From assembly GCA_947561585.1 (NCBI GenBank), contig CANNZV010000502.1, forward strand, positions 726,454 through 790,453: DNA of 64,000 bases, in the 5' to 3' direction. The notes below the pieces were generated by a model that was given only the letters and a program-made list of their open reading frames with translations, ran no database searches and was not told the origin of the DNA. Both the position numbers and the translations under genes were made by a program. The first letter of the stretch is position 1, and each line of letters starts with the position of its first letter. Positions 1-64,000 of this stretch are shown here, piece after piece. Origin of the DNA: Caprella mutica (Eukaryota; Arthropoda; Malacostraca; Amphipoda; Caprellidae).

Positions 1-408
1 TGAATTCAACCAAACATTTTAGTTGAATTCAACCTAACATTTTAGTTGAATTCAACCAAACATTTTAGTTGAATTCAACCAAACATTTTAGTTGAATTCA
101 ACCTAACATTTTAGTTTAATTCAACCAAACATTTTAGTTGAATTCAACCTAACATTTTAGTTGAATTCAACCTAACATTTTAGTTGAATTCAACCAAACA
201 TTTTAGTTTAATTCAACCTAACATTTTAGTTGAATTCAACCTAACATTTTAGTTGAATTCAACCTAACATTTTAGTTGAATTCAACCTAACATTTTAGTT
301 GAATTCAACCTAACATTTTAGTCCAATTCAACCTAACATTTTTGTTCAATTCAACCTAACATTTTAGTTGAATTCAACCTAACATTTTAGTTGAATTCAA
401 CCTAACAT
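1..408. repeat. 23-bp minisatellite, cut by left window edge
   Basis: About 18 tandem copies of a 23-bp unit built on TTGAATTCAACC followed by TAACATTTTAG. Most units contain an EcoRI-type GAATTC palindrome (TTGAATTCAA). A few carry A for T in CCTAAC, or TTTAATTC for TTGAATTC. The array starts before the window and ends about 50 bp beyond the lipocalin stop codon, so it lies in the 3' flank or 3' UTR of that gene. Confidence 0.95.
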
Positions 409-459
409 TGCATCTATAGTTTAACAAAGTCCTCTAGTGTACCCGTCCCTCAAGCACAA

Positions 460-2623
460 CTAGTTCTGCCTGGCTATTTCATTGGTATCCTCTTCACCGA
501 TGATTATAACACCTCCCCCCTCTACAGGTGCATCTACAGGAGTTTCTACCAAGGGCGTGAACACTGCACCAGGAACATCGCACGTCTGGTCCACGGACTT
601 CAGGTACTTGGCTTTTGGCACCTTCCGTTCGATCAGGTCATTCTTAATCTTGAGGTAGTCCATCTTGGTGGCGTCAGTGAAATAGGGAGCAATGACGTAA
701 ACATTTTCTGAGTGGGATGTGGATTGGTCAGTGATGAACATTTATTTTAAAAAGGTATGAAATATATGGTTTAAAAAGATACAAAATTTAATTTCAAATT
801 GTAGAGCAAAAATTAATAATAATTAAGATATATCAAAATTGTATAAAATATTATGGATTTTAAATTTCCTATGCTTTTTCATCATAATTACTGGCTAAAA
901 TTGATATAAGGGTATATTTAATTTTATAACATTTAATTAAATGTTATAAATCAGTGCCTAGTATAACTACTCACCAGAGTAGAACAGACCGTATGAAGTA
1001 CATGAGACATACACATCATAGTCCTTAGTAATGAGTAGCGGGTGCAGGCGAGTGTTGCCCAAAATGTCTGCTGCCATCACTGAAAGAAAATGTCATTGGT
1101 TAAATGCAATGTCCTAATATCTAATATTTTCACATAAATATTAAATAAAAATAAACTACATGTTTTTGAGATAAGCCGTTAATGAAATTAATGAGCGATT
1201 ACACAAGGGTAACTTACGAATTATCAGTCAGCTCACAATTTCGGTCATATAAGAAAAAACGAAACAATAATAAAACTATACAAATAAAAACTAAATTAGA
1301 TAATTATTATATCGGTTTTTCTTATATGGCCGAAGATATGGATCCGACCGATAATACATAACTTATCCTAAATATAATACTTATCCTTGGTATTAGCTAT
1401 AATTACATTGGTATTACCCATTATCGGTATTAGCTATTATTACTTCGGTATTACCCGTTATTACCTTGGTATTACCCATTATTACCTCGGTATTACCCAT
1501 TATTTCCTCGGTATTAGGTATAATTACTTCGGTATTAGCTATAATTACTTCTGTATTAACTATAATTACCTTGGTATTACCTATTATTACCTTGGTACTA
1601 GCTAGTATTAATACCTATTATTACCTTGGTAGTTTCCACCCCTTAGCTCAATGTAACCAGGTTCAGTGTAGCCTGATGACACTGAGTCATACGCCCCTTC
1701 AACCCTCATGATGTTGCTCGTTCTGAAGAGGAAAATGAAGAGGTGAATGAAGAATATATATAATGAACTGTTAATTTCATAATTTGAAAGTCACTTGGAC
1801 ACGTACAGCACTCGTACAGTGGGGGTTAACTTAGGTTATGAACCAATCTGAACTTTAAAAAAATATCTGATGGACCTACATAAAAAGGTACCCTAAATTG
1901 ATTTTTGTCTAAAAACTTCAAAGTACTTAGGATTTGTTAACTTTTTTTTTTCTTTTATGGTGAAAAGTTTATTTTTGTTCATATGCGTAAATAAAAACTT
2001 CTATAGTTTGTCTTTAAACAATGAGTTTTTAAAGAAAATCACGTTTGAGCCGTACCGTTTTCTATGGACTTTTATTAGGGCTGACAACAGTAGATATAAC
2101 AAAACCTAAATCCATCAATTATATTCAGTGATCGATATATTTATTGACATATACGGAGGCTATGCAGGAAAAAATTATTACAATATATATACCTATTAAC
2201 TTTCAAGTATTTGCTTTTACTTACGAATCTATGTAGGATAGAGTGTACTTTGATCTGTCCAGAAGTCTAAGTCTGAGACACTTTCTGTCTTCATCTGCAT
2301 CTAGTCCCGTGTACATGACAGTAGTGTACCCTTGTTGCTCTGTTATCTTCAAACAAAAGGATATTCAAGTAGCTACATTAAATAGGTACTACTCGAGAAA
2401 GTTCATTTAAAATTGCCTAAGAATGAAATTAAGATCACATCTGAAATCGTAGTTCACTAAAACACCTGTAATTAGTAATTACCTTTCCAATTTTGGTGTT
2501 GTTGAACGATTCACTTGTCTGGTAAGTCGGGCAGATACCTGGTGAGTAAGTTTGACTGGTAGCTAGACTGGCTAGACCCACCAGAAAGACACATTGAAGC
2601 AAGAGCGCCATCTGGTGAAACAA
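460..2623 (-). CDS. Secreted lipocalin (apolipoprotein D / Lazarillo-like), five exons
   Basis: Exons read on the minus strand: 2623-2483, 2346-2225, 1722-1625, 1079-975 and 707-460 (TAG stop at 460-462). Every intron is GT-AG and all phases join, giving 237 residues. The product starts with a hydrophobic signal peptide of about 24 residues (an alternative Met lies four residues in). Then comes GICPTYQTSESFNNTKIGK, the usual lipocalin opening Cys-Pro plus Gly-Lys. Exon 3 gives VEGAYDSVSSGYTEPGYIEL, exon 4 the DYDVYVSCTSYGLFYS strand, and exon 5 a C-terminal helix ending KSVDQTCD, all at the positions seen in ApoD-type lipocalins. Four cysteines fit the two ApoD disulphides. The expected Trp after Gly-Lys is missing, so exon 2 is divergent or misplaced. 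Family members carry small hydrophobic ligands in a beta-barrel outside the cell; the ligand here cannot be told. An acidic tail follows the last Cys. Confidence 0.8.
1206..1370. mobile_element. MITE family A, copy in lipocalin intron 3
   Basis: Hairpin element with terminal inverted repeats. The left arm starts GGGTAACTTACGAATTATC and continues to a CGGTCATATAAG block. The right arm is its complement, ending at TTATCC. No coding capacity. This is the first of about 14 copies of a family (A) whose ends read GGGTAAGTT, then CGAATTATCGG, TCAGTTCCACATCTTC, GATCATATAAG. It sits between the minisatellite and exon 4 of the lipocalin gene. Confidence 0.75.
1385..1624. repeat. 21-bp minisatellite at the 5' splice site of lipocalin intron 3
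   Basis: About 11 degenerate 21-bp units; on the plus strand each reads GGTATTACCCATTATTACC plus two bases. On the gene strand each unit carries AAGGTAATA, which copies the real exon 3 donor (CCAAG then GTAATA). The array begins exactly at the donor and fills the first 240 bp of the intron. Confidence 0.9.
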
Positions 2624-2687
2624 GTTGGTATATTTAACTTAAAATGGTTTAACAATTTATTTTGGTATTGGCATTAAATAGGATTTA

Positions 2688-3010
2688 TTAGGTACTTTGT
2701 ATCCTAACTCCTTTACCTACTTTGTATCATAACTCCGTTACCTACTTGGTATCCCTACTCCGTTTCCGACTTGGTATCATAACTCCGTTACCTACTTGGT
2801 ATCCTAACTCAGTTACCTACTTGGTATCCTAACTCCTTTCCCTACTTTGTATCATAACTCAGTTACCTACTTGGTATCCTAACTCCTTTCTCTACTTGGT
2901 ATCCTAACTCCTTTACCTACTTGGTATCCTATCTCCTTTCCCTACTTGGTATCCTAACTCCGTTACCTACTTGGTATCCCTACTCCGTTTCCGACTTGGT
3001 ATCATAACTC
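2688..3010. repeat. 25-bp minisatellite upstream of lipocalin
   Basis: About 12 units of 25 bp built on CCTACTTGGTATCATAACTC followed by CGTTA. It starts about 65 bp upstream of the lipocalin start codon, in the promoter or 5' UTR region of that minus-strand gene, and runs straight into the next array. Confidence 0.92.
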
Positions 3011-3984
3011 CGTTCCCTAATAACTCCGTTCCCTAATAACTCCGTTCCCTAATAACTCCGTTCCCTAATAACTCCGTTCCTTAAAAAAGACGTTCCCTGA
3101 TAGCTCCGTTCCCTAATAACTCCGTTCCCTAATAACTCTGTTCCCTAATAACTCCGTTCCCTAATAACTCCGTTCCCTAATAACTCCGTTCCCTAATAAC
3201 TCCGTTCCCTAATAACTCCGTTCCCTAATAACTCCGTTCCCTAATTACTCCGTTCCCTAATAAATCCATTCCCTAATAACTCCGTTCCCTAATAACTCCG
3301 TTCCCTAATAACTCCATTCCCTGATAACTCCGTTACCTAATAACTCCGTTCCCTAATAACTCCGTTCCCTAATAACTCCGTTCCCTAATAGCTCCTTTCC
3401 CTAATAACTCCGTTCCCTAATAACTCCGTTCCCTAATAACTCCGTTCCCTAATAACTCCGTTCCCTAATAACTCTGTTCCCTAATAACTCTGTTCCCTAA
3501 TAACTCCGTTCCCTAATTACTCCGTTCCCTAATAGCTCATTTCCCTAATAACTCCGTTCCCTAATAACTCCGTTCCCTAATAACTCCTTTCCCTAATAAC
3601 TCCTTTCCCTAATAACTCCTTTCCCTAATAACTCTGTTTCCTAATAACTCTGTTTCCTAATAACTCTGTTTCCTAATAACTCTGTTTCCTAATAACTCTA
3701 TTCCCTAATAACTCTATTCCCTAATAACTCTATTCCCTAATAACTCTATTCCCTAATAACTTTATTCCCTAATAACTCTATTCCCTAATAACTCTATTCC
3801 CTAATAACTCTATTCCCTAATAACTCTATTCCCTAATAACTCTATTCCCTAATAACTCTATTCCCTAATAACTCCGTTCCCTAATAACTCCGTTCCCTAA
3901 TAACTCCGTTCCCTAATAACTCCGTTCCCTAATAACTCCGTTCCCTAATAACTCCGTTCCCTAATAACTCCGTTCCCTAATAGG
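3011..3984. repeat. 16-bp minisatellite derived from the adjoining 25-bp array
   Basis: About 60 tandem copies of CCCTAATAACTCCGTT. The unit shares ATAACTCCGTT with the neighbouring 25-bp unit, so it probably arose by slippage from its edge. Sub-blocks are homogenised for variants: TCTGTTT near 3630-3690, then TCTATT near 3690-3870, then back to the main form. Confidence 0.95.
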
Positions 3985-4453
3985 TGGTGCGGACTGTTTT
4001 CGGGTCAGTGACTGGCTTGACTGGAAGTAAAAAATGCAAGATGCGCTTTGTTTTGGCTCGTAAAAAAGACACTTCGTGAGACCGCTATTTCGCCGACTGT
4101 TAGACCTAACTGTCGCGAAGTGGCGAGATAATATTTACGTAAAATCACTTTTAAAAGCTATATACCTGACTAAAAAAGTATGGTAATTTTAACGGTTTTA
4201 GATGAATATAATACGGTATAATTGGATAGGAAGAATGACCAACTTAAAATGATGTATATAGGTATGATTTCTAATAACGGGATAAAATTCTCAAGTGATT
4301 ATCCCATTTGTTATTAAGTAAATATAATAATATTTCATAAGTATTTCGATCGGATAATTTAGTAGAATATCGTACAGTTAAATATCCTCCAAAAACACGT
4401 TCTTCCATACAAGTTATAACTGAACAACTACCTCTTTCTTACAAAATGATTAA
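3985..4453. other. Intergenic, no gene seen
   Basis: After a moderately GC-rich stretch (3985-4130) the sequence is AT-rich. No open frame, repeat or splice-consistent exon was recognised. Confidence 0.5.
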
Positions 4454-4717
4454 GGACCGTACACACGTTGAGTTTTTTAAGTCTTTCCACCAGACTTTTT
4501 GTTAAGCTCCTCCTACTTTTTCCACGAAAATATAAGAAAAAACTATAAATAATTATTTATTTTATTGGTATCGATGATAACTGCAGGTATCATGGATACC
4601 AACTGAAATAAATAATAATTTTATCGTTTCTTATACAATATTCTCGTGGAAAAAGTAGGAGGAGCTTAGCAAAAAGTCTGGTGGAAAGACTTAAAAAACC
4701 CTACGTATGTATGACCC
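4454..4717. mobile_element. MITE family B, copy 1
   Basis: Inverted-repeat element. The left end is GGACCGTACACACGTTGAG and continues through CACCAGACTTTTTG and CTCCTCCTACTTTTTCCACG. The right arm is the complement, ending near CTACGTATGTATGACCC. The left flank is TTAA, the right TTAT, consistent with a TTAA (piggyBac-like) target. The centre is the palindromic GGTATC..GATACC module also found in family A. No open reading frame. Confidence 0.8.
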
Positions 4718-5600
4718 TTATTACAAAGAAATGCGTGAAACTTGTTTGTAAAAGCACTTAACCAGAAATAAATCATACATTAACTTTAGAGTATCAATAT
4801 CCTGAGGCACCGAAATGTAGTCTAGTTTTCAGTTTTTTGTTCGAAATGGAAGTTGCAAAGCGAAAAGCGCCTTTAAGAGGTTAAAGGTAGCCAGTTTGTC
4901 TCAAGATATTCTTCCTTACCTTAAGCGACAAGAACCTGTTAACCGCAACTGCAGAGGAGTTATCCAGCAATGAACCTGTTGGAGAACTTGACCGGGGTAA
5001 AGGGTGCCATGCCTGCTCTAGTGTCTCATGTCCTGATCATTACAGGAATTCGTTTCTGATACCTAACATAAGTTGATCCTATAATATTTTAGCCAATTCA
5101 CCGCCTTCGACATTTTGTTAATGAAAAATCAGAAATTGTGTTGTGAGTAAAATTAGGAATATCTCTATTTATGCAATGTGGTTCAGGTTGAATTGATATA
5201 GGAGGTTGTTCCGTAGTAGTTTATAGCTTATTTACTAGCCACAAGATTCAACCTAATTCTACGAAATGACAACCCGATGTTTATTTTTTTTTGAGGTTAC
5301 GTACTATATTTTGTGTTTCATTTATTGAATTTCAGCTTAACTCCCGTTGAAAGAAATTATAAATAAGTTACTATTATTTCAGTTCTCTCAAAAAAATATT
5401 TTCACATTGATAAGGTATTAAAACTCTAGAAGAAAAAAGAAAGCAATATTAAAATTGATAAGAGGTGTAAGAAAAATCAATAATAAAATATTAGACAATT
5501 TAGGTTTCTCAAATATGATACTAGAAACTAGACAGGCTCAGCCAAACCCGTTATTGATGCATTTTATTACTTACAATATGATGTTTTTTTTCGTTACTTT
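4718..5600. other. Intergenic, no gene seen
   Basis: AT-rich sequence without a supported exon. The part near 4800-5060 has more balanced composition, but no frame stays open for long. Confidence 0.5.
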
Positions 5601-5639
5601 ATGTCAGCAACTAGCTACATAGATTTTCTTTCTGAAATC

Positions 5640-5815
5640 TGGGAATAACGGTGCAGGCGTCGACCGACAATTACTGGGCCTCGACAAATAGGTCCGTCGA
5701 TAATTGGCCCCAGAACAGTTGGACCTGCCGACAATTGGGCCCAACAATTGAGCCCGCCGACAATTGGGCTCATGATAATTTGGCCCCAAGAGTCCAAGAT
5801 AATTGAGCCCATAAA
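5640..5815. repeat. CAATTG-rich interspersed repeat
   Basis: A run of short near-repeats of the form GGGCCCAACAATTGAGCCC and GACAATTGGGCTC, about 20 bp each and partly palindromic around CAATTG. The same motif recurs at 9280-9345, 28565-28715 and 28975-29030. The short open frames here come from this repetition and are not called. Confidence 0.6.
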
Positions 5816-5869
5816 AAAATGTGACACACATTAAATAACCCTGATAACATAGCACTATCAGACCAACGT

Positions 5870-6035
5870 CGGTAAACGTTGGCAAAGTAAAGACACGTTG
5901 GGCATTGGCACGACAGTGCTATTACACACTGGGCCAATGCAATGAAAAAGACAATGGACCAACAGTTGCCAAACAACACTGGCCCAATGAAGGAAAACAT
6001 TGGGTAACCAATCCAGTGATTTTTTGATGTAGTCT
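5870..6035. repeat. Inverted-repeat element arm (CCAATGTTGGCC type), left copy
   Basis: Contains repeated GGCCCAATG / CATTGGGCC words (ACACTGGCCCAATG, AACATTGGGTAACC). A matching block lies at 7440-7570 on the other side of the TTAA-flanked element. The two may be arms of one older element split by later insertion. Confidence 0.45.
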
Positions 6036-6607
6036 TACCATTGTATTTATTATACTAGTCAACCGGTTCTATTTGGCAGTTATCGCCAGACAAACAGAAA
6101 GGTTAGGTGCTAACAATCTCTCTCAATTTTAATCACACCATATAGCTTATTTAATATCCTTAATTAAGTATATCTTTGGAATTGTAGCCGTTTCTGGCAA
6201 TTTAATATAAATGGGCTTGTTATCCCTTCAATTAATAATTTAACACTTTATTTTTTTTTCTCATTAAAATGAGCTTGGCCGCTAATTAATTCATATATTT
6301 AGTATGAAAAGTTATTTTTTAGTTTGAAATAATTAACCACATTGAAAAATATGCTTTCTATACAATTTTAAATAAAAATAATATTATTAAGTAAAATAAT
6401 ACATATAGATTTGAGTTTGAATTGACAACTGTTCTATTTTTTCCTCTGATTTCGATCTGCAAAATGTATTCGTAGGACAGTTACTACATTGTTAGAAGTA
6501 ACTGTTGTCTTCACGTGTTCTGTATAGCGTAATATAATTAGTAATTAATGCACCTCTTATATGAAAATAGTACTGGTCGTAGACATGCATGACATCGGCA
6601 ATGTTAA

Positions 6608-7432
6608 GGGGAGCGTTTCACTGAAAAACGGTAAAATTTTCAAATTTCGTTTTTTTGCATTTTTTAATTCTTCAATAGTTTATGTGTAACCCTGTAAAAA
6701 CAGAACAACGAAATTCGCACTAGAAATGGTACAAACGTACCAACACGCAAGACGATCAGCTGTGCAGGACAACACTCCACCATTGAGCGAGGTGGAGTGT
6801 TGTGTGCTTTATTCCCCCTCAAAAAAGCTCAAAAATCCCAATGAAATCAACAATGAAGTTATATAACCTACGATGCCACAGTGGGGATGCCGGAATCGGC
6901 AGGTAAAACCCTGTAAAAAACATTGGAAACTTTGAAGTCATTTTTCTCCACTTTCAGGCAAATCCCTACTCCTCCGTCAGTTTTCAACCGATTTTTCTGA
7001 TTCAACGTTTTATATGAAGGTAAGACTTCAGGCTACAAATCACACGTTGTAAAAGTGAAAAAAAAATTTCAGAAAAAAATAAATCAATTTTTTTCGGTTT
7101 TTTTTGATAAAAAATATGATTTTTCAAAATTCTGTCTATTTTCGAAAACTGGTTTTGATTTTTGAATATTTGCAACGTGTGTTTTGTTACCACATGATTT
7201 GGCTATGTCATGAAGCAAAAAAAATGAAAATTGGTCACAAATTGTAGGAGGAGTAGGACTTTGAAAAATTGCTCAAAAACTCGAAAATGTGGTAATAACT
7301 CAAAAACTATAAAAAAAATTGAAAAAATGTCATCACCAAAAACGTCTTAGAATTTGATTTTACACCTGCCTACTAAGTTTTAGAAAAATCGTACGATAAA
7401 TAAAGAAGCCACCCGAAAATGAAACGCCCTCC
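6608..7432. mobile_element. Non-autonomous piggyBac-like element
   Basis: 825-bp element flanked on both sides by TTAA (6604-6607 and 7433-7436). The ends are imperfect inverted repeats: GGGGAGCGTTTCAC on the left, ATGAAACGCCCTCC on the right. The TTAA duplication is the hallmark of piggyBac transposition. The interior is AT-rich and has no transposase frame; a 63-codon frame inside it is not credible. Confidence 0.75.
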
Positions 7433-7439
7433 TTAAGAC

Positions 7440-7570
7440 ATCCGTGAGGTGGGCAAACGTCTATCATTTGCTGGCCCAATACACCGAAACCGGAATGACA
7501 ACGTTGACCCAGAGTTTCATTCTGAATTGGGCCAATGTTGGCCCAACATTGTAATGTTTACTGGGAAGTG
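7440..7570. repeat. Inverted-repeat element arm (CCAATGTTGGCC type), right copy
   Basis: Carries TTGGGCCAATGTTGGCCC and ACATTGTAATGTTTACTGGG, matching in inverse orientation the motif block at 5870-6035. Confidence 0.45.
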
Positions 7571-7837
7571 TTAGTTTGTTATCACAGTACATAGTTATTA
7601 TTATTTTACAATTATTAATTATAGGTGATGTGATAATATAATCTTGTATATATGATAAAACTAAAATACATAAAATATATTAACTGTTCATACATGCAAT
7701 GTACATTTTAATCAAAATTCATGTAATTCTACATCAAAAGAGGTCGCTGCATAACATTTGAGCGTTTTGATTGGTTAACTGTATTGTCGAACCTATCTAG
7801 TAACTTCCTTGTTAAAAAATGTCCAGTGAAAGATAAA

Positions 7838-8133
7838 GGGCCGTACACACGTAGGGTTTTTTCAGTCTTCCCACCAGACTTTTTGCTAAGCTCCTCCTAC
7901 TTTTTCCACGAGAATATAAAAAAATTATTTAATTATTATTTATTTCAGTTGGTATCCAATTATTATCTATAATTATTTTAGTTGGTATCCATGATACCTG
8001 CAGGTATCATGGATACCAACTCAAATAAATAATAATTATATCGTTTTTTCTTATATTCTTTTCGAAAAAGTAGGAGGAGCATAGCAAAAAGTCTGGTGGA
8101 AAAACTTAAAAAAACCCTACGTGTGTACGGCCC
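7838..8133. mobile_element. MITE family B, copy 2
   Basis: Best preserved copy: ends GGGCCGTACACACGTAGGG and CCCTACGTGTGTACGGCCC, then CACCAGACTTTTTGC, CTCCTCCTACTTTTTCCACG and an AT-rich arm. The central TTTCAGTTGGTATCC ... GATACCTGCAGGTATC palindrome is present twice over on its left side. No coding capacity. Confidence 0.85.
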
Positions 8134-8884
8134 TCAAGACTCGCTAGTGATGGTACCTAATATGCATTTGTGGTTATAATCCTAGTTGATTTGAATCGCA
8201 TCACTTGCCTTAAGGTGTTTGCATTCTTTGTGTTTAATTTTTGGTGAAAAGTATAATACGGTTGGAGCTATATTACTCTACTAATCACTGTAGGTACTTT
8301 TCTGTCTATTGATGGCTTCATACCTACCCAATTGTTGATTGTTTAACTTATTCGGTATAATTTATAACGGTATTACCTTGTACGGTATACCTCTTGAAAT
8401 CTGAATTACTGGTTATGGCAAAAATATTTCAAGGTTGCTACTACACAGTTTGTACTGCTATATCTGAAATAAATTGTGCGTGTATGCTACCTCTTCAAAA
8501 CAAATTCCAATAGGTTGTCTATTTTAGAATCTTGAATTTCCTCGTTATCAGTCATCCTGCCGTATTTTGATATCTTCGTTCTGAATTTTGTCTCTAATAA
8601 TTGTTGTTTATTTGTTTATAGTGTAAGCTCCTCTTGAGTACACACCTGAATATTGTGAAATGCTTAGTTAATGTAACTAATTAAATACTTCTTCAATCTA
8701 GGTTATCATCTATTAAAGAGCTGCTGCCTATTTATTTCATTTTTTATCCCAAACCTAAAAGGTTTAATGATTGTTGAAATGGTCAAACTTGCTTGCACAT
8801 ACTTCCCTCTTCAGAGCAATTGTGACTTTCATTATTTAGGTATACGTCCAAATTTATTTTCACCGTAATCTTGTTCCAATTTTA
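8134..8884. other. Intergenic, no gene seen
   Basis: AT-rich sequence with no supported exon, repeat or transposon end recognised. Confidence 0.5.
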
Positions 8885-9094
8885 TTAAAAAATAGTATGG
8901 TTATAATATTGGGTACAGTTGTGCTTGGGCATCGTTGTTTGCCAGCCTTCAATTGCCTTAGTGGTACGAGGCAAATCTTCCATGACACGGTTGTAGACAC
9001 TACAAACACCTGGTTTGAAAAGAGGATTTCGTCTTTTTCTACTCAAAGGCTTTCCTTCCCATGAAATAAACATTAAGTAAAACTTGAAAGTCAA
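8885..9094 (-). pseudogene. MULE-type transposase fragment (FLYWCH-associated type)
   Basis: A 69-codon frame contains VYNRVMEDLPRTTKAIEGWQ. This resembles the conserved DLPRTNN-x-x-EGWH motif in arthropod MULE transposases found next to FLYWCH zinc fingers. The upstream catalytic part and the rest of the domain are absent, the canonical N and H are replaced, and a stop follows 18 residues later. It is read as a decayed transposon remnant or a single exon of one. Identification rests on this motif alone. Confidence 0.5.
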
Positions 9095-9274
9095 ATATAT
9101 ATAATAAATTAATAATATAATGTAAGGGTTGGCTTTTTATAGAAAGTCAAAATCTTATTTTTCCAGATTCCAGCTGAATTCGTTTTTATCAGAGTCTATG
9201 ATATCACTGGATTGAAGACCATTGCTACTGTAATAAAAAAGTACACTTCTTTATTGTTTCTACTGTCATTTTAT

Positions 9275-9345
9275 TTTACGAGCTCAATTGCCTTAGGGCT
9301 CAATTGTCCTGGGCCTAATTGCCTTGGGCTCAATGGTCGGTGATC
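9275..9345. repeat. CAATTG-rich interspersed repeat
   Basis: Three successive 18- to 20-bp near-repeats of the GGGCTCAATTGCC type, the same family as at 5640-5815. Confidence 0.5.
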
Positions 9346-9734
9346 CAGCTAGGAATTACTACCTTAAATTTCTGTTAATTATCAAAAAAATACAATTTAC
9401 AACAAATCAGGGTCAGAGTATCTTTACTTTCTTCTTCCATTTATTAACTTTAATTAAGTAATTAGGGATAATTAAATAAACTGTCGAAATTGGATAAAAA
9501 AGAATTTAATACGCAAACAGAGTTTAAATTTCAAAAACATTACAAACATTGAAACAATAACAGAAGTATCTAGGATACAGTATAAAATATATGATATATT
9601 TATTGCAATATTAATTACATGGAATGAAATGCCCTGTATTGCATGAACATAATTAAAGAATTAATTAAATATAGGTAGGAAAAAATTTAAACATGAAAAT
9701 TCTGTTAAAATGATAACCAGAATGTAGAATGTGT

Positions 9735-9895
9735 CTCAGCCAATCACAGAGGCGAATAGAAACTCTCAGCCAATCACAGAGGCGAATAGAAACTCTCAGC
9801 CAATCACAGAGGCGAATAGAAACTCTCAGCCAATCAAAGAGGCGAATAGAAACTCTCAGCCAATCACAGAGGCGAATAGAAACTCTCAACCAATC
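9735..9895. repeat. 30-bp minisatellite with CCAAT boxes
   Basis: Five full copies and a partial of a 30-bp unit beginning CAGCCAATCACAGAGGCG and ending AATAGAAACTCT. Each unit carries CCAATCA, a good match to the NF-Y box. It ends near a palindromic TGACGTCA (CRE-type) site at about 9954. Confidence 0.92.
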
Positions 9896-9984
9896 AATTT
9901 TATTTTAATGGGGGTTCAACGTCGTGCTTCAGTCATATCGTGACTATTTCGCTGACGTCAAAAGGAAATCAAATACAAGGGACT

Positions 9985-10125
9985 AGAAGAAGAAGCAGTC
10001 AGAAAGGAAAGTAGCTCCATGAACAAAGTTACTTACCACTGTCGGTGACAAAGCTCATTGATGCAGAAAAGCTACTCCGTGAATGCAGTCACTTACCAAG
10101 GAATGTGACGAAACGGGACACAAGC
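9985..10125. repeat. Local duplication, copy 1
   Basis: About 140 bp from GAAGAAGCAGTCAGAAAGG to CAAGGAATGTGACGAAACG. It recurs diverged at 11488-11640, including the block GCTACTCCGTGAATGCAGTC. No coding frame is preserved. Confidence 0.7.
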
Positions 10126-10216
10126 ACCGGTGGCTGCACTCACGGATGGAAGAGGAAAATGAAGAGGTGATAGTAAATGAAGCCTACGAGCCTACCTAAC
10201 ACAAAATCTAAGACCT

Positions 10217-10506
10217 CGTAGTTGAAGAGCACAACCCTAGCGATATCCTCTAAAACTGCAAGTAGCGTTAAAAAAATGATAAACATGGTAAAAATGAAAA
10301 AAGACAATCCATAATCCAAATTACAACAGTTCGGGGCCCAAGGGACGCCACCCCCCTTCTCTTCCATTCACCACAGACAGCTTCAGGATAGAGCCCCTGG
10401 GGGCGAAAAAAAGTCGATCCATAATCCAAATTACAACAGTTCGGGGCCCAAGGGACGCCACCCCCCTTCTCTTCCATTCACAGCTTCAGGATAGAGCCTC
10501 TGGGGG
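10217..10506. repeat. Duplicated segment, copies 1 and 2 in tandem
   Basis: A block with AGTTGAAGAGCACAACCC, TCCATAATCCAAATTACAAC, AGTTCGGGGCCCAAGGG and TTCAGGATAGAGCCCCTGG runs from 10217 to 10402. Its right part is repeated at 10408-10506, and a third copy lies at 11141-11314. The short minus-strand frames that cross it differ downstream, so coding is not supported. Confidence 0.75.
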
Positions 10507-10507
10507 C

Positions 10508-10602
10508 TCTCAACCAATAAAAGAGGCGAATAGAAACTCTCAGCCAATCACAGAGGCGAATAGAAACTCTCAGCCAATCAGAGGCGAATAGAAACTCTCA
10601 GC
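10508..10602. repeat. CCAAT-box minisatellite, second block
   Basis: Three more copies of the 30-bp unit of 9735-9895; the first reads CAACCAATAAAAG and the last lacks four bases. The intervening 610 bp was apparently inserted or duplicated within one original array. Confidence 0.85.
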
Positions 10603-10603
10603 C

Positions 10604-11130
10604 TTTGTAATTTCTTATTTGTTTCGACTAAAAAGTTTTATAAATCTGGGCATAAAAATAAACATATGTGGATATAAAATAATAATGTGTATATCTGCTA
10701 ACTAATAAATATAACTAAATAGTATGAGAATGGTAAATAGTACTATAAATATAACTAGGGAATGTGTTAAATAATATATAGATTCGAGTGACTAGATACA
10801 ATATAGATATTCACAGTAAGGATAATTAATTATATGTTTTTTACACTCATAATGACGTAATCATACAAATTAAATAATTATAGGACATAATCATACATAA
10901 AAATTAATCATATGACATAATCATAGATGTGTTGAGAATGTGATTGGAAAGGCCTATTTTTTCATCAATTGGTGTGTTTAATGGGAGGGTGCGAGTAAAA
11001 TCTATGTTGCTTCATTCGAATCACCATATTTAATTATGTAATGCTAGGTTCTCTGTTCATCTAAATTTTGCTCTTATAATGAAAAGAGATATTGATTTGA
11101 TTTAGCGCCATCTAGTGATGAATAGATGAA
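10604..11130. other. Intergenic, no gene seen
   Basis: AT-rich, with local reiteration of TCATACAAATTAA / CATAATCATA around 10855-10925. No exon recognised. Confidence 0.5.
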
Positions 11131-11140
11131 GTTGTCTTAG

Positions 11141-11314
11141 TTGAAGAGCATAACCCTAGCGCTATCCTCTAAAACTGCACCTTAAAAATGATAAACATGG
11201 TAAAAAATGAAAAGAAGAAAGTCATAATCCAAATTACAACAGTTCGGGGTCCAAGGGACTCCAGCCCCCTTCTCTTCCATTCACCACAGACAGCTTCAGG
11301 ATAGAGCCCCTGGG
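11141..11314. repeat. Duplicated segment, copy 3
   Basis: Third copy of the block at 10217-10402, same orientation: AGTTGAAGAGCATAACCC through CAGCTTCAGGATAGAGCC. Confidence 0.75.
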
Positions 11315-11487
11315 GCAATTTTCAAAGAAAATACAGTAGACACCAGAGAAACAGTTTCATTTGATTATTTTTACTAATTAATGCATATTAGTTATATTAA
11401 AATATTTCATAAGAAAATTAGACGCACCCTCCCTAAACGTCTGTTTCGGAACCAAAGGCATCTACCACTCAAAACAAAAAGAAATTA

Positions 11488-11640
11488 AATAGAAGGGACT
11501 CGAAGAAGCAGTCAGAAAGGAAACTGACTCTATGAACAGTGTCTCCTACTACCAGTGTGTGACAATGCTCATGAATGGAGTAAAGCTACTCCGTGAATGC
11601 AGTCACTTACCAAGGAATATGACGAAAAGAGACACACGCT
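11488..11640. repeat. Local duplication, copy 2
   Basis: Diverged copy of 9985-10125, same orientation. It lies 340 bp downstream of the SNX14 stop codon. Confidence 0.65.
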
Positions 11641-11981
11641 TCGTGACGGTCTAGAATATAAAGATTTGAATAGTTTAGCTACTTCTGATATGAATTATGA
11701 TAAAGTACATCAACAGTAAAAAGTTAAAACACTCTGCTACGATAAAAAGTGGATTGTAAAACTCATATCACGATAACAAATAAATAGTATAAAATTTTCA
11801 AAAACAGAATGCCCCGACAACTCTCGAAAAGAGTAAATACTAAGATTTGGGCAGAATAGAAATCTGGATCATAGCTAACTAATTAATAAGAAATAATATT
11901 TCTCCCGTTAAAAATGTCAATCAATAATAAATCTAACAGGTAGATGAAATGCAAAGGACTTCGTAGAAGAAGCAACACTCT

Positions 11982-14900
11982 TCATTTCTCTTGAGGGGTT
12001 GTTGCTAAAACCATTTCAGGGAAAAGTTCCTCGAGTATTTGGTCGCATAGAATGTAAGTAAGTTGTTTATTCAGTAGTGGGTGTTGGAAGAGGTTGACTA
12101 CCAAGTTACAACCCTCCTTGTACCCATCGTCATCCAAGAGAATCCTAGTGAACCAAGGAGGGAGCAGTGCTAGCACGGCAGCACGTAGCTCCAACTCACG
12201 GCGCCGTCTTTGAGGGGAAGAACGGACAGGAAAATCCTCCACAAGAGCTTCTTTGAGGACATGAGTGAGCTTCACAAGCCTCTTGGGGGTTATTGACGAG
12301 GGCAACTTCTTTCTGATGAACCAAACGATGGCTGCCTCAACTGTGGCACCCACGACGGCATTAAGAGCAATAAGCCACCGTACGGCTCCCAGGGAGATGC
12401 CGAAGACTCTGACACCGACATACATCAGAGTCTCTACTATACCACCACCCACAAACTGAGCAGGGGGAGGGGGGTTAACTGGGAGTGATGTGGAGGGGGG
12501 ACATGGGGGAAGAGAGCGGAGGTTATCTTCATAGACAGTGGACAGGAGGGGATAAATCTCACTGCTCAGTGACTCTGAAGCTTCCTCCGCCTCCTCCAAT
12601 GAATTGTTTTCACTCTTGCAATCTCCGTCTGCCAAGGAGGTCCTCAAGAACCTCCCTATGAACTTCTCCAAGTGCTGTCCTCTCTCTTTCACTAGTTTTC
12701 TTGGCACGTCTCGTATCAACCTGCCGAGTGAAGCGTCCGGTAGGAATGAAGTGGTGAATTCATCCTTGGATTTCAGGAAAAGAAACAGCAGTTGAGACTT
12801 ACGGAGGGCGGGCGTCTGTAAGAGTTTCTGTAGATACTCTTCAAAAATCTGCCTCCGTGTAATCATGAAGTCACTTGCGTGGCTGGAGGTGAACAAAGAG
12901 CGCCGGGAGGGCAATGTGTTGTACTGGAATTCTCCGTGGAACTCTGTAAGTTTGCTCTCCAGGATATAAAACTCGTGAAATCTTCTAAGGACTTCCCAAT
13001 GGGTGTCTTCGGAGTTATTATCCCCCGACACATCTATTCTGGTGACATCTATGACGAAGAAGTGAGTCATCTTGCTAGGTAGGTTGGGGTCCGGTACATA
13101 GTCGACTCTGGGGATGGTTATCCGCCATGCACTCAGGTCACGGTAACTACCTGATGCCAGTCCTTCCAACCCACCATGGGGCCCATGGGGAACAGGGGTG
13201 GGTGTCCCTTCCTCCTGTAGATACAAAAACATTAAAAATTGGAATACAGGTAAATAAAAACAACAGAAATTAATAAACACATATTAGCTACCTACCAAAA
13301 TAGTAAATCAAAGTAAATATTTTTCATTCAAAATTTCATCACAAAGTATTGAAGAATTATCACCATTTCAATATAAATTTAAATTTGTACTCATTCTTAA
13401 AGCTAGTTGCTAATAAGTTACCAGAAAATAAGTACCCGAGCAACCTCAAAATTCAAGTCATTTAAAATCATTTCACAATAACATTAAACCAGAGACAAAT
13501 AAGCAGAAATGAATACCAAAGCAACAGGCGATTAAACTTAGAAAAGATGCAAAAAAGTCGTGATGAATAAGGAAAATAATGAATTTGAAAATTAGGATAG
13601 TTTGCCATGCAAAATCAGTACATCTCGTTTTCTATTAAAGATTCTTTTGGAGGGGAGACTGAACAGATAACACGGACACCAGGTAAAAAAATACTCTTCA
13701 TACCTATAGAAGAAAATGAAGAGTTGGGATTGAAGTTGTTACCTAACTCAAACTTGCAATTGAAAATCTCACCAGTGCTATATGACGAATTAATAAATAA
13801 GGTTATTATAAGTGACATATATCAGGGGAAGTTCTGAGTTATCGGACGGTTCCACATTTTCGAGCATATAAGATAAAAAATTTATTTCTAATTATTGTTA
13901 AAAAAAACTATTAAATTATAAATTAGTCTGTACACATAAACCTTCTAATGGTCGAAAATGTGAAACCATCCAATAACTTGAAACATAAACTTTAAAGTAT
14001 TTAACTAATTTTAGTAGAAGAGACAACAATTAGCTAATATATTATTGGTAATTAGAAAAATGGGGCAACTTGAGAGAGATGAGTAAATGATTTAATTACA
14101 GTTGAACAATTTATGTTAGTAAAAGTCATACCCGTGTTAGTAAAAGTCATACCCGTGTTAGTAAAAGTCATACCCGTGTTAGTAAAAGTCATACTAGTGT
14201 TAGTAAAAGTCATACTCGTGTTGGTAAAAGTCATACTCGTGTTGGTAAAAGTCATACTCGTGTTGGTAAAAGTCATACTCGTGTTGGTAAAAGTCATACT
14301 CGTGTTGGTAAAAGTCATACTTGTGTTGGTAAAAGTCATACTCGTGTTGGTAAAAGTCATACTCGTGTTGGTAAAAGTCATACTCGTGTTGGTAAAAGTC
14401 ATACTCGTGTTGGTAAAAGTCATACTCGTGTTGGTAAAAGTCATACTCGTGTTGGTAAAAGTCATACTCGTGTTGGTAAAAGTCATACTCGTGTTGGTAA
14501 AAGTCATACTCGTGTTGGTAAAAGTCATACTCGTGTTGGTAAAAGTCATACTCGTGTTGGTAAAAGTCATACTCGTGTTGGTAAAAGTCATACTCGTGTT
14601 GGTAAAAGTCATACTCGTGTTGATAAAAGTCATACTCATGTTGGTAAAAGTCATACTCGTGTTGGTAAAATTCATACTCGTGTTGGTAAAAGTCATACTC
14701 GTGTTGGTAAAAGTCATACTCGTGTTGGTAAAAGTCATACTCGTGTTGGTAAAAGTCATACTCGTGTTGGTAAAAGTCATACTCGTGTTGGTAAAAGTCA
14801 TACTCGTGTTGGTAAAAGTCATAATCGTGTTGGTATGTCATACTCGTGTTGGTAAAAAGTCATACTCGTGTTGGTAAGTCATACTCGTGTTGGTAAGTCA

Positions 14901-17900
14901 TACTCGTTTTGGTAAGTCATACTCGTGCTGGTAAGTCATACTCGTGTTGGTAAAAGTCATACTCGTGTTGGTAAAAGTCATACTCGTGTTAGTAAAAGTC
15001 ATACTCGTGTTGGTAAGTCATACTCGTGTTGGTAAAAGTCATACTCGTGTTGGTAAAAGTCATACTTGTGTTGGTAAAAGTCATACTCGTGTTGGTAAAA
15101 GTCATACTCGTGTTAGTAAAAGTCATACTCGTGTTGGTAAGTCATACTCGTGTTGGTAAAAGTCATACTCGTGTTGATAAGTCATACTCGTGTTAGTAGC
15201 TTCACATGCCTAAGGTTAAAACCTACACACCAGAAGTAACTGACAGACATCTTCACCCTGGTCGTCAATCTGGTACTCTACAGACGAAAGGGCTTCGTCC
15301 CCGGCAACTACCTGCGGCTTGAAGACAATCTGCGCCCCAAGGGACTTCAAGGACCGCCCCACACTGTTGACCCTCTGCACCACACCCTTACCAACCACAG
15401 GAGTTGCTGAAGAAAGTAGCACTGTGGGGTTGGAAACGCTGGTCCGGAGTCGAGAAGATAAAACGGCGCTACTGTCAGATGAGCTTCGGACATGATGTTG
15501 ATGGTTCCTAATCGACTGTGATAAATCCTCGCTATTTGGAAATTGGGAACACAATATTTTGTAATTAGGATATTCTGTAAACCTATACAACTTGGACATA
15601 TTCAATCGAACCCGACCATCATCGGTAACTCCGATAAAACGAGGTTTCACACTAAGCATCAATAAACGAATTGTCAAAAGAATAAAAAAAACTTAACTTC
15701 TGAATGGTATTCATAACTGCACGAAAACAAAACAGAACACTGTGCTGTAACAGTAAATAAATGTAATAAAGGAAGACATGCTTACAGGGATAAATTGGGT
15801 AGTCAGGATGCTCTGCAACGGGAAAACAATTAAAGGAAATGTGAATTACGGAGCCATTGAATGTCACTGGTACCTTTAAATTATACTATCATAAGAGAAT
15901 ATAAGAAAAAATAATATAATTATTATTTATTTCAGTTGGTATCCATGATACCTGCAGGTGAAAGTCAAACCAGAAGTTTGACTTTCGAAGTTTAGGTATT
16001 ATGGATACCAACTCAAATAAATAATCATTATATCGTTTTGTCTTGTATTCTCGTGGAGAAAGTAGGAGGAGCTTAGCAAAAAGTCTGGTGGAAAGACTTG
16101 AAAAACCCTACGTGTGTACGGCACTTAAGGAAAATTTATTCACTATAGAAGTTACATACTAACTCATTCACTATAGAAGAGTTTTTACTGCAATTAGGTT
16201 TGATAGAATAATTTGAATGTTCCAGAAACAGACAACAGTATTCGTGCGATATACAAATAATAGCACGGGATGCATTTCAGAGTGGAAAGGTATGCACCTG
16301 CAGTCTAGCCATCCTACTCTTGAAGGGACTGAATGTGGCTGAGGAACTGGAATCTGTCCGACGATGTCTGCAGCAATGGGGTAATGGGTTAGTGAGTTAT
16401 TAGGGATATCTTGAGAGGTAATATAATGGGTTATTGAGTTAATTAGGAATATATAGATGGGTAATATATTGTGGGATAAAGCCAAGAGTATAGGTATTTC
16501 CATTTACTTTGATATATGATAGCCAATTAGTATCTTTTTGTTAGATCAGTAATCATATTTCGTTGAAAGCGAGAAAAATAGTGATTAGCTACCTAGCTAC
16601 AAAGAGATTATAGAATAAACATATGTAGCTATTGTAAATGAAAATATATGAAATTATGAAGTGTAAATTCATTCTAATAGTGCAGTGACCATATAAAATG
16701 AATGGTAGCTAAGTTAATATAGAAATGCAGTGCTTATGGAGGATGTAAATAATTTACAGAGCAGCAAGCTTTAGAATGAGAATATCACAATTCGAATACT
16801 AAAAAAACAAGGGTAACTTCTGAGTTATTGGACGGTTCCACATTTTCTATCCTATAAAAAGAAACGCAAAAATTAAATTGATTTTGATTGGTATCCATGA
16901 TACCTGCAGGTATCCTGCATACGAATAAATATCACCAATTAAATCATCTAGCAATATTTCTTCTATGTTATCGAAACTGTGGAACAGTACAATAACTTGT
17001 AACTTGCCCTAGCATGTTAAAAAGTTGATTACAATTTAGCAAAGTTAAAAGTCATGAATTGCAAGTTTGAACAGCTCTCGCACTCGCTATAATCGCATAA
17101 GTTTACTTATACAATGAATTAAACGAACTAATAAATAAAAAAAGTTGGAGATATAGAAGAATTCATAATGAATGATGCAGAACAAAAATCTTTGAGAATG
17201 TATCTTCTGAAAATAAGAAGACGTTAGGATAATTTCTTAATTATTGGTCTGTTTCACATCTTCGGTCATATAAGAAAAAATGATATAATAATTTCAGTAG
17301 GATAGGTTGAGTAAAAACAACCAACCCGAGTTGGTTGTTTTTACTCAACCTATCCTATTGAAATTATTATATCGTTTTTTCTTATATGACCGAAGATGTG
17401 GAACTGACCGATAATTCGTAACTTACCCTATGTATCTTTTGTAAATAAGAGGCTGCTAGCAATCATGGCGAAAAAATGTGAATGCATGTGCTACATATAA
17501 AATATTTGGTGGAGTAGCTATGTATAAATAGAGCATGTCACAGGATGGGAATTTAATATTCCTTTTTGTTCCAATTGAATTCCTAGAATAAGAATTAGGA
17601 ATTCTGGAATGATGGAAGGAAGCAAAATATTCCAATTTGGAAGACTGAGCAGCAGGGAAAGAAAACTGGAATTTTGTTCGATTTCTAATGTAAATCAAGT
17701 AATTTTGATATTATAATTAAATATTGTATTCAAAAATATGAATTCGTATCAATATTATTTTTATAATATTTTCAATTGTACGAACTACAGATTTTTATAT
17801 TTTACTGAAGTTATTTCCTATTTCATTTTCCATAAGGTTGAATTTCTATTCAATTTATTAACATTATAGCCTTTATCCAACTTTTAGTTTTTATAACCCG

Positions 17901-20900
17901 TATACAGAGTCAACAAAGAACAAACAAAATTAGAATTTCCATTCTTTTTAGTAAATTACAACAAATCAGTCAATAAGAAAATCACTTGTAAAGGGAGAGG
18001 TTTTGGGGGGGGGAGTATACCCAGGCAAGACGGATTTATTCCTGGGATATTCCCGTATTATCCCAGGGATCAATCTTCCTTCAATAGGATAATCCCTTAA
18101 TATCCCAGGAGTAAATCCTTCTTGCCAGTGTAGAGTGCCTTGCTAGGAGTAATACCTACTTGCTTCTACTTGGAGAGCTGTCAAGATGAATGATGAATTA
18201 GAAAATGATATTAGGATGTTTAAATTTTAAAGCAGGAGAAATAGTTTAACTAAATTGACTTATTGGTGGAAATAAGGACTAGATATGATGAACAGGATTA
18301 TAAAACTATTACTAGGGTAAGTTACGAATTATCGGTCAGTTCCACATCTTCAGTAATATAAAGAAAAAACGATATAATTGTTAATTATATCGTTTTTTCT
18401 TATACGACCAAAGATGTGGATCTGATCGATAATTTGTAACTTAACCTACCTAGAAATCAATTGGTGGAAAAAATTTTATCAAACTGTAGTCAGTTTGACC
18501 CAGAATTATAAAACATTTCTTTAAATTAGGATCTAGCTAATTACTATTATATATTCTTTTTTTAGATAGCTAGTAACTAAATGGAAAACTAATCAACTTT
18601 TTAAGTAAAAAACATAGCTAATTACTAATGAGATATATAATATTAACAAATAATTAGATTAAATATTTCACAGGTAAATCCCACCTGTTGGATGCCTTGT
18701 GAGTAATTTGTGAACTTCTAGAGCCACACAGGTGAGCAAAGTACTGGAAAAGATAATAAATTAGGTTAGGTCTCGAGTTATTGGACTGTTCCACATTTAT
18801 GATCATGAGAAACAATTTATCTTTAATTGTTATTTAATTCTTTTTTATTCAAATAAACACTAAATTATATCTTAGCTAATAAATTTCTATATTTAAAATC
18901 TGAATTTTCTTACAATAGAACAACATAGCTAGCTATTGGTTATTGGTTACTATTATACTATCAATTTATATTATCAATCAAATATAATTGTTACATCAAT
19001 GCTAATTTTTTGTAAAGAATGTAATTTGTTTCTGCCTATTGCAAAAATTCAATTTGTTATGTAAAAATAAAATAGTATTCCAAATAAAATAATTTAGCAA
19101 CTAATTTCTCCATATTATAATTACCATAAAATGTCAGTAATTGAATGTGAAGCCAACAAACTTCATCTTACTAGACTTCATCTTACTAGACTTCATCTTA
19201 CTAGACTTCATCTTACTAGACTTCATCTTACTAGACTTCATCTTACTAGACTTCATCTTACTAGACTTCATCTTACTAGACTTCATCTTACTAGACTTCA
19301 TCTTACTAGACTTCATCTTACTAGACTTCATCTTACTAGACTTCATCTTACTAGACTTCATCTTACTAGACTTCATCTTACAAGACTTCATCTTACAAGA
19401 CTTCATCTTACAAGACTTCATCTTACTAGACTTCATCTTACTAGACTTCATCTTACTAGACTTCATCTTACTAGACTTCATCTTACTAGACTTCATCTTA
19501 CTAGACTTCATCTTACTAGACTTCATCTTACTAGACTTCATCTTACTAGACTTCATCTTACTAGACTTCATCTTACTAGACTTCATCTTACTAGACTTCA
19601 TCTTACTAGACTTCATCTTACTAGACTTCATCTTACAAGACTTCATCTTACAAGACTTCATCTTATTACTCACCATGTGACTATTTAAGAAGAGGGGCAG
19701 GTATTCTCTTTCTAACAGGTTGTACGCATACTCATAAGCTTGGAAAAGAGGTCTGGTGGTTCGTAACTTGACTATGGCTGATGCTTCGCTGTGAACCACT
19801 GAAAGAAAAAAAATAGTTAGCTTTTTGATGGGTCTGTATATTCTGCTAATAAGCTATAGCTACTGAAAATAAATTTTTAGTTCAAATTTCTCTTCAATTT
19901 TAGTTTACTTCTAAAGTTCTAGTATAAAATAAAATAAGAGAAATGTAAATTTTGTAGTTGGGTCAATAAGAACTTTTTCTGCCAATTAGCTCTAGCTAAC
20001 TACATGCATTTAAATATTTCGCAGACAATCTCTTCAGAAACAGAAAGCCTAGGTAGATCAAATATATAAATATTAAGAAGTCTGGGACGATATGCCAAAT
20101 AGCTACTAATTTCAATGTCATTAGCTACTAATTTTGTTTTACTATTATGGTAAAGACTCTGGTATCTTCTATTATTTATTAATTAAAAAACTGGAATCCC
20201 TAGGGTGAATTTTAAAATATTAAAACTTTGATGCAATTTTCTACATTACGTCGAAAATAATAAACTTGAAGGCTGAAGCATATCTCACTGTCTCGTATTT
20301 GAGTCACTACGTCAGGAGGGAAGGGCAGCTTGTCAGGAGCACCGGGAGCCATGTAGGAGTGGTAGAGGTCCAACGCCTCGCTGTGAAGCTGCTGTAACTC
20401 TGAAGAACTCAATTCAGGGTCCAGAATGTGCCGATTGAAGTCCTCTGAAAAAAAGTCAATATTAGCTATACCTTTTAAATATATTTTATAGATTCCAATG
20501 CAAAGATAATTTAGGATGATATTTTGGCTCAATTATTCTCTTTTCAGATAAACTTCAGTTACCAACATATAAAAATGTAAATCCTGCTACACCAAAAAGA
20601 AATTGATTTCCTTTTCCATTTCTCAAGTAACATTACCCATCAGTTACATATGTAAAACATCAGACAAAAACTAACCAACTGAAAGACAGAACTGTAGAAT
20701 GTTGATAGCTGATTCTTCTTTGAGGAATGTGTGGAAGAGATAAAGCAACGTTTGGTCCTTCAAAACAGCTGAGAGATTACTGCGTATGCTCGAGTTCCTG
20801 GGATGCGTGTTAACGGATGCAAAGTTTTTCAAGAAATGCACTTCCTCCAATTCATTTTCAGTGGCAACATCTGGCTCTCTGGTGGGGGAAACTTTCTGGG

Positions 20901-23900
20901 GCATTGAGTAAGGATTATTTGGACTGTTTTTATTGAGGAGAAGCATATTAACGTGATTCATCCTCTTCTCCATTTCTTCTTGCTGCTCAAGGTAGTTTGG
21001 ATTAATTATAAGAAGGAAGAGTAGGTTCACAGTGTCTGGTTCTGCAAAGAAATCCATAGCTTGAAGTAATAAGAAACGCCCCAACAGTTCTTTGAGAAAA
21101 CTGTCAATGACATTACTGTTTTGATATTTATTTGGCAAGAGGTAAGGCTTCACGCCAGCAATCAGAGAGCGTATGTACTGCGCCTCCGCCTCCCTGGAAT
21201 GTAAAGCCGGATGAAGCCAGCCGGCTTTCTTTGTGTATTCCAACACTCCTGCCTCGACTCCACCAATGACCCTCACCCTTCTGCCCCCCTCCACATACTG
21301 ATCCAAGTGACTGACCAGTGAAGGGACGAGGCGATCTGTAATGACTTTAGTCAGATCTACCTCCTGAAGTCTTGCAAAGAGCACACAGCAAGCGTATCTC
21401 AGGACGTATCTGATTTCATCCGCCAGCTGGTCATGCATAGAGAACTCCCTGTACCAACTGTAAACATGCTCATCTAAGATCAGATTGAGAAGCTGAAAAG
21501 AAAAAGAGAGAATAAATGAGTTAACAGAACAAGTTAGCTACTAATTTGGGCAACAATTTGTCTTATTTCTAATTAAAATAACAATTAACCAAAATAAAAT
21601 TTAATGTTATTGATAGCCAACAGTCTCAGCTACAAAACTATCACATCAGTAAATTATACCACCATAAGTAATTTAAAGATATTTTAAATCAGAAATGCAG
21701 CTTTATGAAAAAAAAGCCAATAAAGCAAGGTAAACTAAATGTCTTTTCATACAATGAAGGGAAATAATTCATTTTAGTAATTAGCTTCTCTAGTCGGAAG
21801 CTACCTAGCCAGTTATTCTAGTAAGTGGTAACTCTAATTAAAAATAACTTCTTCTGACCTCTTCCACAGCTTCGTCTACACATTTGGGGACCTTGACATG
21901 GATGTGTGGGTGGTGTGGTCCAGGCACAGCCCCTGCAAGAGAGGAAGGTAGTTGTCGAGAGCACTCTTCTCCCCCGCAAACAGAGCAAGACCTTCTTAGC
22001 TCTCTCGACTGAGATCCAGAATCTGCATCAGCTCCAAGGAACAGTACCAGGAGATTGGGAATTTGTTTTCCTTCACTGTGAAGTTCAAAATAACATAAGA
22101 AAATACATCAGCAGAATTGAATGAACTATGATATAGCTAGCTAAGATTTGAAAGATTTTTGTTATTTTTATGACATGAAACTATTTCACAAAATATGAAA
22201 TACCTAAGTAGGTACTAATGAATAAGCATAAGGAAATCCATTTTATTGCAGTATCAGATTTATATCTATTTAAAATAGATTGAAAATTAAAGGGAATTCA
22301 ATTTTTGCATTGTTTTGCAGAGAAAAAATGTGAGTCAATATTTGATAACAGTTAGTTACAGTCACAGAGAATATCACTTGTTTGCGAGAACACTGTCATA
22401 ACTTCAAAAAAGCTGTTTTTCAGCAGAGGTATATTAGTACATGTAATGTACGTACATTTAATGGTATATCGTTAGGACATTTAGCCTCTCTAGCGGTACA
22501 TTTTAAAGTTTCAATGATGATTTTTTACCAAAATAATCAGCATTTTATGATTTATATGTCCATATGGATAACTCTAAAATACATGTTTTTGTGTTTATGA
22601 CGTTGTTGCTGCAAACAAGCGATATGTAAATAATGTAAATAACAAATAAATAAAATAATAATAAATAATGAAACAGCTTCATTACCTGAACAAGAAGTAT
22701 GGAATCAACACTCCAGCTGAGTAGGCACCAATGATAACCAAACTGTAGAGGATGCTGAAAAATAAACGGAAAAATTAGAAAGTTAAAAGAGTAGGTAGCT
22801 AATGAAAAGAGAAGGTAGCATATTGTAGCTAATTAGCTACAATATGAAAAATTTCCAATGAGCATTAATATAAACTTTGATGGCTATTGGCTTCACTGTG
22901 TAGATATCAGATTTATCTTGTATGATGATATTTAGGAACTGTAACACATCTACCTATCTATAATTGGTGTAAGTATTTTGATATCCATAAGTCCCATGTT
23001 CCAGAGGCTGGCAAAATACAAGGTAATTTTTGAACCAATTTTGACAATTATTCGAAGTAAAGCTAATTTTGCCTCATTTTTGTAGATTTCATGCAAAATT
23101 TAACATGGCCACTCTGCATAATGAGTCTCCTGACTCTCGGAGATTTCAATTTGAGAGAGTTACTCTCTGACTCTCTCAGCAGATTCAGAATCTCCTGTAG
23201 CTAAATTAATGGCAACATAGGAATTAATTCAAAATCTCCCACAGCTAAATTAATGGTAACATAGGAATTAATTCAAAATCTCCTGCAGCTAAATTAATGT
23301 TAACAGGAATTAATTCAAAATCTCCCGCAGCTAAATTAATGGTAACATAGGAATTAATTCAAAATCTCCTGCAGCTAAATTAATGTTAACAGGAATTAAT
23401 TCAAAATCTCCCGCAGCTAAATTAATGGTAACATAGGAATTAATTCAAAATCTCCTGCAGCTAAATTAATGTTAACAGGAATTAATTCAAAATCTCCCGC
23501 AGCTAAATTAATGGTAGCTAACATAAGAATGGTAACATAGGATCCTGCAGAGATCAACAATATCTAGACTAAAATTGGGCTCAGATTTGTCTCAGAGAGT
23601 CTTGGAAAAAATGTTCCATATTTTATAGACTGGTAACATGAGAACCCAAGTAAAATAATATGGCTCATAAACTCTCCATTTGTCTCTCCAAAAGAAACCA
23701 AATTTCTCTTCGAAATGATCAAATTATCATAACATTGTAGCATAGGAGAAAATAGATATTTCTCGCCATTTACAATTGAAGGGCTCAAAATAACTGTGAC
23801 AAAGACACAAATTCGCCATTAAAATGGCAAGTTTGGACATGCTTTATTACCAGGATGGGAACATAGGAATTATTGAATTAACTCAAATTTGTAAGCCAAT

Positions 23901-26021
23901 AAAAATTATTTACATATGATATAGCAATAGGTATCTGAGTTTTGACCATTTGAAATGTAAACCAATTATTTGGCTTTAACTGACATACTTTATAAGTTAT
24001 AACATGGGAGACTGCGAACAGGCAACAGCAAAGTGTCTGTGCAGTGTGTCACAGTGTAGACTGTGACCCAGTCTGAAAAGCATAGCAGGATTTGTGGATT
24101 AATGCTGCACCCAAGTCCTATTTAATTCCTATGTTCTCATGTTATTTTCTGCACCCAAATCCCAATTTCTCTAAAAAATCCTAGGTCTGTGGAGACATTC
24201 TTTCCAGACTGGACTATGGCTGCTATGTCAGCTGTGGAAAATTTTCAAGTAAACTTGAAAATTCATAAACTCTCTCCACCTCTCTGCAAAAATCACTAAA
24301 TTTTTCTCCAAAATGATCAAACTATGATAAGTTCTCTCCAAAATAACATTGCAGCATGGGAGAAAAATATATATAAAGAATGAACTATGAAGAATAATTA
24401 AAATCTTCTCTTCTCAAGTTCTCCGGCAGATATTTTAATTTGAGAGACAGTTACTCTCTGACTCTCAGCAGCAGATTCAGAATCTCCTGCAGCTAAATTA
24501 TTGGTAAAATAGGAATTAATTCAAGATCTCCCGCAGAGAATAGAGATAAAAAAATTCGAAAATTCGGCTCAGATTTGTCGCAGAGAGTCTTGGAAAAATG
24601 TTCCATATTCTGCAGTCTGAAATATCAAATATGGGATATTTTCTGCCAGTTTAAATTTTCTGTAGTCTGGCATTTTGGAGAGAAATTTGAAAATCTTTGG
24701 AGAGAAATTGCCCCAAAAATTAAATATCTATATCTGGAGACTGATTGTGCATTCTTTGCAGACTGGTTGTCGAAGATCTTTGGAGTTTGTTTGAAGACGT
24801 TTTTTGAGGGAAAATATATCTTTGCAAGATTTTGCTTTTGGGCCAGTCTGCAAAGCGCGTCCATGTCGCCAAAGATCTTTGGAGACTATATTTGAGGGAA
24901 AATTCATCAAAACAAGATCTTGGAAAGTTGGAGACTTGGTGACTAGTTTCTAATTAATTCCTATGTTTACATGTTATTATTGGAGACATTTTGAAGAAAT
25001 TTGGTTATTTTGGAGACAAATTTGAAAAATTTTGGAGACTAATTATCCTGAAAGTCAAATATGAAATCTTGGTGTAAGTCTGACAGAAGACAGATTTGAC
25101 ATACTTTGCAGACTCCCCAGTCTGCAGAATATGGAACATTTTTCTAAGACTCTCTGCGGGAGTTTTTGATTGAATTTTAGAAATTGGAGATCTCTGTGGG
25201 AGATCTTGAATTAATTCCTATGTTACCATTAATTTAGCTGCGGGAGATTTTGAATTAATTCATATGCTAGTAATGCTACCATTAATTTAGCTGCGGGAGA
25301 TTCTGAATCAGCTGCTGAGAGTCAGAGAGTAATTGTCTCTCAAATTAAAATCTCTGCGGGAGAAGAGACACATTCTGCAGACTGGCAGACTCCCAGACCG
25401 GCAGACTGGCTTTTGGGGAAAATTTCCTAATTAATATTTAATTCCTATGTTTATATCATTATATGCCAGTCTGCAGAAAGTTCAAAGTGGTAAAGTTTTT
25501 GAAGAGATCTCTTATTAATTATTCATTATTTTTGTGTTTGTAGCAAAATTAGTGATGTAAATATAGGAATTAATTCAAAATTGTTTGGAGAGAGTCCTAG
25601 ACTCTCCAGTCTGCAGAAACTGGTAAAGTGTTCGTAGAGATCTCTCTCTTATTCTGTTTGTAGCCCAAGTAAAATAGTATGGCTCATAATCTCTCTTAGA
25701 CTCTCTATTTGTCTCTAGCTCTGAGCTCTCTGAAAAGATGCATGAAGACTGATGAAGTCTAAGACAAAGTTGTGAAGTTTATCTGGCTACTGCCTACAAG
25801 CCTACTTCTAACAACATATCAAAGTTAAGCAAGCTGAATTAACTATTATTCATTCAATAGATCACACCTAAAAAATTAAATTAAATTAACCAAATAAAGG
25901 CTTACCTTATGAAAATGGCACATAGGAAAGAAAATATGAAGACTCCTGCAGTTAAATAAATAACTATTTTATCCTTAGCGAGATCCAAAATATTTCTACT
26001 ATCGTCTTCAGTATCTGCCAT
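11982..26021 (-). CDS. SNX14: Sorting nexin 14, nine exons
   Basis: Exons (minus strand): 26021-25906, 22754-22686, 22075-21859, 21492-20676, 20444-20289, 19798-19674, 16367-16318, 15651-15231 and 13214-11982 (TGA). All introns are GT-AG and every phase joins, giving 1067 residues against about 950 in vertebrates. Exons 1-3 encode two membrane segments and the SNX14 signature CSVCGGEECSRQLPSSL. Exon 4 is the PXA domain (KCVDEAVEELLNLILDEHVY onward). Exons 4-6 form the RGS-like domain (INILQFCLSVEDFNRHILDP). Exons 7-8 are a Ser-rich linker. Exon 9 holds DLSAWRITIP, the PX domain (LRRFHEFYILESKLTEF) and the C-terminal nexin domain ending PLLNKQLTYILCDQILEELF. SNX14 is anchored in the ER membrane and acts at ER-lipid droplet contacts. 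Exon 7 (50 bp, weak donor GTAGGA) and the 3' end of exon 8 are the least certain; CAG/GTAGTT near 15313 is an alternative donor. Introns 6 and 8 start with minisatellites. Confidence 0.88.
13607..13837 (+). other. 76-codon open frame of unknown origin in SNX14 intron 8
   Basis: An antisense frame starting MQNQYISFSIKDSFGGETEQ and ending at TGA where a family A MITE begins. The residue mix is protein-like (few repeats, balanced charge), but no domain was recognised. It could be a decayed transposon or gene fragment, or chance. Confidence 0.2.
13825..13983. mobile_element. MITE family A, copy in SNX14 intron 8
   Basis: Left arm GAGTTATCGGACGGTTCC then ACATTTTCGAGCATATAAG. The right arm GGTCGAAAATGTGAAACC then ATCCAATAACTTG is its complement. 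Short AT-rich loop; the outermost right bases have decayed. Confidence 0.7.
14113..15200. repeat. 21-bp minisatellite in SNX14 intron 8
   Basis: About 51 copies of a 21-bp unit, TTGGTAAAAGTCATACTCG plus TG. A subset of units in 14830-15190 lacks three bases (GGTAAGTCATAC). The array begins about 31 bp past the exon 8 donor on the gene strand. The unit length is a multiple of three, so long frames are open on both strands; these are by-products. Confidence 0.95.
15892..16124. mobile_element. MITE family B, copy 3, left-truncated, in SNX14 intron 7
   Basis: The right arm is complete (GTAGGAGGAGCTTAGC, AAAAGTCTGGTGG, CCTACGTGTGTACGGC) and is followed by TTAA. The left arm begins only at the AGAATATAAG block. 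The central palindrome is interrupted by a private small hairpin, GAAAGTCAAACC / AGTTTGACTTTC. Confidence 0.75.
16811..17010. mobile_element. MITE family A, SNX14 intron 6
   Basis: The left end GGGTAACTTCTGAGTTATTG pairs with the right end CAATAACTTGTAACTTGCCC. The centre holds the shared GGTATCCATGATACC / TGCAGGTATCC module. Confidence 0.8.
17226..17430. mobile_element. MITE family A variant with a different core, SNX14 intron 6
   Basis: The ends are typical of family A (CTTCGGTCATATAAG on the left, complement on the right, closing AACTTACCC). The centre is replaced by a different long perfect hairpin, AGGATAGGTTGAGTAAAAAC ... GTTTTTACTCAACCTATCC. Almost the whole 205 bp can fold as one stem. 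Confidence 0.85.
18314..18448. mobile_element. MITE family A, minimal form, SNX14 intron 6
   Basis: 135 bp, nearly perfectly palindromic from end to end: left GGGTAAGTTACGAATTATCG, right ATAATTTGTAACTTAACC, joined around AATTGTTAATT with no extra core. It looks like the basic unit of the family. Confidence 0.85.
18765..18850. mobile_element. MITE family A, solo half
   Basis: Only one arm is recognisable (GAGTTATTGGACTGTTCC, ACATTTATGATCATGAG). No complementary arm was found nearby. Confidence 0.5.
19156..19665. repeat. 15-bp minisatellite at the 5' splice site of SNX14 intron 6
   Basis: 34 copies of CTTCATCTTACTAGA, almost without variation; five units read CTTACAAGA. On the gene strand the unit is TCTAGTAAGATGAAG, containing the donor-like GTAAGA. 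It begins within ten bases of the real exon 6 donor (ATG then GTGAGT). The frame of exon 6 stays open through the whole array and stops just beyond it. Confidence 0.97.
22377..22619. mobile_element. MITE with CTTGTTTGC ends, SNX14 intron 2
   Basis: 243-bp element. The left end CTTGTTTGCGAGAACACTG then TCATAAC pairs imperfectly with the right end GTTTATGACGTTGTTGC then TGCAAACAAG. The only frame inside is a by-product. Confidence 0.65.
23120..25400. repeat. Foldback-like repeat region filling SNX14 intron 1
   Basis: 23190-23520 holds about eight copies of a 40- to 47-bp unit (CAGCTAAATTAATGGTAAC, ATAGGAATTAATTCAAAATC), alternating in an 87-bp dimer. The same words return inverted at 25195-25310 (CCATTAATTTAGCTGCGGG). 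A second block, CAGAGAGTCTTGGAAAAA with TGTTCCATATTCTGCAGTC, occurs forward at 23595 and 24575 and inverted near 25110-25170. The layout resembles a foldback element with arms made of short repeats, but no clean termini or target duplication were found. Confidence 0.6.
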
Positions 26022-26169
26022 GATTGCTTATTTCACCTCCATTACACTAAATTTCAAAGAAAATGAGCATTGGTTACGATTTACATCATTAAACGTGATG
26101 ATTGGGACACACCTGCCGACGATGAAATAAGTGGGCACATTTATCTGAAATGCGGAACAATTTGTAATA

Positions 26170-26335
26170 AGGTGAGTTACAAATCATCGGACAGTTCTAC
26201 TTTTTCGATGATATAAGAATAACAATTACACTAACCATGGATAACAATGACACCAACGAGTTCAAGGGTTAACTTATATATTTTCTCTTATATTATCGAA
26301 AATGTGAAACTGTCCGATAAATGACAAGTTATCCT
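26170..26335. mobile_element. MITE family A, just upstream of SNX14 exon 1
   Basis: Left GGTGAGTTACAAATCATCGG with CAGTTCTACTTTTTCG; right TCGAAAATGTGAAACTGTCC with GACAAGTTATCC. It sits about 150 bp upstream of the SNX14 start codon, where the promoter or 5' UTR would lie. Confidence 0.75.
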
Positions 26336-26339
26336 ATTG

Positions 26340-26995
26340 AGATTAAATATAAAATATGGAATATATTGCGGTTCATGGACTAAAAATAACTGAAAAATCT
26401 TTCACTATATTAGTATGAATGACTTGTACCATAGTTTCATCAAAACGAGTTAGTATATAGTTTTTTTCACTTCACAAAATACTAAGTACTACCTTCCATA
26501 TTGTGATTTATAATTTTTGTACCATACAATCTGTAGACTGTAGGTACTTATTATGGTTATTTAGTAATATTTACCAATAGTTTTTATATCATTTTAATTG
26601 AAGAAAACACTTGAGATCTAGAACATAATCCAAGGTGCCAAGTGGGTAGGTAGGTACTCCATTCTCGAGAGTACAGAAATCTACTGTTCATCTATCTTAT
26701 TACCAACTGCAATCGGAACTAACTACATATAATATATATTCATTATACATCATATTATACATATAGCAACCAATCATTGCAGAATGAATCCATTGTGCAA
26801 TCTTTATGCCTTAATTGTAGATGAATGGTTGGAATATGCATACGTTAACACAAATAAGGCAAGATATTTAATGTTAAATTTTACACAGTTTATTAATTCT
26901 AAAATGTAACATAAATATAATCTAATTATTTGATTCAAATTAATGTATCTTAGTTCATATAAACCCTTTCCAATTATTTAAGTCGATGTTTTAAA
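26340..26995. other. SNX14 5' flank, no gene seen
   Basis: AT-rich, with no open frame, array or inverted repeat recognised. No TATA element at a convincing distance could be assigned. Confidence 0.4.
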
Positions 26996-26996
26996 T

Positions 26997-27158
26997 AGGG
27001 TTGTGACAATATGCGTTTAATCAAAATCATAGATCCTTAAATTAATATAGACTGATTGAAATGAAGACTATTCAATTGTTCTAAACCAGCGGTATAGAGT
27101 ATTCAATACCATTATATTATTAAGATCTATGATTTTAAACGCATATTGTCAAAACCCT
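26997..27158. mobile_element. MITE family C, copy 1
   Basis: Left end AGGGTTGTGACAATATGCG, then TTTAATCAAAATCATAGATC. The right end GATCTATGATTTTAAACGC, CATATTGTCAAAACCC is its complement. Two other copies are in the window. Confidence 0.8.
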
Positions 27159-28330
27159 AATTATAAACCAATCTAATTTGTGATGGACCAAAATGTAGAC
27201 ATAAACAATTATGTCAAAATTGAAATCCTGTCAATTTCTGTCTCGTTATGACACACCATTGAAAAATGTGACACTATATATGACACAAATTTGTGACACA
27301 ATCAATATGCAAACGTCAGTTTGACACACATAGATGTGTCATACCGACAGCTTTTCTCAATGAATATGTCTATTAAAAAAAAACATTAATTTTTATTAAA
27401 AAAATGTTAAAGCAAAATATATTGAAAATCATTTGGTGCCAATTTACATTAATATTTAATCATTCCATAATTCTTTTCAAAAAAGCTTATGGGTACATTA
27501 TTTTCCATATAGGATCATCATCCCCGCACTTTCCGAGTACTGTAAGCTTTACTAAGAGTCCAATACTACAACCGAGTACATTTTGAATTCAAAATCGATT
27601 ACGTAATAAATGAATAAGTGTATGGTAAATTACTTGATTTATTGCAAAAAGAGCTATAATGCGGAAAATTATTATGAAATTATTATGCGATATAATGATG
27701 TAAGAATTCGTACTCTTAAGTGCCTGGGACTTATTTATTAATCCTATTCTTGCACCATTAGGCATGCTTGTGTATCATTTAATGTATAGTTAATATACAA
27801 AGAAAACATGTGTAAAAGGGATTAAATAAAATAGTAATGCCTTTGTATGATTTTAATGACTTGAACGCCATAGAAAAGTTACAGATCGGCTTATTGATTA
27901 TTTTATAATAAAAGTCATGAATTACAAAGTAATTCCTCTCTGCAAGATATACAAATAATATTCCACTATAAGGCAGTGTATAGTGTAATGTTTATTGTAT
28001 TTTATTTATTGAAATAATTAAATAATGCGCATTGCAACCTTTAAATAATGTACGTTATTTTTTCTCTAGCATTACCTCATCCATATATAACCGTAATAAT
28101 ATAATATATATAATATAATATAATCAGTATAGTCGTAATAAAGACATTCTCACATCTTTCTCTATTCTAGATACTCAGTATCTCGTAACTGATAGCTTAT
28201 CAGTACTGATAATCCTTAACATTTAACAGTTTAAACTGTCTTCCATTTGTCACGTACGCAGGAAAAGCGCATAACATCCGATATTATATGGCATTTCTCA
28301 TTGGTATTTTAATGTATCATCGATTGCTAT
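27159..28330. other. Intergenic, no gene seen
   Basis: Low-complexity AT-rich sequence with an ATATAATATA microsatellite near 28095-28125. The 60-codon frame at 27404 has no supporting feature. Confidence 0.5.
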
Positions 28331-28553
28331 AGGGTAGGTTCCGAGTTATCGAACAGTTCCACATCTTCGATCTGATAAGAAAAGATAATATAATTTAACA
28401 TTTTGACTCGTTATCTTAATTGATATCTATGGTACCTGCAGCTATTATAGACACCAATTAAAATAACGAGAAAAAATGGTAATATTATATAGGTTTTTTT
28501 ATTCTTTATATGATTGTAAATGTGGAACTGTTCGATAACTTGGAACTTACCCT
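28331..28553. mobile_element. MITE family A
   Basis: Left GGGTAGGTTCCGAGTTATCG, right GATAACTTGGAACTTACCC. The centre contains GATATCTATGGTACC / TGCAGCTATTATAGACACC, a decayed form of the shared palindromic core. Confidence 0.8.
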
Positions 28554-28564
28554 TTGTATTGATG

Positions 28565-28715
28565 TGAACCGACTATTGGGTTCCGATAATTCTGCCCAGG
28601 AAAATTCGGCAATTGACCCCAGGACAAATGGGCCCAAGACAAGTGAGCCCCAAAACAATTGACCCCAGGGCAATTTTTGGGCCCCCAAACAATTGGTCCC
28701 AAGACAATTTGGGGC
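28565..28715. repeat. CAATTG-rich interspersed repeat
   Basis: Seven short near-repeats such as GGGCCCAAGACAAGTGAG and CCCCAAAACAATTGACC, same family as 5640-5815. A further pair lies at 28975-29030. Confidence 0.55.
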
Positions 28716-29546
28716 ACAATAAAGAGATGTTACTTTATTATTACAGTGGCAATGGCCTACTATTATTATTTTTAATCAATGAGGATGATGTTTCTTATTA
28801 TTTCTGTTCTAAACCCAATTAAATTTAATAGCATCTAGGTATTTAATTATTCATATTTTAAAATTCATATCATCAAAACTCCACAACAACCGTTCAACTT
28901 CCGACTTGTTAATTTCCAGTCAAAATAAAACAAAAATGTACACAGGTTATTTTGAATGTCAGCTAGGTTGGAGTCTTGCTTTGGACCAATTGTTGGCGGG
29001 CTCAATTTTCAGGGCCCAATTGTTGGTGCACCTATATATAATGAAGTAGATAATTCATAAATTGATATTAACTTATTAATATATAGTATGGTTTTATATT
29101 ATATATTCTTTTAGCATTACCAATAAGTATTCTTATATGTAATTGATCTCAGAATTTATAATATTGGTGGAAAATTAGATTTCCTTCACCATTCACATGA
29201 GATTTTTAAATATTCATTAGCATTTTCTTCAACATTGCTTTAATGCTCTTCATATTCTATAGAAAATGTTGGTCCTGACTTTTTTAAGGATAACATTAAT
29301 CAACCCAATGAATGTGCTAGTAAATTCCACACACCCATTTGTATGTCAATCATTTACACATATAAGTCACATACGCCTCGATATCGCATTACCATTACCA
29401 TGTTTGCCACTGTACAATAATAAACTGGAATGACTTTACGGGGTTTTACCCATTGCTAAAAAGTGATGGAGTTATAAAATCTGTTTCACTTTCTCCAGCC
29501 GTTTTCTATATTTTATGTACGGTTTCTAGCTGAAAAAAGTGGACGG

Positions 29547-29800
29547 TAGCTACAGGCTATAGGCTTGTGTAGTTCTGTGATCCAGAGTCATGATTATTAT
29601 TATAACTTATAAGTATTATATATATAGGTAGCTACAGGCTATAGGCTTGTGTAGTTCTGTTATCCAGAGCCATGATTGTTATTATAGGTATTGTCATTAA
29701 TATATAGGTAGCTATATGTCTCTAGTTCTTTGACCCAAAGTCATAGTTATTAGTATATAGGTACCAATAGGCTTCTAGTTCTTTAATACAGAATCAATAT
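29547..29800. repeat. About 85-bp tandem repeat, three to four decayed copies
   Basis: Copies start with GGTAGCTACAGGCTATAGGC and TTGTGTAGTTCTGTGATCC near 29547, 29627, 29707 and 29758, each shorter and more diverged than the last. Confidence 0.75.
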
Positions 29801-30779
29801 TCTTAAAGTAGGCTTTATTAATAACAATAATTAACGAATTAATTTAACCAAGATAATTGATTATCTTTGTACGGACGTATGAAACGTAAGAGAAAAGTTG
29901 ATTGGGGTTAGTTCAGACTCATCAGACTATTCAATATTTATTTATTTGATATAATCCTGTATACCATAAATGTATACGTTTCATTTTCAATTTGTATAGT
30001 TTTCGTGGTGTTCTAAACTGTATTTCAATTCGATAAAAAAATCTAGCATCTCCCTATGTACAAACAAAGATACGAAGATCCAAATACGAGACAAGTCTCT
30101 GGAGAAAAAAGAACAAAAGGATACACACTAGTGTACACAAACAGAGAAAGTCAAGAGGTTTTTCTTTTTAATCTCCTGCACCTGCTTCTTCTTAGGACTT
30201 ACGCTTGTTTGCACAGTTTTATCTTATCTTCCTTATCAGGAGAGAAGAAAGGTTAATATTTAAAGGAACAGTAATAATTATCTTATATGCCATTGGAATG
30301 ATATTACCTACTAATTAACCTATTGTTTATCAGTCTGGAGTAGACCCTAGATTACTGATGACGTAAAAAGTGATCTTCAATGGATTTCTCAGATTTTGTA
30401 TCAGTTAAGACGTATTAATATTTTATAGGTCATTCCTTACGTCGTTTATCGGAAAGTTAATACCTACCTACTTGTTTCAACTTTTATACGCAGTTCATCT
30501 GCTACACTGCAATGACTTCCAGATATATTTTTTCCACATTTCATCTCATTCCACCAATATCTTCAATTTTTTTCACAATACCTTCCAGTTTTGTTTCACT
30601 GATCATCCGATAGTACTATCAACTTCTTCTGGTTTCCACAGGTATTTCATTTGTAGTACCAAAATTCTCCAGGTATTTTTTCGCTGCCACCTGATAGTAT
30701 CGGCTGACCGTTTGAGAATTCCATACAAACCTAATCTCAAAGATCTAACCTGGGTTCGTTTGGGTGTTGATTAAACGGT
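29801..30779. other. Intergenic, no supported gene
   Basis: Two plus-strand frames (66 codons at 30056, 100 codons at 30472) have no recognisable domain. The second is part of an imperfect CTTCCAGTTTTG / ATTCTCCAGG repeat tract that leads into the next array, so neither is called. Confidence 0.4.
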
Positions 30780-32295
30780 AGATCGAGGTTCTCTACAATT
30801 TCATCTGATAGTACTTAAGACCGAGGTTCTCTACAATTTCAGCTGATAGAACGACAGTCCGAGGTACTCTACAATTTCCTCTGATAGTACGACAGTTTGA
30901 GGTATTCTACAATTTCATCTGATAGTACGACAGTTTGAGGTATTCTACAATTTCATCTGATAGTACGTAAGACCGAGGTTCTATACAATTTCCTCTGATA
31001 GTACGTAAGACCGAGGTTCTCTACAATTTCCTCTGATAGTACGTAAGACCGAAGTTCCCTACAATTTCCTCTGATAGTACGACAGATAGGTTCTCTATAA
31101 TTTCATCTGATAATACTACGTAAGACCGAGGTTCTCTACAATTTCCTCTGATAGTACGTAAGACCGAACTTCCCTACAATTTCATCTGATAGTACGACAG
31201 ATAGGTTCTCTATAATTTCATCTGATAGTACTACGTAAGACCGAGGTTCTCTACATTTCCCTCTGATAGTACGTAAGACCGAGGTTCTCAACATTTTCCT
31301 CTGATAGTACGACAGATAGGTTCTCTACAATTTCTTCTGATAGTACGACAGATAGGTTCTCTACAATTTCTTCTGATAGTACGACAGGTAGGTTCTCTAC
31401 AATTTCTTCTGTTAGTACGACAGGTAAATTCTCTACAATTTCTTCTGATAGTATGACAGATAGGTTCTCTACAATTTCTTCTGATAGTACGACAGCTAGG
31501 TTCTCTACATTTTCCTCTGATAGTACGACAGGTAGGTTCTCTACATTTTCCTCTGATAGTACGACAGGTAGGTTCTCTACAATTTCTTCTGATAGTACGA
31601 CAGATAGGTTCTCTACATTTTCATCTGATAGTACGACAGGTAGGTTCTCTACAATTTCATCTGATAGTACGACAGTTCGGTTCTCTACAATTTCTTCTGA
31701 TAGTACGACAGAAAAATTCTCTACATTTTCCTCTGATAGTACGACAGATAGGTTCTCTACATTTTCCTCTGATAGTACGACAGGTAGGTTCTCTACAATT
31801 TCATCTGATAGTACGACAGTTCGGTTCTCTACAATTTCTTCTGATAGTACGACAGGTAGGTTCTCTACATTTTCATCTGATAGTACGACAGGTAGGTTCT
31901 CTACAATTTCTTCTGATAGTACGACAGGTAGGTTCTCTACATTTTCATCTGATAGTACGACAGGTAGGTTCTCTACAATTTCATCTGATAGTACGACAGT
32001 TCGGTTCTCTACAATTTCTTCTGATAGTACGACAGGTAGGTTCTCTACAATTTCTTCTGATAGTACGACAGGTAGGTTCTCTACATTTTCCTCTGATAGT
32101 ACGACAGATAGGTTCTCTACAATTTCTTCTGATAGTACGATAGGTAGGTTCTCTACAATTTCTTCTGATAGAACGATAGGTAGGTTCTCTACAATTTCTT
32201 CTGATAGTACGACAGATAGGTTCTCTACAATTTCTTCTGATAGTACGATAGGTAGGTTCTCTACAATTTCATCTGATAGTACGACAGGTAGGTTT
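30780..32295. repeat. 36-bp minisatellite with open frames on both strands
   Basis: About 42 units. In the regular part (31300-32290) each is 36 bp: GATAGTACGACAGGTAGG then TTCTCTACAATTTCTTCT. The left part has irregular spacing and frame breaks. Because 36 is divisible by three, 314- and 377-codon frames run through it on opposite strands, with 12-residue periods (plus: STTGRFSTISSD; minus: EEIVENLPVVLS). No signal peptide, splice context or outside homology supports either. Confidence 0.93.
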
Positions 32296-32484
32296 CTTCT
32301 CTTCTGTTCAATGACCCCGAAGAGAAAGTATGCCGCTCTTCTGGTTAGAAGCGGCCTTGCAAGGACGACAACCAACCGGTGCAACTTATGGAGATGAAAG
32401 CTAATTCTCAGAAATAAACAAATTTCATGCCGAAAAAATCGGTAGCTGTGTCTCTATTGAATTAATAACTTCCAATCTCGATGT

Positions 32485-33035
32485 TAAATGAATCAACTAA
32501 GACGATATACGATAAATGATAAACTAAGACGATATACGATAAATGATAAACTAAGACGATATACGATAAATGATAAACTAAGACGATATGCGATAAATGA
32601 TAAACTAAGACGATATGCGATAAATGATAAACTAAGACGATATGCGATAAATGATAAACTAAGACGATATACGATAAATGATAAACTAAGACGATATACG
32701 ATAAATGATAAACTAAGACGATATGCGATAAATGATAAACTAAGACGATATGCGATAAATGATAAACTAAGACGATATGCGATAAATGATAAACTAAGAC
32801 GATATGCGATAAATGATAAACTAAGACGATATACGATAAATGATAAACTAAGACGATATACGATAAATGATAAACTAAGACGATATACGATAAATGATAA
32901 ACTAAGACGATATACGATAAATGATAAACTAAGACGATATACGATAAATGATAAACTAAGACGATATGCGATAAAGGATAAACTAAGACGATATACGATA
33001 AATGATAAACTAAGACGATATACAATAATTGATAT
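32485..33035. repeat. 27-bp minisatellite
   Basis: About 20 copies of GATAAACTAAGACGATAT followed by ACGATAAAT. Units alternate in blocks between GATATACG and GATATGCG, indicating homogenised sub-families. Three frames are open because 27 is divisible by three. Confidence 0.95.
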
Positions 33036-33290
33036 ATGAAACATAAACAAATAAATAATTCAACGAATAATCCAAAATTTAAAACAACTTCCAATCAATA
33101 AATACGTAAATATAACATTATACATACAATGCAATACGATGAAAATGAAAAATAAATAGATATAAGCGATGATCTCTCGAGTATAAATTTCAAACTAGAA
33201 TTTATAGCTTCCCTTATGTGGAACACCATAAACATACTAGATGAATTAATTCGTCACCTCATTTTCGATATTATTTACACATTTTAATAA
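33036..33290. other. Spacer between arrays
   Basis: AT-rich unique sequence; no feature recognised. Confidence 0.4.
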
Positions 33291-33580
33291 TTTGTATTGA
33301 CTGTAAATAGATATTGTATGAATGTTCTTCACCGTAAGAGTTCATCCCTAGTGGAATATTATTTGTATTGACTGTAAATAGATATTGTATGAATGTTCTT
33401 CACCGTAAGAGTTCATCCCTAGTGGAATATTATTTGTATTGACTGTAAATAGATATTGTATGAATGTTCTTCACCGTAAGAGTTCATCCCTAGTGGAATA
33501 TTATTTGTATTGACTGTAAATAGATATTGTATGAATGTTCTTCACCGTTAGAGTTCATCCCTAGTGGAATATTATTTGTA
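33291..33580. repeat. 71-bp tandem repeat, four copies
   Basis: Copies begin with TTTGTATTGACTGTAAATAG at 33291, 33362, 33433 and 33504. They are identical but for one base (GTAAGAG to GTTAGAG in the fourth), so the duplication is very recent. Confidence 0.95.
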
Positions 33581-33765
33581 TCATGTTGCAGATACGAATT
33601 ACTATGCTTTTCACGACTATTATTATTAAAGAAAAGTGCATGCAAGTTGTTCTGTAAAATTTACATCAAAATATCTATGCATGGTCTCTATGGTTAAAAT
33701 TATTCATTTTACAATTCTGTCGCACAGGGATAACCTAAAAAATAAGTACCTATATAATTTGCGCA

Positions 33766-33842
33766 TCTCTCTCTTTCTTTGTTTTATTTCTCTTCTATTC
33801 TCTCCTTTCCTATCTCTCCCTCTCTCTCTCTCTCTTCTTTAG
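33766..33842 (+). other. CT-rich polypyrimidine tract
   Basis: About 75 bases almost free of purines, ending TCTTCTTTAG, which would be a strong 3' splice acceptor on the plus strand. No credible exon follows, so it is recorded as low-complexity sequence. Confidence 0.4.
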
Positions 33843-33940
33843 CTCCTCCCCTTAATATCACAGGTATATCTACTCACTCAGAAGAGTCACTGACCTACAT
33901 ACATTAACTGTACAGGTGTGTGTTCCATGCCAGTGTTCAC

Positions 33941-34165
33941 ACCGAGAAAGTTATGGTGGGGCAATAGGAGATCATGTCGGGCCTGCTCTCAATTTTTTAT
34001 ATGGCCCTGCCATAACTTTCTCTCTTAATCTTCTATGGCTCCACCATAACTTTCCCCTTTTAATCTTCTACGGCCCCACCATAACTTTCCCCTCTCAATC
34101 TTCTACGGCCCCACCATAACTTTCTCTCTCAATCTTCTATGGCCCCACCATAACTTTCTCTCATA
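33941..34165. repeat. Foldback-type repeat cluster 1
   Basis: One forward unit (GAGAAAGTTATGGTGGGGC) is followed after about 50 bp by five inverted units of about 34 bp (GGCCCCACCATAACTTTC, TCTCAATCTTCTAT). The same unit makes clusters at 47746, 50808 and 53360. Confidence 0.85.
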
Positions 34166-34496
34166 TTTGTTTTTATAATTATTTTCGTCTTCATCTATTA
34201 ATTATCTTTTATTTAAATTTAATATTCTGCAATTAATAAAAAAATTGTATTGAGAAATTTGAAAGTAGTTTGAATCTACATAATATTCATACGCAAATAA
34301 GAACATATAAATCTATATTCGTTTGAAATTTATTAGTTCATTCATGATAAATAATGTATTTAAAGTTTAATTTATTCATGGTAATTCTATGGGAAAATTC
34401 CATATAACCTCTGATATAAATTATTAATAAATTACTACCTAAATTAATTAGGCAATTAAATTACTGAAAATTACTACCATTATAAATGATTTAGTG
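34166..34496. other. AT-rich spacer
   Basis: No feature recognised. Confidence 0.4.
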
Positions 34497-35620
34497 AGTT
34501 AATCACCATTACTCACCACTACTCACCATTACTCACCACTACTCACCACTACTCACCACTACTCACCACTAATCACCATTACTCACCATTACTCACCACT
34601 ACTCACCATTACTCACCACTACTCACCACTACTCACCACTACTCACCATTACTCACCACTACTCACCATTACTCACCATTACTCACCATTACTCACCACT
34701 ACTCACCACTACTCACCACTACTCACCATTACTCACCACTACTCACCACTACTCACCATTACTCACCATTACTCACCATTACTCACCACTACTCACCATT
34801 ACTCACCATTACTCACCATTACTCACCACTACTCACCACTACTCACCATTACTCACCACTACTCACCACTACTCACCATTACTCACCATTACTCACCATT
34901 ACTCACCACTACTCACCACTACTCACCATTACTTACCACTACTCACCACTACTCACCATTACTCACCACTATTCACCACTACTCACCATTACTCACCATT
35001 ACTCACCACTACTCACCACTACTCACCACTACTCACCATTAATCACCACTACTCACCATTACTCACCATTACTCACCACTACTCACCACTACTCACCATT
35101 ACTCACCATTACTCACCACTACTCACCACTACTCACCATTACTCACCACTACTCACCATTACTCACCATTACTCACCACTACTCACCATTACTCACCATT
35201 ACTCACCATTACTCACCACTACTCACCACTACTCACCATTACTCACCACTACTCACCACTACTCACCATTACTCACCATTACTCACCATTACTCACCACT
35301 ACTCACCACTACTCACCATTACTTACCACTACTCACCACTACTCACCATTACTCACCACTATTCACCACTACTCACCATTACTCACCATTACTCACCACT
35401 ACTCACCACTACTCACCACTACTCACCATTAATCACCACTACTCACCATTACTCACCATTACTCACCACTACTCACCATTACTCACCATTACTCACCACT
35501 ACTCACCACTACTCACCATTACTCACCATTAATCACCACTACTCACCATTACTCACCACTACTCACCACTACTCACCATTACTCACCACTACTCACCATT
35601 ACTCACCATTACTCACCATT
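34497..35620. repeat. 10-bp minisatellite, two-letter unit code
   Basis: About 112 copies of ACTCACCACT or ACTCACCATT, which differ only at position nine, with a few other variants (ACTTACC, ATTCACC, AATCACC). The order of the variants is repeated: the stretch from about 34861 recurs from about 35251, giving a 390-bp higher-order duplication. On the minus strand every standard unit reads TGGTGAGT, a near-ideal 5' splice site. Confidence 0.97.
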
Positions 35621-35688
35621 TTACTCTCCAACCACCGTTCACTTTCACTGTAACTCCCTCCTGCCTCACTGTGCTCAAACCTACTCAT
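35617..35688 (-). CDS. Candidate first coding exon next to the 10-bp array
   Basis: A GC-richer island carries an in-frame ATG (35686-35688). It is followed by 24 codons (MSRFEHSEAGG, SYSESERWLESKM) ending at ATG/GTGAGT, a consensus donor and the first unit of the array. The sequence composition and the donor suggest an exon, and the array may have grown from its splice site. No downstream exon was found between here and SNX14, and no family is recognised. Confidence 0.25.
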
Positions 35689-35867
35689 TATTTGGCACAG
35701 TAGGCTGGGTAGGGTATTTCCAAGTAAAACCTTTAATTATCTCTTAAAAAGGTAACAATACTATAATAAAGTAATTCAATTTATTTTAATATATAATTGA
35801 AAAATGCAGTACTCAAGTAATATAATTTATATAAAATTATTTTAAAAATAGATAATAAATTAATTAA

Positions 35868-38800
35868 TGTGTGCTTGAACGTGTAATTACACTCACTGTA
35901 TCTCCATGCTAGAACGTGTAACGTGTAATTACACTCACTGTATCTGCATGCTAGAACGTGTAACGTGTAATTACACTCACTGTATCTACATGCTAGAACG
36001 TGTAACGTGTAATTACACTCACTGTATCTCCATGCTAGAACGTGTAACGTGTAATTACACTCACTGTATCTGCATGCTAGAACGTGTAACGTGTAATTAC
36101 ACTCACTGTATCTGCATGCTAGAACGTATAACGTGTAATTACACTCACTGTATCTGCATGCTAGAACGTGTAACGTGTAATTACACTCACTGTATCTGCC
36201 TGCTAGAACGTATAACGTGTAATTACACTCACTGTATCTGCATGCTAGAACGTGTAACGTGTAATTACACTCACTGTATCTGCATGCTAGAACGTGTAAC
36301 GTGTAATTACACTCACTGTATCTGCATGCTAGAACGTATAACGTGTAATTACACTCACTGTATCTGCATGCTAGAACGTGTAACGTGTAATTACACTCAC
36401 TGTATCTGCCTGCTAGAACGTATAACGTGTAATTACACTCACTGTATCTGCATGCTAGAACGTGTAACGTGTAATTACACTCACTGTATCTGCATGCTAG
36501 AACGTGTAACGTGTAATTACACTCACTGTATCTGCATGCTAGACCGTGTAACGTGTTATTACACTCACTGTATCTGCGTGCTAGAACGTATAACGTGTAA
36601 TTACACTCACTGTATCTGCATGCTAGAACGTATAACGTGTAATTACACACACTGTATCTGCATGCTAGAACGTGTAACGTGTAATTACACTCACTGTATC
36701 TGCCTGCTAGAACGTATAACGTGTAATTACATTCACTGTATCTGCATGCTAGAACGTGTAACGTGTAATTACACTCACTTTATCTACGTGCTAGAACGTC
36801 TAACGTGTAATTACACTCACTGTATCTACGTGCTAGAACGTATAACGTGTAATTACACTCACTGTATCTACGTGCTAGAACGTATAACGTGTAATTACAC
36901 TCACTGTATCTACGTGCTCTAGAACGTGTAACGTGTAATTACACTCATTGTATCTGCGTGCTCTAGAGCGTATAACGTGTAATTACACTCACTGTATCTA
37001 CGTGCTAGAACGTATAACGTGTAATTACACTCACTGTATCTACGTGCTCTAGAACGTATAACGTGTAATTACACTCACTGTATCTACGTGCTAGAACGTA
37101 TAACGTGTAATTACACTCACTGTATCTACGTGCTCTAGAACGTGTAACGTGTAATTACACTCATTGTATCTACGTGCTCTAGAACGTGTAGCGTGTAATT
37201 ACACTCACTGTATCTACGTGCTAGAACGTATAACGTGTAATTACACTCACTGTATCTACGTGCTCTAGAACGTGTAACGTGTAATTACACTCATTGTATC
37301 TACGTGCTCTAGAACGTATAGCGTGTAATTACACTCACTGTATCTACGTGCTAGAACGTGTAGCGTGTAATTACACTCACTGTATCTACGTGCTCTAGAA
37401 CGTATAACGTGTAATTACACTCATTGTATCTACGTGCTCTAGAACGTGTAGCGTGCAATTACACTCACTGTATCTACGTGCTCTAGAACGTATAACGTGT
37501 AATTACACTCACTGTATTTACGTGCTAGAACGTATAACGTGTAATTACACTCACTGTATCTACGTGCTCTAGAACGTGTAACGTGTAATTACATTCACTG
37601 TATCTGCGTGCTAGAACGTATAGCGTGTAATTACACTCACTGTATCTACGTGCTCTAGAACGTGTAACGTGTAATTACACTCACTGTATCTACGTGCTAG
37701 AACGTATAACGTGTAATTACACTCACTGTATCTATGTGCTCTAGAACGTGTAACGTGTAATTACACTAATTGTATCTACGTGCTCTAGAACGTGTAGCGT
37801 GTAATTACACTCACTGTATCTACGTGCTAGAACGTATAACGTGTAATTACACTCACTGTATCTACGTGCTAGAACGTATAGCGTGTAATTACACTCACTG
37901 TATCTACGTGCTCTAGAACGTATAGCGTGTAATTACACTCACTGTATCTACGTGCTAGAACGTATAACGTGTAATTACACTCACTGTATCTACGTGCTCT
38001 AGAACGTGTAACGTGTAATTACACTCACTGTATCTGCGTGCTAGAACGTATAGCGTGTAATTACACTCACTGTATCTACGTGCTCTAGAACGTATAGCGT
38101 GTAATTACACTCATTGTATCTACGTGCTAGAACGTATAACGTGTAATTACACTCACTGTATCTACGTGCTCTAGAACGTATAGCGTGTAATTACACTCAC
38201 TGTATCTACGTGCTCTAGAACGTGTAGCGTGTAATTACACTCACTGTATCTACGTGCTAGAACGTATAACGTGTAATTACACTCACTGTATCTACGTGCT
38301 CTAGAACGTGTAGCGTGTAATTACACTCACTGTATCTACGTGCTAGAACGTATAACGTGTAATTACACTCACTGTATCTACGTGCTCTAGAACGTGTAAC
38401 GTGTAATTACACTCATTGTATCTGCGTGCTCTAGAGCGTATAACGTGTAATTACACTCACTGTATCTACGTGCTAGAACGTATAACGTGTAATTACACTC
38501 ACTGTATCTACGTGCTCTAGAACGTATAACGTGTAATTACACTCACTGTATCTACGTGCTAGAACGTATAACGTGTAATTACACTCACTGTATCTACGTG
38601 CTCTAGAACGTGTAGCGTGTAATTACACTCACTGTATCTACGTGCTAGAACGTATAACGTGTAATTACACTCACTGTATCTACGTGCTCTAGAACGTGTA
38701 ACGTGTAATTACACTCATTGTATCTACGTGCTCTAGAACGTGTAGCGTGTAATTACACTCACTGTATCTACGTGCTCTAGAACGTATAACGTGTAATTAC

Positions 38801-41800
38801 ACTCACTGTATCTACGTGCTAGAACGTATAACGTGTAATTACACTCACTGTATCTACGTGCTCTAGAACGTGTAACGTGTAATTACACTCACTGTATCTG
38901 CGTGCTAGAACGTATAGCGTGTAATTACACTCACTGTATCTACGTGCTCTAGAACGTATAGCGTGTAATTACACTCACTGTATCTACGTGCTAGAACGTA
39001 TAGCGTGTAATTACACTCACTGTATCTACGTGCTCTAGAACGTATAGCGTGTAATTACACTCACTGTATCTACGTGCTAGAACGTATAGCGTGTAATTAC
39101 ACTCACTGTATCTACGTGCTCTAGAACGTGTAACGTGTAATTACACTCACTGTATCTACGTGCTAGAACGTATAGCGTGTAATTACACTCACTGTATCTA
39201 CGTGCTCTAGAACGTGTAACGTGTAATTACACTCACTGTATCTACGTGCTAGAACGTATAGCGTGTAATTACACTCACTGTATCTACGTGCTAGAACGTA
39301 TAACGTGTAATTACACTCACTGTATCTACGTGCTCTAGAACGTGTAACGTGTAATTACACTCACTGTATCTGCGTGCTAGAACGTATAGCGTGTAATTAC
39401 ACTCACTGTATCTACGTGCTCTAGAACGTGTAGCGTGTAATTACACTCACTGTATCTACGTGCTAGAACGTATAACGTGTAATTACACTCACTGTATCTA
39501 CGTGCTCTAGAACGTGTAACGTGTAATTACACTCATTGTATCTGCGTGCTCTAGAGCGTATAACGTGTAATTACACTCATTGTATCTACGTGCTAGAACG
39601 TATAACGTGTAATTACACTCACTGTATCTACGTGCTCTAGAACGTATAACGTGTAATTACACTCACTGTATCTACGTGCTAGAACGTATAACGTGTAATT
39701 ACACTCACTGTATCTACGTGCTCTAGAACGTGTAGCGTGTAATTACACTCACTGTATCTACGTGCTCTAGAACGTATAACGTGTAATTACACTCACTGTA
39801 TCTACGTGCTAGAACGTATAACGTGTAATTACACTCACTGTATCTACGTGCTCTAGAACGTGTAACGTGTAATTACACTCATTGTATCTACGTGCTCTAG
39901 AACGTGTAGCGTGTAATTACACTCACTGTATCTACGTGCTAGAACGTATAACGTGTAATTACACTCACTGTATCTACGTGCTCTAGAACGTATAACGTGT
40001 AATTACACTCACTGTATCTACGTGCTAGAACGTATAACGTGTAATTACACTCACTGTATCTACGTGCTAGAACGTGTAACGTGTAATTACACTCACTGTA
40101 TCTACGTGCTCTAGAACGTATAACGTGTAATTACACTCACTGTATCTACGTGCTAGAACGTATAACGTGTAATTACACTCACTGTATCTACGTGCTCTAG
40201 AACGTGTAACGTGTAATTACACTCACTGTATCTGCGTGCTAGAACGTATAGCGTGTAATTACACTCACTGTATCTACGTGCTCTAGAACGTATAGCGTGT
40301 AATTACACTCACTGTATCTACGTGCTAGAACGTATAGCGTGTAATTACACTCACTGTATCTACGTGCTCTAGAACGTATAGCGTGTAATTACACTCACTG
40401 TATCTACGTGCTAGAACGTATAGCGTGTAATTACACTCACTGTATCTACGTGCTCTAGAACGTGTAACGTGTAATTACACTCACTGTATCTACGTGCTAG
40501 AACGTATAACGTGTAATTACACTCACTGTATCTACGTGCTCTAGAACGTGTAACGTGTAATTACACTCATTGTATCTACGTGCTCTAGAACGTGTAGCGT
40601 GTAATTACACTCACTGTATCTACGTGCTAGAACGTATAACGTGTAATTACACTCACTGTATCTACGTGCTAGAACGTATAGCGTGTAATTACACTCACTG
40701 TATCTACGTGCTCTAGAACGTATAGCGTGTAATTACACTCACTGTATCTACGTGCTAGAACGTATAACGTGTAATTACACTCACTGTATCTACGTGCTCT
40801 AGAACGTGTAACGGTAATTACACTCACTGTATCTGCGTGCTAGAACGTATAGCGTGTAATTACACTCACTGTATCTACGTGCTCTAGAACGTATAGCGTG
40901 TAATTACACTCATTGTATCTACGTGCTAGAACGTATAACGTGTAATTACACTCACTGTATCTACGTGCTCTAGAACGTATAGCGTGTAATTACACTCACT
41001 GTATCTACGTGCTAGAACGTGTAGCGTGTAATTACACTCACTGTATCTACGTGCTAGAACGTATAACGTGTAATTACACTCACTGTATCTACGTGCTCTA
41101 GAACGTGTAGCGTGTAATTACACTCACTGTATCTACGTGCTAGAACGTATAACGTGTAATTACACTCACTGTATCTACGTGCTAGAACGTATAACGTGTA
41201 ATTACACTCACTGTATCTACGTGCTAGAACGTATAACGTGTAATTACACTCACTGTATCTACGTGCTCTAGAACGTGTAACGTGTAATTACACTCACTGT
41301 ATCTGCGTGCTAGAACGTATAGCGTGTAATTACACTCACTGTATCTACGTGCTCTAGAACGTATAGCGTGTAATTACACTCACTGTATCTACGTGCTAGA
41401 ACGTATAGCGTGTAATTACACTCACTGTATCTACGTGCTCTAGAACGTATAGCGTGTAATTACGCTCACTGTATCTACGTGCTAGAACGTATAACGTGTA
41501 ATTACACTCACTGTATCTGCGTGCTAGAACGTATAGCGTGAAATTACACTCACTGTATCTACGTGCTCTAGAACGTATAGCGTGTAATTACACTCATTGT
41601 ATCTACGTGCTCTAGAACGTATAGCGTGTAATTACACTCACTGTATCTACGTGCTCTAGAACGTATAACGTGTAATTACACTCACTGTATCTACGTGCTA
41701 GAACGTATAACGTGTAATTACACTCACTGTATCTACGTGCTCTAGAACGTGTAACGTGTAATTACACTCACTGTATCTGCGTGCTAGTACGTATAGCGTG

Positions 41801-44800
41801 TAATTACACTCACTGTATCTACGTGCTCTAGAACGTATAGCGTGTAATTACACTCACTGTATCTACGTGCTAGAACGTATAACGTGTAATTACACTCACT
41901 GTATCTACGTACTCTAGAACGTGTAACGTGTAATTACACTCACTTTATCTGCGTGCTAGAACGTATAGCGTGTAATTACACTCACTGTATCTACGTGCTC
42001 TAGAACGTATAGCGTGTAATTACACTCATTGTATCTACGTGCTCTGGAACGTATAGCGTGTAATTACACTCACTGTATCTACGTGCTCTAGAACGTATAA
42101 CGTGTAATTACACTCACTGTATCTACGTGCTAGAACGTATAACGTGTAATTACACTCACTGTATCTACGTGCTCTAGAACGTGTAACGTGTAATTACACT
42201 CACTGTATCTACGTGCTAGAACGTGTAGCGTGTAATTACACTCACTGTATCTACGTGCTAGAACGTATAGCGTGTAATTACACTCACTGTATCTACGTGC
42301 TAGAACGTATAACGTGTAATTACACTCACTGTATCTACGTGCTCTAGAACGTATAACGTGTAATTACACTCATTGTATCTACGTGCTCTAGAACGTATAG
42401 CGTGTAATTACACTCACTGTATCTACGTGCTAGAACGTATAACGTGTAATTACACTCACTGTATCTACGTGCTCTAGAACGTATAACGTGTAATTACACT
42501 CACTGTATCTACGTGCTCTAGAACGTATAGCGTGTAATTACACTCACTGTATCTACGTGCTAGAACGTATAACGTGTAATTACACTCACTGTATCTACGT
42601 GCTCTAGAACGTGTAGCGTGTAATTACACTCATTGTATCTACGTGCTCTAGAACGTATAGCGTGTAATTACACTCATTGTATCTACGTGCTCTAGAACGT
42701 ATAGCGTGTAATTACACTCACTGTATCTACGTGCTAGAACGTATAACGTGTAATTACACTCACTGTATCTACGTGCTAGAACGTGTAGCGTGTAATTACA
42801 CTCACTGTATCTACGTGCTAGAACGTATAGCGTGTAATTACACTCACTGTATCTACGTGCTAGAACGTATAGCGTGTAATTACACTCACTGTATCTACGT
42901 GCTAGAACGTATAGCGTGTAATTACACTCACTGTATCTACGTGCTCTAGAACGTATAGCGTGTAATTACACTCACTGTATCTACGTGCTAGAACGTATAG
43001 CGTGTAATTACACTCACTGTATCTACGTGCTAGAACGTATAGCGTGTAATTACACTCACTGTATCTACGTGCTCTAGAACGTATAGCGTGTAATTACACT
43101 CATTGTATCTACGTGCTCTAGAACGTATAGCGTGTAATTACACTCACTGTATCTACGTGCTAGAACGTATAACGTGTAATTACACTCACTGTATCTACGT
43201 GCTCTAGAACGTATAACGTGTAATTACACTCACTGTATCTACGTGCTCTAGAACGTATAACGTGTAATTACACTCACTGTATCTACGTGCTCTAGAACGT
43301 ATAGCGTGTAATTACACTCACTGTATCTACGTGCTAGAACGTATAACGTGTAATTACACTCACTGTATCTACGTGCTCTAGAACGTATAGCGTGTAATTA
43401 CACTCACTGTATCTACGTGCTCTAGAACGTATAGCGTGTAATTACACTCATTGTATCTACGTGCTCTAGAACGTATAGCGTGTAATTACACTCACTGTAT
43501 CTACGTGCTAGAACGTATAACGTGTAATTACACTCACTGTATCTACGTGCTAGAACGTGTAGCGTGTAATTACACTCACTGTATCTACGTGCTAGAACGT
43601 ATAGCGTGTAATTACACTCACTGTATCTACGTGCTAGAACGTATAGCGTGTAATTACACTCACTGTATCTACGTGCTAGAACGTATAGCGTGTAATTACA
43701 CTCACTGTATCTACGTGCTCTAGAACGTATAGCGTGTAATTACACTCACTGTATCTACGTGCTAGAACGTGTAGCGTGTAATTACACTCACTGTATCTAC
43801 GTGCTAGAACGTATAGCGTGTAATTACACTCACTGTATCTACGTGCTAGAACGTATAGCGTGTAATTACACTCACTGTATCTACGTGCTAGAACGTATAG
43901 CGTGTAATTACACTCACTGTATCTACGTGCTAGAACGTATAGCGTGTAATTACACTCACTGTATCTACGTGCTCTAGAACGTATAGCGTGTAATTACACT
44001 CATTGTATCTACGTGCTCTAGAACGTATAGCGTGTAATTACACTCACTGTATCTACGTGCTAGAACGTATAACGTGTAATTACACTCACTGTATCTACGT
44101 GCTAGAACGTGTAGCGTGTAATTACACTCACTGTATCTACGTGCTAGAACGTATAGCGTGTAATTACACTCACTGTATCTACGTGCTAGAACGTATAGCG
44201 TGTAATTACACTCACTGTATCTACGTGCTAGAACGTATAGCGTGTAATTACACTCACTGTATCTACGTGCTCTAGAACGTATAGCGTGTAATTACACTCA
44301 CTGTATCTACGTGCTAGAACGTGTAGCGTGTAATTACACTCACTGTATCTACGTGCTAGAACGTATAGCGTGTAATTACACTCACTGTATCTACGTGCTA
44401 GAACGTATAGCGTGTAATTACACTCACTGTATCTACGTGCTAGAACGTATAGCGTGTAATTACACTCACTGTATCTACGTGCTAGAACGTATAGCGTGTA
44501 ATTACACTCACTGTATCTACGTGCTCTAGAACGTATAGCGTGTAATTACACTCATTGTATCTACGTGCTCTAGAACGTATAGCGTGTAATTACACTCACT
44601 GTATCTACGTGCTAGAACGTATAACGTGTAATTACACTCACTGTATCTACGTGCTAGAACGTGTAGCGTGTAATTACACTCACTGTATCTACGTGCTAGA
44701 ACGTATAGCGTGTAATTACACTCACTGTATCTACGTGCTAGAACGTATAGCGTGTAATTACACTCACTGTATCTACGTGCTAGAACGTATAGCGTGTAAT

Positions 44801-45086
44801 TACACTCACTGTATCTACGTGCTCTAGAACGTATAGCGTGTAATTACACTCACTGTATCTACGTGCTAGAACGTATAGCGTGTAATTACACTCACTGTAT
44901 CTACGTGCTAGAACGTGTAGCGTGTAATTACACTCACTGTATCTACGTGCTAGAACGTATAGCGTGTAATTACACTCACTGTATCTACGTGCTAGAACGT
45001 ATAGCGTGTAATTACACTCACTGTATCTACGTGCTAGAACGTATAGCGTGTAATTACACTCACTGTATCTACGTGCTAGAACGTAT
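35868..45086. repeat. 9.2-kb satellite of 42/44-bp units with higher-order repeats
   Basis: About 215 units. Each contains the perfect palindrome GTGTAATTACAC, then TCACTGTATCTACGTGCT, an optional extra CT, and AGAACGTATAACGT. Units without CT are 42 bp, those with CT 44 bp (making TCTAGA). The first kilobase has only 42-bp units with TGCATGC or similar. The middle mixes the two types, often alternating. The right end is a 552-bp higher-order unit repeated at least three times (equivalent points at 43451, 44003 and 44555). Open frames of 14-residue period exist on both strands and are by-products. No spacers or associated genes. Confidence 0.97.
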
Positions 45087-45731
45087 TTGACTTAAGGAAA
45101 AATATGTCACGTGCGGAAAATTCTTCTATTTTATTATGTCATTCACTGTAATGAATGATAGAAAAAAATGTGATGCAATATACTACATTCGAGTGACATG
45201 ATTGAAAAATAATAACGAATGAAATTAATATACTATGGGAAAATTTAATATTGAAAAAATTTAATGATGAATATTTTAATGTAAAATTTATGTTGGAAAA
45301 AATGTATATTGGAAAAATTAATGTTGAAAATTTTAAGTGTTGTAAAATGTAATGTTACAAATAATTTCAGTAAGAAATGTTAATGATAAATTTTTTTTTT
45401 TATTTCAGTGTTGATAGATTTTAATGGTGAAAATTTTGTATTTTGAAAAAAATTCTGTCATTTTTTTATTAATATTTGAATAGCATGTGAATTCCTCTTT
45501 AAGTACATGTTTAAATGATACATATTTATATATCTGTTTATCTTCTTCTCATAGCTACTTGAACCAAATTAGCATGTACTTGTCTTCTGACGTCACAGTC
45601 AACAGACACAGTGATATGGGTACAGTTATACGGAAAATAGAAATAGAAATGATGTCATTATATAATGATAATAATTAAATAGTAAAACCGATAGCAAGTT
45701 TATCAGTAAGTGCGATACTTCTCGAAGATAC
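45087..45731. other. Satellite flank, no gene seen
   Basis: AT-rich, with a loose run of ATGTTGGAAAAATTTAATG-like words (45230-45400). The 63-codon frame at 45487 is unsupported. Confidence 0.45.
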
Positions 45732-45909
45732 AGGGTAAGTTCCGAATTATCGGACAGTTCCACATCTACGTATATAAATAGATAAGGAAATGTGTAGATA
45801 AGGAATTATGTAAATAAGGAAAATTAAATAATGTAATAGTTAAATAATGATTAAAAAAAAAATTTATGATCGGAAATGTGGAAGCGTCCGATAACGCGGA
45901 ACTCACCCT
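45732..45909. mobile_element. MITE family A
   Basis: Ends GGGTAAGTTCCGAATTATCG and CGATAACGCGGAACTCACCC. AT-rich centre with a tandem TAAGGAAATGTGTAGATAAGG. Confidence 0.8.
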
Positions 45910-46234
45910 AATAATTTTTTATAATATATATTATTTACTGCGCATAGTGTACCAATATCTTGGTACACTATGCGCACTTGGTGTACCATATATTTCTGCA
46001 GTGTATTATCCATTAAATTTATGGAATATAGCTTTGTTTAATTAATATTTTCGTTTTTTTTTTTAATTAGAATTATCATTGTTTTAAATAAAAAATTTAG
46101 CACTTAACGTCCTAAAATGAGATAACTATAATTTAAAATATTATTTATAATAAAGATAATAAATCAAATTAAAATGGCCTAAACTAAAACCAACTTATTA
46201 AAATAATGAAATATATATAGCAGTTATACATAAC

Positions 46235-46398
46235 TAGGGTAAGTTATGAATTATCGGTCAGTACTACATCTTCGAACATATAAGAAAAAAATATATAAAA
46301 ATTATTATTGGTAGCAATTAGTAATAATAACAATTTTTATATCGTTTTTTTATATATCCGAAGATGTAGTACTGACCGATAATTCGGAACTTACCCCA
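46235..46398. mobile_element. MITE family A
   Basis: Ends GGGTAAGTTATGAATTATCG and CGATAATTCGGAACTTACCC; the arms pair almost throughout (TCAGTACTACATCTTCG against its complement). Confidence 0.85.
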
Positions 46399-46598
46399 TA
46401 TGATAAAATATATCATTTAAAAGTTTCAGAAAAATCAGACTCGTTCTTTAATGTTTTTTTTATTCCATTACCGGAAATACCAAAGAAGACGCTACGCAAT
46501 TTGATGTGACGGCCGGTAACGAACTGATACGATGTAGACGGCTAAAAGCATTACTAATCTATGTGCATTAAGATCTCTGTTGTAGTTAAGATGGAGAC

Positions 46599-46768
46599 GG
46601 TTGGGACAGTATGCTTTATAAATCATAGATCTTAGGAATATCACAGACGAAATGAAATGGTATCGAATACTATATACCGCTGGTGTAGAACCATTCAATA
46701 CTCTTTAATTCTCTCCGTCTATAATAATTTTAGAATCTATGATTTTAAAAGCACATTGTCACAACCCT
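46599..46768. mobile_element. MITE family C, copy 2
   Basis: Left GGACAGTATGCTTTATAAATC, right GATTTTAAAAGCACATTG then TCACAACCC. The loop carries TGGTGTAGAACCATTCAATAC, also present in copy 3. Confidence 0.7.
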
Positions 46769-47285
46769 ATCAAAATCATTAGTTGTAATTAAGAGATTAT
46801 AGGTATGTTGTTCTTTGATCTTATACTATTTAATATTATATTATGTACTAACAGTGGAAATTGAAATGTGGATTAAAATTCATTTCTGAGCGCAATATAA
46901 TATCATTATTATTTTTAAACTATACTATGAAAAATGAAGCAATTTCCTATAGGAGTTAAAAGGATAATGTATGCTCTAATATAACTAATGGAAATTAAAG
47001 TAGAACAATTCATTGAGTAGTTACATAAATACAACTTTTAGAAGAAATGAGTTTTATACAAAAATTGTTTATAAAATTAAATTTTCATAAAGATTTAACA
47101 AATATACTAATTAAAGCTTCAAATTTTTTTTAAGTAAATGCTTAAAATTCATTAAAATATATTTTCATTTAATAATTCAATTGAATAACATTTAACAAAT
47201 GTATCTAATTAAATTCATTACATTTTGAAGTATTTAACACAGTCCCCCCTAAAGCTAACATTTTCTAATATATTTTCTTTGCATA
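46769..47285. other. AT-rich spacer, no gene seen
   Basis: No open frame, array or inverted repeat recognised. Confidence 0.45.
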
Positions 47286-47440
47286 ACGGCTAAAATCCGA
47301 GTTATTGGACGGTTTCACGTTTTCAATTATATAAAAAATATATAACAACTATATATTATTTAACTTCTTTTTTATTTTTAATACATTATTCTTATATGAT
47401 CGGTAAAGTGGAACCGTCCAATAACTCGTAATTCACCCCA
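47286..47440. mobile_element. MITE family A, left neighbour of the foreign-code region
   Basis: Left AAATCCGAGTTATTGGACG, right CGTCCAATAACTCGTAATTC then ACCCC. It shows that sequence typical of the host contig reaches to within 20 bp of the frame at 47461. Confidence 0.75.
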
Positions 47441-47460
47441 AGTTATCTAGTAGACTCTAC

Positions 47461-47694
47461 GTTTTCTTTGTCGTTTTCTTTTTATTAGGGTCAATAAGAT
47501 ACCAATTGTTGCTAAACCTTTTTAGGAAATACGTCATTTCAACAGAGGGTTTGCGCAAGCGGTTGGTTCGTACAGAGCTGATGCAATGGCATACCTATTG
47601 TCATACAAAGATAGAATTAACATCTTCGATTCTACTTGATAAAGCATATAATGAAGTAAAAGAGGTTGACTTACATAATCAATACACATGGTGA
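47461..47694 (+). CDS. Coding-like frame of 77 codons, possible 5' part of the recoded gene
   Basis: Open from 47461 to a TGA at 47692-47694. The translation has protein-like content (IRYQLLLNLFRKYVISTEG, LRKRLVRTELMQWHTYC). The frame itself has no TAA or TAG, so it does not show which code it uses. It ends in TGA and lies 500 bp upstream of the recoded frame on the same strand, with a foldback cluster between. An upstream TTTTTATTAG could act as an acceptor. It may be a separated exon of that gene or an unrelated remnant; no family was recognised. Confidence 0.3.
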   Translation, partial: VFFVVFFLLGSIRYQLLLNLFRKYVISTEGLRKRLVRTELMQWHTYCHTKIELTSSILLDKAYNEVKEVDLHNQYTW

Positions 47695-47745
47695 TGGTAA
47701 TTCTGATGTTTGGTGAATCAACTTATTCAGCAATTTATCCTGGTA

Positions 47746-47895
47746 GAAGGTTATGGTGGGGCCATAGAAGATTATGAGAGAATGTATGGTGGGGCCACAG
47801 CAGATTAGGAGAGAAAGTTATGGTGGGGCCATAGAAGATTATATGTAGAACCCTTTAATCTTCTATGATTAAAGGGGTCTCCACCATAGCGAAAA
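47746..47895. repeat. Foldback-type repeat cluster 2
   Basis: Three forward units of GTTATGGTGGGGCCATAG, AAGATTATGAGAG, followed by the partly inverted TTTAATCTTCTATG and GGTCTCCACCATAG. Confidence 0.8.
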
Positions 47896-48198
47896 TTAGG
47901 ATTGACAATATTCTATGCATGATGGACAACATAAATAGATATTCTCATTATTACTTTATAACTTATTCTATCATTCAAAGAATTATAAATTTCAATAATG
48001 TTTGACATTTTATAAACACGTCATCTGAAATAACTCCATAATAAATAAAGTATCGATTATTTCGCTAACATTTGTGAATGAAACATTATAATAAATAGAA
48101 CCTGTATTCTATATACTGAAATAATATACAAAATATCACCTAATATCAATAAAAAATGCTATTTCCAAGATGTTCCAAATGCTATTTACATAAAAATC

Positions 48199-49977
48199 AT
48201 GGATTTTATGATTATGAAAGAAGAGAAGAAGACGAGGGAATCATAAGTTGTTACAAATCTTTTAACGATGTTAAATGGAAGAGAGGAATAATGGTGGAAT
48301 CTAGCCCAAATATTACAAGAGATTCTCCTTATTTATAATGACGATGAAGCTTCTTAAAGCAAAGTGTTTCTTACCTAGCATTTGTGCCATGTGCAACCCT
48401 AGGCCATGGAATTTCTGTTCAATCTCTCACTTCAGTCGGTGACAACCCTGGAAAACTGTGATATGAGTTTGCTGGCTTTGAAAATCATCGAAAACGTCAT
48501 TCTTTACGATAGACAGTTCGTTCAGAGTATGGTTGAACGAAGTGGTTAAATAATGTAAGATTTATATCTTCTTGCTGCTCAAAAAGAATGTTCTGCAGAT
48601 CAAGAATTCGCAATAGGTATAATACTCTCAATCGCAGACTCAAAATGGCCAAATGTTACAGAAGCTTTTGGGAAAATTCTGTTAAACATTTTAGAAGATT
48701 TACCCGATTGCTTCCATTAAAACGATTCACTGGAAAAAATCCTGGATTTCCTAATCCTTCAAATGAAAAATGGAATGACGATTTAAGTTAATATTTTTTC
48801 TCAAATTTTATTAAAGTATGACATTATTATTAACTAATGTGTTATGTATATGGATCAAGAACAATCTATTTGCAGACTCCTCAAGAAAATAGTTGACTTT
48901 TATTCAATTTTGCTTCTTAAAGTGTTCACCCAGAAACCAGAACAGGGACAACCTTCCAATGAACAGCTTTCTCGAGTTATATCTTCCATCGTGTCACAAT
49001 TTTAGGAAAATGATCTAATGAATCCGAATTCTCCTTCTTTTATTCGATTCACTTAAGCCAGCAAAATTCTTTAATATCTTTTCGAGCAAGATTCAGCAGC
49101 AATTGAATTAGTTATTCAGGAAATCGATCTGAAGAAACTTGTCTCCAGCGCATTGGATCCACAAGTGACTATGGATGCGAAAACTAAAATATCGAAGTTT
49201 TTCAATACTTCCATTCCTCATCTATAAGTAAATCATGTGACAGAAATATTGCTAGTAGTTGTTGAAGAAACTAATCGATATAACTGTGAGAAATCAATGA
49301 ATTTGGCACATTTTAAGATCATAAGCGGTTTACTCATGACGGTTCTGAACCATCAACATGGTGATTTGGTAGCCGATCTGGAGAACCATGATGGTTCTAA
49401 TATGATCCTGAGTTTCTTAAAGAGCATGTGGATTGTATCAGAGAAGTTTTAACTGTTAACCATGTAGGTTATAACAGTTGGCAATATTAACAACAAGATA
49501 TTTCGAAATCAATTTTTAAAATTCGGATTCTTCGAAAGCATTGATCCAGAAAAACTTGAACGAAGCACCAAGTTGATGTTTTAGGTGAAAGCGCTGGTTT
49601 TGCTGAACAAGATACATCTTATGCCTGATTGTACATCCATGAGAAACCTTGTGATTTCCGAACATCTAAATGAATATTTCGACTGGTTGACTATTCTGCA
49701 CAACACCTTGCAAGAACAAGTTTAAAATCACTAATGGAAGGAAAATGTTTTTGAAGAACAGTTCTGTCAATTTGACTGCAGAATCGGGCTTAGAAAGCAA
49801 ATTGAATTCTATCTCGAATTGATGTTATTTTAGTAAACGAAGACAGTTGAACCAATTGAACATTGCTAGAATATTATGATAGACAGTGAACAAAATTCAT
49901 AACTTGAAATCCAGAGAAACTTGGAGGACGCTGGCGAACCTTTATACATCGGACAACTCTTTGAAGAAATTGAATGA
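48199..49977 (+). CDS. Gene in a reassigned genetic code (TAA/TAG sense, TGA stop)
   Basis: One uninterrupted frame of 592 codons. It contains 16 TAA and 7 TAG and no TGA until the TGA at 49975-49977; upstream the frame is closed by TGA at 48079-48081. The first ATG is used as start. TAA/TAG sit among 30 CAA/CAG codons, and reading them as Gln gives plausible helices, for example LALKIIENVILYDRQFVQSM, TEILLVVVEETNRYNCEKSM and MRNLVISEHLNEYFDWLTIL. The Leu/Ile-rich helical pattern suggests an ARM/HEAT-like solenoid; no family is recognised. Such a code is known from ciliates, diplomonads and ulvophyte algae; peritrich ciliates read the same codons as Glu. The neighbouring host genes use TAA, TAG and TGA as normal stops. 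The +1 frame continues coding-like sequence (LNEIFIRDLEKEEELDSRK) to a TGA at 50054-50056, which suggests a one-base shift near 49915-49920. Transfer into the host, or an assembly join with a symbiont, are both possible. Confidence 0.7.
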
Positions 49978-50056
49978 AATTTTTATCCGTGATTTAGAAA
50001 AAGAAGAAGAATTGGATTCGAGGAAAATACCTATTACATATTTCTAAGCTAAATGA

Positions 50057-50807
50057 ATTCTACTTAAATTATGACACACAGCTAATTAGGAGTGCTGATA
50101 TTAATGATAATGGTTAAAGTAAAGTGCATACAGAGTCATGAATGCATTGTGCCAATCTATAATGAATTATGGCACTATTTGCATACAGAGATCTGTGTCG
50201 ATCATTATAGATTGATCTGTGAATGATCTGAGCACATAAATAGAATGTGCGAATAAATTACACTAATGATAAGCATAATTCGAGACGTTTCTTTCAAATA
50301 ATTATATACATGTGCTATTTTATATAGAAGGGGGAAAATATGAGATCATGTTTTTTTCATATGGTACCTATAGCTATAAACGAATTAAATACGGGATAGA
50401 AGGATGAAAAATTAATTAAATTATTATAAATTATAATTATTCCTGTTTAATTCACATATGGTAAATTGTACTTTAATCTAAATATCACATTTTAATTGTT
50501 TTGTGTTATTTGCTGATGTGGTATATTTTATTATCGATTAATAAGATTCTTTTAATATAATCCAGTTGTGTTTATTATCACATATAATGTATTGTTATTT
50601 AATTTGCGTATAATAATGTGTAGCATAAATCAATTAGATATTTCTATAAAATATTACTATACATTTCTGTATGGAATAAAAGGAATAGTTATTAAATTAT
50701 ATTATATATGTGTATAAAGAACATATGATTAAAATCTTTTTCGGTGAAACTGTTTAGTTATTTAAAAATAACTAAACTTTATATTTCTTGATATAAGTTT
50801 ATACCAA
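50057..50807. other. AT-rich spacer, no gene seen
   Basis: After the recoded frame the composition falls to very AT-rich, with repeated GATCTGTGTCGATC / GATTGATCTGTGAATG words at 50150-50240. No frame is open in either code. Confidence 0.45.
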
Positions 50808-51126
50808 GAGGGAAAGTTATGGTGGGGCTATAGAAGATTGAGAGGGAAAGTTATGGCGGGGCCATAGAAGATTATAAAGAGAGAAATTTATGGTGGGGCC
50901 ATAGAAGATTAAGAGAGAAAGTTATGGTGGGACCATAGAAGATTAAGAGGGAAAGTTATGGTGGGGCTATAGAAGATTACAAAGAGAGAAAGTTATGGCG
51001 GGGCCATAGAAGATTACAAAGAGAGAAAGTTATGGTGGGACCATAGAAGATTAAGAGGGAAAGTTATGGTGGGACCATAGAAGATTAAGAGGGAAAGTTA
51101 TGGTGGGACCATAGAAGATTAAGAGG
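50808..51126. repeat. Foldback-type repeat cluster 3
   Basis: Nine forward units of 30-36 bp: GGGAAAGTTATGGTGGGAC, CATAGAAGATTAAGA. No inverted arm is present here. Confidence 0.9.
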
Positions 51127-51242
51127 GGCTAAAGTATACTTTGAATGATAAACTCATACAATTTTGACATTAATTTGAAATCATAAAATAAATGATCATA
51201 GCTTAGGATTTTTTTATTGAAATTAAGAGTCGTTTTATATAT

Positions 51243-51457
51243 AATGTAAGTTGCTAGTTATTGGACGGTTCCACTTTTTCGATCATATAATAAAAAATAT
51301 ATCATAATTATAATCTAAATTTTATTATAATTTGTATCCATGATACCTGGAAGTATCATGGATACCAATCAAAATAAGTGTTAAATGTTAATTACTATAA
51401 TATTTTTCTTTTATGATCGAAAACATAGAACTGTCTGATAACTCGCAACTAACCCTA
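51243..51457. mobile_element. MITE family A with palindromic core
   Basis: Left TGTAAGTTGCTAGTTATTGG, right AACTCGCAACTAACCC. Centre TGTATCCATGATACCTGG, AAGTATCATGGATACC, a close copy of the shared core. Confidence 0.8.
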
Positions 51458-51689
51458 AGCTGCCTCTTTAATTATGATTTATAGCATTAATGATATTCTC
51501 TCTACGTACGTACTTATCACTACGATGTGAATGATGAAAAGCCTTTAGTACGAAAAGCCATTTGGTGTAAAACATTTTAGCATGAATATTATATCAAAGT
51601 CATTTGGTACTTAGCAAATGTGCTGAGTCATCTGCCTCTGAATTGGGAGTGAAAATAGTCATGGTACTGAACATTTTAACATGGTAATG

Positions 51690-52250
51690 ATTGACATGTT
51701 AAAATGTAATCATTAATTGTAACATGTTAAAATGTAATCATTAATTGTAACATGTTAAAATGTAATTACTGTAACATGGTTGTGATTAACATGTTAAAAT
51801 GTAATCATTCTAACATGTTAAAATGTAATCATTCTAACATGTTAGAATGTAATCATTCTAACATGTTAGAATGTAATCATTCTAACATGTTACAATGTAA
51901 TCATTCTAACATGTTAGAATGTAATCATTCTAACATGTTAGAATGTAATCATTCTAACATGTTAAAATGTAATCATTCTAACATGTTAAAATGTAATCAT
52001 TCTAACATGTTAGAATGTAATCATTCTAACATGTTAGAATGTAATCATTCTAACATGTTAAAATGTAATCATTGTAACATGTTAGAATGTAATCATTCTA
52101 ACATGTTAGAATGTAATCATTCTAACATGTTAAAATGTAATCATTCTAACATGTTTAAATGTAATCATTCTAACATGTTTAAATGTAATCATTCTAACAT
52201 GTTAAAATGTAATCATTCTAACATGTTAATGATTAACATGTTGATATTAA
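51690..52250. repeat. 24-bp minisatellite of perfect palindromes
   Basis: About 21 units of 24 bp: TTCTAACATGTTAGAA, TGTAATCA. The first part is a 16-bp perfect palindrome in units with GTTAGAA and is imperfect in those with GTTAAAA. The 177-codon frame across it (period MLECNHSN) is a by-product. Confidence 0.95.
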
Positions 52251-52409
52251 CATGTGGGTTGAAAATGTTACTATTAACCTGTTAATAAAAGATATTTAAC
52301 AAATAAAATTTAATTCGATCAATGAATACCTAAATTTATTTGTATTAATAACTTTCTTTCCATAATATTTTTAGGAATGGTGGGTTATGTCAAAGATTTT
52401 TCTGAAACT

Positions 52410-52462
52410 GGGGTAATTTCTGAGTTATCGGACAGTTACACATTTTCGATCATACAAGAAAA
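52410..52462. mobile_element. MITE family A, solo left arm
   Basis: GGGGTAATTTCTGAGTTATC, GGACAGTTACACATTTTCG, GATCATACAAG with no complementary arm nearby. Confidence 0.55.
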
Positions 52463-53129
52463 TAAAATATTTGATACAAAAGTGAAATAATAATTTTAAT
52501 TGTCACTAACATTAATCTGACCTTTGGAAATTACTGACTGACCTATCAGTACCTATGTTAAGCCCTTTTTCAGAGTACTGCGTAGTTCATTTCAGGTTAA
52601 TATACTTGTAACTTGTTCATAACCACAAACTTGATTGACCACTTCAAATTAATTAAAATTATATAAAAAATTTTTTTTTAAAAGATATAATAATTAAGAT
52701 AGTAAAATCGTAAATAGTTTATTGTATTTCCAGACGATATCGTTTGGATATTTTGTCACCTGTCCGACGATAGACGATGAGAGTTTTAAATTGACGCTAT
52801 ATTATTATTGTATTTTAGTCTAATCACTTATTGTCGTAGATGGATGATCTTTTTACCATCGATAATTATAATCACACCGATAATTATATTTTTCTATAGA
52901 GCCATATTCTTATATTTTTTTATTTCTTTTATTTCATTATTTTTTTTTATTATGTCCAACTATAGTTTCAGTAACTTTTGGAAGTTTAAAAAATATAAAC
53001 AAATTCCTAAATTAAATATGATTGGTGATGAGGCAAAAAAGTGATGTTTTGTGATGAGTGTCACTAATGAACTTGTTTGGAAGAATTAGTTACAGATCAA
53101 AATAGATAGTAACGGTCAGTTTTGGGTAC
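52463..53129. other. AT-rich spacer with a hydrophobic 78-codon frame
   Basis: The frame at 52808-53044 encodes Phe/Ile-rich sequence (ITPIIIFFYRAIFLYFFISF), as expected from T-rich DNA. No upstream splice site or family similarity supports it. Confidence 0.4.
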
Positions 53130-53290
53130 AGGGTAATGTTCGACTTATTGAACGGTTCCACAATTATGAGAAAAATATATGAAATTTAACTTATTTCAGT
53201 TGGTATCCAAGATACCTACTGGTATCATGGATACCGATAAGAAAAACAAGTTAGTTTTTTTATATGATCGAAAATGTGAAAATATTCAAA
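53130..53290. mobile_element. MITE family A, decayed right end
   Basis: Left GGGTAATGTTCGACTTATTG, centre CAGTTGGTATCCAAGATACC, TACTGGTATCATGGATACC, right ATATGATCGAAAATGTGAA; the last 25 bp are diverged. Confidence 0.7.
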
Positions 53291-53359
53291 AACTGACTAG
53301 GTACTTAAACTATATATTATTCATTCCTAAAGCACTAACTTTCTTATAGCAAAGGTATA

Positions 53360-53546
53360 TAGAGAGAAAGTTATGGTGGGGCCATAGAAGATTGAGAGAG
53401 GAAGTTATGGTGGGGCCATAGAAGATTGAGAGAGAAAGTTATGGTGGGGCCATAGAAGATTGAATAGATGCCACATTTAATTTCTTATGGCCCCACCACA
53501 ACTTTCTTTCTCAATTTTCTATGGCCCCACCATAACTTTCTCCCTG
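53360..53546. repeat. Foldback-type repeat cluster 4 with inverted arms
   Basis: Three forward units (AGAGAAAGTTATGGTGGGGC, CATAGAAGATTG) face two inverted ones (TATGGCCCCACCACAAC, TTTCTTTCTCAATTTTC) across about 20 bp, forming a long hairpin. Confidence 0.85.
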
Positions 53547-53880
53547 GGTTCTAAATTGGAAATGGTTGTTTTCTTTTTTTTTATCTCACGGTCTTTTAAT
53601 TTATTCATGCATATTATTAGGCATATAATAAATAATTAAGATTGACTTTGATATTATAAAAATATTCATAATTTTTATGTATATTTATTATACAGATATT
53701 ATATACTAATGTGATGGATAATAATAGTAACGTATATATTGTTTTAACCATTTAATATCATTATTCATTCTCAATTAAATTATATACTTATTTATATATT
53801 AGATTCTTCTTTTTAATTAAATAGTGTAAAAATTATTTATTATTGAAATTGAATTGCTTAAATAAAATAAATTTAAAATA

Positions 53881-54843
53881 AAGTGAAACTCCTGAGTTAT
53901 GAAGGACCTGAGTTATGAAGGACCTGAGTTATGAAGGACCTGAGTTATGAAGGACCTGAGTTATGAAGGACATGAGTTATGAAAGACCTGAGTTATGAAG
54001 GACCTGAGTTATGAAGGACCTGAGTTATGAAGGACCTGAGTTATGAAGGACCTGAGTTATGAAGGACCTGAGTTATGAACGACCTGAGTTATGAAGGACC
54101 TAAGTTATGAAGGACCTGAGTTATGAAGGAGCTGAGTTATGAAGGACCTGAGTTATGAAGGACCTGAGTTATGAAGGACCTGAGTTATGAAGGACCTTGA
54201 ATTATGAAGGACCTGAGTTATGAAGGACCTGAGTTATGAAGGACCTGAGTTATGAAGGACCTGAGTTATGAAGGACCTGAGTTATGAAGGACCTGAGTTA
54301 TGAAGGACCTGAGTTATGAAGGACCTGAGTTATGAAGGACCTGAGTTATGAAGGACCTGAGTTATGAAGGACCTGAGTTATGAAGGACCTGAGTTATGAA
54401 CGACCTGAGTTATGAAGGACCTGAGTTATGAAGGACCTGAGTTATGAAGAACCTGAGTTATGAAGGACCTGAGTTATGAAGGACCTGAGTTATGAAGGAC
54501 CTGAGTTATGAAGGACCTGAGTTATGAAGGACCTGAGTTATGAAGGACCTGAGTTATGAAGGACCTGAGTTATGAAGGACCTGAGTTATGAAGGACCTGA
54601 GTTATAAAGGACCTGAGTTATGAAGGACCTGAGTTATGAAGGACCTGAGTTATGAAGGACCTGAGTTATGAAGGACCTGAGTTATGAAGGACCTGAGTTA
54701 TGAAGTACTAGAATTATGAAGTACTTGAGTTATGAAGTACCTGAGTTATGAAGGACCTGAGTTATGAAATCTTATCAATGTTTATGTTATAGAAATCGAT
54801 ATACGTCATGAAACCAATACTTCGTAACTCAGGAGTTTCACTG
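53881..54843. mobile_element. TA-flanked inverted-repeat element with an internal minisatellite
   Basis: Left end AGTGAAACTCCTGAGTTATG; the right end complement reads CAGTGAAACTCCTGAGTTAC. Both ends are flanked by TA (53879-53880 and 54844-54845). CAGTG ends with a TA target suit a Tc1/mariner-type MITE. The interior is almost entirely the 16-bp array described separately. Confidence 0.75.
53890..54765. repeat. 16-bp minisatellite made from a transposon end
   Basis: About 54 copies of TGAGTTATGAAGGACC with little variation. CCTGAGTTATGAAG is part of the flanking element's own terminal repeat. Confidence 0.96.
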
Positions 54844-54845
54844 TA

Positions 54846-55586
54846 TTTTAAGGATTGAGGATAAGGATAAGGATTTTTTAACAATACTTCACCAAGCCTC
54901 TATATAATTTCCTAAAGATTGGATATTCACCACAATAAAAGATATTATATACATCTTTTAACATGTTTTAACAAGCTCCAAAAAGCATGGAAACTAATTC
55001 AAATCTTAAAAAAAAAACAGTTGTAAATTTAAAATAAATTTTAACTTTCAAAAGTTTCCAATTTTTTGGCAACTTTCCTGCCATGTTTTGAAAAGTGTCT
55101 CTGACTTACTTGAGTTCAAACACTTTAAAGCTGCAGATGTCTTACACTCTCATTACTCGGAAAGTGGGTGATTTCACAGGTCATAATAGGTTAATTAGTA
55201 ATAGGTTGTTCCCCCCCACTACCCGAGTAAAATGGGTGTCTGAGTACTACGGTGTAGCTACAATAAATTTTCTATCAAAAAAAAAAAGTTTCTTGCAGGT
55301 TATTAACTCCTGGAAAAATTTATAAAAAATTATATATAAAACTTAGAAATAAATAATAATACTATTAATAAAAGTTAATATATAGTTTAATTAATAATTT
55401 AAAATTTTTGTTTGTTTAAAAATACAATAGATTTTCATCAAAAGAAGGTTACTTATCAGACCAAGGCCTAACCACTAAAGGTCAGGCCTTGGTAAACCGC
55501 AGGCATTACTGCTTATTGATGGGTTATTTAGGGACAGAATTTTTAATTTAGGCACAGGTAGAGAAAATGGCCACTGCATTATGACT
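54846..55586. other. Spacer, no gene seen
   Basis: AT-rich. A 76-codon frame at 55095 has no recognised domain, and CCAAGGCCTAACC / GGTCAGGCCTTGG near 55460-55490 is a 13-bp inverted repeat. Confidence 0.4.
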
Positions 55587-55758
55587 AGGGTTGTGACAGT
55601 ATGCTTTTAAAACCATAGATCTTGAAAATACTATAAACGGAGAGAATTAAAAAGTATTGAATGGTTCTACACCAGCAGTATATAGTATTTAACTGCATTT
55701 CAAGTCGTTTCGATATAATATTGTTTCTATGATTTTAAACACATATTGTCACAACTCT
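55587..55758. mobile_element. MITE family C, copy 3
   Basis: Left AGGGTTGTGACAGTATGC, TTTTAAAACCATAGATC; right CTATGATTTTAAACACATA, TTGTCACAACTCT. Confidence 0.8.
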
Positions 55759-56616
55759 AATTAAGACTAATTTCATCAATCACAGTTTTCTAATTTCCTA
55801 CCATTTTCAAATCATACCAATTCGTCCTCTTGTAGCCAGACCAATTTTACTAATTTTAAAATATCTACGAACATAACAAGTAGAGTTTCTTGTTGGAGAT
55901 TATCAGTAGAAAGATCGTTACTCCTCTCTTTACCTGGGTAGTTTCTGTCAATTAAAGGTGGTTAGGTATTCATTTCTTTGTAGTTATTGGGTCAAAACTT
56001 TCCATAATTGTGACATTGTGACCTATAGTCATAAACATTCCATATCATTTTTAGCCCTAAATCTACAGGCCCTAATTTATCCTCTTAAAAAAAGATTTTG
56101 TAACATTTTCACTTTTAAATAAAAAAAAAAAAATCCTAATCTAACTTCACAAATGTGAACTGAAAAGTTACAAAATTGAAGACTGTAAATTTAATTTATT
56201 ATATATTTATTTATTTTACTTATTTGATGATTATTTATTGGAAGTTTATTTATTTAAGTTTATTTGTTGTTTATTCATTCAATTTATTTATTTGATGTTT
56301 ATTTATTTAAATTTAATTTAAGTTTATATCTTTAAATTTATTTGATGTTTATTTATTAATTCAAATTATTTAATGTATTTCATAAAATATATTGTAAGAT
56401 TTTTATAACCAAACATTGATATAAGAAAGTTAAATTTACAATATAGCTACCTAATAAAGTGTTGATTAATTAGTTGCGTAGTTAACATTAATTCAAATGA
56501 TTTTTATCATTATTATTGCCATTATAATAGTATCAGATGAATTTATCATAATTCTCATAATTGGGTAATAAATGGTAACAAAATGATATTACAAATGATA
56601 TATCATCTATTTTAAT
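55759..56616. other. AT-rich spacer, no gene seen
   Basis: Contains a loose TTTATTTATTTGATGTTTA low-complexity tract at 56190-56380 and nothing else recognisable. Confidence 0.45.
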
Positions 56617-57555
56617 AGGGTAGCTTCCGAGTTATTGGACAGTTCCACATTTTCGATCAGATAAAATGAATAGCTACTTATTTATTTAACTATAAATATA
56701 TTTAATTACTCATAATTTCTTTATTCATTCGAACATTTATTTATTTATATAAAAATTCATTTATTTACTTATATTTTTTTTATTCACTTACAAATATATT
56801 TTATTAGCTAATTAATTTATTTTATTTACCTTAATATAAAGTTATTTATTTACTTATTTATATTTGCTCATTTTTTAAGTAGGTTAAATTCCTCGTTAAC
56901 ATATAATTATACAGTACATGTAACACCTCTAATATGTAGCAATTGCGTTACTCCATGTAACAATAGTTACGTTACATCACTTACTATATGTCCCTGGAAT
57001 GTTCTTTCCCCACTTTACTACTACGTCAACCACTTTGAGATGCAAAGGGCTAGTGCACCTCAAACCTGTCAAACTAGAAAATCATATAATTTTAATATAT
57101 TTAAATCAATAGAGCATTTTAAATAGCAATGTTTAATTATGTTTTTTAAGAATAATATAAAAATTACTGTTTTAACCAACATGGTGAAATTTTAAGACCG
57201 GTAACTTAGGCAAGATTTTAATATTTTCTTGTATATTGCTTTTATGCTATAGATTCTCTTAGATTTTTTTAGAATCAATCGATTATACTTTTTATTCATT
57301 ATCTCACTAGTTTTTAGTGTAAAGTTTGTTTTAATTATGTACTTTAACAGTTTAGCAATGAACTGATCAAACTTTCCGCTTTTTATATTTCGTCACTGGA
57401 GGAAAATTTAGAAGTTAGATTTTTTCTCGAAATGTACTTCTTAGAATTTTTTAGATAGTGGCTAGGTTTTGCCTATCATGGATTAGAATAATAATTAGGT
57501 ATTTTCTTCTTAGTGATCGGAAATATGGAACTGTCCGATAATTGGGACGTAACCT
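56617..57555. mobile_element. Long MITE family A-type element
   Basis: The left end AGGGTAGCTTCCGAGTTATT, GGACAGTTCCACATTTTCG pairs with GATCGGAAATATGGAACTG, TCCGATAATTGGGACG at the right, about 940 bp apart. The interior is AT-rich, with no transposase frame seen. It may be a long family member, or two solo arms by chance. Confidence 0.45.
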
Positions 57556-58180
57556 TTATATTACTACTCATCTAAAAATCTAAGGGAAAATTTCTTCATT
57601 TCTTACGAAACTTCACCAAATTTCTAGTCTATTTTCTCTATTTCAATTAATCTCCCTTTATAATATATTAAATTAATTTTTTTTATTATTAATATAAATA
57701 ATTATTTTTCTTTTTGATTAAATTTTTTTTTTATAATTAATTATTTTGATTGATAAGTAACTAAAATAATAATTTTTATTAATAAATCTTTACTTAAAAT
57801 AATTCATCTTCTATATAATTAATTATTTATTCCACATCTTCCATCATATAAGGAATTTTATTTTTTAGATTAAAAAAAGGATTTTCTTCAAAATAAACTT
57901 ATACAGATTTGAATTTAATTTTTCAAGAAAAAATAAAGGTTTATTCTAATTATTTTGTTTCTTTTATTTCATTTTCATTAAATCTAGAAATATTAAATTT
58001 TATTTTTGTAGCAATTTAATTAAAGAACTTTCTTATCCTAAAAGTAATTTTCAATTCATATTATATTTAAAGGAATTAGAAAAAAATAGATAAAAAGAAC
58101 ACAATTTATTTTAAAAATATCTTACAAAAGTATTTAATATTAATTACTTGATTAAATGAGTAAATTTGTACAATTATAAC
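57556..58180. other. Very AT-rich spacer, no gene seen
   Basis: Mostly A/T runs. A CCACATCTTCCATCATATAAG word at 57831 is a relic of a family A arm. Confidence 0.45.
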
Positions 58181-58184
58181 AATA

Positions 58185-58285
58185 GGGGGTCCATATGCAC
58201 CCCCTACCTACAATTAAGGGGGTCTATATGCACCCCCCCCTACCTACAACTAAGGGGGTCTATATGCACCCCTACCTAGAATTCA
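58185..58285. repeat. Three copies of a hairpin-forming 37- to 40-bp unit
   Basis: Units read AGGGGGTCTATATGCACCCC followed by CCTACCTACAATTA. GGGGGT and CACCCCC can pair around TATATG. Confidence 0.75.
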
Positions 58286-58394
58286 ATATCTACAATGAAA
58301 AATTAATTGGATGAAAAAGTTTCAAAAAAATTGAAATTTACTATTTTTTTAAATACAACTAAAACATTAAGTCTACCCTAGTGTTCAGTGCATC

Positions 58395-58520
58395 ATTTAA
58401 AAAGTGCATTTTAAGTTCATATTAAAGAGTGCATTTTAAGTTCATTTTAAAAAGTGCATTTTAAGTTCATTTTAAAAAGTGCTTTTTAAGTTCATTTTAA
58501 AAAGTGCATTTATAAAAGTA
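58395..58520. repeat. 24-bp tandem repeat, five copies
   Basis: AAAAAGTGCATTTTAAGTTC plus ATTT repeated with small changes. Confidence 0.8.
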
Positions 58521-59515
58521 AAATTGAAGTTCATTTAACGTTAAGTTATGAATTAACATAACAAACAGTCCAGCGCTAAAGAACGGTCAAAAAACATATT
58601 TACTTGATAATGAATTTGTAGATATTGAATATTTACACTTTAGTTCATAAGGGAATTCTTAATCGGAAAATCTTAGATAAAGGAAATAAAATGAAAATTA
58701 ACTATTCTTAATAATAGACATTTCATTTTAGTTCCCGTAAGATTTTACCAAGAAAGAATTCATCTAAGTACACTTCATCAACAGTTCATTATTTATAATT
58801 TATACAGTTATATAATTGTCAATAATAAAAATTTCTAACGAAAACAATGAGATTACATATACAAAATAGTTAAAATCTTCTAGAATACATATAGAAAATA
58901 GTTAAATCTTCTGGAATACAGTAGGAAAATAGTTAAATCTTCTAGATGTAATCTCTCTAACAAACCCTACCTACTAGGTAACTAGGTATCTAGAACAGGT
59001 GACAACTGAAGTCGCGTCCGACTCACTTCGTCAGCAGCTCTAGAACGTACCAACAGAGAACAAAGATGGCCTATGTCTGCCCTCTGTTAAAATACGATTA
59101 TGTCAATTCCCTTCCCTCCGTTCCGTGAACTCACAACTTACATTACAGATTAAACTAAATTTGTAAAAGCTAATAGCAAAGCAACATACTGGTGCCTTGC
59201 TACTAAAAACTAACTTAACCAAAAATAAGATTAATGCAAAAACATGTGAAGTTCACAGAACTTACATAATGAAAATATATCATAGATATATAGTCCAAAA
59301 AAAGAAACAACGGTTCAGCAGATTAGGATCAGGGACAGCAATGTCCTACAGATCAACCAAGCCACAAACACCGTGCTTTTTGAGGAAATTACCTTCCTCT
59401 TACTACAAATAAAAAAGCTGAAAACTAACCAGAAAGGAGGATAACTAAGAAAAATCAGTGCCATTAAATCAGTCCGTTAATCAATCAGTAATTCATCTGT
59501 ATATTATTATTCTGT
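58521..59515. other. 3' flank of the ETS gene
   Basis: AT-rich, with a CTTCTAGAATACATATAG / AAAATAGTTAAATCTTC triplet at 58875-58950. A more balanced stretch at 58980-59130 has no open frame. The 71-codon frame at 59197 is unsupported. It presumably includes the 3' UTR of the minus-strand ETS gene. Confidence 0.45.
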
Positions 59516-62500
59516 TTAGTGACCATATGGACTGCAGAATTGGTAAACCAACCTTTGCGATTTTTCAGTCTTTTTTATAATCATTTTATTGTAGTATTGT
59601 CTAATAGAACGAGATAGCTTATCATAGTTCATATTTGGCCTATTTTTCCTCTTTCCCCAAAGGGTGGCTACTTTAACACTGTCCTCAATCTTGAAAATGG
59701 CTTCGTGTCTATCGAGCCAACGAATGCAAGAGCCGTACTTCTTGGGGTTGGCGAGGAGTTCCTTCAAGAATTGCCAGAGATGAATATGTGCCCGTCCTCG
59801 GCCATTGCCGTTAGAACAGACTGGAACAACTTCTTCTTCAGGGTCTGATTCTGAAGAGGAAAACAGAAAACAACTATTAATATTAATAATATTAATTATA
59901 AACAATAATTTATTACGTAATATGTTTATTAATAATAAACTATTCCAAAAAATATATTTCACTGCATTGGAACGATGATCTCATTATGCTAAGAATTCAG
60001 AAAATAGGCCAGAACAATAAAAAGGTAAAGAAAAATTAGTCCGCCCTACAGATAAGTTCTAATTAGCCTAATTATCTAAAGATCAAATACACAATCGAGA
60101 TGAAGAATAAAATTAGCCCTGTCAGGTTAATTAATGTACGAGTTTAATTTGAATATCTTAAAAAACTGGTATTTTCGAGGCTCTGTGGATTAATTTTACT
60201 ATAACAATACAAGCGGTAGGAGCTTTTCTTTTGGAATTTAATATTCATTTCTAGACAGAAGGTTCATTAACAGGTGTTTTTAAAGACAAAAGAAGCTTAT
60301 CCCATAGCAACCAGGTGATATCGGCTTAAAGTTCAAAGTAACAGGTTCTAAGCGTGGTCACATGTACCCTATGTCCTATAATCTCTACTTGTGGTCAGAA
60401 TTACGGTACACTTCAGAAGATTAACTATACTTAATGTATTATAGTCAGGTATAATTGTGGTAACCTTATATCTAGTAATAATGAAACAGTTGGTATCTAG
60501 GCATAAGATTTTAACAGGCGACATAACATAAAGAAGATTAAAAAAAGCGTGAATATTTTGTGTCATACATCACTTACAGCAGACATAAATGTCAATAGAT
60601 CTACTATTGTATTAGCATACGTAGTTAGACAGACAAAGTATGTAGGTATTAATAAGCGTTAACAATATGGCTAGTATGATTCATAACATCAAAATATAAA
60701 TGAATAGATACACAGGACGCAATAGATGACATCAGACTTTAATGAGCTAGCTATTGCCTGTAGCTAAATTGAATGCAACTTGTTAAAACACAGATATAAA
60801 ATTCCTAATAGAGCATTCCAACCATGTATGTATGCACTATGAAACAGAAATATTTCCCTATTGCTGTGGAGAGAAATTCTTTTTGTGATAGTACAATCTA
60901 GAGATAGAAAAACTGAAACAAGCTCCTAGGTTTATAAACAATCTGTGGCCTTGAGTATAGAACCATCTAAAGAGCATTGGGACAACTTGATTCACCTCCC
61001 AAAGTACTCTAGAGCCTATTATTCTTTAGTTAATGTGCTTTGGTCCTTGAATTATCTTTTTAAAGATATTACAGCCCTAAAGCTAAGGATGTCTTTGATT
61101 GAAAAGGTTTTAAACGAACTGACTGCAATGCATTTTACAGATACTTTTTATGTCTGTTGAAAAGAACGAAGAAGCACGTATAACAGATCAGCATGTAGTA
61201 CAGCTATAATATTAATAAGTTCATCTAACAAAGAAACATTCTTAATAAATTCCTTGATTTTGAATATAAAAAAATATTATATGGTGCTAAACGTACTTCA
61301 TGATTTAAAAGTGCAAATATCATCAAGTTGATTGAAAAGAGAATGTAATTCCAAAGAGTAGTGTAAATATGCCTGTAGCAACGACTGTGTCAAGAACTGA
61401 GTTGTGGATTGCACGAGTGACCCTGGAAAAACCCAATATAGTAACAAAGATATAATAGGTGCGATCGGAAATAATAAATAGGACGAAAGTGATTTCTTGC
61501 TGCTGATATTAGCATTTTAATGTCTTTGTATACAAACAAACCCGCTATACATTTTTGCAAGTGACTATGCGTCATCACATGCAATTTTCACAATGACCAA
61601 TTATTTGGCTTACCACGATGATTTGTATAGATGCAATTAAGTGCTGAAATTATCAGGTAATTACGCTACCAGAGCGACATAATTAGATCCAAACAGTGTG
61701 ATAAGTATGCAAATTTCTCTTCTAATGCCCCCTTATCATTTCACGTAATCATTCCAATGGATAAAATAAATATCACCGAAAAACTGCAATCAGCTACTTG
61801 ATAATAGGTGATATTTTCCTTATTCTTATATAAATACGAAGCTGAAGCGAGAACTGAATGCACAACTCGCTGAGTGCACCCGAGCGAGGCTAGCATAGCC
61901 AGAGGCGCGAGCTTAGGCAGGCAAGAGCAACAACAGCAGTACCTACCTACCTAAGGCGACAAGTGAATCACCTTGAAGAGAAACAGCTTTTAGAGGGGGC
62001 GATGCATACCTACATTCAACATCCAAACAACAAAGAACAACGGAGCAACAGTTGCTAAGTTTCGGAACAAAGACCATCGGTTGTATCAAAGTTAAAGGGT
62101 TAGAATTCGATTGCAAACAAAAAGTAATTAAAAAGATCTTAACTATAGTGTTAGTAGATTCGTTAGTAAACAATGGATTTTGTAAACTAACTCACCATCT
62201 GTATCCATCAAATCCTCCTGTTCGATAGTAGTTGGATGTTTGGACACCTCAGACTCCTTGTTCAGACCACGCACTTCGCTAATCACAGATTCGTTGAGGA
62301 ATCCAGTAGGAGTGGCTTCCGAACCAGTGGTTGTGGGAGCATTATCCATCAAGGCAGACACAGTAACTGGTGCAGAAGTTTCCTGATTTGTCGCCTGAAG
62401 GGCTCGACCATCCATGCTAACGTACTTCGCGGATTGCAAAAGAATATCTCCGGAATCAAACCCTATTAGACTCTGGTTCAATTCCTGTTCAGACACCAAT

Positions 62501-62852
62501 TGGGTGTACTCAGCAGAATCGGAAGCATTGTTCTGCTTCTCAACAGATAGAGGCAACAAAGTGTTCATTTCTTCAACAATCTCTTGCTTAACTTCTTTGT
62601 CATACTTTTCTTCCTTAATATCTTCATTTCTATGTTGAAGTATGAGCCAAAGATTCATGAGTTCGAATACATGACACTCCGTATCATTCTCCGTCTTACC
62701 AAACGTTACCCTTTCTTCCTGGGTCATATCGTACAATGTTTTACCATCCACATTGATGCTATTCAAGCATTCATTTGGAAGCACAATGTTCCACATCGCA
62801 GCAAGTTTTATGTAACATTCGCGAACATCGGAGATAGACCACTCCTTAGGAT
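59516..62852 (-). CDS. ETS-family transcription factor (SPDEF / D-ETS-4-like), last two exons
   Basis: Exons 62852-62196 and 59850-59516 (TAA); splice sites TTTCTAG/AT, CAGATG/GTGAGT and CTCTTCAG/AA keep phase. The 5' end lies beyond the window. The first exon opens with a Pointed (SAM-type) domain: DPKEWSISDVRECYIKLAAM, then NVDGKTLYDMTQEERVTFG. An acidic linker follows. The last exon carries the ETS DNA-binding domain, IHLWQFLKELLANPKKYG to QRLVYQFCSPY. Its recognition helix MNYDKLSRSIRQYY is the SPDEF/ESE form; GABP- and Ets1-type proteins differ there. The product is a nuclear protein expected to bind GGA(A/T)-core sites. The linker has two ψKxE sumoylation-type sites (IKEE, VKQE). ETS proteins with both domains either activate or repress; which applies here cannot be told. 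Confidence 0.88.
59851..62195 (-). other. ETS gene intron
   Basis: A 2.3-kb intron of mixed composition. It holds an antisense 71-codon frame at 60945-61160 (starts GTG; contains SIEPSKEHWDNLIHLPKYSR) that ends in TGA, reads like protein, and is extended upstream to 60843 if one TAG is read through; its origin is unknown. A GC-richer island at 61845-61925 lies just downstream of TATATAAATACG (61829), so a plus-strand promoter is conceivable. Nothing else was recognised. Confidence 0.4.
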
Positions 62853-64000
62853 CTAGAAACAAAGCACAAAGAAACTGGTTAGCGAACAAGTTCGCTGTCA
62901 GAATTGCATAATGCTATGCTGCTTCTAATGAAAAAGCAATGTAAAGAAATTAGAAAGTTTGAAAGAGCCAGTCGAGCGACTGCGCATTAAGAGGTGCGCC
63001 CAAAACTTTCAATAAAAACATGAGCAGAAAGGTCGTTGTACCTTGGTTGCCAAGCAGCAGGCGCCCACATTACAGCAAAATGCAAGTATTTTTCCATGTT
63101 AAACTATTATAATAAACCATGAAATACTAAGTGATTTAAATACATCAAAGTACGCAGTTGGCTGAAGGCATTTAAAATACACCATAAAGACACCAGATTT
63201 TAAAACAAGTGAATGCATCAATAATGATAACAATGCATGTGGGCGGCCTTGCTAGATGCAGTTTTGATATTTCTCATGCAATGAAAATGATGAGACAATT
63301 CAGGAATAGATAATTTAATTAGTTAACCTCTCAAAAAAAGTCATTAGTTTAACCACGAATAAGCCATAATGCGTTAGTTAGTCAATAGAAGCGACCAAGA
63401 TGAAGCACAATAGATCCCATAAACCTGATTTATGTTCGATTAGTTTGTAGTCGCAGGCACCGTGAGAAATGATCTTTGATATTTAGGTATAAAAGTACCA
63501 ATAGATTCTAGGTACCAGTTTTAAGATGAGGAATGGTGATAAAAGATGGAAGATGCAACAATGATTAGCAGTTGATTAGAACAAATACACCACATAGAAT
63601 GAGAACATAACCCTCTGCAAATTGCAATATTAGTAAACAACTACGTGTTATTTCATGTTCTTTATGACAAGTGTGCAAAGTGGGTATATTTTTGCTAGCG
63701 TTAGTACGGCATATAACTTAGATGACGCATTTCCGATAGTTGCGTCATCCTTTTTTCTCTAGAGAGTCAGTTGAAAATGTTCACAGACTGAAGGGTTAAA
63801 CGTGTGAGACTAACTAACAATCTGAGAAAATAGTAGTCACATAGCTACAACAACAAATTCTATTAGGTATATCATTTTCTATATTATTTCAACGAATATT
63901 AATTTATGAAATGGTACTAACGCAATATTTCTTAGGAAACAGATGACTAAATATAGTGTTTATTAACGGTGTAATGTAGCAATAGAGTTTTGTAAGTAGA
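62853..64000. other. Upstream intron or flank of the ETS gene, no exon seen
   Basis: No splice-bounded coding segment was found. At 63721-63749 GATGACGCA and TGCGTCATC form a 9-bp inverted repeat with an 11-base loop, followed by a T run (TTTTTT). Each arm also resembles a CRE/AP-1 half site. Confidence 0.4.

Follow-up and report, generated by a model that had tools for sequence, protein, structure and literature searches.

A reading frame with internal UAA and UAG codons and a UGA terminator in a contig of the amphipod Caprella mutica

Nuclear genetic codes in which UAA and UAG (UAR) are sense codons and UGA is the stop codon are documented in several protist lineages, and glutamine is assigned to UAR in some ciliates, hexamitin diplomonads, some oxymonads and ulvophytes, and Amoeboaphelidium (PMC5304391). 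In Blastocrithidia, UAR specifies glutamate and UGA specifies tryptophan, according to PMC12153298. As regards animals, no UAR-sense gene in a chromosome is described in the titles and opening parts of abstracts covered by our search, preprints and most subscription journals aside. The code of Mesodinium assigns UAR to tyrosine and that of peritrichs assigns it to glutamate.

The locus presented here lies in a window of 64,000 nucleotides, by which we mean the whole stretch of DNA that was analysed, within a 797,689 bp contig of the C. mutica assembly (C502:726454-790453; 903 Mb in 7200 contigs). It contains a long frame that has UAR codons in its interior and is surrounded by genes written in the standard code.

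Codon usage and coding signature of the recoded frame

The frame and two weaker segments associated with it are as follows.
48199..49977, plus strand: recoded open reading frame of 592 codons and a terminal TGA, with 16 TAA and 7 TAG in frame
48163..48198, plus strand: weak candidate for an N-terminal extension, in frame with the gene
49886..50017, plus strand: segment in the +1 frame with a weak coding score (15.4 bits)

The codon count bears out the original prediction of a single frame of 592 codons with 16 TAA, 7 TAG and no internal TGA, ending in TGA; the same frame contains 21 CAA and 9 CAG, and its 23 UAR sites are spread from codon 16 to codon 568. UGA is the sole terminator in this one gene, absent internally and present at the end, and tryptophan is encoded by TGG only (six codons). 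When translated with table 6, the TGA-free frame spans positions 48082-49974 (631 codons), and the remaining five frames across 48199-49977 contain from 9 to 26 TGA each. The GC content by codon position is 0.43/0.24/0.36, and the GC3 of 0.36 falls within the host range of 0.31-0.59. The arginine codons comprise seven AGA, six CGA and one AGG, with no CGT, CGC or CGG, unlike in host genes. The best coding segment begins at 48163 under a model built from the frame's own codons and at 48220 under the host codon model. The absence of a frameshift, which had also been claimed, holds as far as can be seen: the score of the +1 segment is comparable to the 12-15 bits of unrelated segments, and this segment is probably due to chance and possibly an alternative C-terminus of the gene.

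The period-3 chi-square of the recoded frame is 64.3, and that of 2000 control first-order Markov sequences derived from it has a mean of 5.8 and a maximum of 23.8, the frame thus exceeding 2000 of 2000 controls. No TGA-free frame was found among 12,000 frames of these controls. All 532 other stretches of the same length in the window score lower, the next best (59.7) being located near an exon with a PXA domain and a tandem array. In sliding windows of 300 bases, phase 0 is the top phase in 13 of 13 windows with starts between 48201 and 49641, its lead being narrow at 49401, and periodicity is weak in the windows starting at 49761 and 49881, which correspond to the final ~200 bases of the frame. 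Among the TGA-free frames of at least 300 codons in 171,236 bases (the window and loci L002-L012), it is the longest and the most periodic one with a compression ratio of at least 0.28, a cut-off chosen after the list had been seen; the longer TGA-free frames are tandem arrays. The frame scores 60.7 bits with a codon model from four host exon pieces and 208.6 bits with its own codons. Results of our analysis indicate that the frame 48199-49977 is a coding sequence and not a chance opening, and the predicted use of UAA and UAG as sense codons and of UGA as the stop is supported by the codon pattern together with the periodicity.

A TGA-free frame with 15 TAR codons and clear periodicity was also noticed at 61858-62928 (plus strand), antisense to the Pointed exon, which indicates that the antisense of a real exon can imitate a recoded gene. 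An antisense origin of the frame at 48199-49977 was rejected, as each of the three minus frames contains 33-36 standard stops.

The original prediction reasoned that random decay of a normal gene would yield TGA and indels as well, and the calculated expectations agree with it: under general mutation TGA would constitute 19-25% of new nonsense codons, and the probability of finding none among 23 is 0.0013-0.0077. A standard-code gene that decayed by C-to-T changes, with CAA and CAG turning into TAA and TAG, is an explanation that we regard as highly improbable. If only C-to-T changes are allowed and host codon usage is taken as the starting point, the absence of TGA among 23 nonsense codons has a probability of 0.19, which would be compatible with decay, but the same calculation from the frame's own codons gives 0.015. 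Decay would require 185-698 substitutions, yet no frameshifts were seen. Moreover, C is not depleted relative to G in the frame (290:321), the His:Tyr ratio is 14:11 as compared to 27:35 in host exons, and CGA is enriched, counter to C-to-T decay. CGA accounts for 6 of 14 arginine codons in the frame. In the four host exon pieces the figure is 3 of 58 (p = 0.0012), and it is 6 of 135 once three HSP70 copies are included (p = 0.00015), both comparisons being post hoc. The marks of a decayed pseudogene, namely mixed stops including TGA and frameshifts, are absent from the frame, in which a single phase is coding over the whole range where the signal can be followed.

Residue read from UAR and the encoded protein

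The TAA:TAG ratio (16:7) is nearly the same as that of CAA:CAG (21:9; p = 1.0), and the CAR:TAR balance of 30:23 is near to the CTR:TTR balance of 20:30 in the same frame. The GAA:GAG ratio (41:8) matches TAA:TAG more poorly, the difference not being significant (p = 0.22), and sequence context at the TAR sites does not separate glutamine, glutamate and tyrosine. Taken as synonyms of CAR, the UAR codons of this gene probably specify glutamine; glutamate or tyrosine may be the residue as well and are less favoured. Tyrosine would account for 5.7% of residues if UAR were read as tyrosine, and glutamate for 12.2% if UAR were read as glutamate.

The original prediction looked to a translation with code 6 as a way to find relatives in protein databases and profile HMMs, and no homologue was found there. 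Among Pfam families none exceeded the cut-off, the two matches to the N-terminal half being weak (E 0.054 and 0.54), and none did so in NCBIfam, where one match (E 0.043) was far below the cut-off. No match was found among PDB sequences, and no relative was found in a protein collection, whose coverage of such proteins is uncontrolled, either among candidates of ~326-1036 aa (7994 scored) or among those of 660-2100 aa (7987 scored). A search of viral contigs, sensitive to close relatives only, also returned no match to the gene. No homologue that would show conserved glutamine columns at the UAR sites was found in Pfam, PDB or the protein collection. The single-sequence AlphaFold2 model of the protein is all-helical, with 32 helices and a pLDDT of 46.5. 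The upper Foldseek matches of this model are a designed repeat protein, importin-alpha and beta-catenin (E near 1e-5), with query TM-scores of 0.19-0.35 among the 50 matches listed. The predicted structure suggests that the protein may be an alpha-solenoid.

Surroundings of the gene and genetic code of the host

The following features of the window lie around the recoded frame.
47290..47441, no strand assigned: left MITE-like inverted-repeat element (repeat families D5, D6)
47745..47842, plus strand: left flanking minisatellite with a 33-34 bp unit
50806..51127, plus strand: right flanking minisatellite with the same 33-34 bp unit
51246..51458, no strand assigned: right MITE-like inverted-repeat element (families D5, D6, I22) with 101-nt arms, 76% complementary
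59516..59980, minus strand: host Ets-domain exon, standard code (PF00178, 9.2e-31)
20671..21537, minus strand: host PXA-domain exon, standard code (PF02194, 1.1e-28), named SNX14 in the original prediction
11982..13283, minus strand: host PX-domain exon, standard code (PF00787, 1e-15)

Repeats flank the gene as had been proposed, with minisatellites and MITE-like elements on both sides. Further arrays of the minisatellite unit lie at 53361-53463 and, in inverted orientation as judged by eye on the consensus, at 34000-34162, and relatives of the MITE-like elements are present at 45735, 46239, 52413 and 53133. If the flanking minisatellite arrays lie outside the insert, the latter is about 2.96 kb long at most. 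Of the neighbours said to use the standard code, the PX and PXA exons on one side of the frame and the Ets exon on the other exceed Pfam cut-offs, while the supposed lipocalin, a 93-aa frame at 460-741, has no Pfam match. A Nexin_C match (PF08628, 2.1e-4) at 11982..13283 is just under the cut-off, and the Pointed match in the window is also under the Pfam cut-off. Left of the gene, a slightly protein-like standard-code frame of 89 aa was noticed at 47425-47694; it was considered as an upstream exon and rejected, having no Pfam match and no firm link to the gene. Minisatellites are numerous in the window, for which Tandem Repeats Finder gives 67 rows that overlap in part, and positions 35878-45086 are occupied by a 9.2 kb tandem array with a 42-bp unit. 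Rfam and ARAGORN (bacterial setting) gave no matches over the window. Further along the contig, standard-code exon-like frames are present at L012:1025-1951 and L004:8540-9289 (both minus strand), the latter resembling a sulfotransferase by eye.

Searches of the 903 Mb assembly at the DNA level and at the protein level (10 candidates scored) match only the gene's own locus. An origin from a viral or mobile-element gene of a protist with a UAR-sense code, inserted in the animal genome, would supply a route of entry, and one long intronless frame between repeat arrays is consistent with it; however, the viral contigs contain no close relative, no transposase, replicase or capsid family was recognized, and the gene is single-copy, so that we consider this origin very unlikely. 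An assembly chimera or contamination, in which DNA of a UAR-sense protist was joined into the animal contig, would account for the isolated code. However, it needs two false joins within a contig of 797,689 bp, enclosing at most ~3 kb that is bounded by MITE-like elements and by arrays sharing one unit, standard-code exons lie further out on both sides, and none of the 53 scored among 353 HSP70 candidates in the assembly has UAR codons. We consider a chimera unlikely.

As to the code of the host, four exon pieces contain no TAR among 40 glutamine codons, partly by construction, since they were chosen as open standard-code frames; a search of the assembly for HSP70 with stops read through is for this reason the fair test. 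In this search (53 of 353 candidates scored), 52 of 55 rows contain no stops. The three remaining ones, all on C1428, contain stops only beyond the natural end, which is a TAA, and the suspicion of UAR sense codons in these genes was rejected, as the sites lie beyond the C-terminus. The unbroken matched part of the three C1428 copies is ~520 residues, with GC3 of 0.31-0.33. The rows, at least 55 with 53 of 353 candidates scored, also reveal a large HSP70 expansion on C385, C751, C1428, C1498, C1826, C2428 and other contigs, with many copies clustered. No second recoded gene was seen in the HSP70 family (53 of 353 candidates scored) or in the 171 kb screened. Two tRNA-Gln sequence patterns gave 28 matches in the assembly, 15 with the TTG and 13 with the CTG anticodon, and none with TTA or CTA, although genes of the latter kinds would match better; ARAGORN found tRNA-Gln(ttg) in 10 of 10 loci examined out of the 15 TTG matches. 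The absence of UUA and CUA anticodons among these matches bears on the host and not on the origin of the recoded gene.

A search of the assembly for the eRF1 N-domain family returned four rows from five candidates. One of them (C629, locus L028) is a canonical eRF1 exon with TASNIKS and two rows (C306) resemble pelota, as judged by eye. The fourth (C385:414546-414887; L029:1423-2706, plus strand) is a divergent eRF1 paralogue, intact and free of introns and 427 aa long, which matches eRF1 from PDB at 3.3e-80 over residues 6-406, has SIKS in place of NIKS, and keeps GGQ and YxCxxxF. NIKS is a part of the stop-reading site of eRF1. The paralogue is written in the standard code (21 CAR, no TAR, terminal TGA) and may be an ordinary diverged retrogene. 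A transposase-like frame, identified by eye, lies just upstream of it.

The presence of this paralogue affects the weighing of a native or domesticated gene whose UAA and UAG are read as glutamine by the animal itself. A second release factor blind to UAA and UAG would replace the normal one, tRNA-Gln(UUG/CUG) would read the near-cognate codons, as tRNA-Gln is able to do with UAR, and UGA alone would stop translation. The frame is intact, its CAR and TAR codons resemble synonyms long in place, and the SIKS paralogue occurs beside the canonical NIKS exon. On the other hand, none of the 28 tRNA-Gln matches carries UUA or CUA, the paralogue is itself a standard-code gene and possibly an ordinary retrogene, translation would end at codon 16 in any place where canonical eRF1 occurs, TAA is the terminator of three HSP70 copies, and no other recoded gene was seen (53 of 353 HSP70 candidates; 171 kb). 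The paralogue raises our estimate for host decoding, the leading rival reading, which we still hold to be rather unlikely, and lowers that for a silent foreign gene from marginally above an even chance to slightly below it. It likewise raises, from a lower level, the estimate for a more specific reading, distinctly unlikely in our view, in which a working animal gene has 23 UAA and UAG codons read as glutamine where SIKS eRF1 replaces the normal one, i.e., a gene- or tissue-restricted code in a metazoan.

Possible origin and comparison with known systems

The explanation we favour, at somewhat less than even probability, is that the gene came from an organism that uses UAA and UAG as sense codons, most likely for glutamine, and terminates at UGA. 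It would have entered the chromosome of a standard-code animal together with at most ~3 kb of DNA and would be silent there. The gene would have been shaped under such a code before its entry into the animal chromosome, where standard-code translation would halt at codon 16; it would thus be silent at the protein level and free of selection. Since TGA and frameshifts are absent in spite of this, the capture would be recent: zero frameshift events in 1776 bases give a calculated bound on neutral divergence of ~0.02 per site, if indels are taken to be one tenth as frequent as substitutions and two thirds of them to shift the frame. Foreign origin is favoured by the confinement of the coding signature to the frame, the agreement of TAA:TAG with CAA:CAG, the lack of TGA among the 23 nonsense codons, arginine codon usage unlike that of the host, the single copy, flanks that contain repeats as well as standard-code exons, standard-code host HSP70, the presence of NIKS eRF1, and tRNA-Gln matches that are all TTG or CTG. 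Against it, neither a donor nor a homologue was found in Pfam, NCBIfam, PDB, the protein collection of uncontrolled coverage, or viral contigs, no second recoded gene was seen (53 of 353 HSP70 candidates; 171 kb), GC3 lies within the host range, and the SIKS paralogue provides a requirement of host decoding. It is also rare for an animal to acquire a single, isolated gene from a protist in undecayed form. Of the original proposal that reassigned-code DNA sits in an animal contig, the recoding pattern and the host surroundings stand, but no donor or homologue has emerged, and SIKS eRF1 leaves room for decoding by the host.

Provided that the gene is foreign and its joins to the contig are genuine, the locus would represent a transfer between nuclear genetic codes, in the form of DNA that an animal copies but cannot read. 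Loci of this kind would escape standard gene finders and may therefore be commoner than known. If the host instead reads the gene by means of a divergent release factor, an animal nucleus would show, for the first time to our knowledge, a restricted deviation from the standard code; our literature search revealed none.

Among known proteins, the predicted product resembles Armadillo/HEAT-repeat proteins in its all-helical fold and in having importin-alpha and beta-catenin among the upper Foldseek matches, and differs from them in the low pLDDT and TM-scores and in the lack of a whole-protein Pfam match and of a PDB sequence match. The C385 paralogue is like eRF1 in its whole-length match (3.3e-80), GGQ and YxCxxxF, and unlike it in SIKS and in being intronless. 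With regard to codes, Blastocrithidia shares UAR sense codons with the gene described here and is insect-associated, whereas in our gene UGA occurs as the terminator only, and all six tryptophans are encoded by TGG. The codes of Mesodinium and peritrichs share with it both the UAR sense codons and the UGA stop, although the peritrich reading would turn the protein very acidic. The closest likeness concerns table 6, in which UAA and UAG specify glutamine: UAR is sense at 23 sites, UGA is the stop, and the TAA:TAG ratio approximates that of CAA:CAG. Unlike the genes of table 6 systems, the recoded gene, with its putative glutamine codons, sits in an animal contig.
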